Below are positions 1-64,000 of a stretch of 64,000 nucleotides of DNA, in pieces. Position 1 is the first letter of the stretch. Every line of letters begins with the position of its first letter. Both the position numbers and the translations under genes were made by a program. The notes beneath the pieces were generated by a model. That model ran no database searches. It was given only the letters and a program-made list of their open reading frames with translations, and had not been told where the DNA came from. Origin of the DNA: Asterella californica (lineage: Eukaryota; Streptophyta; Marchantiopsida; Marchantiales; Aytoniaceae); assembly GCA_036924285.1 (NCBI GenBank), contig JAYKYS010000002.1, positions 5,084,001-5,148,000 on the forward strand, given 5' to 3'.

Positions 1-159
1 CCGGGCAGCAGAAGATACAAAACTACTGAGTATCGCAGCAAGAATTTTCTGTGATTGATCCTTCGATCCAGTAGATCAAAGAAAATAATATCGCAATATT
101 CTTCTGTTTAGATGAAGGAACGACACAGGATCGGTAGCACACATGGCGGCTCTAGAAGC

Positions 160-309
160 TCACAGCAAGTAGTGTGCCAAGCCCTTCACGTGCTCTTCAG
201 TGAAGACTTCATACTGAACTTCCTTGCACAAACGAGAATCGCCCTCCACGAATGCATGCCACTCCGTGCAACCTTGACACTTGCAATCTAAAGATCCTCC
301 AGTACCGAC
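160..309 (-). CDS. Possible terminal exon of an unrecognised gene
   Basis: On the minus strand an acceptor-like CTCCCAG ends at 310-311. It is followed by an open frame of 49 codons to a TGA at 160-162. The peptide is cysteine-rich near its start (C-K-C-Q-G-C-T-E-W-H) and then acidic, and it reads like real protein rather than shadow sequence. A second coding-looking stretch lies upstream on the same strand at about 403-545 and contains an S-G-I-C-T-C-G motif. I could not find a donor that joins the two in frame. No family is recognised. It could be the 3' end of a host gene that continues to higher coordinates, or a decayed fragment. Confidence 0.3.
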   Translation of the reverse strand, partial: VGTGGSLDCKCQGCTEWHAFVEGDSRLCKEVQYEVFTEEHVKGLAHYLL

Positions 310-1168
310 CTGGGAGCATTAAGGGCAGGAGGAGAAAAAGGTCAGCTTTACTGCTGGATATAGCTCACTTTCAGCTAGCCGCGCTTTAATCCTCTTATTA
401 ATTTACGCCCGCCATCTTCTCTCGTCAAACAAACCGCAAGTACAGATGCCGGAGACAATCAACCCGTCAGGGTCTTCAAATATCACGGACCAAGATTGCT
501 TTGAGGAGTTCCCTGTTCGCAAGGTCCGCGCCATTTGATCTCGTTCTTTGTATCCTTTTGACTGTTCTAAATGATTCGTTTTGCGCTTGAGGGTGCTATG
601 CATGCAGCTTGGCGGCCAAGATGGATTGTGATGGATGGGAACGGCAGACAGGGAAGCGGCATTACCTGCGGATTGCAAGTCCCAGATGTGGAGAAAAGGG
701 AGAAGCGTTGCACAATCTCATTGAATGATGGCAAAGGCAGCCATTCCTGCACTTCCTTGTCCGCTGCACTCATGCCGCTGGCCTCTCCTCCTTCCTACTG
801 AAAACCAAGCTCTCGATCGATGTGTACGCCTCAGGACGTATACCCTCAATAACTCCCCAGTAAGCACAACACTATACTGTTTTTACTCTCCACATAACCT
901 ACAATTCTCGCACCTCAGCCATTTGGAGCCTAAGTCCGATCTAACCTTCAATTGCCTACGGTTATGAAGTCATCACGCCCAGCCTAAGTTTAGCTGCTGT
1001 TAAATGTAGACGCGAATCTAGCAAGATCACGGCCTTAGTCTGTCTGGTTCGTACAATCTGCAAAGTCCTCCACTCCAGCGCCTAAAGGCCCTGAATACAG
1101 TATACGTATCGTCATCCCCATTCCATCCCCCAGAAAATTGCTTGATCACACCCCCAGTACGTTCCTTG
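310..1168. other. Sequence without a recognised gene
   Basis: Short overlapping open frames exist on both strands at 403-800, but none shows a recognisable family. The last part, up to 1173, is weakly similar to the reverse complement of 23620-23700. That match becomes strong at 1132-1173, the flank of element A. Confidence 0.4.
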
Positions 1169-1173
1169 TGCTT
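1169..1173. repeat. 5-bp target-site duplication of element A (left)
   Basis: TGCTT lies immediately outside the LTR that starts at 1174. The same five bases follow the other LTR at 12211-12215. A 5 bp duplication is normal for LTR retrotransposons and shows that the two LTRs belong to one insertion. Confidence 0.85.
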
Positions 1174-2109
1174 TGTAACGTTCGGCCGCATATCATGGAA
1201 TCGAGTTTTCCGTCTCTAGCCAATGAATCTCCGAACGTGAAGCTCCCTGAAGACTTGTGTACTATATTTGTATCTCCAGATCCAGTTCGTTAAACTTTTC
1301 GCTAATGAACACCAAGGATTGGATAACCGTCGGACGGATTTAGAATAACCAACTAGTCCTTAGCAGGTCTCTAGTACTAATCTCAGGTTTCAGAACACAA
1401 TGGAAAGTATTATGGGTCTGGGTTGGATAAAATTGAGGCAGCGCTTCCGCTACTGGTGATCAAGTCGGAACGCAATAATCCCTGCAGAACTACAGCCAGG
1501 ACTAGGAAGCCTAGTGGATGCTAGGAAGTAGGAAGACAAAGTAATTACACTGAAATAGAGTCAACTCCACACCAGACGCTTCAATCCAGCTTTGGCACTC
1601 AATCCAAGCTCACTTATCATATAACAAAGTCAATCACAGGCTCATATACATTACATGACGTTTTCTTGCTGACGAGGTCCCGACAAGCTCTTGGACTAGT
1701 AATTCTTCACTCTGAACGGCCCCTGATTTTCCACTCAAAGACTAAATCTCGAATTAACGATATCACTCACACTGGAATACCTCTGGTAATCTCAGCTTGC
1801 AACTATTGATCAACTGTCTGCTCTCTGGGTAATCTGGTCTAGGTTTCTAGTCTCCAATCTACACATGCCACTCTCCTGGATATTGTATACAGTCTTTGCT
1901 CAATTCCTCTGCCAACCACCAACCTTCCTGCTCAGTCTCTCTGCCAGCCAGAGACCCATCAAAACTCAAGTCAAAAAGTGAAAAGTTACAATGGGCGTTG
2001 TTAGGGTTCGCAATCCATTAACTAGTCTCTTCATGCTCTTCCATGTGACCTCGTAGCCGTCACGCGAAGTTATCTAATCACAGCCCTTTTAATAGTAAAC
2101 GGCGTTACA
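1174..2109 (-). repeat. Element A 3' LTR (in coding orientation)
   Basis: 936 bp, with TGTAACG at one edge and CGTTACA at the other (a 7 bp terminal inverted repeat). It matches 11256-12210 along its full length. It lacks a roughly 20 bp CTCTGC-rich stretch that the other copy has near 12000-12020. The inner edge on the coding strand is preceded by GTTGGGGCAAT (complement of 2110-2120), a weak candidate polypurine tract. Confidence 0.93.
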
Positions 2110-2510
2110 ATTGCCCCAACTAACAAAAAGCAGTTCTTCCACTGAACTGCGATACCTGCAATACCACGTTAGGAACAACATTTCTTCAAATCTAGAGGAA
2201 CATTACCCCATCCAGGATAAGGTTAAGCTCTTTCTCAGAGCTATGCTCCATCACCGAGCATTCATTGAAGCTTTCGGGTGAGACAGAACCCTAGCTTCCA
2301 GGTGGTGAACTCGTCAGTTTCTTTTTATCCACCTCCTTACTATGATACATCATAGTAGCGTTAGTGTAAACCTGATTGACATCCGACAGTCATAAGAAGT
2401 CAGCAGACCACAACTCCACCTTTAGACGAGCAGATTGGCCAGATCTACTCGGTTCCAATGTCCTTGAAGGGCCTTTTGCATGACTCTTCTGACTCGATTC
2501 AATCCACCGC

Positions 2511-4046
2511 TTAGCTGGAAGAAACCACTGCGGACTGTCGTCTCACAAAATATCTACGCAGTGGTTCTTGGAACTTGTACAATGCTAGATCATCTAGGTA
2601 CTCCCAGGCTTCACTTACCAATCCCGGAACCTTACCTGTCCAACGACATAGGTATTGAGTAACGGGTTCTCCAGCTCCATCTGGATTCGGTGATGCTCGA
2701 TGATCTACTATCTCAATCAACTCAAGATCATCAGCTCTTGGTAATGCTTCTAACACTGGATGCCATTTCTGATATCTTTCTGGCAACGACTCTAGTTCTT
2801 CACGAAACATCTTCAAGTTAGAAACATGAATGATGGGATGATAATGCTTCATACTAGCTGAAAAACGTAACTTATAGGTCACAGGACCTAACTTCTTCTC
2901 GATCAGAAACGGTCCTGCCCACTTTGGAAGAAGCTTCTTGACTAAGTCCACCCCTGCTGGGATTCTGAAGTTCTTGGTTCTCAACCAGACCCTCTGTCCT
3001 TCTTCGAACTGTACGCCTTGTCTACCACTGTTTGCATACTTTGTACCGTTGTTGTGCCTTCTTCATGTGTTTCTTGACTTCTTGAAACACAGTACCCTCA
3101 ACACGTATGAAAGTCTCTAGATCTGGAGGATCGTTGTTCGACCTTCCTGTGTTTTCATACCCCTTGGTAGCTAAAGCTATAGGAGTCCAAGGTGCATGAG
3201 AGCCCCGATAAACCACTTCAAATGGTTTAAATCCTGTACTCGAGTGCTTGGTGTTGTTATATGTAAACTCCACCAAGTCCAAGTGCTCGCTCCAATCACT
3301 CTGATCTCGCATGATATAGTTTTTCAACCCTTGCTCCACTATCTGTATTGTCTTTTCCGTTTGACCATCAATTTCAAGATGATAAGAGGAACTGAACTTG
3401 AGGGTAGTTTCGAGTCTTCGAAACAAACCTTTCCAGAACTCAGCCACAAACCTCCTATCCAAATCTGAAACTATGTCTTTAGGCATCCCATGATACTTAA
3501 AAACATATCGAATGAACAGCTCAACGGCACCCTTTGACGTCACTGCTTTCCTACAAGGGATGAGGTGAGCTTGTTTGCTGAAACGATCTATAACAACTAG
3601 TAGAGCATCAAAACCTCCTGATTGGAGGATTATGCACGGGTAAACCTGTGCATAAGTCCATACTTATGCTCTCCCAAGGCCCATCAGGTATTGGCAATGA
3701 CCTCAGCAACCCTGCAGGTCTCCTTCGCTCCGTTCGTTGTTGTTGACATGTCAAACAAGTCTGCACATACTTGACTACATCCTCCAACATGGACGGCCAA
3801 TAGAACTGCTCTTTAACTCGTTGCAACGTTCTATTCTGTCCTTCATGTCCAGCCAGTTCACAATCATGACATTCTTGCATGACTAGTGTCCTTAGAGCTC
3901 CAGCTGGAACATAGACCTTGGTTTGCTTATAAAACCAAAGGCCATTGCGAAATGAGAGATTACGTACAAATGGATCTCTCACTTGTTGGCTGGTCCAACG
4001 TTGAGCCTGAGGATCGTTTGGCAATGCTTGTCTGATTCGATCCAAA
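2511..4046 (-). pseudogene. Element A integrase with chromodomain-like C terminus (broken)
   Basis: The first part (about 3608-4045) holds the zinc-binding H-H-C-C region, seen as H-D-C-E-L-A-G-H and later C-L-T-C. It then reads S-M-D-L-C-T-G, which supplies the first catalytic Asp. A frameshift near 3610-3625 moves the frame. The core then continues (3022-3600) with D-R-F-S-K, I-V-S-D-L-D and D-G-Q-T-E-K, so the D, D and E positions are recognisable. A second frameshift near 3040 leads to the C-terminal frame 2511-2984. That frame ends with a degenerate chromodomain-like stretch (Y-L-C-R-W-T-G, then W-E-Y-L-D-D). An enzyme of this kind inserts the cDNA; this copy cannot make one product. The chromodomain-like tail is why the element is placed near chromoviruses, and that assignment is an inference. 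Confidence 0.85.
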
Positions 4047-5655
4047 GCTCTTCACTTGTGTCCTGAGTTGTTAACGCCTGGACACGTCTGCTTAACACAT
4101 CCGCTGGAGTATTTTCCTTCCCTTTTTGATATCGTCATTCGATATCAAAACGTGCAAGTTCCACTTGCCATCTCTGCTGTTTGCGAGACAAACGAGGTTT
4201 ACTCTGAAAGTATGTATTACCCTCGCAGTCCGTCACAACAGTAACCTTGCTTGGTAACAAATAATGCTCCCAACGCTTCAGACAATGCACAACTGCAAAA
4301 ATTTCTTGTTCATGAGCAGGCCATTTTGCTTCTGTTTCTGAAAACTTGTGACTTTCGTAAGCCACTGGATGCTTTCCTTGCATCAACACGCCTCCAATGG
4401 CCCATTGAGAAGCATCTGTGTGAACTTCGAAAGGTTCTCCCATCTTTGGAAGAGCTAGCACGGGCATCTCTGTCAGTGCTTGTTTCAACTCTTGAAACGT
4501 TCTTTCAGCTGTTGGATTCCAAACAACCTTGGAAGCCTTGCGCAATAAACCAAACAAAGGTGCGGCTTTATGCGCAAACTGATAAATAAAGCGCCGAAAG
4601 TATGTAGCTAATCCAAGAAAAGATCTGAGCTCATGAACACTCTCAGGTCTCTTCCATTCAACAATGGCTCGAATCTTAGCCCTGTTATGATGAATACCTT
4701 ACGCATCGGTCAAGCATCCTAGAAACACCACACTCTCTTGTCCAAAAGAACACTTGCTCTTCTTGAGGTAGAGTTGATGTTCTTCCAGGCGCTTAAACAC
4801 TGTTTCAACATCTGCTAGATGTTGATCCCAAGTGGATGAGAAGATGATAATATCATCTAAGTACAAGATAACGCTCTCATCCAAGAGATCTCTGAAGATC
4901 TCATTCATCAACCTGCAAAAAGTACTAGGTGCATTGGACAATCCAAATGGCAACACTGTATACTCAAACAAGCCATACCTCGTCCTTACAGCCGTCTTTT
5001 CTTCATCACCTTCTTTGATTCGAGTTTGATGATATCCAGAACGAAGATCTAACTTGGTGAAGTACCTTCCTGTGGTCAACCGATCAGTGGTTTCATCCAT
5101 GAGAGGAAGAGGGTACTTGTTCTTGACAGTAACTTTATTGAGTGCACGATAGTCCGCACACATGCGAATACCACCGTCTTTCTTGGTCACGAATAACACC
5201 GGGGCAACATAAGGTGATATACTGGGCCGTAAGATACCCTGAGCTACCAACTCTTTCAACTGAGTCTTAAGCTCTATGAGCTCATCAAACGACATACGTC
5301 TTGATGACACTGCAATAGGTGTAGCCCCAGGAACCAGATCAATAGCATGATCCAAGGCTCTCCTCGGAGGAAGTCCTGTTGGTAACTGGTACGGCATTAT
5401 GTGAGAATATCTCTCAATCAATGCTTGCATATCAGGATGTATGAGAAGAGCAACAACCCGTTCTTCCTCATCCGTCTCCACCTTGGGCTTAGACATCATT
5501 GCAACCCAAGCTTCGTCTACTGACTTGATCTGCTTTCCAAACTGTCTGGCTGTGCAGATCTGAAATGCCACCTTGGCTCGTTGGAACTTTCGAGCAGCAT
5601 GGTTTGGCTCCTTGGGTCTCTCTTTGATGATCAAAGGATGTGGTTGACCCAAGCC
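4047..5655 (-). pseudogene. Element A reverse transcriptase and RNase H (broken)
   Basis: The RT frame (4699-5652) contains P-Y-V-A-P-V-L-F-V-T-K-K-D-G, R-M-C-A-D-Y-R-A-L-N, T-K-L-D-L-R-S-G-Y-H and the catalytic box Y-L-D-D, all standard for Ty3/gypsy. A TAA at 4699-4701 interrupts the connection to RNase H. RNase H (4135-4557) is seen from H-T-D-A-S-Q-W-A-I-G-G-V-L onward and ends at a TGA near 4132-4134. After that the frame continues with K-G-K-E-N-T-P-A-D-V-L-S-R. A one-base frameshift near 4045 separates it from integrase. Family knowledge: RT and RNase H copy the element RNA into DNA. The stop codons show that this copy is dead. Confidence 0.9.
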
Positions 5656-6384
5656 TCATCGATCCATGACTACGACGTTCCCTTCTTGCACATCTAGCTT
5701 TGCCTTGGTCTCTTGTAACCAAGACCATGACAAGATATCCTCCATCGTGTCACCTAAGCTCATAACTAAAAACTCATGCTTCCCAGTTACCCCTCCAACA
5801 GTAATAGGACCACTCATGAGCTTTTTTGTAACGGTTGTGCTGCCTTGCACAAACCTTATCAACAATGGGCTCATGATCTTGATTCTAGTCACCCCCAAGG
5901 TCTTGACTAGTTTTTCATCCAAGAGATTCACATCTGCTCTAGTATCAATAAGCAAACAACACCGGTGGTTTCCTATTTTCACTTCAATCCACGGCAGAAA
6001 ATCCCCATGTTCTACCAAATGCTCACCAGCACATACCTCTGCTTCGGTAGTCGTCTCAACTGGTTCTTCAACACTGGTTGTCTCTTCAGCTATCAACCCA
6101 CGAACGTTGCTCGCTGTTGAACGTTGAGGACACTCACGAGCGATGTGATCATCTCGTCCGCATCGAAAACAGATGATCGTCCTTGAAGGTGTAGCACTGC
6201 TAGCTCCACTGCTCTTGGCACCTGAAGTCGAAGCTTGGTTGGATCCTGCATTGGATGCATAAGATCCTGTAGGTCGTGTCTGAGTGGGATCACGAGTGAC
6301 TCCTCGATGCTGAGAGCCACGAAGAAATCCTCTTCCAGATGCACCAAATCTTCCACCACCACGTTGTCGTGATGTGAATCATTT
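5656..6384 (-). pseudogene. Element A gag zinc knuckle and aspartic protease (broken)
   Basis: The frame begins in a Gly/Arg/Ser-rich linker (R-Q-R-G-G-G-R-F-G). It passes through a CCHC knuckle C-F-R-C-G-R-D-D-H-I-A-R-E-C (CX2CX4HX4C) near 6130-6170 and continues into the protease. The protease active site is expected as D-T-G but reads L-L-I-D-T-R-A-D, so the essential Gly is Arg in this copy. A TGA at 5656-5658 separates protease from RT. The upstream side, near 6385, is where element B interrupts gag. Confidence 0.85.
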
Positions 6385-6403
6385 GACATAGTAAATGATT
6401 CAC
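6374..6403. repeat. 11-bp inverted repeat at the left edge of element B
   Basis: GTGAATCATTT and AAATGATTCAC are perfect reverse complements separated by 8 bases. This sits where A's gag frame ends and B begins, so it may be a junction product rather than an element end. Confidence 0.5.
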
Positions 6404-7901
6404 TTATCACTGCTGTCGCGTTACTTAGCGCATGTTATTTCTACTCCGACACTTGACGTTTAGTAGTCTTAGAAGTTAGCTTTGTACTATTCTTAGTCTT
6501 TTATGCTTATGGTTGACACCTTTTGCATATGGTGTTAACTCTGTCAAATATTTTGGATCCTAGTAGGTTGGTAGTATGACATTTATCTTGTTCAAGCATT
6601 CGTACGCTTGTGCAAGTAAATTCATACTTATCTATGATACTCAATGTACATGACTTAGATTTACCATGTAGATAGGGGTTTGAAATCATGGGTTGTACTT
6701 ACTTGTCGTCCATGCACGCTTTCTAGCTGATTTAAGTTATTTTTCGGGGCTGCGTGTCGTTTTAGGTAGTTTAAGTTTTACGCTGGCACTCTAGGGAGCT
6801 TGACGTGGTAGCCTATGAGTAAAACTAAGTTGTCACGTGGTTTAGGGTACTAAAGGACAACCAAGTGGAGCTATGAACTCCCATTGGTCTATTTTTGTCT
6901 TTTGTTAAACTCTAAATTTAGAAACAGAGCTCTAGAGTGGAGTTCGAGCAATTTGTGAGGGTACTGCGAAATCTGAGAGCACAGGGAGATAGAGCTCGTC
7001 GAGCCAAGCACTGTCAGCGAAAAGTTTGATCGATTTGGAGCAATAAACAAGGAGTTATGGCTGATTGAAGTTCGATTTGTGTCAGAATTGAAGCACTTCT
7101 GTTCAATTTGGGGTTTTGAGTGTCATTTGCAGCAGAATCGTGGAAATCGCTTCAAAACTTCGTGGCTGTGTTCACTGTCAGCAGGGCTACGACTGTCTCC
7201 AAATTTTCATGTCAATTGAGTCAGTGAGTAATTCAGGGCGACCGCTGAAGTAGAGGGGGTCCAAAAAGCTCTCAATCTGGAGCAGCAACTTCAGAGAGCG
7301 AGATCTGGAGTTCTGTGTGGAATCAGGAGGCCCAACTTCACAGGAGTGTTCAGCAAGCTGTGTACTGCAAATCCTGTAAGAAACTTTGAAATTGATCGAG
7401 CCAATCCCCTGTTCTAGGTCGAAATAGCTGTCTGGGTACCAGAAACTGCCGTAATTTCTCTACTCAGAAAGTTTCTGTTCATATCTTAGTGCTCTGAATT
7501 GATCTGAAGCTGAAATTTCGTATGTGTATCCAGTAGAACCTCATTTACATGTAGGAGGAGTTCTGAGGTCTGAACCTTCACATATTTCTCAATCTTGAGT
7601 GTCAAAGTTCGCCATCTGATCTTATCATTGCTAGTTAAGCTTGAACTTTGCTTCCTGAACTTATCAGAAGAGCCTGGAGACTTATATGAGTGTTTTCAGT
7701 ATCACCTTGAGACCTGAAGCCTATCCTGTGAGTAAACCAGCCACAGCCAGGAGCCCTACGCTTCCCTGAGTAGATTGCACACAGCCTTCAAGCTCATATC
7801 ATAGCCAGAAGGTTCGCCCTTCCCAGGAAGACTCTTGGTGCTTCCACTAAGAGCTCTTGGGGTGATTGATTGAGAAGGTTGAGTTGCTACAAGGAGAAGA
7901 G
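6404..7901 (+). other. Leader or LTR-like non-coding part of element B
   Basis: There is no coding frame on the plus strand. The stretch contains two pieces that recur in the scar at the other end of B: a purine tract ending GAGGGGGTCCAA at 7246-7264 and a 33 bp piece at 7803-7835. A complete LTR cannot be defined because no second copy is present. Confidence 0.5.
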
Positions 7902-8753
7902 ATGGATCGCAAGAGCGGAGCTGCTGCTGCTGCCTCTGGGGCTGGAGCATCAACGTCTACTACTGCACCGTCAACTACACCTGCGTCTTCTACAGCGACA
8001 CCTGCATCTGGTCTGGACACGGCTGAGATCTTGAAGACGCTTGCGGCCCTGGTCCAACAGCATCCGATCGTTGGAGGGGGTGAGTTAAAATCCACTAAGG
8101 CTTTGCAAGCGATAGTGAATAGGTGTGGAAGGTTTGAAGGTAGAGATATTTCTAGATATATGCGTGAGTATAGAGGAGAGATGGAGTTGGTTAGGGTTAC
8201 TGATGCTGAAATGATAGCAAGTTTTGAGTTAGCTGTCATTCCTGAGTTGCGGGACCAAGTTAGGGATGTACAGAGAAGAAATCTTGGAATCTGGATGAGT
8301 TTTGAGCGATCTCTTCGAGAGGAGTTTCTTGAGGAGGATTCAGAGAGAGTTACTAGAAGGACATTTCTAGATTGGGTTGAGCAGCAACCTGGTCGTATTA
8401 TGAGCCTGAGTGAGTTGTTGAGAGAGTTTGATCGGAGATACCGACAACTTTCAACTCTAGAGCGAATCACCCTAGATGCTAGGAAAACAGAGCTTTTCCT
8501 GCAGGCTACCGATGATGCTACGGCAGATCGGTTATGTTTTATGTTGGCCGATCGATCTACTGAGGGAGGTGTTACTATGGATTGGGGGAGAGTTGAGGAT
8601 GCTGTGGCTGTACTGACAAGGCAGAGTAGGGGAAGAGTAGCTGTGGGAGGACGTCCGCTTGCAGAAGTGGTCACTCCACCTTATGCTGCTCCTCAGTACA
8701 GTAACCTTTGGCCCCTGCTCCCAGACCTGTTGTCCCAGCTGCAGTTCCTTTGA
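7902..8753 (+). CDS. Element B Gag, N-terminal part
   Basis: I chose the ATG at 7902 (M-D-R-K-S-G-A-A) because it is the first ATG of the frame and lies just after the leader. The frame gives 283 residues. It opens with a low-complexity Ala/Ser/Thr region. An alpha-helical, charged gag core follows (about residues 50-250) with blocks such as R-D-I-S-R-Y-M-R-E-Y and L-D-A-R-K-T-E-L-F-L-Q-A. The same blocks occur in the element C gag (Y-K-T-E-L-F-L-Q-T), which supports homology. The frame ends by shifting, within 8695-8753, into the next one; the two were probably one continuous gag. Known role of Gag: packaging the element RNA into particles. Confidence 0.75.
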   Translation: MDRKSGAAAAASGAGASTSTTAPSTTPASSTATPASGLDTAEILKTLAALVQQHPIVGGGELKSTKALQAIVNRCGRFEGRDISRYMREYRGEMELVRVTDAEMIASFELAVIPELRDQVRDVQRRNLGIWMSFERSLREEFLEEDSERVTRRTFLDWVEQQPGRIMSLSELLREFDRRYRQLSTLERITLDARKTELFLQATDDATADRLCFMLADRSTEGGVTMDWGRVEDAVAVLTRQSRGRVAVGGRPLAEVVTPPYAAPQYSNLWPLLPDLLSQLQFL

Positions 8754-10189
8754 TGCCAGTTGTGCCAGCTCCAGCACAAAGGGCACCTGTTCAGAGACCT
8801 GCGGAGAACCATGGTCAACAGAATCAGATTGAAGACCTGATTCGGCAGATGCGAGAGCTGAAGGTAGAGCTAGCTGGATTGCAGAGAGAGCAGCCACCGG
8901 CGCCTGCTGCTGCACGTCCAGGAGGTGCTCCTGTCCGTAGGTGTATTTGGTGTGACAGTCCTGATCACTTCCGAGGAGACTGTCAAGAGCTCACAGCTGC
9001 TTTGCGAGATGGTGTGGTTCGCTATCAGAACGGTAGGCTGCACCTTTCTTCTACTGGAGAGCCGTTGAGCACGCAGTTTGGGCGAGGAGGCATGAGGAGT
9101 CTACCTCAGATTGCTGCGGCGGCAACTGTACATGCATTGATGGCACCACCGGTAAATCCTGATGTATATGCTGGACATATTGAGGTTTCTTCTAGTCCTA
9201 CGTTGCTAGATAGGACTGCTGAGAAGAGTATTGCCCCCGTTCCTTCTGAAGTACTGAAGAGGGGAGCCGAGTCTATTCGTAGGGTCACAGGATGGGGAGA
9301 TCCTGTAGATGCTGCTTCTATCAGAGCATTCTTGGATGTAGATAGACACGTTCATTGGCAAGATGCTTCTGTGGAGGAGAAGAGGCGGCGAGAAGCCTCT
9401 GAACTTGATACTGGAGTTCCTGAGGAGATTGGGGATAGACGGAGAGTCACAAGGAGACGAGCGGCTCTTCTTGAAGACATCCCGTCTACTTCTGCAGCTC
9501 CTCCACCTGCGCCAGGTCCTATGGAGGATGTGCAGAGATCCCAGCAGGAGCCAACGACTGCTGGTAGGTGGTTTACTGCCCAAGAGAAGGGGAAGGGACC
9601 GGCTTACAAGTTGGCAGCTGATATTGAAACTTCTACTGATCTGAAGAGTATCTTGGAGCAGAGGATACTGGATGCGCGAATCGAGTTTTCTCTTCGAGAA
9701 GTTCTTGGTATTGCAAAGAGGGAGTTTCACGAACTGATCATCGACATCATCAAGCGCAAGAGACAGGTGATGTCCGAGCAGGTAGAGAGTCAGATGATAG
9801 ATGTAGTAGGAGCTTCTCTGAATGATGCAGAGTTTGGAAAGGTGCATTTTCAGGAAGCTGATGACAAGAGATACCAGCAAGAAGCGTTGGTTGCTGGTAC
9901 CGACACTATTGAGTTCAACGATGAGGAAGCTGGTGAGGAGAGTCCAGCTAGTGAAAGCGATTTCAGAAAGAGACATTGGGCTCGTGCCACAACTGCTACG
10001 CGAGTTCGTCTTGGAAGTTTGGTTGAACCTGTTGCTGCTTTAGTTGATCACGGATCTGAGATCAAAATCATGTCACGGGAGGTGTACGAGAGGGGTCAGT
10101 GGCCTATCGAGCTAAACCATGGTTGGGTGTTACGTGCTGCGAACAACCAGAAAGGTGAGCTATACGGCGCTTGTCCTAACGTGAAGTAG
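8708..10189 (+). CDS. Element B Gag C-terminal part with zinc knuckle and protease-like domain
   Basis: The frame overlaps the end of the preceding one and gives about 490 residues, joined to it through a single frameshift near 8700. It starts with a Pro/Ala/Val-rich linker and a short coiled coil (I-E-D-L-I-R-Q-M-R-E-L-K). A zinc knuckle of the form C-I-W-C-D-S-P-D-H-F-R-G-D-C follows at about residues 79-92. A long charged region leads to a protease-like segment at the end: A-A-L-V-D-H-G-S-E-I-K-I-M-S, then H-G-W-V-L-R-A-A-N-N. The D-H-G triad replaces the usual D-T/S-G. Protein sequences with this arrangement occur in gypsy-like elements of some mosses and fungi, as I recall the family. 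The frame is cut at 10189 just before the scar at 10182-10260. Confidence 0.75.
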   Translation: MAPAPRPVVPAAVPLMPVVPAPAQRAPVQRPAENHGQQNQIEDLIRQMRELKVELAGLQREQPPAPAAARPGGAPVRRCIWCDSPDHFRGDCQELTAALRDGVVRYQNGRLHLSSTGEPLSTQFGRGGMRSLPQIAAAATVHALMAPPVNPDVYAGHIEVSSSPTLLDRTAEKSIAPVPSEVLKRGAESIRRVTGWGDPVDAASIRAFLDVDRHVHWQDASVEEKRRREASELDTGVPEEIGDRRRVTRRRAALLEDIPSTSAAPPPAPGPMEDVQRSQQEPTTAGRWFTAQEKGKGPAYKLAADIETSTDLKSILEQRILDARIEFSLREVLGIAKREFHELIIDIIKRKRQVMSEQVESQMIDVVGASLNDAEFGKVHFQEADDKRYQQEALVAGTDTIEFNDEEAGEESPASESDFRKRHWARATTATRVRLGSLVEPVAALVDHGSEIKIMSREVYERGQWPIELNHGWVLRAANNQKGELYGACPNVK

Positions 10190-10260
10190 AGGGGGTCCAA
10201 GTATACGGCGCTTGTCTTAACAGCTAGAAGGTTCGCCCTTCCCAGGAAGACTCTCAATCC
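10182..10260 (+). repeat. Patchwork scar made of copies of nearby sequence
   Basis: Three consecutive blocks copy local sequence. 10182-10200 equals 7246-7264 (19 of 19 bases). 10202-10221 matches 10161-10180 (19 of 20). 10222-10254 matches 7803-7835 (32 of 33). A shorter match follows (10251-10259 with 7269-7277). This is the pattern of templated filler DNA at a repaired break, or of template switching during reverse transcription. It forms the right end of element B. Confidence 0.75.
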
Positions 10261-11205
10261 GACAACGTCCTCTACCACCTCTACTCTAAGAGGACGCTAT
10301 CTGTCTTTGAGGATTGCGCCAAAATCCTCTACTAGGCTCGCCACCACTTGTTCCACGTTGAAACTTGGAGAGCTGCACGGTGTAGTTACGTTCCCTAGTG
10401 TTCTCTGCTGCTTCCAAAAATGCAAACAAGTCTTGCATGTCCTCGGACTTGTGAAACATAACCTAGCTATCAAACACACTAGCATAGAAACCCTGCAGAC
10501 TTTTCTTCAAGTGAAACAGCAAGTCGGTGCGATCCACCATGTGCAAACGAGTAACCAACTCAGAAAATCGTTGGAGATACTGCCTGATATTCCTTGTCTG
10601 TCTCAGATGAATGAGCTCTAGTTGAAACTGTGTAGCTTTATCTACTGGTACTAAATGTCGTCAAAGCTCATCTTTCAACTCCGGCCAAGTGAACATAGGA
10701 GTTGTACCGTTCAAACTCCTCATCCGCTGTTGGCCTCCATATCATTCCTTCGCCTCTCTTTACAGTCTACTAATAGCATAGGTGAACCAACTACGTTCAT
10801 CGAAATTCTCCAAGTAATTCTCCATCTCAATAACCCATAACTCAAACCTAGAAAAGCTTTCTCACCGTTGAAGGATGATGGCGTTGTTGGTTGAGCCCAC
10901 TTCACTTTCCGCTTGTGCCCTTCTTTGGCTGAGCTGTCTTCCACAACATTCTCTTGCGCCTTCTGTCACCCATCTTCATTCTTATCTGCTTGAGTAGCAT
11001 CAACTGCTCCTTCACCCAGCAATGCTAAATCCTTGACTTGCTCAGTTTGTGGTACGGGGACCTCTGCTTCCTTCTCCTGTGTCGCTTTTGCTTGCGCTAA
11101 ATCCGCCTTAAGCACCTTGTTCTCAGCTTCTACTTGCTCAAGTCTGCCTTCCAACTTCTTCAGAAACGCCTTCATCTCGTCCATCCCAGTCGGCACAGCT
11201 TCCAT
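10261..11205 (-). pseudogene. Element A gag, N-terminal part (broken)
   Basis: The frame begins at an ATG at 11203-11205 (M-E-A-V-P-T-G-M-D-E-M-K), 38 bases inside the 5' LTR edge. It opens with a coiled coil (L-E-G-R-L-E-Q-V-E-A-E-N-K) and continues into a retrotransposon gag core with F-N-G-E-K-A-F near 10860. Several frame changes follow between 10300 and 10950. Near 10320 the sequence enters a basic Gly/Arg linker (R-G-F-W-R-N-P-Q-R-Q), which continues past element B at 6384. A TAG near 10290 is in the gag frame. The layout matches a Ty3/gypsy gag, disabled by shifts, stops and the nested insertion. Confidence 0.75.
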
Positions 11206-11241
11206 TGTCGATGGTGTTCAGCAAAGATTCAACCTGAACCT

Positions 11242-11253
11242 GCTCTGATACCA
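11242..11253 (-). other. Primer-binding site of element A (initiator-Met tRNA)
   Basis: On the coding strand the sequence is TGGTATCAGAGC, two bases from the LTR end. It is the standard complement of the plant initiator-Met tRNA 3' end, and it fixes 11256-12210 as the 5' LTR. Confidence 0.9.
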
Positions 11254-11255
11254 AC

Positions 11256-12210
11256 TGTAACGTTCGACCGTAGATCACGGAATCGAGTCGTCCGTCTCTA
11301 GCCAATGAATCTCCGAACGTGAACCTCCCTGAAGACTTGTGTACTATATTTGTGTCTCCAGATCCAGTTCGTTAAACTTTCCGCTAATGAACACCAAGGA
11401 TTGGATAACCGTCGGACGGGTTTAGAATAACCAACTAGTCCTTAGCAGGTCTCTAGTACTAATCTCAGGTTTCAGAACACAATGGAAAGTATTCTGGGTC
11501 TGGGTTGGATAAAATTTAGACAGCACTTCCGCTACTGGTGATCAAGTCGGAACGCAATAATCCCTGTAGAACTATAGCTAGGACTAGGAAGCCTAGTGGA
11601 TGCTAGGAAGTAGGAAGGCAAAGTAATTACACTGAAACAGAGTCAACTCCACACCAGACGCTTCAATCCAGCTTTGGCACTCAATCCAAGCTCACTTATC
11701 ATATAACAAAGTCAATCACGGGCTCATATACATTACATGGCGTTTTCTTGCTGACGAGGTCCCGACAAGCTCTTGGACTAGTAATTCTTCACTCTGAACG
11801 GCCCCTGATTTTCCACTCAAAGACTAAATCTCAAATTAACGATATCACTCATTCTGGAATACCTCTGGTAATCTCAGCTTGCAACTATTGATCAACTGTC
11901 TGCTCTCTGGGTAATCTGGTCTAGGTCTCTGGTCTCCAATCTACACATGCCACTCTCCCGGATATTGTATACAGTCTTTGCTCAATTCCTCTGTCAATCA
12001 CCAGCCTCTCTGCTAGCCACCAGCCTTCATGCTCAGTCTCTCTACCAGCCAGAGACCCATCAAAACTCAAGTCAAAAAGTGAAAAGCTACAATGGGCGTT
12101 TTTAAGGTTCGCGGCCCATTAACTAGTCTCTTCAGGCTCTTCCATGTGACCTCGTAGTCGCCACGCGAAGTTATCTAATCACAGCCCTTTTAATAGTAAA
12201 CGGCGTTACA
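11256..12210 (-). repeat. Element A 5' LTR (in coding orientation)
   Basis: 955 bp copy of the LTR at 1174-2109, with the same TGTAACG and CGTTACA edges. An extra stretch near 12000-12020 is a short duplication of the CCACCAGCCTTC type. It would carry the element promoter; no TATA box could be assigned with confidence. Confidence 0.93.
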
Positions 12211-12215
12211 TGCTT
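12211..12215. repeat. 5-bp target-site duplication of element A (right)
   Basis: TGCTT, identical to 1169-1173. Confidence 0.85.
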
Positions 12216-12375
12216 GATCACACCTCTCTTACGATTTAGTCGCTTACTCACATCCCAAACTTGCATCAGGCTGCGAAATTGATAACTTCTCCATGTCACC
12301 TGATATGTCAACTGTACATTTCAGCTCCACTACACAGTAAGGATGACAGGTCAGTCTAGCGTGTTAAAGAAGTGC
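12211..12375 (+). repeat. Flank of element A, homologous to 23480-23600 (reverse)
   Basis: Joining 1132-1173 to 12216 onward gives a sequence closely matching the reverse complement of 23480-23625, including two spaced copies of CTTGATCACAC. The match continues through AACTGTACAT and GGTCAGTCT. The region is therefore one copy of an older repeat into which element A inserted. Confidence 0.75.
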
Positions 12376-15362
12376 AGGAAGTGAAATGCGTGTGAACGGA
12401 GAGTGAAAACTGAAGTGCATGAAACATTTTTCACGCTTAACGTTTATATTTTGATTCTAAAATCACCGCACTTTAAGTGAAACGAGAATGTAGTAGAATT
12501 GATGTAGAATCCATTAATATTGGACCACATATTCACCGTTTGGTAAGTTGGAGACTTGTTCTTGGATACGAGTGCTACGGAGTTGAATTCAAAAAGCAAT
12601 GTGGAGCAGATAGACCTACTAAATTGATATTCCACGGATTCTGAGAGCTAAATGTTGATCTGAGCCATAGAGGTCGTGAAAGAACTGTTTTCCAAGCGAG
12701 ACTACCAAGTACAACTAGCCATAGCATAGATCTGATAGAGCGGTTTGATCTTGAGAGATTCGACTAAGGTTCACAAATATATAGACGCTTTAGCCAAAAC
12801 TAATCTTTTTTAGCTATTACCTTGTCGATTACTATGTTTTCATACGCAGGAATACGCCCGCTAGCTGGATTTTGTAATAGAGGAGACACGAGTCGATGTT
12901 TCTTCTCACATAAGGTACTATCAAGACGCTCTTGCAACGATGCGAGCATTTGAGACCACGTGAACAAAATAAAATGCAAAACCAAAGTGTTGAGGATCGA
13001 GTTGGACGAGTATTTAGATGATTTGGCTAGTGTTGATAATGCATTGGACACGATCGTGGACAAGCTAGCTCGGTTCTACTCGATATTAGAACGAGGATAG
13101 AGTCATTGACATTAATAAAAGAGGATGTTGAGTTCATTATTTTTTCCAGTTGTTGCACATTTTGATCTCTCCGACACCTTGTGATTTAAGTTGTGATGAA
13201 AAACATGCTACTAAATGCATAGATATGTTATCCGCATTTCAAATAAGCCTCTATATTGTTATGAACCATTTTGAGTACTTCAAAATAATAAGAATGATGC
13301 AAATCTCTGGCTTACTTGCAGTTCACACAGAAAGATAATTTTGAGTAGGTATAAATAGTGATCATGTTGCAGATTGGATGCGCACTCGCAGTTCACATAG
13401 AGAACCCAGACAGATGGTTTGAAAGAGCACCTTCGCATGCTTGCAGGCTATCCGTTAGCATGATGATGGTTATAATTGAGTGCATGAGTCTCTCATGAGT
13501 CTAATCACACCTTCTAGTCACATGGTTATTTACTGCTTTGCAAAATATGTACTTCGCTCACTTGCTTGAGAGTGGATAACGTAAGCATGAGACTCTGAAC
13601 CCGTTGTGCTATCCGCTACATGGGTTATAAAATACTGCCAAGCTTAGCACTTTCCATGAAATTTTAGCAGATATTCACGTAAGTTAAATGGGAGCAAAAG
13701 CATGAAGCATGAATCAGATATCATGAAAGCATAAGCATGAATCAGATACCATGAAGCAAAGTATCATTTGGGCAAGCAAAGATCCTACAAAATCTCATGT
13801 ACATGTTCGGCACTTTTTACAACATCGAAAGTTTTAGAGACAAAAACATCTGAAGCAGTTTGAAGATATGTGTGAAGTACTCACTAGCACTATGTCAATG
13901 AGTAGTGGCTGAAGTAATCACTAGAATGCCGGGAGCAAGACGATACTCCACCATGGAAGTCACAAAAAACATGTTGAGAACTGGTATCCATAATCGTTTG
14001 AGAAATATGTACATGGAATATATGGAATCATATGAAATTCATCTCTACATTCTTCTCGTCGTTTGGGAAATGAAAATGAGATTCAGCCGAGTAGTACATC
14101 ATGGAAAGAGAGAATTCGACCAGCGGGTCACTGACAAAGATAAAATAAGAACCTTTTGGTACAATCACAAGTTTTGTATCAAAATTGATAGCTGCTAGAA
14201 GAGGTGAGCCATCTGGAGTGAATTATATCATTCTTGCTAGAAAGATGAATGCTTCATCACATGCGAATATGAATTTGTATTCGGCTCGAATAAACCCTGG
14301 TTTGAACGTGTCGTGCTCTTGCTCAGACGGTAAATCTCAATGGACATAAATAGCCGAGACATGTTGATAACTGCAAAGTGAATAGTTTTGCAAATATACA
14401 AGTTGAAGTAAACACAAGTAACTATGAAAAACAAGAGCTGCTTCGTAGCAGAAGCATGGCATGATGGAACATTGAACTGAAGTTGAAATGAATAGATTCA
14501 GTTTACTTCAGCATCACATGTCCAACTACATAGTTAGAGCAACAAGGTTGAAAACAAAATTCAATCGAATGATGCAAGCGTCATGATAGCTATAGTGAGT
14601 TAGTAAAAAGACAAGTGTGAATATCACCTCTTGTCAATGAAGAGGACATCAAGCTATTTTTCTCTTTGTAATGTTCGATGCATGTGTGAGGCCGATGCTT
14701 ATGCCATCAACAAGAGGAGGATCCACAAAATCCAGGTTCTCTAGATCTCCAGTTATGGTTAGCTCAGTGTTGGTTGTAACATGCGAGCCGGGACAAGTTC
14801 GCACATTATGGCTTGATTGGTCTACATCGACTGCATCGACCTGGCCCTTGGACGAACTCATCATTTTCTGTGTTGTGAATAGTTCTCGCTACATTTCTTA
14901 AAACGAGCACCTCAGGGCTCAAACGTTTCGACGCGTATTGTCTTTTCTCCGATCAACAAGAAGAATTGACGAGAGGCACGTAATGCGAAGAAAAAAGACC
15001 TCGGACTTTTTTGTCTGACTGAGTAGGGTTGTGCTTGACATAAGCTAACTCTTCCAAGTCTTCTTCTCTTACGGATCATACCGTGCTCATGTGAAAAATG
15101 ACTCACTTGTTCATCATTCACAAGAAATTTTGTTTCCAGTACCCATCGAGCTCTGGCATTCGCAGTAGAGTTATCCTCTATGATAGGAGGAACTTGAGCC
15201 CTTGTATTGTTAGAAGTGTCTCTGCCTCGTGTTTGTGTAGCTTGGAAGAACTGTGTATCGTTGTCGATTCAGACCACTCTATGTCTACTTTTTTTTCTGA
15301 CAACTGGAGGAGACTCACACGTCCATAGTGACTCCAGGTCCCAGTAGTAGGTAGTGACTGAT
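12376..15362. other. About 3 kb without a recognised gene
   Basis: Only short open frames are present (for example 13905-14198 plus, 12800-13063 minus and 14671-14901 plus). None shows a recognisable motif. A small direct duplication of an ATGAATCAGATA(C/T)CATGAA word occurs at 13705-13760. The right edge at 15362 is an inversion breakpoint (see element C). Confidence 0.4.
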
Positions 15363-16953
15363 TAGCTCAAAGCAAGAGAAACTTCTCTTTGCTAACAAAA
15401 AGAGCTGCACCAGTATCACACGATTGAAACCCAAGTCCAAACCACATCCATGCACTAGCTCTTGGCTAAAGCTAGCTACTAGAAGCCATACACAACCAAC
15501 TAAGTCCCTAACGAACTCAAAAGACCAAAACCCGTAGCGAAAGAACGAAAAAAGACCTATCTGAGAACTTTCTTCTTTCGTCGAACGGTCTTCAAATGTT
15601 GATAGGGTCTCCTTCCTTGACTCTTTTGGCTCAAGAAACCTTCAGATCCGACTCCCGATAGTCGAGATATCGTCAATTTTTGGTCGCAGATGACCGAACT
15701 TTCAAAAACTCCTCCATGCGGCTTAAAACCGCACACACCGCACAAACGGATCGTCCAAACTGATATCCGTCTTCTCTGGCAGGTAGATCTAGCTACCCTG
15801 AACCCAACGAGGCTCCAAACAAGCCGTTTGGAGTTCCCTTTGCAAAACCACGCAAGAAATTTGATCGCAAGTTGTAAAAAACTGACGTAAATCAGCTCCC
15901 TACAGCTCAAACTTGCTCACCACCCCCAAACCAACAATCCAATTCACGTACAGTCTTCTCCTATGCGTAGATGAAGACTCCCTGATCGCGTAGGCACCAA
16001 GAACGAAGAGCTTGGCTCACCGATCCGAAGAACAACCCAATCTCAAGTCGCAGGTGAACGAAAATATGATGTAAGCGCTTCCCCGCGAGCCACTCAAAAC
16101 TCCTGAATCGCCCAATGAAAATCCGTATCGTCTTCAATTTCCTGTAGAACTCGGTGTTCTGATATCGATGGATCCAAGGACAGCAAGTTTGGACTCCGGA
16201 ACGGCCCCAACGGTCCAACTCTCCTTCACAAGTAACTGAGAACTCCAAATCTGCTTCCTGCGTCTCAATTTCTCTCAGTACACATCCCCCGATCCGCCTC
16301 TTCACAAACTGTCTTAACCAGTGCGTAGCCAGCACAGATCTTAACCCAACGACGCCTTGCGCGCTTGCATTGGACCTCCAAATCTCCCGAACCGTCCGCT
16401 TACAGGTCGCAGGTGCAAGCTAACCCCTTAAGTTGCCCCCTTACGTCAGTCTCTGTACGTACAAGGTTTCTGTGATAATAAAATGAAGCAGGCCCCTTGC
16501 GTCTTTGATATAACGCTTGAAGCTTCAAATACCCAGTCAGCAAGTAAACTAGGGCCTAGCTTGATTTTCCCTTCTTTCGAATCGCATAACTTTTCTAGTA
16601 GGTGTCCAAATGAAATAAACAAGATGCCCATGGAAAGCTGACAACGAGCTCTACCCATCTATGCGATAAAAGTGAAGATCCGAAGTTGTGCCAAAAGCCC
16701 GTAAGCTGGGACCTAGCTTGTTTTCTCCTTCTTTCGAGTCTTGTAACTTCTCCACTAGGCGTCCAAACGAAGTAGACAAAATGCTTATGGAATGTTGACA
16801 AAGAGCTCTATCCACTGATGCGATGAAAGCGAAGATCCGAAATGGTGTCAAAAGTCCGTAAGCAGGGGCCTAGCTTGTCTTTCTCATGAGTGTCTTTGGA
16901 GCGACAAGCATCGAAGTCTGAATTTCAGATAGGAACCGGTCCACGACACGACA
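15363..16953 (-). repeat. Element C 5' LTR, first 1.6 kb, inverted
   Basis: It is the reverse complement of 21266-22840. On the minus strand it starts TGTCGTGTCGTGG at 16953, identical to the right LTR start. The other edge, at 15363 (TAGCTCAAAGC), equals the point in the right LTR where the 18832-19100 piece takes over. Small differences and indels separate the copies. Confidence 0.85.
16480..16890. repeat. Tandem repeat of about 157 bp inside the element C LTR
   Basis: Words such as GAAGATCCGAA (16673 and 16830) and GGGACCTAGCTTG, GGGCCTAGCTTG recur at about 157 bp spacing, in two clear copies and one weaker one. A reverse-complement counterpart is present in the right LTR at about 21300-21700. 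Confidence 0.7.
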
Positions 16954-17579
16954 ACGCGTGTTACAAGAGAAGACTTTGGAGTCATTGTATGCAATGGTCG
17001 CTAGAGTGATGTTGGACACGAAATTTCAATCTTTTAAGGTTTTGGACTTTGCTGTGGATTGCTGGTGTTTCTTGAACAGCAGAGCATGTCAAAAATTAAA
17101 AGCTTATTCGAATTCCAAACTTAGAGTTTGCATGTATGGTGAAAAGACCCGTTGCGGTCAATCCATAGAGCAATGTACGGAGAATAGCACAAATACAAAA
17201 CCAAACTACTGACAAGGTCAACCCTAGAGCTTTCATGAGTACACACCGTGACGGAGATAGAGCGAGAGACAAAGTGAAGCTGCTTGACAAGATTCTACTC
17301 AAGTTCGACCTGGGAAAGCATCAGCAAACGGACAATGTGGAGAAAAAATTGATATCTCTCAGCTGGTCGGACTGTATTTTATGGAGCTCCTTATAGAGAC
17401 AGAGAAGTTCATGAACCATGTAAATGGAGAGTTCGAGCCCAGAGAGAGAAGTTCTCAGACGCATAACGATAATTGTTTGTGAGTTATAACACACATGGTC
17501 ATATGGCTTACTGACGGACATCAAATTCGAAATATTTGACAGTTATTATGTGCAATTGAGTTGCTATCGATCCCAATAA

Positions 17580-18720
17580 TCCTATTCGTAACCTGATGGA
17601 AGAAATTCGAACCAGTTACAACAAGCGAGCACCTACTATCAAGTATGGAGAAGTCATGAGCTTTCTCGTACTGGTTAGAAGATAACCTAACAGCTTCATT
17701 TCACTACATTCCATCAGTTTGTAGACAGATAAAAGACGTGGATCCTCATGTTGTTGTCAATTGAGACACATGAGAGTGTAGTCCACAAGAGTTCAATCGT
17801 GTTTTCGCGTGTCCGAGTGCAACTCGTTATGCGTTTAATTTCTGCCAAAAGGTGATATGTCTATATGCATATCACAACAAGAGTAGAAAATTCCCGTGTC
17901 AAATTTTCATCGTCTTTGTGCTTGATGGTCTGAATGAGGCCATTATTTTAGCATATGCAGTGACTCCACAAGAAGACACATCAAATTGGACATTGCTTTG
18001 TGATCTCCTTCAGGAATCTATACACTTGATTGTCTCTTCTCAAACAGTTATCATTAGTGATTGTCAAAAAAGCCTTGAGAAAGCTGTGGCAGAGATATTT
18101 CCAAGTGTTGTACATGGTGATTGTGCGCAACACATTCGCATGAATGTGCGCACATGATTCGAGAAGGAAGAAGAACAATCAAGTTTATCATGTTTTTATG
18201 CTCGAAATCAAGAACTATAAGCACGCATTGGTTTGAAGGTTGTAGCTACATGTTCACACTGTTACTGATTTTGTTTAAGGCATCATCAAGTATGATGAGG
18301 TGTTTTAAAAGCTCGAGGCTTCAAGAGAAAGAGGGCGTGGGTTCGGTGAATACTTGTATGGAATACAACATGAACGGTACAACCGCTGTGTATTTCTCTT
18401 GCCGCGTTACGTAAATATTACTTTGAATGTGATTGAAAGTATGAATAATACGTTAAAGCAAATTTGTTGGAATGCTTCTATGAGAATACTGCTGGATATT
18501 TGGTACTACATTATGCAACAATTTACAAAGCACCGAATGCATTTTTAGCAAGAGATCAATTTTCTGACTCATGTTGCTCGTAGACGACAATTCAAGAACG
18601 AGCAAGCGACAGAGGGGTTTCTTTGTCAAATCTCGAACATCAATGAAGCTACCGTTCGTTGTCATGCTAGTGAAAATAATCATGAAGTGAAGCATGGTGC
18701 AAGTGATAGAGGGCATGTTA
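17580..18720 (+). pseudogene. MULE (Mutator-like) transposase remnant
   Basis: The pre-catalytic part is visible from about 17590 (E-E-I-R-T-S-Y-N-K-R-A-P-T). It is followed by I-P-S-V-C-R-Q-I-K-D-V-D-P-H-V-V-V-N and F-N-R-V-F-A-C-P-S-A-T. The DDE domain reads F-V-L-D-G-L-N-E-A-I-I-L-A-Y-A-V, then V-I-I-S-D-C-Q-K-S-L and H-G-D-C-A-Q-H-I. The position where this family has the first catalytic Asp (usually D-A/G-T-H) reads L-Y-A-Y-H. Downstream are V-I-E-S-M-N-N-T-L-K and a SWIM-like C-L-E-Y-Q-E-M-G-W. There are stops near 17766 and 17775 and a frameshift near 18155. The transposase would have cut and joined its own terminal repeats; none can be assigned to it, because the nearby inverted repeats belong to element C. 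Confidence 0.8.
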
Positions 18721-18831
18721 CATGCTTAGAGTACCAAGAGATGGGTTGGTCGTCGTGTTGATAGAGAGGTTGACGAGAATCCAATCACTCGAGTGGATAG
18801 CATATGATATAGCTCGTCTCTTTTCAGCATT

Positions 18832-19100
18832 TACACTTCGGTGGTTTTGGGTCAGTGTTGTGATTCATGGGTTTGTATTAGGGGCTTTGAAGTAGGTTAC
18901 AGACCGCTCTGGTCTGTGCATCAGTTTTGTGCTCTTAGGAGAAAGAACCGGCAGTGTACATACATTTGGAGTTGGTATATATTGCGCGTTCGTTTTCGTG
19001 GTTGTTCTTCTCTGTCTTGTCTCTGTTCGACACACAACATCTCCACAGTCAGGAACCTCGTGTTTTCCTGGACATCCTTCACGTAATATCCGACACAATA
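18832..19100 (+). repeat. Element C 5' LTR, last 269 bp, direct orientation
   Basis: It matches 22839-23106 at about 93-95% by eye, from TAC(A/G)CTTCGGTGG to CCGACAC(A/G)ATA. Its left edge is where the inverted segment begins. Its right edge leads into the internal region, which starts TCGGTGGTGAACTCGACG. Confidence 0.85.
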
Positions 19101-19200
19101 TCGGTGGTGAACTCGACGTGAAGGTCCGAGGTGGAGATTTCTGTGTTTGAACTTGAAAGAAGAGATCAACAATCATGAACGAGGATGAAGATGGATATGG

Positions 19201-20615
19201 TTGTTCCGGAGGATGTTGCGGACCTGGGATGATGGATATGTAGATGCTTGGGATCATGAGAGGATGGGACGAGTCATGACTATGGACAGGATGGACGGAT
19301 CAAAAGGTATACCAGGGATGCAATTGGATGTAGCAACTGCACGATTGTTTCAAGCCTTCACTTTGTTTATGCGACAAGAGCAAGAGAACCAACAAAAGGA
19401 GGCTTTGGGGACGAAGGCGCTTCAGAGGGTGGTCGACAAGCTCGATCTATTTGATGGAGGAGACATCTCAAACTACTTGAGATGTTACAAAGACGGAGAT
19501 GGAATTGGATCAGGTATCAGAGAAGGAGATGATCGAGACATTCGGACTTACTACGGTACTTGAGATAAGGGAGCATGTGAAGGATTTAGCAAAGCATTTT
19601 GGGAGGAACTGGGATACATTTTCACATGCATTGATGGAGGAATATTTCTTGAGAAACTCAGATCGAGTAACCAAGAAATCATTTTTGGGATGGGTCAACC
19701 GACCTAGCAAGGGTTTATAGCTTACAGAGCTGTTAAAGGAGTTCGAGAGACAATTCTCTCAACTATCTCGAGTGGACAAGCTAACCTTGGAGACCTACAA
19801 GACGGAGCTGTTTCTTCAGACATAAGATGCAAGATCTGCAAGCTAAGGTTACTAGGTTGGAAGATAAAGGATCATCGATTGGGATGGAACTTGCACCCAA
19901 ACCAGCTTGCCTACATCAGTGTCTGTGGTGTGATGGTACTAACCATCAACGAGAAGATTGCATCGACTTTGCAGAGTCTTTGCAACGAGAGGTAATTTCT
20001 TGGGAGGATGAAAATGTTACATTCACAAGTACGGGTACTCTCCTTCAAGCCAACGTTGGTAAAGGAGGGATGAAGAAGTTTGTGGTTGATTACTTTGCGG
20101 CACATGCAGTTGTAGCTATCGAAGCTACAAGTTATGGTGCTAGGGTGGAGGAGATTGAGCAAGATCTCCATAGAGATGGTTTGGGTGAGCACGAGGATCT
20201 AAACGAGCTCAAGTTGGATGCTGCATCCACGATGCAGAGCGAGAACAAGAGACAAGAAGAGACTTCTTCAGGGAAGCAAGCTGGGGAGGATCAGGTTCAA
20301 CATGAAACTATTCTTCTTATACTGGCAATGGAGGACGATCCTTCACAACCGGAGGAGATGGTTGGGGTGCAGACAATGGATATGGGTGACCTAATTGTAG
20401 ACATACAACAACCAGATATTGATACAGTGATGGATGTGAAGGGAGGTTGGGAGGAGCACATTCGAGATGCACAGGTTGGGTTCCTATCACGGGAGGTCTT
20501 GGGTGCAACTTCAAGGAAAGTCCATGATGCCTACATTGACATCATCAAGGACGAACGACCTGCTAGGTATGACGGAGAGTGGATGGATGCTCTGGAGGCT
20601 ACGGGTATAAGATGA
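19201..20615 (+). pseudogene. Element C gag remnant
   Basis: It is homologous to element B's gag. Shared blocks are A-L-Q-R-V-V-D-K-L-D-L-F-D-G-G-D-I-S, T-Y-K-T-E-L-F-L-Q-T, and the zinc knuckle C-L-W-C-D-G-T-N-H-Q-R-E-D-C near 19920-19960. F-L-S-R-E-V-L-G near 20490 matches F-S-L-R-E-V-L-G in B. There is a frameshift near 19500-19560, and stops near 19718 and 19822. About 400 bases between the gag core and the knuckle are missing relative to B. The frame ends at 20615 before any protease. A short frame before it (from 19174, M-N-E-D-E-D-G-Y) stops at 19240 and may be a leader peptide or chance. Confidence 0.75.
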
Positions 20616-21250
20616 TGGGTAAGGATGACTTACATGGGAGAAGTCATTGCTGAAGGTGATTAAGATTGAGAGGATGATGCTTGGGAGGTTGTGAGGATTT
20701 TCAGAAAAAGCAATCAGAAATGATGATGGTTGAGGAGGATATCATTGTACAGCGAGATAATGATGGTTGCGATTGAGGATTTTACTTGCAGCAGTGTGGT
20801 TCTTTTTTTTTCAGAAAAACAAAAAAGAAGAGAAGATTAAGTACGATGACATGTATCGACTTGAGGTTGAGGATTACAGTCAGATATATGGTGATGATTG
20901 CGTTGACGGATGATGTCTACTACGACACTTGGTTCACAAACCTCGACGGTGAGATTCTACAGGGCGCATGGAAGACATTTCCATGGTATGATGAGTTATT
21001 TCTTCTTCTATGTCTTCACATATTGAAAGATGTGTAGATTTAGAGGGGGTGATTGGATGGGAAGTTCGAGGAGAAAGTCAATGAGCATGGATCTAGGGAG
21101 GATCATGGCAGGATAGCAACTTCAAGGTGACGATCAGGTTGCAACCTTGAGGATGAGGTTGACTGAGATGGGAGGGAGGATGACAAGATGGGTTGAGTGC
21201 CGGTCCACTCCTTGATTGGTATCTCTGGTGCATACCAGAGGATGTACAGG
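20616..21250 (+). other. Element C 3' internal region, non-coding
   Basis: It joins the gag remnant to the purine tract. No RT, RNase H or integrase motifs are present on either strand. Confidence 0.6.
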
Positions 21251-21265
21251 TTTGGAGGGGGTGGA
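21251..21265 (+). other. Polypurine tract of element C
   Basis: TTTGGAGGGGGTGGA directly precedes the LTR start at 21266, the expected position of the plus-strand primer. This is a main reason for reading 21266 as an LTR edge. Confidence 0.75.
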
Positions 21266-23106
21266 TGTCGTGTCGTGGACCGACTCCTATCTGAAATTCA
21301 GACTTCGATGCTTGTCGCTCCAAAGACACTCATGAGAAAGACAAGTTAGGCTCCTGCTTACAAACTTTTGGCACCATTTCGGATCTTCGCTTTCATCACA
21401 TCAGTGGATAGAGCTCTTTGTCAACATTCCATAAGCACTTTGTCTACTAGTGGAGAAGTTACAAGACTCGAAAGATGGAGAAAACAAGCTAGATCCCAGC
21501 TTACAGGCTTTTGGCACAACTTCGGATCTTCACTTTTATCGCATAGATGGGTAGAGCTCATTGTCAGCTTTCCATGGACATCTTGTTTACTTCATTTGGA
21601 CACCTACTGTAAAAGTTATGCGATTCAAAAGAAGGGAAAATCAAGCTAGGCCCTAGTTTACTTGCTGACTGGGTATTTGAAGCTTCAAGCGTTATATCAA
21701 AGACGCAAGGGGCCTGCTTCATTTTATTATCACAGAAACCTTGTACGTACAGAGACTGACGTAAGGGGGCAGCTTAAGGGGCTAGCTTGGACCTACGACT
21801 TGTAAGCGGACGGTTCGGGAGATTTGGAGACCCAATGCAAGCGCGCAAGACGTCATTGGGTTTAGATCTGTGCAGGCTACGCACTGGTTAAGACGGTTTG
21901 TGAAGAGGCGGATCGGGGGATGTGTACTGAGAGAAATTGAGACGCAGGATCAGATTTGAAGTTTTCAGTTACCTATGAAGGAGAGTTGGACCGTTTCGGC
22001 CGTTCCGGAGTCCAAACTTGCTGTCCTTGGATCCATCGAGATCAGAACATCAAGTTCTACAGGAAATTGAAGACGATACTGATTTTCATCGGACGATTCA
22101 GGAGTTTTGAGTGAAATTGGCTCGCACTTACATCAGATTTTTGTTCGCCTGCGACCTGAGATTGGGTTGTTCTTCACGATCGGTGAGCCAAGCTCTTCGT
22201 TGTTGGTGCCTACCCAATCAGGGAGTCTTCATCTACGCATAGGAGGAGACTGTACGTGAATTGGATTGTTGGTTCGGGGGTGGTGAGCAAGTTTGAGCCG
22301 TAGGGAGCTGATTTACGTTAGTTTTTTACAACTTGCGATCAAATTTCTTGCGTGATTTTGCAAGGGGAACTCCAAACGGCTTGTTTGGAGTCTCGTTGGG
22401 TTCAGGGTAGCTAGATCTACCTGCCAGAGAAGACGGATATCAGTTTGGACAATCCATTTGTGCGGTGTGTGCGGTTTTAAGCCGCATGGAGGAGTTTTTG
22501 AAAGTTCGGTCATCTGCGACCGAAAATTGACGATATCTCAACTATCGGGAGTCAGATCTAAAGGTTTCTTGAGCCAAAGGAGTCAAGGAAGGAGACCCTA
22601 TCAACATTTGAAGACCGTTCGGCGAAAGAAGAAAGTTCTCAGATAGGTCTTTTTCGGTTCTTTTGCTACGGGTTTCGTCCTTTTGAGTTCGTTAGGGACT
22701 TAGTTGGTTGTGTACGGCTTGTAGTAGCTAGCTTTAGCCAAGAGCTAGTGCATGGATGTGGTTTGGACTTGGGTTTCAATCGTGTGATACTGGTGTAGCT
22801 CTTTTTGTTAGCAAAGAGAAGTTTCTCTAGCTTTGAGCTACGCTTCGGTGGTTTTGGGTCAGTGTTGTGATTCATGGGTTTGTATTAGGGGCTTTGAAGT
22901 GGGTTACAGACCGCTCTGATCTGTGCATCAGTTTTGTGCTCTTAGGAGAAAGAACCGGTAGTGTACATACATTTGGAGTTGGTATATATTGCGCGTTCAT
23001 TTTGTGGTTGTTCTTCTCTGTCTTGTCTCTGTTCGGTACACAGCATCTCCACAGCCAGTAACCTCGTGTTTTCCTAGACATCCTTCACACAATATCCGAC
23101 ACGATA
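21266..23106 (+). repeat. Element C 3' LTR (intact)
   Basis: 1841 bp. It starts TGTCGTGTCGTGG and ends CCGACACGATA, giving an imperfect terminal inverted repeat of about 10 bases. Its first 1575 bp are the inverse of 15363-16953, and its last 268 bp are a direct copy of 18832-19100. Confidence 0.85.
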
Positions 23107-23136
23107 GCGCCCTACAACACGAACATTTATATTTTG

Positions 23137-23292
23137 TCATCTCCAACGCTCTAAAATGATCTCTTCCTCTTCATCCTCTGTACGTGCATCCATCTCAAAC
23201 TCCCTCTCCTCGTCGTCGAAGTACATCCAATCAAGACATTCATCCTCGCTGTCATTGCTTCGATCCTCATCTTGCAGTTGAAAACTTTTCAT
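23137..23292 (-). CDS. Small acidic open frame, function unknown
   Basis: 51 residues from the ATG at 23290-23292 to the TGA at 23137-23139. It is very rich in Asp and Glu (for example D-S-E-D-E-C-L-D-W and T-E-D-E-E-E-E-I-I). No domain is recognised. It lies between element C and the repeat copy at 23480-23625, and could be the tail of a decayed transposon protein or chance. Confidence 0.2.
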   Translation of the reverse strand: MKSFQLQDEDRSNDSEDECLDWMYFDDEEREFEMDARTEDEEEEIILERWR

Positions 23293-23479
23293 CGTTTACA
23301 GCTGATGTTTTCGATGAGACCAGAAGACAAGATGTGTGAAGTCTATAAGGTTTGATGTCTCACTTCCAAAGCTATAGGGTTCAAAGGTTAAATGTGTCCG
23401 ATGTCCAAACAGCACATCTGCAAGAACTAGAACATGTACAATCGTGCGAATGCTTCTGATATCCACATTGTTGTCAGAC

Positions 23480-23625
23480 TGATCCGTCATCTTGACTGTG
23501 AAGCTGGAGTTGACATGTACAGTTGAAATGGACAAGTTATCTATTTTGCAACCTGACTCCCGTCAAGAGTGTGATCAAGAGCAAGGAATATACTAGGGGT
23601 GTGATCAAGCAATTTTCTGCCATCC
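23480..23625 (-). repeat. Second copy of the repeat that was hit by element A
   Basis: The reverse complement contains TTGCTTGATCACACCCC and, 30 bp on, CTTGATCACAC. It aligns through both flanks of element A (1132-1173 and 12216-12375). It serves as an empty-site comparison for A. Confidence 0.75.
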
Positions 23626-24030
23626 TCACAAAGATGGGAAGGGTCTACCGCCAGTGGAGTGCAAGATGCGTAAAAAGAAAGTACCAGAGTGGCAAGAGGA
23701 AAACCGTCAAAACCTAACTACGGTATGTCCAGCTAACGCCCAATCCCTCTCGATAACGCCGTCCCCACCTTTTCTAGCTTCAGTTATAGAGGAGCTCAAC
23801 CGCGAAACTCTACTCCCCCTCCTGTTAGTTGAGTTTCCCTGTGGAATATGCACCTTCTGAAAATCTCTGGTGTTTTTTATGAGCTATGAATAATACGATG
23901 TAGCCAACTTTTATACAGCCTTCTTGAAAATTTTATGGCATAAGAAGATTTACTCAATTATCGAACTCTTTAATTTCAGTAAATTTACAAGGAAATTTAA
24001 CATTTTTATTAAAAGCCTCTTAACGAGTAA
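23626..24030. other. No recognised feature
   Basis: AT-rich sequence with only short open frames. It leads into the MITE at 24031. Confidence 0.4.
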
Positions 24031-24392
24031 TTTGACGTGCGTGTCAAATTTAGAATATACAGCCAATATTCTTCACCTGCGAGTGAGTGTTACAACTCCG
24101 ATCACTTCTGGAGACGTCAGTCGGAAAACACCACGAACGTTCTTTTGCCACCGGTGTTCGTTATTGTTTATCTTTTGGATTTAGCTCTAAGTTGTCGCGG
24201 TAAAGTAGTTTACGACTTAAATTATTTTTTATAATTTTCAAACGATTTTTTATCTAAATTCGCATTTTTTTTACCAATCCACACATATAATGGTAAGCGA
24301 TTCACGACTGTATACAAAGCTACCTTTCAATAAATTACGGCAGCTTTCCTTCTTGACGTTAGAAAATCTTCTCTTTCAGCTTTGACACACCC
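24031..24392 (+). mobile_element. MITE, PIF/Harbinger-like family (GTGTCAAA ends)
   Basis: The left end contains GTGCGTGTCAAATTTA and the right end reads CTTTGACACACCC followed by TAA. The internal sequence shares GAGTGAGTGTTACAACT and CTTCTGGAGAC words with the copies at 50358, 34014 and 41794. The left edge is slightly degenerate, so its position is approximate. Confidence 0.55.
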
Positions 24393-25079
24393 TAATATTA
24401 TAAAAATAACGATATTTATAAAGAAAAACCTAAACACATTGTCTTACATAACAACCACCCTCCGCTAGAAGTTGGGAAATATCTAATACTGGTATATGCA
24501 AAGCAAAAGCTCTCAGATATTTCTACAATGGGTAAGGGTGAATGTATGAAATTGAAGTGCTTTGTGGAACGACTGATGACATCTCTTGTAAGAAGACTAC
24601 ATGTGCACTGTGATCCTATGCAGATATAGCTTTAACAAATAGGAGGACAGCTTTTGCACCATGGAGTGTAATACTAGGCGTGAGATCTTGTACTATTATC
24701 AAGTAACTGAAGAGTTTCATAAGTAAACTTTGACAAAGTTGGTTCAATATAACAAGGACTCATGGTGAGAGGTGAATTAGAGAGCATGTTACACGACATT
24801 CAAGTGAAAAGAGAAAGCTTTCTAAGTGGAAAAACACAAGGATCAAAAAGAAGTACTTTGTTAGAAATATATACGAAGTGATCGTGATCTTTTCGAGATC
24901 CAAATCTAAATGTGGTCATATATACTCCACTTTCGTATAACAAAGATAAGAGTTTCGATTGGTCATTTCACATCTACCAAAAACGAATATCATAGCGGTT
25001 GTGATGAAGACTTCACTTCACTTCCTGCTAGCAACAGAAACCTTGAAATCTGTCAACTTTTGCATCTCCTCCATTCTTA
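24393..25079. other. Downstream flank of the phytocyanin gene
   Basis: No coding frame is recognised. The part close to 25079 is likely the 3' untranslated region of the phytocyanin gene. An AATAAA signal was not assigned. Confidence 0.4.
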
Positions 25080-25757
25080 TTATCCACGCGCTTCAACGGC
25101 AAGCTTCATTCCCAGATTGCAATGGATGCCAAAACCACATATGAAGTAGTAATTTCCCGCCTGAGGCAACGTGAGATGATCTTGGCCAGATGTGAGAGTG
25201 AGGAGGGGAGAATGATCACTGCATGAGTCGAAATCAGCTTTATTCACGACCAACAAGTTGTGAAGTCTTGGATTGTAGTTGAAAACTGTACAAAATGAAG
25301 ACAAAGGTACGAAGTGATTAGTTCATTTACAAATTACTGCCAGTTGAAAAGCATTATTGTTTTTTCTGAAAAGAAGACAAGAGAAAGATGATCATCAAAT
25401 ATCCTGATGTTGAGTGTATAAATGAAATTATACAAATATGAACGACAAATCTACGTGATAATATGAGTGATGTTTGTTTGTCATGTTATTAATAAATTTG
25501 GAAGTAAATGCTACATGAGATAGAAAACCAGCATGAGACATACCAAGAATATCACCAGGTTGAACGACTGTGGTAGAGGCCCAGCTGGTGTAGTCATAGT
25601 CGAGGGTCCAACCTCGGTTACCACCAACCTCCAACTCAATGGCGGTTACACTGTGACTTGCAAAGGTGATCATGGTGAGAACCATCACCACCAGCATGAT
25701 GCTTGCACCATTCGTTCCTCTGAAGCATTCAAAGATTGGACTCGCCATTCTCCTCAC
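25080..25757 (-). CDS. Phytocyanin (plantacyanin/basic blue protein type), two exons
   Basis: Exon 1 is 25544-25757 and exon 2 is 25080-25285. The 258 bp intron has a GTATGT donor and a TTTGTACAG acceptor. The split codon joins G-D-I-L to V-F-N-Y, the conserved intron site of phytocyanins. The protein has 139 residues (136 if the second ATG is used). A hydrophobic signal peptide ends near residue 39, so the protein is probably secreted to the apoplast. The copper ligands are all present: His80, Cys121, His126 and Met131. Cys93 and Cys127 would form the disulfide. A Met axial ligand and no Pro-rich tail or GPI signal fit plantacyanin rather than stellacyanin or early nodulin-like forms. Family knowledge: a type I copper electron-transfer protein of the cell wall. 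It looks intact. Confidence 0.92.
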
Positions 25758-26650
25758 TTGAGGAAGTGTTTTTGCTTCTCAAATCTGTGAGGAGAAGCAA
25801 GGAATGAATATGCATGAGCTATGAATCCATTAACATCGATTAAAGTTCACTATTACATATCAGTGGATCAGCTAAACATCCAAACTGATGTTCTGGATGA
25901 CACTCTCAGAAACTCTTTTCTTGCTAAGATTCCAGTACCATCTAGCATGCACTTATAACCTAGTTTTCTACTTTTCAAACGCTAGAAAAATTCATGACTT
26001 GCATAAAATCTTGCTTAGACTCTGCCTCTACATGTTTCAAGAAAACTCTAGGTAAAACAAAGGGAAAGATTAAAGAAAAATCTTCGTAAAATGGCAAGAA
26101 ATGTTAAACAAAATTTTCCATAAAGTGATCGAAAAGATCAAAACTAAAAGACTTCTTTCCATATCGATCTTAACGATATTACGTAGATGACTACAAAACA
26201 CATTAATAAATGTCACAATCTGCATGAAGATGTACAACAAGGATTAGTTTCCAATGCTCTTCATGCTCCACATCAGTTGTATATTTTGGTTCCCGTCTCA
26301 AGTAGTAAATCCGAAGTAATCCAAATACAAAATTTGCAAACGGAATTACCATGCATTACTAGAGAACTTAAGAAAGAAAATAACTTTAGGAACGATGAAA
26401 CGATCAAATAATCGACATATAGTAGATACAAAACACAAAGAACTAGACAAATATTTCTTCTCACATCAATGAGCAAGCTCAATACATGATAGACATAAGA
26501 GCAGAAAAGAAGTAATCTACCTGTTGTAGATTCTGGAGGTCTGCTTCTACGTGAATCAATGTGTTTCAAAATTCAATATCTGATGTAAGCAAAAATCAAC
26601 CAGTAAGAGAAGAGCAGCCACGGTCTATTTCCAAACAGTTGAACACTCAG
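25758..26650. other. Upstream region of the phytocyanin gene; no other gene seen
   Basis: It should contain the phytocyanin promoter. I could not assign a TATA box with confidence. Short AT-rich open frames on both strands show no motif. Confidence 0.4.
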
Positions 26651-26733
26651 CCTTTAATGGTATTCATAGGAGATGTATAGCCACACTGATGATCGTTATG
26701 TGGCTATACATCTCCTATAAATACTACTAAAGG
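26651..26733 (+). ncRNA. Pre-miRNA-like or small foldback hairpin
   Basis: The arms at 26666-26685 and 26699-26718 are perfect 20 bp complements (ATAGGAGATGTATAGCCACA and its reverse complement) around a 13-base loop. The stem extends outward by 15 more positions with two mismatches and one G-U pair, for 33 paired of 35. The size and near-perfect duplex match a plant microRNA or young siRNA precursor, but a very short foldback transposon is equally possible. The strand is unknown; either transcript would fold. No promoter was identified. Confidence 0.35.
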
Positions 26734-27169
26734 TGAACTCATGCGTCCAGAAATCTGTTACAAAAATCTGTTTAATTAACGACGTGGTTGTCAAAAATAT
26801 GAAACCGTTTCATTTACAGGTAAAAAATCTTTAAACAACTAGAAATGAAACTATAATATGAATGGTTTGTGAAAGAGAGAGTGAAAGGTCAAGAGAGTCG
26901 TTTTTTCTTATGACACTGTATTAACCATATAGGCATGGTCTAAAACATTTATCTTGATGAAGATGTAACGATCAACCTCTTTAACAAACAGGAACTGAAT
27001 TATGTTGATGATTGAAAGAGAGACTGATATGAAAAAAAGGTGTCAACCTACTTGATATATCAGTTCGGTTTGAACATAACAACACTGCGATTTAAAACGG
27101 TTTGGGTTCAAACAATTCAGGTTCAGGTTCGTTCAGCAAGAAATAGATGGTTCAGTTTCAAAATTGTTT

Positions 27170-27545
27170 AGGTCTAAACGGTTTTGTCTCTAAGAGTTAA
27201 AGTTTAAGGGTTTAATTAGAAAACGGTCCTGGCTTAAACCGTTTTATTTGTAATCGGTATGGTTTAGAGATAAAGTAAAACGATCCACTTTAAACGGTTT
27301 GGTTTCTAAAGAGTTAGAGTTTAACTGCTTTAGTTTAAAACGGTCTAGGCTTAAACCGTTTGATTTGGAATCAGTGTGTTTCAGAGATAACGTAAACCTG
27401 TTCATTTTAAACCGTTTGGTTTCTAAAGAAATAAAGTTTAAGTTCTTCAGTTAGAAACGGTCTACACCTAAACAAATTGATTTTGTAATCAATTGATTCA
27501 AAGATAACGTTAAACAGTTTAGTTCATGTTCAAACTGTGGTTTAA
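27170..27545. repeat. Tandem repeat, about 117-bp unit, with quasi-palindromic core
   Basis: Cores starting AAACGGTC at 27220, 27338 and 27455 are spaced 118 and 117 bp apart. In the clearest copy the core is AAACGGT, a 10-base centre, then AACCGTTT, so it can pair with itself. Between cores are shared words such as GGTTTCTAAAGA and AAAGTTTAAG. About 3.5 units are visible, increasingly degenerate to the right. Confidence 0.75.
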
Positions 27546-27849
27546 AAGGCTTGAACTGTTGTTCCAACAGATTAGTTAGTTAAGTGCATCAAACATTAGC
27601 TCATTTCACTTTTCAAACTATTAGCTAACCCATTTATAGTTTAAATGGTTTGAACCACATTTTATATGATTTGATTCGAATTCAAACCTTTTTAAACTGT
27701 GTGGTTTATTGGTTAATGATTTATATGGTTTTGTGATTTAAATGATAAATGATAAATATTATTACTTTTCCTTGGGATCTTTGCATATCATGGGATTGTC
27801 TATGTGAGTCCATCATAAAGAGACTTGAACCAGAGGCTTCGTTAACAAT

Positions 27850-27950
27850 TTGCAGTACATGCATCTCTAATCGTATCCACAAAAGATTAAACTCAAGACT
27901 TTTCTCTTAAAAGACTGTAGACTAAACCACTTGGTACACCGATCTTTGAT
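27850..27950 (-). repeat. tRNA-derived SINE-like repeat, copy 1
   Basis: On the minus strand the sequence reads GGTGTACCAAGTGGTTTAG, close to the box A of Ser/Leu-type tRNAs. A box-B-like GAGTTTAATC follows, and then a shared tail GTGGATACGATTAGAGATGC. The copy at 42158-42256 matches across about 100 bp. No intact cloverleaf is formed, so it is not scored as a tRNA gene. Confidence 0.5.
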
Positions 27951-28139
27951 ATCCCAAGTGGATATGGAGGTGAGAGTCTTCATGGAAAAGAAATAACCTT
28001 ATGGTTCTATACAAAAGCAAGAATAGTAGTTACTCCTCAGTGTCGCATGGATCTCAGAAAAACTCCACATGTACATATTCTTGATCTCATTTACTCATAA
28101 CTTCTGCAGAATTAAGCCACTCGAAACAGAACTCAAATT

Positions 28140-29170
28140 CTGGACCAATATCGTATTCATATTCTAATATTATTTCGATTTTTTATATGCTACTTGATAA
28201 TGATCATAGTGGAATTTATATATATCTAACCTATCTTGCTTTTTTATTCACCTCTTCCATGTGAAGATAAGAACAAGCTTACTTATTACCTTGCTTTTCC
28301 GTCTGAAAAAATTAATATTTAAATTAAATTAATGTGTATTTGTTACTCGACTCTTGCACGTGTAGTTACGGAACCGCGTATATCCGTGCTTCCTGTATGG
28401 GTTATGTTGGGCTCTGCTAGCAACTAGATCTGGCTATCATTTACTAAACAGTAATTCCTTTCCATAATAATTTAGTATATAGTTTCTATACAACACATAC
28501 ATCTTTTCTAATAACAAAAAGCGAGCATAAGTTCTCCAAAGGAGATTGGGGATGCTTTATTTATTCACTTCTTCTAACTAAAGATAGAAGATTGCATCAA
28601 TTTTAATTTATGCCAAGAAAGGTTAATATCTGGATTAAATTAATGTATTTTTGTTAGCATGCTCTCGCACTTGCAGTTTTTGCAGCGAGTGATTCCGTTT
28701 TTTGTTCATGAGTTATGCCTAGATCTACCCACAACTCCAAGTCGAGTTATCATTTAACATTTACAGATAAATTAATTTTGTAACAAGTTAGTACCATACT
28801 TAGGGGTCAGATTTGGCATCAAATAATTAGAAGAAGGTCATGTACAAAACTCTAAACATTACATGAGTAGAATGTCGAAATCCAAAAAACTACAATATGT
28901 TAAAATTGTAGCATATTTGAGTGAACAATGGATGAAATTCTGAAGATCAAAAATAGATATGAATCTGCCGAATTCCCTTTTATATTTAATCTTGAATGCA
29001 GAAGATCATTTTCTAAGAAAAATAAATATAATTCGACATACAAGTGCCAAATCTTACCCTGAGGTAGGGTATAGAATATTAACATATCTTTCTAAATAAC
29101 AACAAAGCGAGCTAAAGTTTTCCCAAGTCGATTGGGGATGTTTATCAATCATGTGTTCAATAAGAACATC
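28140..29170. repeat. Degenerate copies of an AT-rich dispersed repeat
   Basis: Terminal-looking words recur, for example AACAAAAAGCGAGCATAAG (28516) and CAACAAAGCGAGCTAAAG (29100), each followed by GATTGGGGATG. The reverse form (GCTTGCTGTTATCAG, TTGCTTTCTGTTATCAG) appears near 34420, 43710, 44715 and 44885. Between them, 28310-28440 and 28620-28750 resemble each other. No coding potential; an old transposon family is likely. Confidence 0.45.
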
Positions 29171-29623
29171 GCGATACAAGAGAAGTCAAGATAGAACATT
29201 AAATATTAAACCCAGAATCACGTTGTAACTATATTATTATTATCAGTTCCGATTAGGGTTCGATCGCCAGGCCCTTTTTTCATGCTGGGAGGAGAATTCT
29301 GGTACAAGTTTCCAAATTCCCATTATTATTCAAAGTCCAATTATTAGATGTAAGTGCAGATCAAATTAAACCTTCCACATTAAGTAAGAAAGTGCACCAG
29401 AAAATGACTGCACTGAATAAGTAGATAATCATGGAAAACTGCTAGCCAATCGAATAATATGCCTCCAATATTCAGATAGAAAATGCCCAAGAAAATCACA
29501 TCCTCTAAATCAAGTAGACCTATTAACCGTAAGCTAGAACGCAATAGACATAAATTTAATATCCGTCAAATTAAAGTAGAAAATGCAGTAGAAAATGACT
29601 TCCCATTAGAGTAAACTACTACC

Positions 29624-29668
29624 GTAACTAGAACCCAGCCAATCAAAAAGTTACTGGGTTCTAGTTAC
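29624..29668. repeat. Perfect 15-bp hairpin
   Basis: GTAACTAGAACCCAG (29624-29638) and its reverse complement (29654-29668) around a 15-base loop. Weaker complementarity continues outward and a second imperfect inverted repeat (GTCAAAAGTT) follows at about 29683-29738. Possibly a decayed foldback element. Confidence 0.6.
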
Positions 29669-29846
29669 TATAGCGGGGTAAGTCAAAAGTTCATGTAAGT
29701 TTTTGAAAGCTATTTACATCAACTTCAACTTTTGACAGTAAGCTGGAACTGCATACAAGAAACTAATGACTGCCTATCAGAATAAATATGCTATTGTCGT
29801 AAGCTGAAGAAAGTACAGTCAAAAGATTGTAATTAATTCGCCTCGA

Positions 29847-29986
29847 CGTAGGAGCACTGTTCGGGGAGAAATATCTGAAAACAACGGAACCTTGTCCTTC
29901 AGAAATTGACAGAGTACCTAAAATATCCAAAACCTGCCGAAACGTCTGACACTAAATGCCGGATCTCTCCGAACAGTGCGTAGGAG
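29847..29986. mobile_element. hAT-like MITE with 8-bp target duplication
   Basis: The element proper is 29855-29978 (124 bp). It begins CACTGTTCGGGGAGA and ends TCTCTCCGAACAGTG, matching as inverted repeats except at one position. CGTAGGAG lies directly on both sides (29847-29854 and 29979-29986). An 8 bp duplication and CA...TG ends are the hallmarks of the hAT superfamily. It has no coding capacity. Confidence 0.85.
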
Positions 29987-30004
29987 GATATTCATCTATG
30001 TACT

Positions 30005-30255
30005 AGAATATAAATTAATGTCCTCATAAAAACGGTGCGGTTTGAGAAGTAGTGTCTCGGTCTTATCCTTCCAGCAGCGCATCAGCCCGGACTCTACTTA
30101 TGGTTTATATCCGGATGAGTTGGCTACTCCGAGACTAGTTAATATATATGATTTATGAATTAATTTAATTTTTATAAATTTTTTATAATATATTTTATAA
30201 TTTTTATGTATTTTCTGATAAGAGAAAACAAAACTCACTGTACAAGGCTGTGGGG
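30005..30255. repeat. Dispersed AT-rich repeat, copy 1 (pair with 44190-44460)
   Basis: It shares GATGAGTTGGCTACTCCGAG and, about 110 bp on, ACTGTACAAGGC(T/C)GTGGGGA with 44190-44460. A third, weaker copy is at about 45060-45350. No open frame; likely an old non-autonomous element. Confidence 0.6.
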
Positions 30256-30990
30256 AAGGATATTCACCTCATGTACTATGCTTCTGTCTGCAATTCATTT
30301 CATGGTCCGCAAAAAATATAAAGATGTGCTTGCTCGCAGAATAATTACTGGATTTTCACATTTTGCTCTGCTGCGGCACCATTCGGTTTCTGCTTCAGCG
30401 TTCATATTCATATGAAGTTCTGCATAGTTAGCTTTGTATTTTTCCTTGTTTTTCATTCGTGTTAGATACTCTGTTTATCTATTTTAGTTCGCTGTTTTTT
30501 GGCATGATAATTTTTTTTAACAGGTGATAAAATCTGAAGTGAACAATAGAGTAAACTGCTGATCAAATTTTAGCAGTCGGGCTTAGGAAAAAGAATGCAA
30601 GGAGCCGGCAATAACTTTATTTTCTTTAGAAGAGGAGTTAATTACATTAGCAATTCCGTCATAGCTGTAACGATATCCAAACAGTACGATGACCGACAGT
30701 AAAGAAATCCGGTCGCTAGGAACATATGCTGTGTATTCGCTTGAAGCAAAGTCAAAACCTTTAAACTATAAATGAGAGAACCTACTTATGGTGCAGTATT
30801 ATGTTCTAAACAAAGTAAAACCTTGTGTCTCTATAACTGTTGGAGTCGTTGTTCGTTCGACGATTCCGCGTTGTTCCGCCACGGAGGACGTGATACCTAG
30901 AATAAGCAACAACAAGCCTCGTCAGCAGTTGCAGAGTAAGACTAGAAGTAAATAGCGGACTAGAAGAAAGAGAAGAATGACATAGAAGAA
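30256..30990. other. No recognised feature
   Basis: It contains a CTATAACTGTTGGAGT word near 30831 that recurs at 45796. No gene is recognised. Confidence 0.35.
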
Positions 30991-32945
30991 GAATATCACC
31001 TTACTTGAAACGCTCTGCTGGCTCCCAAGTTCTTTTCCAAGGTGCTGCAAATAGACATATACTTTGAAAGTGCGTTGACGTCTTAGAAGTTAGCCACTGT
31101 TCTGTTGCGGTGAATAGTGGATGAAGCTGCAAGTATGTATTCCTTCTCTTGTAGAATATCATCATCCGGTTGCTCACAGTGAAATACATGCACGTGTTTG
31201 AGCAAAGAAGACATTATCTATATCGGCAACAGTTTTTGGTCAAATTATAGCTTTCCACAGAGAGTCACCATGCGTCTTTTGTACACCACATGTCTTAAAC
31301 CATCTGCAAGACGGTGTATACTTACTAGATCGTATCATAGATCTCAAACATGTTCGAAGAGTTATATCCAACAGATGTGTACTGCGATACTTTTAAACTG
31401 CAAGACACGCTGGAGGATATTGGTATAGTTGAGCTCCACTTAGTTCTTCATATCTGCAGCACCAAACAAAGTAAATAATTTTTGTCCGATCTCTAGCATG
31501 CCGAGATGTTTTTCATGGCCGATTGGTGATGGAGCTGACCTTTGTCCTTCATACAGTATCCGCTCATTCCAACGAAGGTATAAGAGACCTTTGACGCAAA
31601 CCTCTCCGTCAATATCTTTCTATCCCAAAACTATCAACAGTCGTTTTTTCACCTATATCGTGATGGTGGCTTGAAAAGAAATCACTCCTTGTACATGTAA
31701 ATGTAGCAAAGTTTCATCTCTTCTCAATAGATAGCAAACCATTGGTACACTCATTATCTAGAAGTCGACACAAGAATGACCAGTAACACATATCTAGGTC
31801 TTCTCCCGTGCAATTGACAGTGAGCGACATTTCTAAGAGTTTGAGAACTAGAACTCTACGTGTACTCGCTGTCGGCTGTGGAACGACGACACGTTTAGCT
31901 TTGGCTGCTCGTCGCAAGAACATCAGACGGATAAGGATAATGTTTACATCCAAGTCGAAAAACTATGGATTCGACGTCTTGACAAAATAATGGATGCAAT
32001 TTAGACGATACACAACATGCACAGTTGGCTTCAGAAGATGAGGATCAACGGGAGACTGCAAAAATTTTGGATAAGAAAAAATGAAAGACTTGGAGTCACG
32101 CAAGACCAACCAGCTTTCTTCAGATTGGATGTAATAGAAGAGACCGATGACAGCAAGACAAGAAATGGCAATGGAGAATGAATTGCAAGTAAGTACAAAG
32201 TCCAAGTCTGGGATGAAAAATTCAGGTGGAATGCTGCAGAAGTCAAAATCGATATAGATATGCGCTCTAAGTCTATACAGTTCGATATCTCCAAAAGAAA
32301 GAAATGTTCCACGATAAAGTGGATATGGTGGTAAAGTTCAGGATCTATGAAACTGATATACTTTGCATCGAAAAGTATCATCATGAGAACAAACTACTTG
32401 AAAAGAATTAAAGGTGAACCTTTCCTCTAGGATGAAATCGTCAGATGTGAGGTTATTATCAAACAGGGTTGCGAGAACAGATTGAAGAAGATCATCATCG
32501 GACAAGATAGGTCTTGTTTCTGCACTCTTCTCCAGTGAAATGACTGTAGACATTTGGAAAACAAAATACAGGAAGAGAAGAGAAGAGAATTTGAAAGAAA
32601 ACGTGTAGAATTCGACAATTTATGAGTTTTGAAACTTCTCTAATATGGTCGGTGTGGTCTCGAGTGAAGCAGCAATATCTGCATGATCGCCAAGAAGAAA
32701 ATTTGGCTAAAAGCAGAAACTGCGAATCTTTGCTTGAAGTTGCGTGCGTCCGTCGTACAACAACGTGGGAACCAGAAAAGTATTGAGAAGAAACCGTATG
32801 ACAAAGAGCAGAAATGAATCTCAGTTTCAAAGCTTCTCTGTATATGAGAACATACGTGAATCAATGGTACAAACAACACGATCATGAAGAAGGGAAGTGG
32901 CCTCAAAGCAGAAAACATCCATCCCCATCACGTAGAATTTACCGT
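30990..32945 (-). other. Possible multi-exon gene of unknown function, or its remnant
   Basis: Several minus-strand stretches read like real protein, but I cannot place them in a family. 32905-32944 starts M-G-M-D-V-F-C-F-E-A-T-S-L-L-H and reaches a GTATGT donor. 32345-32553 contains L-S-D-D-D-L-L-Q-S-V-L-A-T-L-F and E-E-R-F-T-F-N-S-F-Q-V-V. 31714-31880 contains D-M-C-Y-W-S-F-L-C-R-L-L. 31480-31615 contains L-R-W-N-E-R-I-L-Y-E-G-Q and E-K-H-L-G-M-L-E-I-G-Q-K-L-F. The frames differ and stops fall between the pieces, so they would be exons or a decayed gene. I could not confirm a full set of splice sites. Confidence 0.3.
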
Positions 32946-33172
32946 TCCATCTCCTCCTTTGTTTCAAGTCGCACATGAGATTGATCAAATTGATCAAATA
33001 AGAAATATATTTTCCATTTATTCTAGGAAAAAAATGCTCTTTCCAGTCTGTTAGAAATGAGACTCTTTCTCTTTCCCGGAATTCAGAGGTTATTAAGAGA
33101 AAACTTTACCCATGACTAAATAAAAGAATATATTTTCCTGCTGTACACATACCGTTATGGCCTAAACCTCTT

Positions 33173-33455
33173 TAGAGCATTTCCACCGCAGGTCCCCTAA
33201 CCGCGTTTAACGTGGTAACGCTTATAACATTTCCTAAGCATTACCACGTTTCTCCAAACTTAAAGATTCCAAAAGTCTCTTTAACCGAAAATCATACCGT
33301 TTGAGTGAGGAACGGTTTTGGGTACTTTTGAATAAGTTAGAAATTTTTAAAGACTGCGGTGGGAGGATTGTTCCTAAGATAAAGATCCTTCACTTTTAAT
33401 CTGTAAAATAGCTCGTTTAGGAGTACTTTATCGGGTGGTGGAAATAGACCACATC
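33173..33455. mobile_element. MITE-like repeat with TTTCCACC ends
   Basis: The left end GAGCATTTCCACCGC, followed by CCCCTAA, is mirrored on the right by TTAGGAG and then GGGTGGTGGAAATAG. The inverted repeats are imperfect. Elements starting GAGCATTTCCACC-like are common in plant genomes. No target duplication was found. Confidence 0.5.
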
Positions 33456-33575
33456 GTGCGTTTCAGGGAGTTGACGCGTCACTGCGCTTGCTGGTACTGT
33501 ACAGTGTCCAGCGCGGATTCCAACCTGCTCGGTGATGGTTTGGCAACCCCACAATCCTTCCTTTCTTTTCCTTTC

Positions 33576-33715
33576 TACTAATAGCGGGGCTTAGCCCCGC
33601 TGTTCTTCCCTTCGGGGTGGTTGTTGCTTGGCCCTTCGGGTCCTTCTTTTCCTTGTAAGGCTTGATGGGTCTTCCCATTTGTTTGTTAATCATTGATTTG
33701 CGTTCTTGTCCTTTC
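33576..33715 (-). repeat. GC-hairpin dispersed repeat, copy 1
   Basis: It contains the perfect palindrome-like hairpin AGCGGGGCTTAGCCCCGCT, then CCCTTCGGGG, then TTGTTGCTTGGCCCTTCGGG and a tail CTTGTAAGGCTTGATGGG. The same order of words occurs at 45607-45725 and, in the opposite orientation and without the hairpin, at 62600-62697. The whole is far richer in GC than its surroundings. Confidence 0.7.
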
Positions 33716-34013
33716 TTTTTCACATCCACGGCTCTGCTTAGCGACAACAGTCACTACGGTAGATACGATCGTCGGGCAAGCTTTGAATTGATGTGAGCAG
33801 AAGATAACACAGGCATGTGTTGTTTTCCTTTTATTTAGTTTAATTATTTATCGAAGTAAGAAGCGGGTTAGGCCAGCGACACTATATATTTTTGGCTTTC
33901 TTTTTTTCTGTCGAATTTGGCTGTCCTTGTACGGACTGAAATCTCTCGGCAGGAAGACTCGATCCACGTCGTCTCGGTTACGGAGGCGTACGGAGCTGTC
34001 AACCAGCTACTAA

Positions 34014-34358
34014 GGGATATCAAAGTTAAGAACCTTCTGAAAGATTTTAAAGTCGTGGGAGTGAGTAACGACTTCATCTAGATCTCTACTAGTGTTTCGT
34101 GCAGGTAACTCCAGAAATACTCGTAGGTTTTTTCTTAACAATTTTTTACTCGTTTCATTCGTTTTTTTACAATAAATTTTATGATACTCTGGTTAATTAT
34201 CTTGAGTGTACAAATTGAAATAAAATGATAAAATAGTGATGTCCAGTCACAAACGTGATCTATAATGAATGAGACTTATATAAAAAATTATCTGTGATAA
34301 TTTTACAATCAGTTATCTTTTTATCGTTGAAAAATATCCTCTTATCATTGACACCCCC
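34014..34358 (+). mobile_element. MITE, PIF/Harbinger-like family
   Basis: It begins GGGATATCAAAGTTA and ends CATTGACACCCCC, with TAA on both sides (34011-34013 and 34359-34361). It aligns with 50358-50723 along most of its length, for example AACCTTCTGAAA and TATCTTGAGT(G/A)TACAAAT. The three-base TWA duplication points to PIF/Harbinger. Confidence 0.75.
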
Positions 34359-34361
34359 TAA

Positions 34362-37300
34362 TGCTTCGTAAGTGATAACATAAGCATGTAAAATCGATTT
34401 CTAAGAACTTCAGCTAGCTTGCTGTTATCAGAAAATATAGTAATATTAAGTAAAAATCAGTTATTAAATTAATCAGTTTTGAATTTATAAATATAAAATA
34501 TTCGTCAAATCTGAAAACGTGAGACAATCCGGACATAAACCATAAATGGAGGACAGACAGCGAACACACTTAAAATACATATACTTCTTGTTATCGCTCT
34601 CTGTCATATTTTATGAAAGTTTTAATTGAAATAATATAAAAATTTAAAAATCTAACTTTTTTTAAAGAGATTTAACTAATGAAAAATGTTTATATATAAA
34701 AAAGTTTAAGATTATAGACAAGTAGAAAATATAGAAAAAAGTTACACATCACGGACAAAGTGAGAAATATTCCCACCCAAACACAACGTGGATAAAAAAG
34801 TTACAAAACATTAACTATGTCCAGCTAACTGCGAAACCAACGCCTCAAATAAGAAGACCCAAGATTTTACCTCCCTCTGCTCTCGAACTGAGATGTAATT
34901 TTCTAAACAGTCAGCCGAGAAGCCTCGTCAGTACTTCTGCTTTAGGTCTTCTTTCGCCTCGACTCGCCCTCGTCTGTTTTGTAGGACAGCTACGTGGACT
35001 GTGCGCAGCTCCAGTCATGTACAGTAGTAGCACAGGGCCACAGGCTCATTTGTTCCTCGGCCCCACAAGGAGCCGCAATTCCCAAGAGTGGGGCTTTTCT
35101 GACAAAATTCCTCGAGTGTCTGACGAAATTTCTTTGACACGTTGTCGAGTGTTACAGAGACATTCATTATCCCGCACTACACCAGCTCCAAAATGATGTA
35201 CTGTGCAAGTAGAGTAGTTTCGCTGCACTTAGACACCATCTGTGGAACACTCTACTCAACAGAAAGAGAAGGAAATTGGAGAGCTAAGAGTAGCACAAGA
35301 TGTGGTCCGGGAAAGATCTGCTGGAATGATGCAGGATAGGGTTTAGGGGATTCGGTATAGGGAGGGGAAATCGATGATCGCGGAGGCATGGAATCGTATC
35401 TTGGAAGTGCATGGATTCCCAGTCGTTCATGCGGGAAGCGGGAGTCACCCACTCACGCACTCTCTGTTCTCCTGCAACACGTTTGGAGTTTCTTCCGCGT
35501 CACTTTTCACCTTCTCCTTCACTTCCCAGTATGTACCGTACTCTGTTATCGGTTGCTTAGGTGGACCCTTCACTCTGCTCCTCCCCTGTTCCCAGTTGTC
35601 GATGTTTCGCGCTAAGTTTCCGCTCTGCTTCCGCCTCGTCCTTCCTAACCACTACACAACTGGGTGTACACAACGCGGTGTTCAGCCTCCTCCCGATTCA
35701 TGGACCGAGCAAGCATTTGAGGCTTTCAGTTGTAGGCTTCTTCAGTACGTGCGCGGTGTAGTTTGGAGAGGCTGCAGGGTAGTATATGAAGGTGCTGAAA
35801 GGTGAGAGCGCACGGAGCGGTTTCTGTTTTCTGACAAGTTGGACAAAGACGGAGGAGATCCGAAAGGAAGGTTGAAGGTTGTTTGCTAGGTGCTGCTGAG
35901 TAAGGCAGGAAAGCATTCGCACGCGCCAGGCGAGTAGCTCCGAGGATAAGTTTCAGATGAAATAAGGAGCTGCCCTGTGAATGAGGACTCTGTTGAGTGA
36001 CCTTTTCCATCGCTCGTGGAGGCGAAGGAGGATTCGCGCTTGTAGGGTGTCCATTCCCCGATTTCCAGGCAGCGAGAGCTCTGAGTCGAGGATGTCGTAC
36101 CCGCGAAAATGGGATAGTTTCTTCCGGGTGAAGGTTTTGGGACTAAGGATGAATTTATGGTGCGCGGATAACAAGATACCTCAGGGGGCGTTCAATGTGA
36201 ACCGCAGTCAGGATTCTCAGATGACCTTATCGCTGCTGGACAAGAAGGTGAAAAGGAAATTGTGGAACAGGTTTAGATTCGGCAGCAGCACAAGGAGACG
36301 GGAGGAATCAGCAGAAGCTGCGCCGTTACAACTGGAAGCAGGCAGTCTATGAAATCGAAGTTTTCAGCTCAGCTTCTCGCTGATCGTCCCCAGAGTGTGA
36401 TGTCCAGGCAGTACGAAAGGATACAGGATGCAGACTACGGTGGATGTCGCGTTGCATTGATTCTAAACAAATTCGACATCCTTACTTGAAGAGATGATCG
36501 AGGAGTATCCTGCTAGACATGTACGAAACAGACGACGTTATTTCGCTCGATCATAAGGTTTGAGACTTTGGCAGTGACACGGTCAGCGTATTTCTGCTTT
36601 GTAGCAGAGAGTGGAGGCAATCCGTTAGAGGTTGGGATGAGATTTTGTAAGTCCAGCAAGCTGGAACTGACACGATTTCCTGAGAAGTTGAGCAAGCGCA
36701 GTTTTGATCTTTTCCAGTTGCAGTAATCAGGCAAAACTTTATGTTGGAGCGGAGCTGTATCTGGAGTTCTTGTTTTCTGCTAGGGAGGTGTAGAATAGCT
36801 CTTCAACTCTTACAGAGTTGGTGTCTATTCTTCGTAGTTCAGTCTTTGAGAAGAAGATTCTAGCGACTCAACAGTCACAGATGTGTAAATACCGCTCGTA
36901 ATGATGTCTTGAATGGCAGTGTCAGTTTCAAGTCCTACGGGGATATAGGCACTATAGGCACTAGTTGGCAGTCTTCAGTCTACGTATTGTCTTATTTCCC
37001 GGGGCAGGAAAGACTTGGTCTATATTGGAGACATGTGTTTGTTCTAACATTAGCATTTGAAAGGTAATCTCCTTTTACATCTGCGTGGTTCCTTGCCACA
37101 GTTTCATCCCACGACCTTGGTCAAATCGGTTCTAAATGAATGCTTTCGCGAAGTCCTATCTCAGAAAGAACATAACAATCGGAACTGATGAGTGGCTCCA
37201 TCGGGTCAACGGGGAAGGGAATGTACCGTGCTGGCTCCATCAGCTTAGACAGCCTGCTGTGTTGCATACCTGTTCGAATTCTTTTCTGGAATCTTGAAGC

Positions 37301-37928
37301 ATCATATTCACGCTCATTTACAGTTGATCGGGGAGTCAGTGTTATTATACCTGTTCATGTGATGTACAAATAGATCAGCTTGTACTTAATAGTTGTCCCA
37401 CAAGGTGCAATGTTACCAAACTGACCAACTCATACAGATTGAGTTGTGTAATGCGGCCGTCCTCTCACATTGCCCCCAGGGACGAAGTTTCGTCTCCCGT
37501 TCATCGGTTTGGCCTTGATGAACGACCAAAGCCTCACGATGTACTCATTAGGGTAAAGCAGTACCGTCTCTTATTGAGGCGTTATCGGGATTTGGCGTCC
37601 TCTGCATCCACTGACTAGATTCTGGTTTGTGAAAAGTAGAGACAGTGGACGATGAGGAACCGACAAGGTAAACACAATCTAGACAATATCAGCGACTGCT
37701 ATTGGTGTTTCAGTCTTAAGAGCTATTATATTATATGTGAAATGAGGCCCGCAATCTGCTTGATATCGACACATGACAGAAAACAACAACCCTCACCATT
37801 ATTCATTCTCTCCAACGAAGACTATCCAGCCAAGAACCCACCAAGAATGTTTAGTAGAAGTCATGTGATTAGAAATGTGGCCAACTTTAATTAGACGAAG
37901 AGGGGAATTGTATACAGTATCCTAATCC
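34362..37928. other. 3.5 kb without an assigned gene
   Basis: 34362-34850 is AT-rich and contains another copy of the GTTATCAGAAAAT repeat end. 34850-37640 is richer in GC and has open frames on both strands (for example 35374-35805 plus, 35981-36352 plus and 36513-36734 minus). I do not recognise any family in them. A stretch at 37441-37530 (minus) contains a G-G-N-V-R-G-R-P-H motif, which loosely recalls the end of gypsy polyproteins. This is too weak to annotate. Confidence 0.35.
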
Positions 37929-40451
37929 TCAGCTTACCTTTACAGAGTCTCGTCTTCCTGCACGTTCTCGTCTATATGCTTTCCAAATCCCCTGACCAAG
38001 AATAAAATTTAATACGTTCAAGCCTAACATGCCTACAGAAGCCAGAGGAAGTTCTACCGTGCCCTTCACAAATTTTCTTCTATCCTGCGCTAATTTTACT
38101 GTAATCATAATGTGGACGGCACACCGAGCCGTGAAAAACGTTACCCAGTTGAGAAACCACTCGATTCTCAACAAATGGCCCCACGCCCTCTTGACTCCAG
38201 CGAGTAACATTATCTTGCGTAGGTGTAAAAAGATCGAGTGTAACTGGAAAACCCGAAGATCAACATGTCAATATCCTAACACATCTTCGGTGGATAGTAT
38301 TCATGAATATGGAATATGCTCGTATTCGAGCAGAACACGAGTACGCTGGTCTACACGATACAAGGAGAGCAATGAACTATTTTGAGACCTAATAGGTCAA
38401 CGGGGCAACTCATTCTGACGCACGTGCGAAGTCACCTCCGAAGAGACACACAAATCCTTGGTATATCGGCTCCGAGAGAAGTGCACAAAAGGAAATTTAA
38501 ATACCGATGTGACCAAGCACCAACCATGTTTCCTAATTTGAACACATGCAAAGAAAGAAGCTCACCTCGCAAACCAACGTCAATATCAAGTAGTTGATAC
38601 AGCTCTCCTTGAATAGGGCGACAACAAAACAGGTCAGCAGAACCTGATGATGTGTGAGGACCGAGGGCGCTCTTGGCTTATATAATCTTCGGCGAAGCAT
38701 GTCCCATTGATCATAAGCGAAGTATCCACATGATACAGCAAGAACCGTGTGCGCTCCAGGCCACGCATACTGAGTTAATACTTCATGTCTCCACATTCGG
38801 GCTAGTCCTTGCTTCCTTTCTTCTTTGATTAGGAAAAATACTACTGCAACAAATAACGGTAGCACAATCAGCGGGTGTGTTCCTTCTAGCCAACGGGTGC
38901 GATCAACTGACAATGTACAGGTGAGGCCAAGAACCTAACTTAACTCTTGCTCTCTTAACCAAACTTAACTCTTGCCTTCAAGACAAAGCGTACATCAGTA
39001 TCCAAGTTATACAACAGCTCAGTGTAACTGAAAGAAAACGTCCGTATCCAAGTTCCCTACAAGGATGTTCCACAAAATGCAGGCAAAGAGAATCTGACAA
39101 AGATCAAGAGAACCAACTTTTACCGCAGTAGTTCTAGACAATCGATTCTGAACGGTTTAAAGCTGGATGACAGGACCGAGATCATTTGGTAAGGAAAGGT
39201 AAAAAACGGTTACAAAGGTTCCCTTACTTGTTCGAGGGGCTCTACTTGTCCCAAGCCGTCGTTAGCACAAACTGCGGAATCCTGTTCTATGGCCTTGTCC
39301 TTGAAGAGAGGTTTACCTTTCGTTTGTAGGTTTAAGAAGACTTAAGTTCTCATCATCCTCAACTTTTAACATGTACGACATTTCGCTCCTACGTTGAAAG
39401 GCATCAACACCTCAAGGTTCCATGCATTACAACAGTTGCTGAATTGATTTCGGAACTTCTTGCGAATGATCGTTAAGAAAGGAAAACATGTTTGCTGCGC
39501 TTGGGTTAGTGATAAGGTAGAAACAGAGAAACTCCTGTCTGCAGCACCATCGAGGGAAAACTCAGGAAGCTTCGACAAATACAGAGGTTGCAGCCGGATT
39601 TTCGACAGGTTCGTGGCCTAATGATCAATTTTCTGCACTGCTGAGCTAAGTAGGTTTGACAAAACAGAGAAAAGACTGATTTGCGACACTCTTCCAGAGA
39701 TAAATTTTGGATTTGAAGACGCCAACTGGTCTGTGCACGTGGGCGACAGATCCAGTTAGACCCAATACTAAGAGGATGTTCTACAGATATTAAGACATGG
39801 CGACAGCGTGCGATCTAAAATTTCACGGAGAGGGATTACAAAACGAGTCCCAGGTTGACATAGAAATGAACAAAAACTCAAACCCGAGTCACGACTAGCA
39901 TTGCTTATCCAGCAATTGCTACCTTCGGTATAAACTCCGAATCTCATAATCGGAGAGGACCCGGGAAATGAGAACCCTGAGATCCTAACAGTATGAACGA
40001 TAATAAATGCAAATAACAAACTACTCAGTCCAAGAGAAACTGTACCTGCAGTGGAGATTGTTGTCGAATGCAAGAGGGACACTGCAGTGTTCAGGAAACT
40101 GTCGACGTGTTTGCGCTGAAGTCCAGATAAAAATCTCGGCTCCAAAGAGACGATATACGACAGAACCTTGTTGACGGTCTCAAAGAAGGCCCAACCATAT
40201 ACAACAGGCCACAAGTTCGTTTGCCCCTGCAAGATTTTCCACCCCAAGACGAGCGTCCAAATAACCAGTAGCACCAAAAAACTCGACCCTGTAAATTCTA
40301 GACGAGGCCTTCTAGTCGAATCCATGTGACTCACGCGAGGGGCAGAGCAAGACAAGCCTGTCCCTCGCGCATCCCCTGAGATTCCGTTCGAGTAAGAAGA
40401 CACTTTTGTACCATGTACTTCCAACAACATACCACTTCCCTCCGACTCCAT
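37929..40451 (-). CDS. TLC-domain membrane protein, three exons
   Basis: Exons are 40046-40451, 38566-38906 and 37929-38243, and they join in frame to 353 codons. Introns of 1139 and 322 bp have GTACAG and GTGAGC donors, and TTGTCAG and TTTTCCAG acceptors. The protein has a soluble N terminus of about 50 residues and then about seven hydrophobic segments. Typical TLC features are S-L-L-H-S in exon 1, G-Y-F-A-Y-D-Q-W-D-M-L and L-T-H-H-Q in exon 2, and C-E-L-H-S-I-F-L-H across the exon 2/3 junction, with N-W-V-T-F-F-T-A-R after it. Family knowledge: TRAM-LAG1-CLN8 proteins sit in the ER or plasma membrane and bind or handle lipids. The exact substrate cannot be told, and the ceramide-synthase signature was not seen. 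It appears intact; the 1.1 kb intron could hide a further small exon. Confidence 0.85.
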
Positions 40452-41793
40452 GATTCCGCACGAATAGTTAAACGTCCCGGCGGATGGCTAGAAATTCTCG
40501 TCCCCACGCTGTGCCTTGCACCAAGAGCCAACAAGGCCAGTTCTGCTATCGACCACCACGTATTATCATTCCTTAATTGACTCCTCTCTCAAATCAGGGG
40601 AAGTACTGAACACACATTAGCACGTCCTATTCCCGCACAGTCACGGCCACTAAAAAACGACCGGGTCATCAAACAATAGTAGGATCTTGAGTGGTCGCAG
40701 CCCGTGTATCTCCAAATCTGCGAGCCAGAATGGTCTGCTTCATCTTCCACGCACTGAAACCAACTCAACAATGTACAGCAAAAAATCCACGATATGTGCT
40801 TGCTGCGGAAGCAAAACTCAATTTCCATCAATCGAGGGCAGATACAACATGCTTCGAAAGTTTGCGTTAGGAGTATCAGAGGAGTGGGCACGCGGGGCAG
40901 GACTGCAACCCAGGAAACACGTCCAATTCATACCAGCATAAACTCAGGAATGATTGATGGTTCCATTTCAGCATTGAGTCCAAAACTTGGAGAGGTGGAA
41001 CCCCCAATTTGCTCTTGGGCCTCGCGCGCACATGACAGTGCGAGCGAGCGAAAAATGGCCTCGCCGCACGTTTGTCACAATCTTCGTGCGATTGGACTCC
41101 AGTGCTCCTCATCAACCTGCGCGGCAAGTCGGTGGCTCCATGGGTCGTCCTCGTCATCGGTCCATACTTGCGTGGGATGCGTCTGTCCGCAAGGAGACGG
41201 CGCAGTCAGTCTATCCACGCCGTCCGACTGACGGAGGAGGATGTATTAACGACGTTGGGACGGTGTTCATCAACGGTGGATTTCAGGGATGAATGAGGGC
41301 CTATCATTTACGTCGCCCGTGACGGTACGGTCTGGCTGCTTACGTACTACAGTAAAGCACCGTACTTGACCTTTACTCTCGCAATGTTCGCACTCTGTTT
41401 GTTGTTATGAGGCGCTTTCCATGGAGACTTTCCATGATCGATAATGCTAAGGTAAATGGTAAATGTTATTACCTCTCACTTTGGGGTATTTGCGTACCAT
41501 GTACTTTTCTACTGTGAGTCTATCACAGTAGTATCAGTGCTCGGGGTAAAAAGTTTAGAGAACCGGAAAGTACCCGACGAAAATGAATGGGAACCTGTTT
41601 TTTTTAATTATTTAATAGTCTTTTCGGTTTTTAACACAAGTAAATTGTCGTTTTGTAGAACTTTAATCTGCAAAATATCCGTCTGGAAACCATTTTAACC
41701 CGACTTTTCGAATTCCAGTCAGTTGAGAATACAAAGAATGCCGGTTAACCCCGAGCGCTGCAGTAGGTCACTTACAAAAAGCTTCTATAATAA
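40452..41793. other. Upstream flank of the TLC gene
   Basis: It likely holds the 5' untranslated region and promoter of the TLC gene. Open frames at 40687-41296 on both strands overlap each other and show no recognisable family. No second gene is claimed. Confidence 0.35.
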
Positions 41794-42148
41794 GACATGT
41801 CAAAGCTAAAACCTTTGGGAAATATTTTTCTCGTGAGCAAAGCTGCAAAAGTTAGTGGATGTTTTCTGTTGTTACCTCCAGGAGCAACAGCAAGAAACTA
41901 CCACGGTCGGTTTTAATTTATTTTGTTTCAAATCGTACGTGAGTTTAGGGCGTAAGTAAATTTCGAATTTTAATAATTTATTAAAATAAAAAAAACAAAA
42001 AGTCAAAAGATGAAAAGTAGAATACTTAGAGCGATTCAAAAATACCCCTTGAGCGATACACGGCTCTAGACAAAATTCACCTTGGATAAATTATGGAAAT
42101 TTTTCTTTCTGACAGTTAGAGAATTTATGTTTTTAGCTTGACACGCCT
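41794..42148 (+). mobile_element. MITE, PIF/Harbinger-like family
   Basis: It begins GACATGTCAAAGCTA after a TAA (41791-41793) and ends TTAGCTTGACACGCCT followed by TAA (42149-42151). The inside shares TTTGGGAAATATT and GTGAG words with the truncated copy at 42418 and with other copies. The SINE-like repeat at 42158 begins only about 10 bp away. Confidence 0.65.
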
Positions 42149-42157
42149 TAATAGTTT

Positions 42158-42256
42158 GGTGCGCATGCACCTCCAATCGTATTCACAAGGGATTGAATCT
42201 ACTAATGGTTTTTTAGAAGATTGTAGGCTTAACTACTTGGTACACCGATCTTCGAT
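42158..42256 (-). repeat. tRNA-derived SINE-like repeat, copy 2
   Basis: The minus strand reads GGTGTACCAAGTAGTTAAGC (box A of a Ser/Leu-type tRNA) and then GATTCAATCC, a good box B, followed by TTGTGAATACGATTGGAGG. It aligns with 27850-27950. This copy preserves box B better than copy 1. Confidence 0.55.
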
Positions 42257-44180
42257 TAAACAAACCATTGAATGATCCCACTCTTATTATAAACTGGATT
42301 ATTTCTAACTCTTCTACTTAACCTTTAAAAAAATGATCTTTTCTATTTGAGATGCACGTCGTGTTGGAAGGTAACATTTTCGTCTAAAAGTAAGGATGAT
42401 CAGCGTATTTGTTATTAAGGTGTGTCAAAATTTAAACTTTTGGGAAATATTCGTCATTCATGAGCGAGTGTTATGGTTACAGCCAAGAGACTATGGATGT
42501 TTCTTACGAGTACCTCTGGATATTTTAATAGGTTCTCTAACTGATTTTTTGTTCATATGGGATGTGAGTTTCAGCTTGTTTTAACTTTGATATGTATAAT
42601 TATGCATCTAGAAATAAAATGAAATAATATATATTATTCATTGATTTATGTTAGCAGTAAAATACTATTAATATTAAATATATTAAATAAAATTTTTTAT
42701 TAATTTCTCTGTGGGGCTTTCTGCAGCCGTGCGTTACTGTCCTTGCACAACATAGAACCCTCCGACAGGGGAGGACTGGAACCCACCTCGTGCCGGCTAC
42801 GAGCAGATGAGGTTAAAACTTACATGGGCATATCCGTCCAGTGACTAATCAAGTAACCGTGCATGAGATCGTGTTTCTCGTATATACATCATAGAAACGA
42901 CATAACAAGTTCTGCGTCTGTAGTGGACTTGCGTGGCAGAAATTTACTTGACCTGATCTCCAGTATGTTTGTCGTACTTGACTCACCCCTCTTAACTTTA
43001 ACTTGGCGTCACTTAACTCCATCTTTTACTGGTTACAGAAGGTTTAGTAGATCAAAATGTTATTTCATCAAAATATGAAAAAATACATGTTAATAGTTAA
43101 TTATTTATTATTAAGAAAAATTATTTAAAACTTTTATATAATATTATTTTTTATTTGACGTAGTGCAGTGTTTTTATATAAAATAAATTATTAAATATAC
43201 TATTTCCAGTCAAAAGTAGAGTCAAATAACGTAAAATTAAGAGAGGTGAGGTAAAGTCCGATAACTTTAGAGGTGGAGTAAAGTAAATTTCTGAATTGCG
43301 GGGCGATGTATGCGGATCTGAACGAACCCTTCTTCTAACTGTCGTCGAATACGACAAAATACACTATACAACAAAAAGCCAAGTACCCTTCTTCTTTCGT
43401 TGGATAGCTGAACGGACCAACAACAGGGCACCAATGAAATGACATATTCAGTTATGGTGCAGTTGGCCGTAAACAATATTTGATCGTGGTAGCATGACTT
43501 AGCGTGCCTCCCATCATCCCATGTTGTGCCACTGTGGTAAGCTTCTACATTTCGATTCCCTATAGGGAGATCGTTCGCTTGTCGTGATAATCAAAGTTCA
43601 ACTTTCTTTGACGTGTACTGCATGGGAAAGCATATGATGTCAGTTATTTTGCTTTCAATGTTTCAGATCATTATGTAGTGTGGTAAACCCTAAGCATGCT
43701 CAACTTTTGTTCGCTTTCTATTAGCGAAAAAGATTATCTATTAATAATTTTCTATAAATATTTAAATTTACCTATAACTATTAAGTGATAGACGGACCTG
43801 GAGATACTAGAAGGTCCAGATATAATCCATAAATGGAGTACGAACAGAAGTGCCTCCAATACTACAAGTACGGTAGCCTATTATTAATAAATTATCTAAT
43901 TAACACATTGATTATACTTAACTCTTCCTAATGAAAAGATGAGTTAATAAACTAAGCTTGCTGCACGCTTTCATCTTCAGATAGAAGAGGTGAATAAATA
44001 AGCAAGTTTAATTTAGGAGAGGACACAAAATAGGAATGAACATTACAAACCGATGAGAACTGTATAGATCAAAAAGCTGCAATCGAAATATTGCTATGCA
44101 CGATCTCCTGTAGTATCTTTTGTTCACCTCATATACACTGAAGTGTACATTAACTTAACTCTAATTCTAACCCTTCCGAT
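42257..44180. other. Repeat-rich, no gene
   Basis: It contains a single MITE end at 42416-42470 (TTAAGGTGTGTCAAAATTTA) without a matching right end, and long AT-rich stretches at 42580-42710 and 43070-43200. A GTTCGCTTTCTATTAGCG repeat end lies near 43708. No coding sequence is recognised. Confidence 0.4.
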
Positions 44181-44189
44181 GGGAAGGGT

Positions 44190-44460
44190 TAGAATATTAA
44201 TTAACGTCCTCGGTAAACGACACGATATAACAATGAGAGTTCCGGAGTTATATCCCCAAGAATGCACCAGCCCTTTTCACTTATGGGTTCTCTCCAGATG
44301 AGTTGGCTACTCCGAGCCAGATTAACACATAATATTTATGAAATTATTTAATTTTAATAATAGCTTATAAGAATAAATTTTTATAACACTTACACATATT
44401 CTGATATGAGAAAACAAAATTCACTGTACAAGGCCGTGGGGAGGGATATTGTTCAAACTT
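44190..44460. repeat. Dispersed AT-rich repeat, copy 2 (pair with 30005-30255)
   Basis: See 30005-30255. The two copies share order and spacing of several 15-20 base words. A further related stretch is 45060-45350, which keeps ACTTATGGGTTCT and GTACAGCGTCC-like words. Confidence 0.6.
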
Positions 44461-45606
44461 AAGAAGGGAATATGATCACTTACTTCTATGCAGCCTTTGG
44501 ATACTCTACTTCTATCGCACACTTCCTTGATTTGGTAAACCCCTGGTCACATCGAGTTGGTGCCCACAGTTAAATATAAAGCGTGTATAACGATTATTCT
44601 TGCCAAGTGCAGTTTACATCTTCAGTTTGGGGCTAAATCAGATTCTATGTCGTAATATAGTCAGTGAACTGAATAAGACTTTATCAAAATATGCATGCAA
44701 GATCAACGTGAGGGAACTTTTGTTTGCTTTCTGTTATCAGAAACATTTTAATATTCTGTATTAATTATAAAATGTCAGGAAATATAAAATTTTTTCTGTA
44801 TGTGTTAAATGATAGCAACACCTAAAAAGTAGCATAGATATACGCGCTTCTCAATATGCATGGAAGATCAACTTAGGAGAACTTTGCTCACTTTCTTTGC
44901 AGAAGTTATCAACTTTGTGATTTATATGCAAAACTCTACCGTTCTCCAGTCGTAGTATATCCATGAAATTATCACTGACTTCCATGCATTATCACTGCTT
45001 CCAAGTTCGGAAGCAGGTGATAATGCAAGGGCATTTAATATAATATCTAACCTTTCCGGCAGGAAGGGTTAGGGTTTATATTAAACGCGTCAGTAAATAT
45101 TATATTAAGGAGTACAGTAGACCGGACTTATATCTCCTGAAGCGCGATGATGCATTCAACACTTATGGGTTCTTTTTTGCACTCCACGTGTTTCCAGGTT
45201 GGGCTAACAAATAACGTTTATAAAATAGTTTAATTATTTATATATAATTAGTATATATATTAAATTTAACACTTATAAATTCTTTAATAACAAAAAAAGA
45301 ATAACGTAAAAATTTCACGTACAGCGTCCCCCTCCCACTTAATACTTCTTAACACCCTCCGTATGTGCGGCCGCCTTTTTCCGAAAAAACAATGTAACCT
45401 CTCCCTACGCGCGGCCCACCAACCGAGAACCTGCCGCACTCTCCGCTTGGCGTTTTCCCGTCCCCGGCCGGAAGTACGCTTTTGGTGTATATTCCATGAA
45501 ATTATGAATTTGATGGGAAGCTAGTGGTGACTTCTGTTCGCATTTAGAACAGTCTTTGTTTAAGTCAAGAGGGTGAAGTATTGTGAGAGATTCTAAATTT
45601 TAGAGT

Positions 45607-45725
45607 TACTGATAGCGGGGCTTAGCCCCGATGGTTGTTGCTTGGCCCTTTGGGTCTCTTTTTCCCTTGTAAGGCTTGATGAGGTCTTCCCATCCGTTTG
45701 CTATTCACTGGTTCGCGTTTCATTT
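45607..45725 (-). repeat. GC-hairpin dispersed repeat, copy 2
   Basis: It starts GATAGCGGGGCTTAGCCCCG, then GGTTGTTGCTTGGCCC and CTTGTAAGGCTTGATGAGG, like 33576-33715. It lacks the short CCCTTCGGGG arm present in copy 1. Confidence 0.7.
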
Positions 45726-47163
45726 GTGAGAGATGAACGAGTATCCTAGACAGACCTATGCAGTTATAGCTCCAAGATGCTTTGCAGCGAGGAGCTATAA
45801 CTGTTGGAGTGGATAGCTACCATGTTCAGACTTGGAGACGAGATCAGAGAAAGTGCCCATCAAGGTCTATACCTCTCATTGCATACATACCATTGGAGGA
45901 CGTGACGTTATAACAGGAGCAGCAAGAGAACATGGTCGTTGGGCTGTCTACAGTCTCTACAGAGATAGAGCCGACTAGTCATTTAATAGTGAGATGCATT
46001 ATCTCCATTGCGTCTGAAGGAATAGTTCAAGGGAGTGATGAGTCCACTAGCTCTTGTGCTAACTACCTAAGTGGGTAGGGCAAGGTAAGGAGAACTAAGA
46101 GAAAATGACTCTTCTCAATATACTTTTCCGACTATCTCTAAAACTTCACAAAACACCCACACCACACAAGCAAAAGATCACAGAAGCGTCTTTTTAAATC
46201 CAATGAGGAACTCGAGCACTCAAGAGATGTCTCGGTCGAAATGACCAAGTGCACATAACTGCGAGCCAACGTACGACCAAAACTAACAAGGTGAAAAGAG
46301 GGCCGAAGGCTGAAAATGACTTTACAATTTCCGGGGCCCCGGGCAAAAAAAAAACACAAATTATCAAGCAGACTAATTAACCTTTAACTTTCTACTCTAC
46401 TACCAAGCCTACTAATAGATTTTGTACACCGCGTGATCCTTATTTGAAGATCTGAAATAAAAACTAACTATCTAACTTCCTATCTCTCTATGAGAGCGAT
46501 ATCTTTTATTCAACAAGTTGTAGAAAGAAAACATTGTCTGTTACAATTTATCAAGTTAATATGTTCAAATACGACTTATCATCATTTAACACATACAATA
46601 TTCAATGAGTAATTGTGAATGACGTCCAACAACCACTCTTGTATGATACACATGATCTTTCAGTCACGTCCCTTGGATAATGATATATATTACCGTAGAT
46701 AATCGAAAAATAATAAGATTTTTCCACTTGCTCAAAATCAATTTTATATCTCTTATTACGATGAGTCGTCACCAGCAGCCTCCTTTTCTACAAAAACTAT
46801 AATTAATTATGACATGCAATCCGCTAGAACAATTTATAAATTATTCAATTGATTCTGATTCATATAGGAAACTTGCTGTCAATTGGTCCAAATCTTTTTT
46901 CACAAACTAAACCATCTTTTCTAGATTTATGTGTTTTATAATGTAATGTGTAACGTTTTGTTAGTTGATCAATAATTTCACCATTAGGTAATATTCTTTC
47001 TGTCCAAGTAACCTTGGACGACACCTCGTGCATATGCACAACAATCCTCGTAAGGATATGATTTAGTTATTTTTGAATGTCGGGAGATAGACTATGACAC
47101 AAATGGATCATTGGAGGATGGAACTCGACATGTAAATTCTGCATGCAGCATGTAATATGTAGA
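45726..47163. other. No gene; one small hairpin
   Basis: CAGTTATAGCTCC (45761-45773) and its reverse complement (45791-45803) form a 13 bp hairpin. A GTGAATGACGTCCAACAACC word at about 46617 resembles one unit of the array at 51073-51980. Otherwise AT-rich and unassigned. Confidence 0.4.
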
Positions 47164-47203
47164 ACTCTCGATAGACTCTCAATATCGAGAGTCTATCGAG
47201 AGT
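47164..47203. repeat. Perfect 17-bp hairpin built of CTCTCGAT words
   Basis: ACTCTCGATAGACTCTC (47164-47180), a six-base loop, and its exact reverse complement (47187-47203). It is an upstream outlier of the array at 47995-49070, which is built on the same word. Confidence 0.8.
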
Positions 47204-47994
47204 GAGCTCAAATAAAAAACAAAATTGATCTGTAAAGTAGAATAGATGGAAGTAAAGTAAAGTAGATGGAAAAGAAGTATGAATAATAACTCAATATGCG
47301 AGTAGAGAATTTGATTGTCAAAATAGATTCTAACTATCTAGAGTCTTATGGTTTGTTGTAATGTGGGAAAATAATACTCTTCTTGAATTCTTGAAAGTCG
47401 AGAGTCAAACTAATGTTAATGAAGAAGAGGTATGGTTGACGATTTGCTTTAATTTCTATCAAATAATTCAAAGTGTATTGTTGATGATTGATCTTCTAAG
47501 TTAGTCTCTGTAATCAAGAGTACTTAGCAGAAAAAATCATGATAGATTGTACCTACGTTTGATCCTCATACGAGTAGAATCAAGTGATATTCATATCATA
47601 CTTTTACTATTTATATTCCTACTATTGGATATATTTTTCTATTCTCCTTGAGCTCATTTAAGCACACTTGCTAATTTTGAACTCTCCATTTAATTTGTCA
47701 ATGTCATCTACTTTGGTTGTGCATTTTTCTTATGAAGGACTAAAACTCCTCGTGGAAAAAGTAAAATTTCATTGAAAGTCATTGTATTTCATTTTTGATC
47801 CGCCGCATCCCGAACCTACCATATTGAAAAGTTTGAATTAGAATCACAAAGTCTGACTAGTGTCAAGCCAAACATTCTATTCTTTCCTGCTGTGATTTTG
47901 CTAGATAAAGCAAAAAAAGTCATAATTCTAAGAAGTAAAAAAAAATAAATATGGTTTAGTTTAACGCAAGTTTAAAAGTTCTACTTATCATGAG

Positions 47995-49070
47995 ATGAAC
48001 TCCGGATCATCGAGAGTTATGTTATAGAAGAGTGAAAAAGAAAAAACACAAAAGAAAAGAAGAAGAACTTGGTGATCGAGATATGTTGTAGAAGTCTTAG
48101 TGTGAATGACTGAAAACTATATTACAGATCGAACGCAACACAACACAGAGAGCATTTTGCATGGCTCTACAATCTCTCCACTTTGTGTCAATATCTCCCT
48201 ACATAAGTTGGATTGTTATGTCGAAGACATACTCATATCCAAATACAATGTAGACAATATGTTAAAAAAAGAAAAATAAGAAATTAAAGAACTACTACTC
48301 TCGACCATCGAAAGTTAAAAAGCTTCAACAAAGTTTTGATCAAAAAAGAACAGTCATCAAATTTTTTGCTGTAGAAGGATGATTTAAAAAAATTAAAAAT
48401 GAATTAAACTAAACTCTCGATCATCTAGAGTTATTTTGTAGAAGACTAAACCGTAACCAACAGAGAAGTAAGAAGAGGAAGAAGAAAAAAAGAAGTATCT
48501 ATTTAAGGGTGGAGCATAAAAAATGCAACAACTCCACCATCTTTACTCCAAATGCAATAACATAATTTAAATTCAAATTTATCCTTGATTCGATAAAGTA
48601 AGTTAAAATTTCTTTGAAATTTACTAATCACCTCAACTCTCGATCATCGAAAGTACAATTCAAGAAGAGGATTAGAGAAAGTAAATTAAAGTTTCAAAGT
48701 AAACTTCCACCCTTGGTCATCGAGAGTATAGTTCATGAAGAGGAGTGGACAAAGTAAGTGAAAGTTTTATTTATATTTTTTTAATCTTTTTCACTCTCGA
48801 TCAAGAGTAGAGTTTGTAAGAAGGGAAGTAAAAAATGTTAGTTAAAGTTTCGGTGCAAATTTGGTAATCGAGAAATGGAGAATATAAAGCTAAATTTTCT
48901 TTCAAAATTTTGTAATCATCTCCATTCTCGAACATCGAGAGTAGGAAAGTTAGTAAACGTTGCAAAGTAAACTTTCTGTTGGAGAAGTGAAGAATATAAT
49001 ATAAAGTTTCAAAGTAAATTTTGTAATCACCTCCACTATCGATCTTCACTCTCAATCATCAAGAGTGTAG
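47995..49070. repeat. Array of degenerate units with CTCTCGATCATCGAGAG cores
   Basis: Quasi-palindromic cores near 48004, 48298, 48413, 48636, 48712, 48793, 48924 and 49035 resemble (A)CTCTCGATCATCGAGAGT. Gaps are 76-294 bp. Spacers are AT-rich and share GAAGAGGA-, AAAGTAAA- and TTTCAAAGTAAA-type words and TGTAATCACCTCCA before the core. Outliers lie near 47164, 49640 and 49796. There is no coding potential. It looks like a decayed tandem repeat whose core evolves more slowly than its spacer. Confidence 0.75.
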
Positions 49071-50354
49071 TTTAGAAAGTCTATAATTCTCCCAAGAAGA
49101 CCAGTAGCTAGATTTTTACACCAAGAGATGAAAGTTAGAGAAAATTCACAAACCATCAATACTTTACTTTGAATATCATAACTGGATTAACTCCAAACAA
49201 GTTTTAGAGTTTCGAGGTTAAAAAAAAATACAAACATAATCAACAGTAAACATTAGATTCATACAGATTGTGCAAGACTTAATAACAACTCTCATAACAT
49301 ATTTTATGGAGTAATGTAGAGCAGAATGTTAAAATTGTCAAAGTAAACTATATTGGAAGAGTAAAAACATGCAGCAAAAAATGATAAAGAAAAATAGAAC
49401 TTGATTTATACACCTTTGACTTCTTGATATCCTCCACTTTGATCTATCCATTTTTATTATGTTACTATTTCATAACTTGGTGATCTTGGATACTTTCCTG
49501 TCAACTTATGCTCCCGTATTTGAACTTATCCAAGCTTACATCTCAACCGTGGATTTCTCATTCCAAGTACCATCACTTCCAAACGTTATGTGGTCATACT
49601 GGAACACGCAGTTAGAATACATCATGTTGACAAGATCTCTAGATGATCGAGAGATCAAGGACCATTCAGATTAAAATTCTAAGATTAACTATTATTTGAC
49701 TTTCGGTGGAATATATTACTTAGAATGTCAAAATAAATATTCAAATATGCTATACTTTTTATCAAGTCTCGACATTACTTTATGAAAATTTAACTCTTGT
49801 TACCGAGAGTTGGTCAAGAGTTCGACATCACTCTTTGTATCAGTGTTGTTTTCTAACTTGCCATGCTTTATTCTTGTGCTCCATCATGAATAAGAATATG
49901 AGTCAATAATAAGCAGATGAATATAGTTTTGGATTTCAGTCTATCATAGAATCAAAGATAGCAAATTAACCAAAAGTACACTTCAATGGAGAAGAACTGA
50001 TAACATCTATAACTATTTATCTAATTACAAAAATGATGGATCACACTGTGCCGTAGTCTATCCCACCAGTTTCAAAACTAACAAAGACACAGTCTTATGG
50101 AGAATGTCGAGCGACTGCTTGACGTGTTGTCCTATCAGTGCTCAAGTATTAAGTATTATAATTTAAATCAACGTGGAACTCAAAGCACGAGAGAAGAGCA
50201 AGAGTGAGTGCTGAAAAGCTGGATTGGTGTCACCTGATTACCATATTATCATACCACATGAATGATTGATAGGCTGTGATGTTCGAAAGGATCACAGATT
50301 ACTTCGTCTTTCCCTTCGAAGGTGGTCTATCACAACGGCACTTCCCTTTAACTA
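49071..50354. other. AT-rich sequence without a gene
   Basis: A short frame at 49459-49674 (plus) has no recognisable motif. Stray copies of the CGAGAG word occur near 49640 and 49800. Confidence 0.4.
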
Positions 50355-50357
50355 TTA

Positions 50358-50723
50358 GGGGTGTCAAAGTTAGGAACCTTCTGAAATATTCGAGAGCTGC
50401 GGGCGTGAGTTACGACTTTGGTCAGATTGTGGCCAGTGTTTTCATGCGGACATCTCCTGAGGTACCCGCAGGAAAACACCTTGGGATTTTTTTTAACGGT
50501 TCTTCACTCGCTTCGTCCGCTTTTTTCTGCAATGGATTCTCTATTGCTCTGAGTAAGTATCTTGAGTATACAAATGGAAAAATAATCAATTGATTATTTT
50601 TGATGTTTAGTGACAGGCGCGATCCAGAATGAGTCGCGGTTATATACAAACTTACCTGTGATAATTTTATGATCAGTTATCTCTCTGCCATTGAAAAATC
50701 TTTCCTCTGAACTTTGATACCCC
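50358..50723 (+). mobile_element. MITE, PIF/Harbinger-like family, best copy
   Basis: 366 bp. It starts GGGGTGTCAAAGTTA and ends GAACTTTGATACCCC, a 15 bp inverted repeat with two differences. TTA directly flanks both sides (50355-50357 and 50724-50726). An open frame of 105 codons across it is chance, since it does not persist in the other copies. Confidence 0.85.
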
Positions 50724-50726
50724 TTA

Positions 50727-51066
50727 TTTGATGTATCAATTTTGAATGCAATGGCTTTCTCAAGAAAGCAATGAGTCTGAGCGTCAAATCAAACAACAGA
50801 ATGCATGTCTGCGAAGATTTTGCTTAAGGGACACTTGGTCTTGATGTACATCATGCTTCAATCCTTCACAACCATAATAGTAGCTTGAGAATTCATGGAC
50901 ATAACAGAAACCTGTGTAGAAAAAACGAAAGTGTAATCCTGAACTAAAGCAATCGAGAATGAACTGCAAGGGGGAGCCACAAGTAATCATCCTTACCCTA
51001 TCAGAACAATCATAACTCAGTCACATGTTGTTATTCATAGAATCGACAGATTACGTGCAGTATATG
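50727..51066. other. No recognised feature
   Basis: Single-copy-looking sequence between the MITE and the GAATGACG array; no gene. Confidence 0.35.
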
Positions 51067-51072
51067 TGTAAG

Positions 51073-51980
51073 GGAATGATAAGTAGTAGTCATTCAATGC
51101 TACTAAATAACACAAAATTAATCCATGTGATGTCCATTTCTCGTTCGCTGGTGCCAATACAATCATTTAATAAAAAAATACATATTTGTGTAATCTGAAT
51201 GACCACCCCATCATTCATCGGTTCAAAGTAACTCGAAGGAAATTTAATAATCTATATATTGCATGACATCCTAATGTCATTCAGCTGTAGTAAATGTATT
51301 TTTGATGATAAAATATAAATCAAAATGACGTTCAGCCGTCATTCAGTGTGTAATTTTTATTGGTGCAAAGTAACACGAAGGACAATGTAATAACATATAT
51401 ATATATATATATACGTTAGAATGACGTCCGACCGTAATAAAAGTATTTTAGTTATAAATTTTTTTAAGATAACTTTACCAGAATGATGACTGGTCGTCAT
51501 TCACTGGTACTGATACTACTTTAATCATATATATATGAATGATGTCCAGTCGTCAATCAATGGTAGAAATGGTAGTTTAATAATAAAATACAAAACTGAA
51601 AAACGTCCATTAGTCATTCATTAATATGTGAATAAATATCTCTATTGGGATGACGACCTATCATCATTCACCCTTACTAAATAGCACGAACTGGACTTTA
51701 ATTAAGAATATATATATATCAGAATATTGGCCACAATCATTCATTAGTAGTACATAACACGATTAATATATCGGAACGACAACTAGTCATCATTCTTGCT
51801 TACTGTCGAGACACAAACACTAGTAGTCATCCATCCCATAATCTATGAAATGAATGACGTCTAGTTGCCGTTTGAAAGGAATCATGAAAGGTTCAAATGT
51901 GAACTGTTTTACTTTTTATATTCAGTTTTAACATATAGAATGACACGACATAACTGAACGAGAACTAGTCGTTATAAATT
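51073..51980. repeat. Array of about 13 units with GAATGACG...CGTCATTC cores
   Basis: Cores lie near 51073, 51197, 51265, 51324, 51419, 51481, 51537, 51597, 51649, 51721, 51774, 51852 and 51939. The consensus GAATGACG(A/T)C(C/T)AGTCGTCATTCA is almost a perfect palindrome. Unit length is mostly 50-95 bp. Spacers are AT-rich with recurring ACTAAATA(A/G)CACGAA and TTTAATAAT words and a (TA)n run at 51396-51412. No coding potential. Confidence 0.8.
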
Positions 51981-52357
51981 TCACTCTTGTTGATCTCATC
52001 TGAGTTCTCCAACTATATACCATCACTCGAGCTCCCTCATGGCATGTGCACTTTATGTGAGGATTGAGAATGCTGTCTATCACAACTGAGTCGATAATCC
52101 TTTCTACCACGACAAATCTCACAAACTTGCGTTAAACGACTATGCGAATTTGAGTCTCTGGACAGTCGAGTGTACCAGTGATGTAAGAATAGAGTGGTAT
52201 ATAACCTCAGGGTGCCGTGGTCCCAATTTCCCAAACTCACATATGGCATTTGGTACCAGAAACTCCACTCTTCTTGCTGTGGTTCTGCAAGTATTTCCAG
52301 AATAGTACCAAGACATTAGAATCTCGTCAAACCACTAAATGCGATGCACAGGTGCGT

Positions 52358-52530
52358 CCCAATTCACATACTGTCACCTTGATGATGCCATTGTATTGAT
52401 TACATGGGCGTAAACTCTCCACGGGCAAGGATTTAACACATGGATGGCCCAACTCATATACTGTCACCTTGATGATACCATTGTATTGATTACAATGGAC
52501 GTAAACTCTCCACGGGCAAAGATTTAACAC
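52358..52530. repeat. Two tandem copies of a 90-bp unit
   Basis: 52358-52439 and 52448-52530 differ at only a few positions (for example CACATACTG versus CATATACTG). An open frame on the minus strand runs through both copies (52327-52530) and so repeats I-I-K-V-T-V. It shows no known domain. Confidence 0.8.
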
Positions 52531-54101
52531 TACCTTTGGAGGAGTCTCTTCACTTCCATCTCGAAATACCGGCTTTCCCGTTGCTTTCTCATTTGTGCTC
52601 TTGCACAGCTGAGCACTCTCCTTAAATACATAGTTGGAGCAATTGTCTTTTGTGGCCTTTGAATATCAGAGGTCGAAGGTGTTTCGATTCTTCGGCATCA
52701 TGCGTTTCTCCTCCTCCGTGTGAAGTCACTGGAACTATAAGGCTCTGTACTCGAATGACCGGAAAGGCAACTGATACGTGAGATCCCTGAGATCAAATCC
52801 TCACGGTTCCTTTGAACGTCTCAACTTCGATCCATATCGACAATCGCGAACCCGACAATTTGTGATTTTCTTCACCTTCTAGCACGCTCGACTGTAGATA
52901 AAATATTTACCATTATACAGACCACTCAAAATTCGCATTTCAAACAATTCTCCTAGCCGAAAAGTCTCACTGCTTCAGGAAGTTGTTCCTGTATCATCGA
53001 GATCTACTCTCGCAGCTTGAATAAAATGAAATACGAATTTGGAAATGAATATACTCTCAGCCTTTCAGTAAGGCAGCATGAATTGCTGCAACTAATTTCA
53101 AGCACACTTTGGTAGCTCCGCGGGTCTCGAAATAATTCTTCAACAAGATAATACTTTTGGTAGAACTTACCTTATAATTATACGTCCCTGTGCTAGCTTG
53201 CTTAGAATCCAATCCCAGGAACGGTTGCCTGTCTGTAGAGGCACAAGTTCCTGTTATTCTATCAGTTCTTATTTCTCTTCTCGAGGATGATGAAACACAC
53301 ATGCAGGTGTTACGGTAGAGATCAGAATCATGTGTAACGACTTCTCTAACATATAGAGTTCTATGTAAGACCGTATGTAAGTATTGAGCTTTACCACCAA
53401 ATTGATGGCACTCATCCTCAAGCTGAACACATATACTCGGGAATTTAGATTTTCAGCGTTCACAGGCTGATTAAGTGAGTTCGGGTATGGCAAAGATATG
53501 TCTGGAGTATGAAGGCATTGCATACGTTCGGGAGCATACACGTGTTATATGGACATGGTTTTTGAATCCAAAACTTAATTATTTGCAACGGTCCCATAAG
53601 ATCCTCAAATGATAGGATACAGCTTTGAAACATGTGTGATACCCCACAGCACGTGAGCTCTGGTCCAAACTCGAATCAAGTCAGTTCATCGTTTATGCTG
53701 AGAATATTCGTATTTCCTTCCCCGGTAGCTAAAATTTCCTCTTTCCGTTCATTGGCTGGAAAGTGTATCCAAGCACAGAGAGAAGTCTGTGCCTTGTTTT
53801 ACTGTCTAATAAATGACCTGCAAAGAGCGCTTCACATAACAGCGTCTATAAGACTCAAAATGCGCTTTAAGAACAGATATCCAAACGGGCAATTGATGAG
53901 GCTTCAACTACTTTCTCCATAGACTCCCAATTCGCTTTAGCAACAAACCTGAAAGGGGATTCGATATGACTACGCCCACAAGGCCTTTAGTGTCTCATAT
54001 TCGTTCACCAATCTAAACAGTTAAAGGTGACCTTCAGATTCTCCATAATGATACAGGTTTCTCACACTAATACGCTTGGTTCTGTACCGCTTTCCACTTC
54101 T
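52531..54101. other. No assigned gene
   Basis: Short open frames (53057-53541 minus, 53632-53922 plus) show no recognisable family. The last few hundred bases are likely the 3' untranslated region of the dehydrogenase gene. Confidence 0.35.
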
Positions 54102-56407
54102 TTAGTTCAACGAAGAATCGGGCTTTACCAAGGCCTTGAACAGCTCTAGATTTTCTACGCAAGACAGTGCTTTTCTTGCGTCTTTCAAACTAAAGACAGT
54201 ACTCACAACTTGATGCCAAGGCAGATCCGTGTGCCTCGCCATGAACTGAACTCCTCGGTAGAAATGGCTGAAATCCGAGCCCCAACATCCCTTCATCACG
54301 ACGTGCTTCCTGTTGATGAGATAGTGAGGGTTGATACGGACATCACCGTTGTCGGTGTACTGACCCACGACCACATACGTCCCTCCATTTCTACACAGCG
54401 CCAATCCTTCCGCCACAGCCTCTGGCCTTCCTGTAGCTTCGATGACAACATCTCCCAGCCGACCCTCAGTCAACTCTTCTACCTTTCTCAGCCGGTCCGA
54501 AGGATCTGTTGTCTGCCATGGGCATAACACATAAGTTTCAAACCTAGCTTTAATTTTAGGGTGAAAGTTCTGGTGTATTTTGCTTGGTACAAAGATGTGT
54601 GCAACCTTACCTCTAGAATGTTGATGGTAGCATCAATGCCGAACGCTTTTACAACTTCTAAACGATGAGCGGGAGCTCCGATCACAATAACCTGCACTTG
54701 AAGTTGACCAAGAGGTTGGATCATATAACACCCAGACAATTCAGAGCAGGGGATAGTATCTAAATACGACTAGCAGATTCTGTAACTACGTCTTCCCGTA
54801 CGTACCAACCTGACTACAGTATGAAGTATACTTAGAAGAAAGTGGAAGAACTTCTAAGAAACAAACTACTTAGAAGTATGTGGACATGAAGACAAACCTG
54901 GCCAGCGCCACTATGAAGAGCCAAAACTGCTGCAAGAAGACCAACTGGACCCGAGCCTTGAACAACAACACGATCCATCAATTTGATGCTGGCCCTGTCC
55001 ATAGCGTGCAGCGCTGTTGGGAGCCTACAGAACCTCACAGATTAGTCTTCTGGGTGTCTAAATCATACAGCAAGTTTCTCTTTCTCAACCGGCATGTTCT
55101 TTAGGTAGATTTTAAAGCTACCTACTGGAAAAAAGTGCGAATACTAGCATTCCATCCTGTGGAAGCGATTAGCACATTCTCAACGCTCCATTTCATTCTC
55201 AAGGTACGCTGAACGACTTGAAACGTATTCCAATATGTAGCCAGGCATGGAGTTCGCGGATGGCGAGGATGGGGGAATCCGTGCATACCCACAACCACCG
55301 GCCATGAACACAGTTGGCGGAAGAGCATCCGGTAGCCGTATTATTTTCGTCTTGGGTGGGAGATAGATGAATGAGGACCAGCAGCCCAGTAGCCCCTTGA
55401 TATCCGAACCACTTGCAGGACAGGTTATCCCGATGACTCGCCGTTTCGGACATCTAGTCGACTGCTTGTCAACCTGTCACGAAATACTATCTTGCAAACT
55501 AAGTTCTTAAGACACAGTTCCCGAGTACTGGGAAGATGGTGCTGTATTAAAGTACGAGAAGGAGGAAAAAACACAAGAACTTATAAGTTTGGTGGTGAGT
55601 AGTTTTGATGCTCAACACAAACATGAAGGGGAAGAACATACCAGGCACGTGAGGCACGAATTACAGGTATCTAGGACATCCAGAAAGGTGACAATATCTC
55701 CCTTAACAACCTGCAAATAGCGTTTAGCTTATGAGATAATAGAGGCGATAAAAGCATAATAGCTTATGGTCTCCATAAGAGATGCTTCAGATCTAAAACG
55801 CTTACTGGGTCATCTTCTTACACGAACAATTAATAAACTACAGCGGCCGCCATTCAGCCTTATATTTATGATTCTCCGTCACATATCAGATTACAAAACT
55901 GAATCAAGAATACACAAACTCCACGAAGAATACACAAACTCCACACTGCTTCTCAACGCCAATCCAAAAATCACCTGTTGAGCTATAACCCATTAATTCA
56001 TGAGAGTAAAGAGCAAATGTGCATAATTTAGAGAAACTAAAGGAATGCACACGGTTGTCTTTTCACGAGGAGCTGAGTCGGTTCTAGTGACTCACAGGCA
56101 CTCCAGCAACGTCGCAAACAGGGCCGATGGTGGTGTGGACCCAGCCAACGCCAACGTGACCAGGTATAATCGGGTAGGGCACAAGGTCTAGACGACCATG
56201 TAGCAAATGTACATCAGTGCCACAGACCTCCGCCAATTCTGTGCGTAGCAAGACTGATCCTTTCTCCATCTGCGCAAGCTCTAACCTCGATCTCTGTAGC
56301 TCCAGTTGGCCTTTCCCGTGCATGAGAATGCATTCGTTATCAACCCATTCACCTTCATCTCCCACTGCTCTCACGTCTCCAGATCCTCCATCCATCTTGT
56401 CCTCCAT
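54102..56407 (-). CDS. Zinc-type medium-chain alcohol dehydrogenase family protein, six exons
   Basis: Exons are 56096-56407, 55642-55710, 55289-55473, 54898-55024, 54611-54691 and 54102-54512. They sum to 1185 bases in one frame (394 residues). All introns (98-385 bp) have GT donors and AG acceptors. The protein has an N-terminal catalytic domain with V-C-G-T-D-V-H (Cys62) and P-G-H (His84). The structural-zinc cysteines follow, C120, C123, C126 and C135. The Rossmann motif is G-S-G-P-V-G-L-L-A-A in exon 4. The position after His84, usually Glu and a zinc ligand in sorbitol-dehydrogenase-like members, is Val85 here. Family knowledge: NAD(P)-dependent oxidation of alcohols or polyols, cytosolic. 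The substrate is unknown. Intron 1 has a 20 bp direct repeat (AAGAATACACAAACTCCACG) at about 55905-55943. Confidence 0.88.
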
Positions 56408-58164
56408 CCCTCCAGTTCGCGGACCAACCTGATCTCCACAATCCTATCTCAACCAACGCTCCTGACTTTCGAAGAGAAGTTCCGAATTGTCATATGATGC
56501 TGGGTATCTCCAGCAAGCATAACTGGAAGATCACAGACAACTGGCACAATGCAAGCTCCGTGCTCGAGGACGCTGTTGTGATACTTCTCCAGAATATAAT
56601 GAGCCCATAAGACTGAAGCAGACGACGAAAGAGTTCCACTGCGGAAGGTTGTCGCTCCGTCGTTCTGCCCAAACGCTCCTCTCTAGTTCGAACGAAAGGC
56701 ACTACATTTTGAAGCTGACAGGAACTTGTCTGAAAGATTCTCTCACACGGTGCACAGTTCAACACCCGACTGTCAGCAGAACTATAGTCTCTCATGCGGT
56801 GCTCAAGATCGACACTTTTTGCCCGAACGCAGTATTCTGTATTGCGGCAGTTGGAAATCATGTGCAGTGGGCACTCTCTAATTGTTCTTCCCATAAACGT
56901 TAGTTGTTTGAAAAAAGGGTGAAAGAAAGACAATCTGGAAAAGATTATACTTTTGAGATGGAAGCTTCTTTTGTTAAATGCATCTCTGTTATGTAAGGAC
57001 ATATGCAGAATATTATTGAGAAGACAAAGATATGATTATAATTTATATGATATTTGTATGGGTTCTAACGAAGGTACAACTGTTAGAAATTTGCTTGATC
57101 ACATCCCACTATGTTTGTTATGCTTGATCGCCTCCCTTAACTATGTATGGCTTGATTACACCTTTGATTGACTATTGATTCTGAAACCAGTCACTTTGCC
57201 ATTTCAGTGACATGTCGGATTATACATATCATCTTTCAGAGGTATGTCGTAGTGACCATGCGAAGCTTTTCAATGCGATTACTTTTAGCAACAGAATTCC
57301 AACTCTTCTCATTTTCACACAACGCTATTACGACGCAGCTTCATTACAGCAAACTGTTCTACTAACTGAAATGCACAAGTAACGTGGTAATGAATTCTAC
57401 TTGGTAGTTATGAATGAAAAACATATCGTGAGCACCATATTACTTCAGAAAAGAGTTTCACAAAGATCGGCAGAAATGCCATATGCTATCAAATATATAC
57501 TCTAATAATATCAACATCAATATTTATTTAGAGAAAGTAAGATTACAAGTTGAGGAATGTTGGTTCTTCTATGTACAGAGCATGGAATCATCAGCTACCT
57601 CCTTTACCTAGATGACGTCAAGATATTATTGTAGAAAACTAAGGTAACTTACTCTAAGATACTTAACTGGAAGGCATACACAGAATGTGTGAGAGAGAGA
57701 ACGAGAGAGAGCTGAATACTCCAAGTCAAAGATAAAGTCTGATAAATGAATAATGATGAGAGGGTCATGTGGATCCTCCTGATATACAATATCAAGACCT
57801 CAAAGGGTCGAGGGGTGTCTTCCTCTTGTGTCCTTTCACAATATCCAGTTTAGGATAGTTACTATTCACACAGTATTCTATCAGTTATTATACCACCAAG
57901 CCTGTAGTTCAGCAAGGAGACGAGTAGTTTAATATCTTATTTCACTTACAAAATAATGTGACGATGGTTTTCGGCTCAAGAACTGACTTTGATGCATTGT
58001 GTAATGCTTCCAACATTTACATGGATAGAACACTCGATGCTTGTCGTCACTTGCTTTTACAGTTGTTCACAATGCATGTTTTCTTAACAATAGACAAGTA
58101 CTGTTCTTGTATATTCTCATGAGTAGCAAAGATAGAGAGTCATATGTTACTCTTTTTTACGATT
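56408..58164. other. Upstream flank of the dehydrogenase and unassigned sequence
   Basis: A minus-strand frame at 56490-57002 has no family and may be leader or chance. At 57096-57170 three spaced GCTTGAT(C/T)(A/G)C words (about 28-30 bp apart) resemble the unit into which element A inserted. 57430-58160 is AT-rich with no gene. Confidence 0.4.
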
Positions 58165-58740
58165 TAAAGGACTTGGCGGTTCAACGAGAATAATTTTTTC
58201 TCCCGAACATATTGTAAGTGATTTGGAATCTGGTTTGATATCTACTATCCGTGATGAATTTCTCGAGTCTTCACATCGAGAGTATTACTTTCACTTCACT
58301 CAAGCAATTTGTTTAAAGGTTCAACATTTTAGTTTTGACTCACATGTACATCCGAAGTGACGTCATAAGAGGAGAGATTTGACAGCTTATGGATCTAGGA
58401 TTTTTACCCATCAATGAAGTCCAAGATGGTCTTCAAGCGATAGTCTTTTTATGATCACATGGAGATTGTGTAGAATTGGAGAGCTTGTGGGATTATTTCA
58501 GTACCACTGGTGTGAGCTTGTTCTATTGACAATGTGAAATGTATATGGGATTCATCAGAGAACGAACAACAACTTGAAAGACTGCATAACGGATTAACAA
58601 GATAGTGAATCGTAATCATCCCATATTTATCAATTGGTTTCATGTCTTAGAAGTGAACAAGCAACAGCAGTTCGATAATGACTTCAGATCTTTACAAGGT
58701 GACGTGTTCAAAGTAGAAGTAGTACTTATGCAAGTAGTAA
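58165..58740 (+). pseudogene. Second MULE-type transposase remnant (RTNN...HP class)
   Basis: Plus-strand fragments, in shifted frames, read P-E-H-I-V-S-D-L-E-S-G-L-I-S-T-I-R and Y-Y-F-H-F-T-Q-A-I (about 58200-58315). Then come a decayed stretch and finally R-T-N-N-N-L with L-V-S-C-L-R-S-E-Q-A-T (about 58555-58670). Both blocks are characteristic of MULE transposases often paired with FLYWCH DNA-binding domains. Stops and frameshifts are numerous. It differs from the MULE at 17580-18720. The copia element at 58793 lies directly downstream and may have inserted into it. Confidence 0.65.
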
Positions 58741-58792
58741 TCATGCTCTAGATGCATTGAAAGAGCAGCGGTCCGATTCTCTAAATATAATT

Positions 58793-58942
58793 GTTGACAT
58801 AAATCTTTTTGACTAGTGACTCACCTCTTGTCCGTAGGTTAGAGTATATAACAACCCCTCTTGGGAGATGATGAGTCGACTGATCTCTTTACAGATATCT
58901 CCTTTACATGAAAGAGTATTCACTTCGTTTGGTTCGCTAACA
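58793..58942 (+). repeat. Copia element 5' LTR (internally shortened)
   Basis: 150 bp, starting TGTTGACATAAATC and ending CTAACA. Compared with the 217 bp 3' LTR it lacks about 67 bp after the first 20. It contains GAGTATATAACA, a candidate TATA box. Confidence 0.8.
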
Positions 58943-58959
58943 TGGTATCAGAGCTCAGG
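58943..58959 (+). other. Copia element primer-binding site (initiator-Met tRNA)
   Basis: TGGTATCAGAGCTCAGG directly follows the LTR end; the first 12 bases match the complement of the initiator-Met tRNA 3' end. Confidence 0.85.
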
Positions 58960-59149
58960 TTAGAGAAGGAGATTGAGGGACCAGTGAATGAAAATGACAT
59001 AGAGTGAGCACACCACCTTCAACAGAAAAGAGAGAAAAAGAGCAAAATTTTCTGGTCAAAACATCTTTGACCGTATTTTTGGAGAGGAAGGAGATCGAAT
59101 TTGACTTGGCTGTAAGTGAGTTTATAAGATCAAGAGACATGCGGATGGA

Positions 59150-60020
59150 TCTATTGAGAGATACAAGGCTCGTCTTGTTGCAAAAAGCTACTTGCAGACT
59201 ATGAGAGAAGATTTTCAAGAGACCTTCATACATGTGATAAATCTTAACTCCATTGGAGTTCTTTGTGTCCTTGCAAAAATGCATGGTTGGAAATGCCTAC
59301 ATATGGATGTCAAGAATACGTTTCTTAATGGGATTCTTCAAGAAGATATCTACTTGCAGCAACCACCTAGATTTGTTCGTAGAGGAGGTGAATAATTAGT
59401 GTGCAAGCTACATAAGGCATTGTATGGTCTCAAACAAGCTCCAAGAGCTTGATACACAAGAATCGACATCTTCTTGAAGCAACAAGGCTTCTCATCTACT
59501 AAAGTGATCCAAACTTCTATGTTTTGATTACTTCTCAAAGTATTGTGTTGTTATTATTATACGTGGATGACCTGATAATATCCGAAAGTAATCAAGGAGG
59601 AGTACAAAAGATTCAACAAGCTTTACGGCAAGAGTTTGATATGAAGGATCTAGGACTTCTCAACTTTTACCTCGAAGTTCAGTTTTTGGAAGACAAGGAC
59701 ATACTGTATCTCACTCAAGCAAGATATACAGAAAGTATACTTCGAGATTTTCAGATGGAGAATTGCAAGCCTGCGTCTATTCTCATGGTTATCTCTAAGG
59801 AGTGCCAACGTTCTTCTGTTGATAACAAGCGTGCAGATGCAACAGAATTCACGAAATTGATTGAAAAATTGATTTACTTGACTGTTATTACTAGATCAGA
59901 TATCTCGTATACGGTCAGCAAACTCAGTCAGAATATGGAGTCTCTCACAATAATGCATATGAGGACAGCAAAGAGAGTTTTGCGTTACCTCAAGAGAACT
60001 ACCAGTTATGGACTCAGATA
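59150..60020 (+). pseudogene. Copia reverse transcriptase fragment
   Basis: The first frame (about 59150-59395) contains Y-K-A-R-L-V, M-D-V-K-N-T-F-L-N-G and E-D-I-Y-L-Q-Q-P-P. Two stops lie at 59392-59398. L-Y-G-L-K-Q-A-P-R-A follows near 59430. The second frame (59524-60021) contains L-L-L-Y-V-D-D-L-I-I with the catalytic Y-V-D-D, and L-G-L-L-N-F-Y-L. It then runs to R-V-L-R-Y-L-K-R-T. These are the conserved RT blocks of Ty1/copia. A decayed RNase H region follows to about 60330. Non-functional. Confidence 0.88.
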
Positions 60021-60353
60021 AGTCACTTTGACTTGTCAGATTTACAGATGCTAATTGAGCAAGTGATTCTTCAGATCATAAATCAATGTCTGGATTTGCA
60101 TTTATGCTTAGAGGAGGTGTCATCACTTGGCAGTGTAAAAAGCAGCCAACTATTGCTTATCCTCTTATGAAACAGAATTTCGTAACCTGTGTTTCATTAA
60201 GAAAAAAATAAATTCAGGAGATGTTGTTACTCAATGGGTAACAACTGATGACCAAACTGCTGATTTATTCATCAAACTTTTGTCTTCAGTCAGGTTTCAA
60301 AAATTGAGACTTGAACTTGGTGTATATTCAGTACCACTGACATTAAAAGGTGG

Positions 60354-60570
60354 TGTTAAAAATATCTAGATTCAGACTTCAGTCACCTCTACAGTCTATC
60401 TCTACAGTCTTCTCTAGTATATTAACCCCAGTCACATCTCTCTATGACTAATGTTCACTAGTGACTGAACTCTTGTCCATAGGTTAGAGTATATTACAAC
60501 TTCTCTTGAGAGATGATGAGTGATATCTCTTTTACAGGAGAGAGTATTCACTTCGTTTGGTTCTCTAACA
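60354..60570 (+). repeat. Copia element 3' LTR
   Basis: 217 bp, starting TGTTAAAAATATC and ending CTCTAACA. Its last 120 bp match 58814-58942. Confidence 0.85.
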
Positions 60571-62112
60571 ATTCAGTATAAGAGAGACCTCGCAGATTCT
60601 GGAGGAGAGACTGGAATCTGAGACTCTGCATTTGGGGGTTTTGCTGATTTCGGACCACAGGACATGCTAAGCCATTGAATATTAATGGCTCCTTTTTTAT
60701 CCTTGTCTCTAGTCACATTCTACTCTCGCCATGGAGGGCATGACCTTGGGTGATCTTCGAACTGCTCTGGGGCTGAACAAGATCATTCGTTGATCATGAA
60801 AAGCTATGAAAGGGATCAGCGCGGATTGTTTTTGTGCTTTCCGTAGCCCCATCCCCCATGGCGTGTAGGGTTAAATCCTCCTTGAAGCAGGAGGTTTCAG
60901 TCGGTGAAAGGCCCCAGCGAGATAGCGGCCTAAAACAGCGAGCACTCATTGTCCCGCGTTTCACACACAAAAATGAGAGAGCAATCAGCGGCGTGACTCC
61001 TTTCCTGTGCCTGTCTCAGGAGAAGGAGCTACAGCAGTGTTGTATCACCTCGTACAGCGTTCAACTCTCTTGTCTCCCAAACAAGCAGCAATGGCCAAAA
61101 CACCATCGATGACTTAATTTGAGATCGATCATGCTAACTCCGGATAACGAGCATCCGCTTGGGGCAGGGAGTTTATGATGACACTTGTACGTACGAAAGC
61201 AAGCTTGAGCTCTGTTCTCGTGGTTGCACTGTTTAGTTTGAATTGCACAGTCTGATTGTGACCAAAATGTTGCGTCTATAGTGTTCTTGGGCGGGCTTTT
61301 GGCAGTTTCGATCATTATTCAAACCGGTTTCTATTTGCTTGAGCTTTCACGATCTGTTGGTCGAGCGGATTAAGGGATGACGGATACTGATTCTGATTCT
61401 TTCAACCAAAACAGCTTGGCGAAAGAGGCGTGTTTCCTGTAGCCCATAAGCATCTTTCCTCTTCTGATGTGCAGAATAACTTACTCCTAGTTTCTGCCAT
61501 ATCTCCTTCTGTGACAGTGAATGAACGTCAATGACAACTGCAGCTGCAGTTGTCTGAGCCTGGCCCATGAGCAGTTCCACCTATCCAGCGTTTCCAAATT
61601 GCTCCAGATTCCGAAATCAGCATGCACGCGGATAACCTGAAAGTCTTTCTCCCGAAAACCCACATGCGGAGACTCACCGACGAGGGCCAGCGGATTGCTA
61701 GTTAGTGGTAGGAAATGCGAGAATCGCGATTTGCTTGCTGAATTTGGCACTAAAAGTACGCTCGGCTGTTCAGGAGGGGATCAGCGGCTTGAAGACTTTC
61801 GGCATCTGATCTTTGCTCATCCCACCTCAATAAGGCTGGCAGCGGATCCGGCCGACTTTTCCACTCCTCAAATACTCCATTACTGTCGAACACCTTCCGG
61901 GTGTGAGTACCGTACCTGCAATTCTATTCGCGCTTAGTTTTTTGGCGAAACGGTTAATATATATGGACCATGTGGTAGACTCTGAGCTATTTCACTATGT
62001 CTGTAGCATCGTAAACAAAGATTTAACAGAGGAAAAATTCAAAGAATAATAAGGAGTGTCTTTGGTCTTTGAATCTTTGGTTAATATTCTGGGTATGTTA
62101 CACTTTTTGTTT
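60571..62112. other. 1.5 kb without an assigned gene
   Basis: GC-richer than its surroundings, with several overlapping open frames on both strands (60834-61112, 61061-61315, 61347-61750). None has a recognised domain. It could be part of a host gene whose exons I cannot identify. Confidence 0.35.
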
Positions 62113-62336
62113 GGGGTGTCAAAGTTAACGAAAAGAACATTAAACATACAAAAAGAGAATCCGTGATTTACAAAATTCATCGAAAGATCGTCTTATGAGT
62201 CGATAGTGAAATTTATTCCAGATTCTCTTTTGTAAGAACTCACGAGCGAAATGACAGAAAACAAGTAAAAAACGCAAATGCTTGGTCGAAGTCGTAACTC
62301 TTCTCTACTGGTTTCCTACTAACTTTGACATCTCTA
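62113..62336 (-). mobile_element. MITE, PIF/Harbinger-like family, shortened copy
   Basis: It starts GGGGTGTCAAAGTTA and ends TAACTTTGACATCTC. GTCGTAACTC near 62291 is the reverse of a word in the 50358 copy, so this one lies in the opposite orientation. It is 224 bp, about 140 bp shorter than the best copy. Confidence 0.65.
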
Positions 62337-62599
62337 TTTACCTTTTATTCTATAGGTCGTGAATTGTTATTTATAAGGAAGTTTAGAACTCAACATTTAC
62401 CTCATTTTTCAAATAAAAATAAAAGATAGAAAATAGCGATAACTCAGTACGATGGTGATAAACTACTGGACAAGATTCTCTTTCCTCCCGATACAGAATC
62501 TTATTCTAGGTTCGACAAGCTCTAATACCGTACTGTATTCCCCTTCCGACACTCTCTTGATGCAAGTTGTGGAAAGGAAACTGTTTATCTCAACACGTG

Positions 62600-62697
62600 A
62601 CCCAATGAATAGCCAACCTGATGGAAAGACCCATCAAGCCCGTAAAAGGGAAAGAAGGACCAGAAAGGCCAAGCAACGTCTCCCCGAAGGGAGATGG
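62600..62697 (+). repeat. GC-hairpin dispersed repeat, copy 3 (opposite orientation, hairpin missing)
   Basis: It matches the reverse complement of 33600-33700 (GGAAAGACCCATCAAGCC, then AAGGCCAAGCAACG and CCCCGAAGGGAGA). It ends before the GCGGGGCTTAGCCCCGC part. Confidence 0.65.
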
Positions 62698-62996
62698 TTT
62701 ATCTTGTAGCGAGATCACACGATGAGGTCCCTTTGCTTGTCGCTACAAAGCAAACGTGCTCGATGGACGAACACGTGACGCGAAGCAAACAGGAGAACTC
62801 GTCCGGACAGGGGCTTCCGCCGTCCACAAAACTTTGCAGAATGAGACGAGTTTATCATGGTTGAAAAAGCAAAGCACCATATTTAGTATGGTCACTCTTG
62901 ACCGTGAGGAAGTGAAGCAGGCGAAGCAGGCCCAGCTGGATTCGGGAAGCCTTGTGTGGGCAAGTAGGGTACGTAGTGTGTTTGAACAAGATTTCT

Positions 62997-64000
62997 AGTT
63001 TAGTACTTACTTACTCCGCACAGTACTTCCATCTTCTATCTTCATCTCGCGCCTCAGAGAGTTTGATAGGGAGATCATGAGGGTGTTTGACGACATCATA
63101 GGACCGGAGACTTTTGACTGTGTGGCAGGACCTCTCGCACGTAGGCATACATCTTTGCCGATATCATGTGGCGGAGTGGGCTTATTATCCATGAAGGAGA
63201 CTGCTCCGGCAGCCTTTTTGGGTAGTTGGGCCCTCTCAACACCTTGGCTCTGTTGTCGTTTTCTCGTGCGAGATAGACCTATTCTAGAGAGCTACGTGAC
63301 AGAGGTGGAGGATGGTTCTTACCCACTACAGATGTGTCTCCGTGTGACAAGAGATGGCCTGACTCTTGATGCACGTGAGGCACACCCTCGATTCGATACC
63401 TTAGCTACCGATGGATCTCGCGGACTACAGTCTTCTCTGACGGGGCATCACTTCCAGCAGGTTCTCCATGCTCTCTTAGTGGATCCTTCCATCTCACGGG
63501 ATACTAGAGCTCGACTCCGCTCTTGTTCGGACAAGGGCGCAGGCTCTTGGCTCATAGCTCGACCTTGCATTAGAGCGTTCCGACTCGCACCGCTATCTTC
63601 TCTACAGCGATGAGGTTCCGCCTAAGCTTGGTACAGCCTGTTGCTTCGGCACTATCCACTTGCGAGTGCGGTGTCTCGCTCGACACATCGAGTCGCCATC
63701 TTGCTCGATGTCCTCATGGTGGAGAGCGGATAGCTACCCACGATGTCATCAGAGACGTCGTGTTTGCCTTAGCACGGGAGAGCAGTCACATGACGTGGAG
63801 AGAGCGTTGATATGCCCTTCAGACAAGAGGATCAGTGAGAGCTGACTTGTACATGATGAGAGAGGATCAGGTCTCAGTGGCTGATGTGGTTGTCACGGAT
63901 CCGACACGGGACTCAGTGACAGCACAGGTGATCACCCATCTCCCAGGATGGGCTGCAGGCGTGGCGGCAGCAGCGAAGGTGATCAAGTACAGGGGTATGC
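62997..64000 (+). pseudogene. 3' part of a non-LTR retrotransposon with RLE-type endonuclease
   Basis: The first frame (to about 63612) starts in the middle of the reverse-transcriptase C-terminal region. It contains L-P-I-S-C-G-G-V-G-L-L-S-M-K and A-F-L-G-S-W-A-L-S, then an alpha-helical stretch. A frameshift near 63609 leads to M-R-F-R-L-S-L-V-Q-P-V. Next is a zinc-binding motif C-E-C-G-V-S-L-D-T-S-S-R-H-L-A-R-C at 63661-63711, then G-G-E-R-I-A-T-H-D-V-I-R-D-V. A TGA lies at 63808-63810. After it, R-A-D (63838-63846) and a second Asp (63883-63885) are separated by 12 residues, followed by K-V-I-K-Y near the window end. The R-x-D-X12-D layout after a CCHC-like finger is that of restriction-like endonucleases of R2-like elements. 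The piece is 5'-truncated and continues beyond 64000. Confidence 0.7.

Follow-up and report, generated by a model that had tools for sequence, protein, structure and literature searches.

The window (the whole 64,000-nucleotide stretch of DNA analysed here, lying on contig C102) carries a Mutator-like DNA transposon (MULE) into which, most probably, a gag-only LTR retrotransposon inserted with a 4-bp target-site duplication, the segment 15363–18831 being inverted later by the end joining of breaks. We put the probability of this reading at about 0.95. The initial annotation of the window had already proposed an inversion inside an LTR retrotransposon. The inversion itself was borne out, but of its two breaks only one falls within the retrotransposon and the second falls within the host MULE. 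Likewise, the interval it gave (15363–23106) holds for the inverted and direct repeats but not for the MULE, which reaches from 1131 to 23619. The nesting in a MULE, the second break in that MULE and the outer MULE ends are additions made by the present analysis.

Results

The segments 15363–16953 and 21266–22840 are long inverted repeats of each other with a MULE transposase domain between them, as had been noted initially. They align in four ungapped blocks that are 93–96% complementary, with an overall identity of 94.6% over 1574 aligned sites (BLAST E 0). The right repeat begins with TGTCGTGTCG at 21266, immediately 3' of the polypurine tract GGAGGGGGTGGA, which agrees with the earlier description of a start directly after a purine tract; the same ten bases also precede the 3' LTRs of loci L020 and L021. 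This is the start of a complete 3' LTR (21266–23106, plus strand), which begins with TG and ends with CCGACACGATA at 23106, that is, with TA rather than CA. The repeat continues into a sequence that is directly repeated before gag, again as first described: 18832–19100 matches 22839–23106 with 94.8% identity, made up of the direct repeats 18832–18996/22839–23003 (97%) and 18994–19103/23000–23109 (90%).

The 5' LTR is found in two pieces, its first 1.59 kb being inverted (15363–16953, minus strand) and its last 269 bp not inverted (18832–19100, plus strand); the end at 19100 was placed by eye against the end of the 3' LTR. When 21266–23106 was aligned to both pieces, the K2P distance to the 3' LTR was 0.0565 for the inverted piece (1574 sites) and 0.0550 for the direct piece (268 sites). 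Such near-equal values are as expected of two halves of a single 5' LTR. The pieces abut at one LTR position with an overlap of 2 bp (TA), present at both breaks, and turning 15363–18831 around rebuilds the 5' LTR in the way that had been claimed. At the position of the break, the LTR reads GAGCTA in 15 of 15 readable loci; the other 15 of the 30 LTR loci gave no reading, mostly since the script covered one strand only.

The transposase domain (PF10551; E 2e-11, 44.6 bits against a cut-off of 27.6) lies at 17774–18157, in the middle part of the MULE (16954–18831, now on the plus strand) that was inverted along with the LTR piece. The whole MULE occupies 1131–23619 on the minus strand, the original strand of its transposase, and is broken up by the insertion of two LTR retrotransposons and by an inversion. 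CAGAAAATTGCTTGATCACACCCC is terminal at both ends. The terminal inverted repeats (TIRs), 1131–1168 and 23619–23582, match over 38 bp at 92%, with further, weaker similarity once LTR retrotransposon 1 is removed. They are flanked by CCATCCCC (1123–1130) and CCATCCTC (23620–23627), an 8-bp target duplication with one mismatch; the range for MULEs is about 8–11 bp. With its ends at 1131 and 23619, the MULE contains the 1.6 kb repeats internally and not as termini, so that the long-TIR MULE is only apparent, as the initial annotation had held.

LTR retrotransposon 1 (1174–12210, minus strand) splits the left terminal repeat of the MULE. Its LTRs (1174–2109 and 11256–12210) are 94% identical, its target-site duplication is TGCTT (1169–1173 and 12211–12215), and its minus-strand domains are RVT_1 (4699–5655) and a zinc knuckle with an aspartyl protease (5656–6378). 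The MULE 3' part that follows (12216–15362, minus strand) is in the original orientation and is colinear with the copy on C419, and in its right part also with those on C207, C102 and C154. The MULE 5' end, with the coding start and the terminal inverted repeat (23107–23619, minus strand), is likewise in the original orientation. The transposase domain, the TIRs and the 8-bp duplication are shared with Mutator-like DNA transposons, whereas the decayed frame, the two nested LTR elements and the inverted inner part set this MULE apart from the usual ones.

The genome (516.7 Mb, 773 contigs) was searched with 16954–18831, and 40 of the 333 candidates were scored. Seven other close MULE copies, of about 80–87% identity, were found, the remaining scored ones having about 65–73%. 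The query 13400–15362 was found beside MULE copies in the opposite orientation. The search for uninverted copies, which had been suggested at the outset, was successful: the uninverted join is present in four of the seven copies, namely in all four that span 18831 and the reverse of 15362 (C207:21172890–21178310, C154:60512–65889, C102:29326454–29331525 and a duplicated piece of C419:32283028–32291229). Here 18832/18833 is followed, within 0–8 bp, by the reverse complement of 15355–15372. The C207 join has a diverged 8-bp stretch, and that of C419 sits in a duplicated 52-bp piece, the main stretch of this MULE being interrupted by LTR-family sequence. Of the remaining three copies, two are on C627 and one is on C207 (at 30596954); their alignments end at 18498–18678, short of the join.

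An empty site with long flanks was seen in six of the seven copies, where the reverse complement of 23107 upward meets 16954/16955; the C102 copy keeps only about 10 bp beyond the empty site, followed by a rearrangement of its own. Since six of the seven copies run 23107 into 16954, both flanks of the retrotransposon are sides of one continuous MULE site. On the basis of this empty site, the target-site duplications of the inserted element (LTR retrotransposon 2) are 16954–16957 on the left (ACGC as it stands, GCGT in the orientation of the element) and 23107–23110 on the right (GCGC).

A MULE bearing 1.6 kb TIRs would account for the fact that the MULE domain does lie between long inverted repeats. 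However, these repeats belong to a large family of LTRs that has its own 4-bp target duplications, the MULE has its own TIRs and 8-bp duplication elsewhere, and the other copies carry MULE sequence past 16954 and 18831, the uninverted ones refuting such a structure; we therefore give it virtually no chance. An arrangement superficially like it, which the initial annotation had named as evidence against an inversion, occurs on C419, where part of the MULE is bordered left and right by LTR-family sequence (74–87% identical to the LTR of the window), but at other positions and with a separate target site. In none of the scored copies do the 1.6 kb repeats form the ends of the MULE.

Adjacent or overlapping LTR insertions of the family do occur (e.g., C526:15738001–15739500, and C419), which raises the alternative of two separate insertions, in which an inverted, truncated LTR came to lie next to an unrelated element whose own 5' LTR had been truncated. 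The truncation points would then have to agree to 2 bp and the divergences to be equal; moreover, the sequences after 16953 and 23106 flank one and the same empty site, and the MULE sequence is unbroken across the outer break. Two insertions are thus extremely improbable, and a single divided 5' LTR is preferred.

The ancestral LTR sequence at the join is TTTGAGCTAC. That of the MULE, CATTTATGCTAATCA, with the break sequence TTTATGCTAATC, was obtained from L038, L039 and L053, whereas L042 and L032 differ from it (three of five loci agree). Junction 1 (15362–15363), between the MULE and the inverted 5' LTR, reads TTTGA[GCTA]ATCAGTC in the LTR orientation, with a 4-bp microhomology. Junction 2 (18831–18832), between the MULE and the remaining 5' LTR, reads CATT[TA]CACTTCGG, with a 2-bp microhomology. 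About 5 bp were lost at the joins, a figure that is approximate since the C207 copy differs at the MULE break. Of simulated random paired joins, 0.7% had a microhomology of 4 bp or more at one join and of 2 bp or more at the other. Both joins give back the ancestral sequence once 15363–18831 is turned round. At the level of sequence comparison, the insertion, its empty site, the uninverted order and both junctions are shown.

Since the arms share 94.6% identity at a distance of 4.3 kb, and the order was read from one assembly, an assembly artefact that flipped 15363–18831 was also considered. A flip driven by the repeats would, however, switch within arm sequence, whereas the breaks here lie at one arm end and in MULE sequence, in single-copy context, with microhomology and the loss of about 5 bp, and there are no Ns in the window. 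Such an artefact is very unlikely, and a genuine inversion is favoured.

We propose that a gag-only LTR retrotransposon on the plus strand entered a resident MULE, with its transposase on the minus strand, producing the 4-bp duplication GCGT/GCGC. Two double-strand breaks would have occurred later, one in the 5' LTR (between the equivalents of 22838 and 22841) and the other in the MULE, 1.88 kb upstream. Crosswise rejoining by end joining at GCTA (4 bp) and TA (2 bp), at the cost of about 5 bp, would have left about 3.5 kb inverted, comprising most of the 5' LTR and the adjoining MULE. The two microhomologies and the small loss fit end joining after two breaks, and this mechanism, as opposed to a template switch in replication, is what we infer. 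Short microhomologies would be expected of template switching too, but no copying is needed to explain a simple, balanced inversion in which little was lost, and the joins showed neither additional insertions nor duplications; template switching is accordingly judged unlikely, and breakage with end joining the better account.

The LTR family to which LTR retrotransposon 2 belongs is large: 57 matches came from the 40 candidates scored of 8856 in the genome search. It is found at many sites, either solitary or as LTR pairs with a gag region between. The target duplications of the family are of 4 bp; among eight insertions with both ends read (14 minus-strand loci of 30 being left out of this count), four were exact, three had one mismatch and one was without a match. 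Directly 3' of the 5' LTR, at the candidate primer-binding site position, CGGTGGTGAACTCGACG is present in four other elements.

The internal region of LTR retrotransposon 2 (19101–21265, plus strand) is gag-like, ends with the polypurine tract and is without detected pol. A CX2CX4HX4C (CCHC zinc-knuckle) motif, CLWCDGTNHQREDC, was recognised by eye within 19785–20615. Pfam gave no match for gag frames or pol in two plus-strand frames of 19189–20615, and when the gag frame 19785–20615 was searched as protein, none of 472 candidates matched at E 0.001. The internal region of other copies is about 2.4 kb long (2408 bp in one related copy), which leaves no room for pol; that of the window is without about 250 bp present in other copies (40 of 3331 candidates scored). 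Judged by its sequence, LTR retrotransposon 2 is a non-autonomous, gag-only element.

TR-GAG elements are a gag-only, non-autonomous kind of LTR retrotransposon. Like them, LTR retrotransposon 2 has paired LTRs, a polypurine tract and a gag-like frame containing a CCHC motif, and leaves no room for pol; it differs in its 1.84 kb LTR, 4-bp target duplications, LTR end GATA and gag frames without a Pfam match.

A break at the transcription start of the LTR was considered. A TATA-like stretch, TATATATT, was noticed by eye near 22984; as the break precedes it by about 145 bp, a position upstream of the transcription start is more likely.

Discussion

In the part of the report on maize centromere 10 that is drawn on here (PMC4806543), rearrangements of nested retrotransposons, inversions among them, show microhomology at many joins and are attributed to double-strand-break repair. 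The inversion of the window is, as far as that part goes, a further example of the kind of break-repair rearrangement already described there. Within the same part, the maize inversions are large and centromere-proximal, whereas that of the window is of 3.5 kb, each of its joins is placed to the base, and its ancestral order is proved from paralogues.

The inversion is fully resolved, with paralogues that keep the ancestral order on both sides. It also illustrates a trap in automatic annotation, in which a nested insertion with a small inversion can mimic a long-TIR DNA transposon.

A second inversion of this LTR family was seen among the scored elements as a switch of strand within the internal region of C313:23164301–23168300, where LTR sequence (22855–23106) and internal sequence (19107–19534) are inverted. 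In this inversion (C313:23166404–23167102), the LTR was broken with the loss of 18 bp, at a place that includes the LTR break of the window. In the 1841-bp LTR, two breaks placed at random would lie this near to each other in about 2% of cases; the coincidence was noticed in passing and is a lead, not a test. Should the shared break site prove general, it would offer a natural fragile site for study.

Among the seven further copies of the MULE, two have small inversions of their own, the one on C154 measuring about 320 bp and the one on C102 having a break near 17411/17419. Three additional LTR elements whose internal region lacks its 5' portion were read, and an inversion was seen in none. 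Those on C729 and C526 are plain deletions in which the LTR is joined to the internal region, while the structure of the third (C92) did not fit an explanation. Two plain deletions in three count against a general tendency to inversion. That the LTR break site is recurrent (two independent inversions within about 18 bp, at the equivalents of 22836–22855), and that small inversions are unusually frequent in the decaying transposons of this genome, is a doubtful proposition.

A hairpin of the 5' LTR that lies shortly before the break, AAGAGAAGTTTCTCTT, was examined as a cause of fragility. It was not among the six best in a DNA-energy scan, which placed stronger hairpins elsewhere in the LTR (the strongest at about LTR position 1095–1134), and such a role is not supported.

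Three loci on C313, at 15631412 (plus), 15635344 (minus) and 15639811 (minus), were considered as a similar inversion. The first is an intact LTR with flanks ACGG/ATGG, and the other two, judged only by strand and by a spacing of 4.5 kb, look like an ordinary LTR pair.

The genome is probably that of a liverwort, a DUF4100 protein encoded elsewhere in the window having its closest named relatives in Riccia.

Insertions, one of them probable, within the window copy

The left terminal repeat of the Mutator-like transposon (MULE) was found to be the insertion site of a second, larger LTR retrotransposon (window 1174-12210, minus strand), which has RT and protease frames and the TSD TGCTT. Inside this element, at window 7803-10254, lies a DUF4100 frame on the strand opposite to it, with 33-bp direct repeats (97%) on either side; the best named relatives come from Riccia. 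The window MULE also contains a stretch of 159 bp (window 14900-15058) that is missing from the other MULE copies. Parts of this stretch match many other places at 90-98%, and it is probably a small insertion.

Rearranged copies elsewhere in the genome

At C154:64074-64389 (loci L039 and L059), a MULE copy carries an inversion of its own. The segment turned round there matches window 14763-15246, and a little sequence is missing at each of the two joins. In the copy at C102:29316822-29330025 (L038, L041, L044), where two MULE pieces lie about 10 kb apart, the segment matching window 16954-17411 is inverted with respect to the remainder. A MULE duplication of about 160 bp, with an old LTR copy adjoining, was observed at C419:32285161-32285317.

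As for the gag-only LTR family, a further copy at C313:23164301-23168300 (L071) carries an inversion independent of that in the window, its LTR being broken within the same ~18 bp as the LTR of the window element. At C92:1190142-1190400 (L074), the end of the internal region and the polypurine tract stand directly ahead of the middle of the internal region; the end and the middle share the same orientation.
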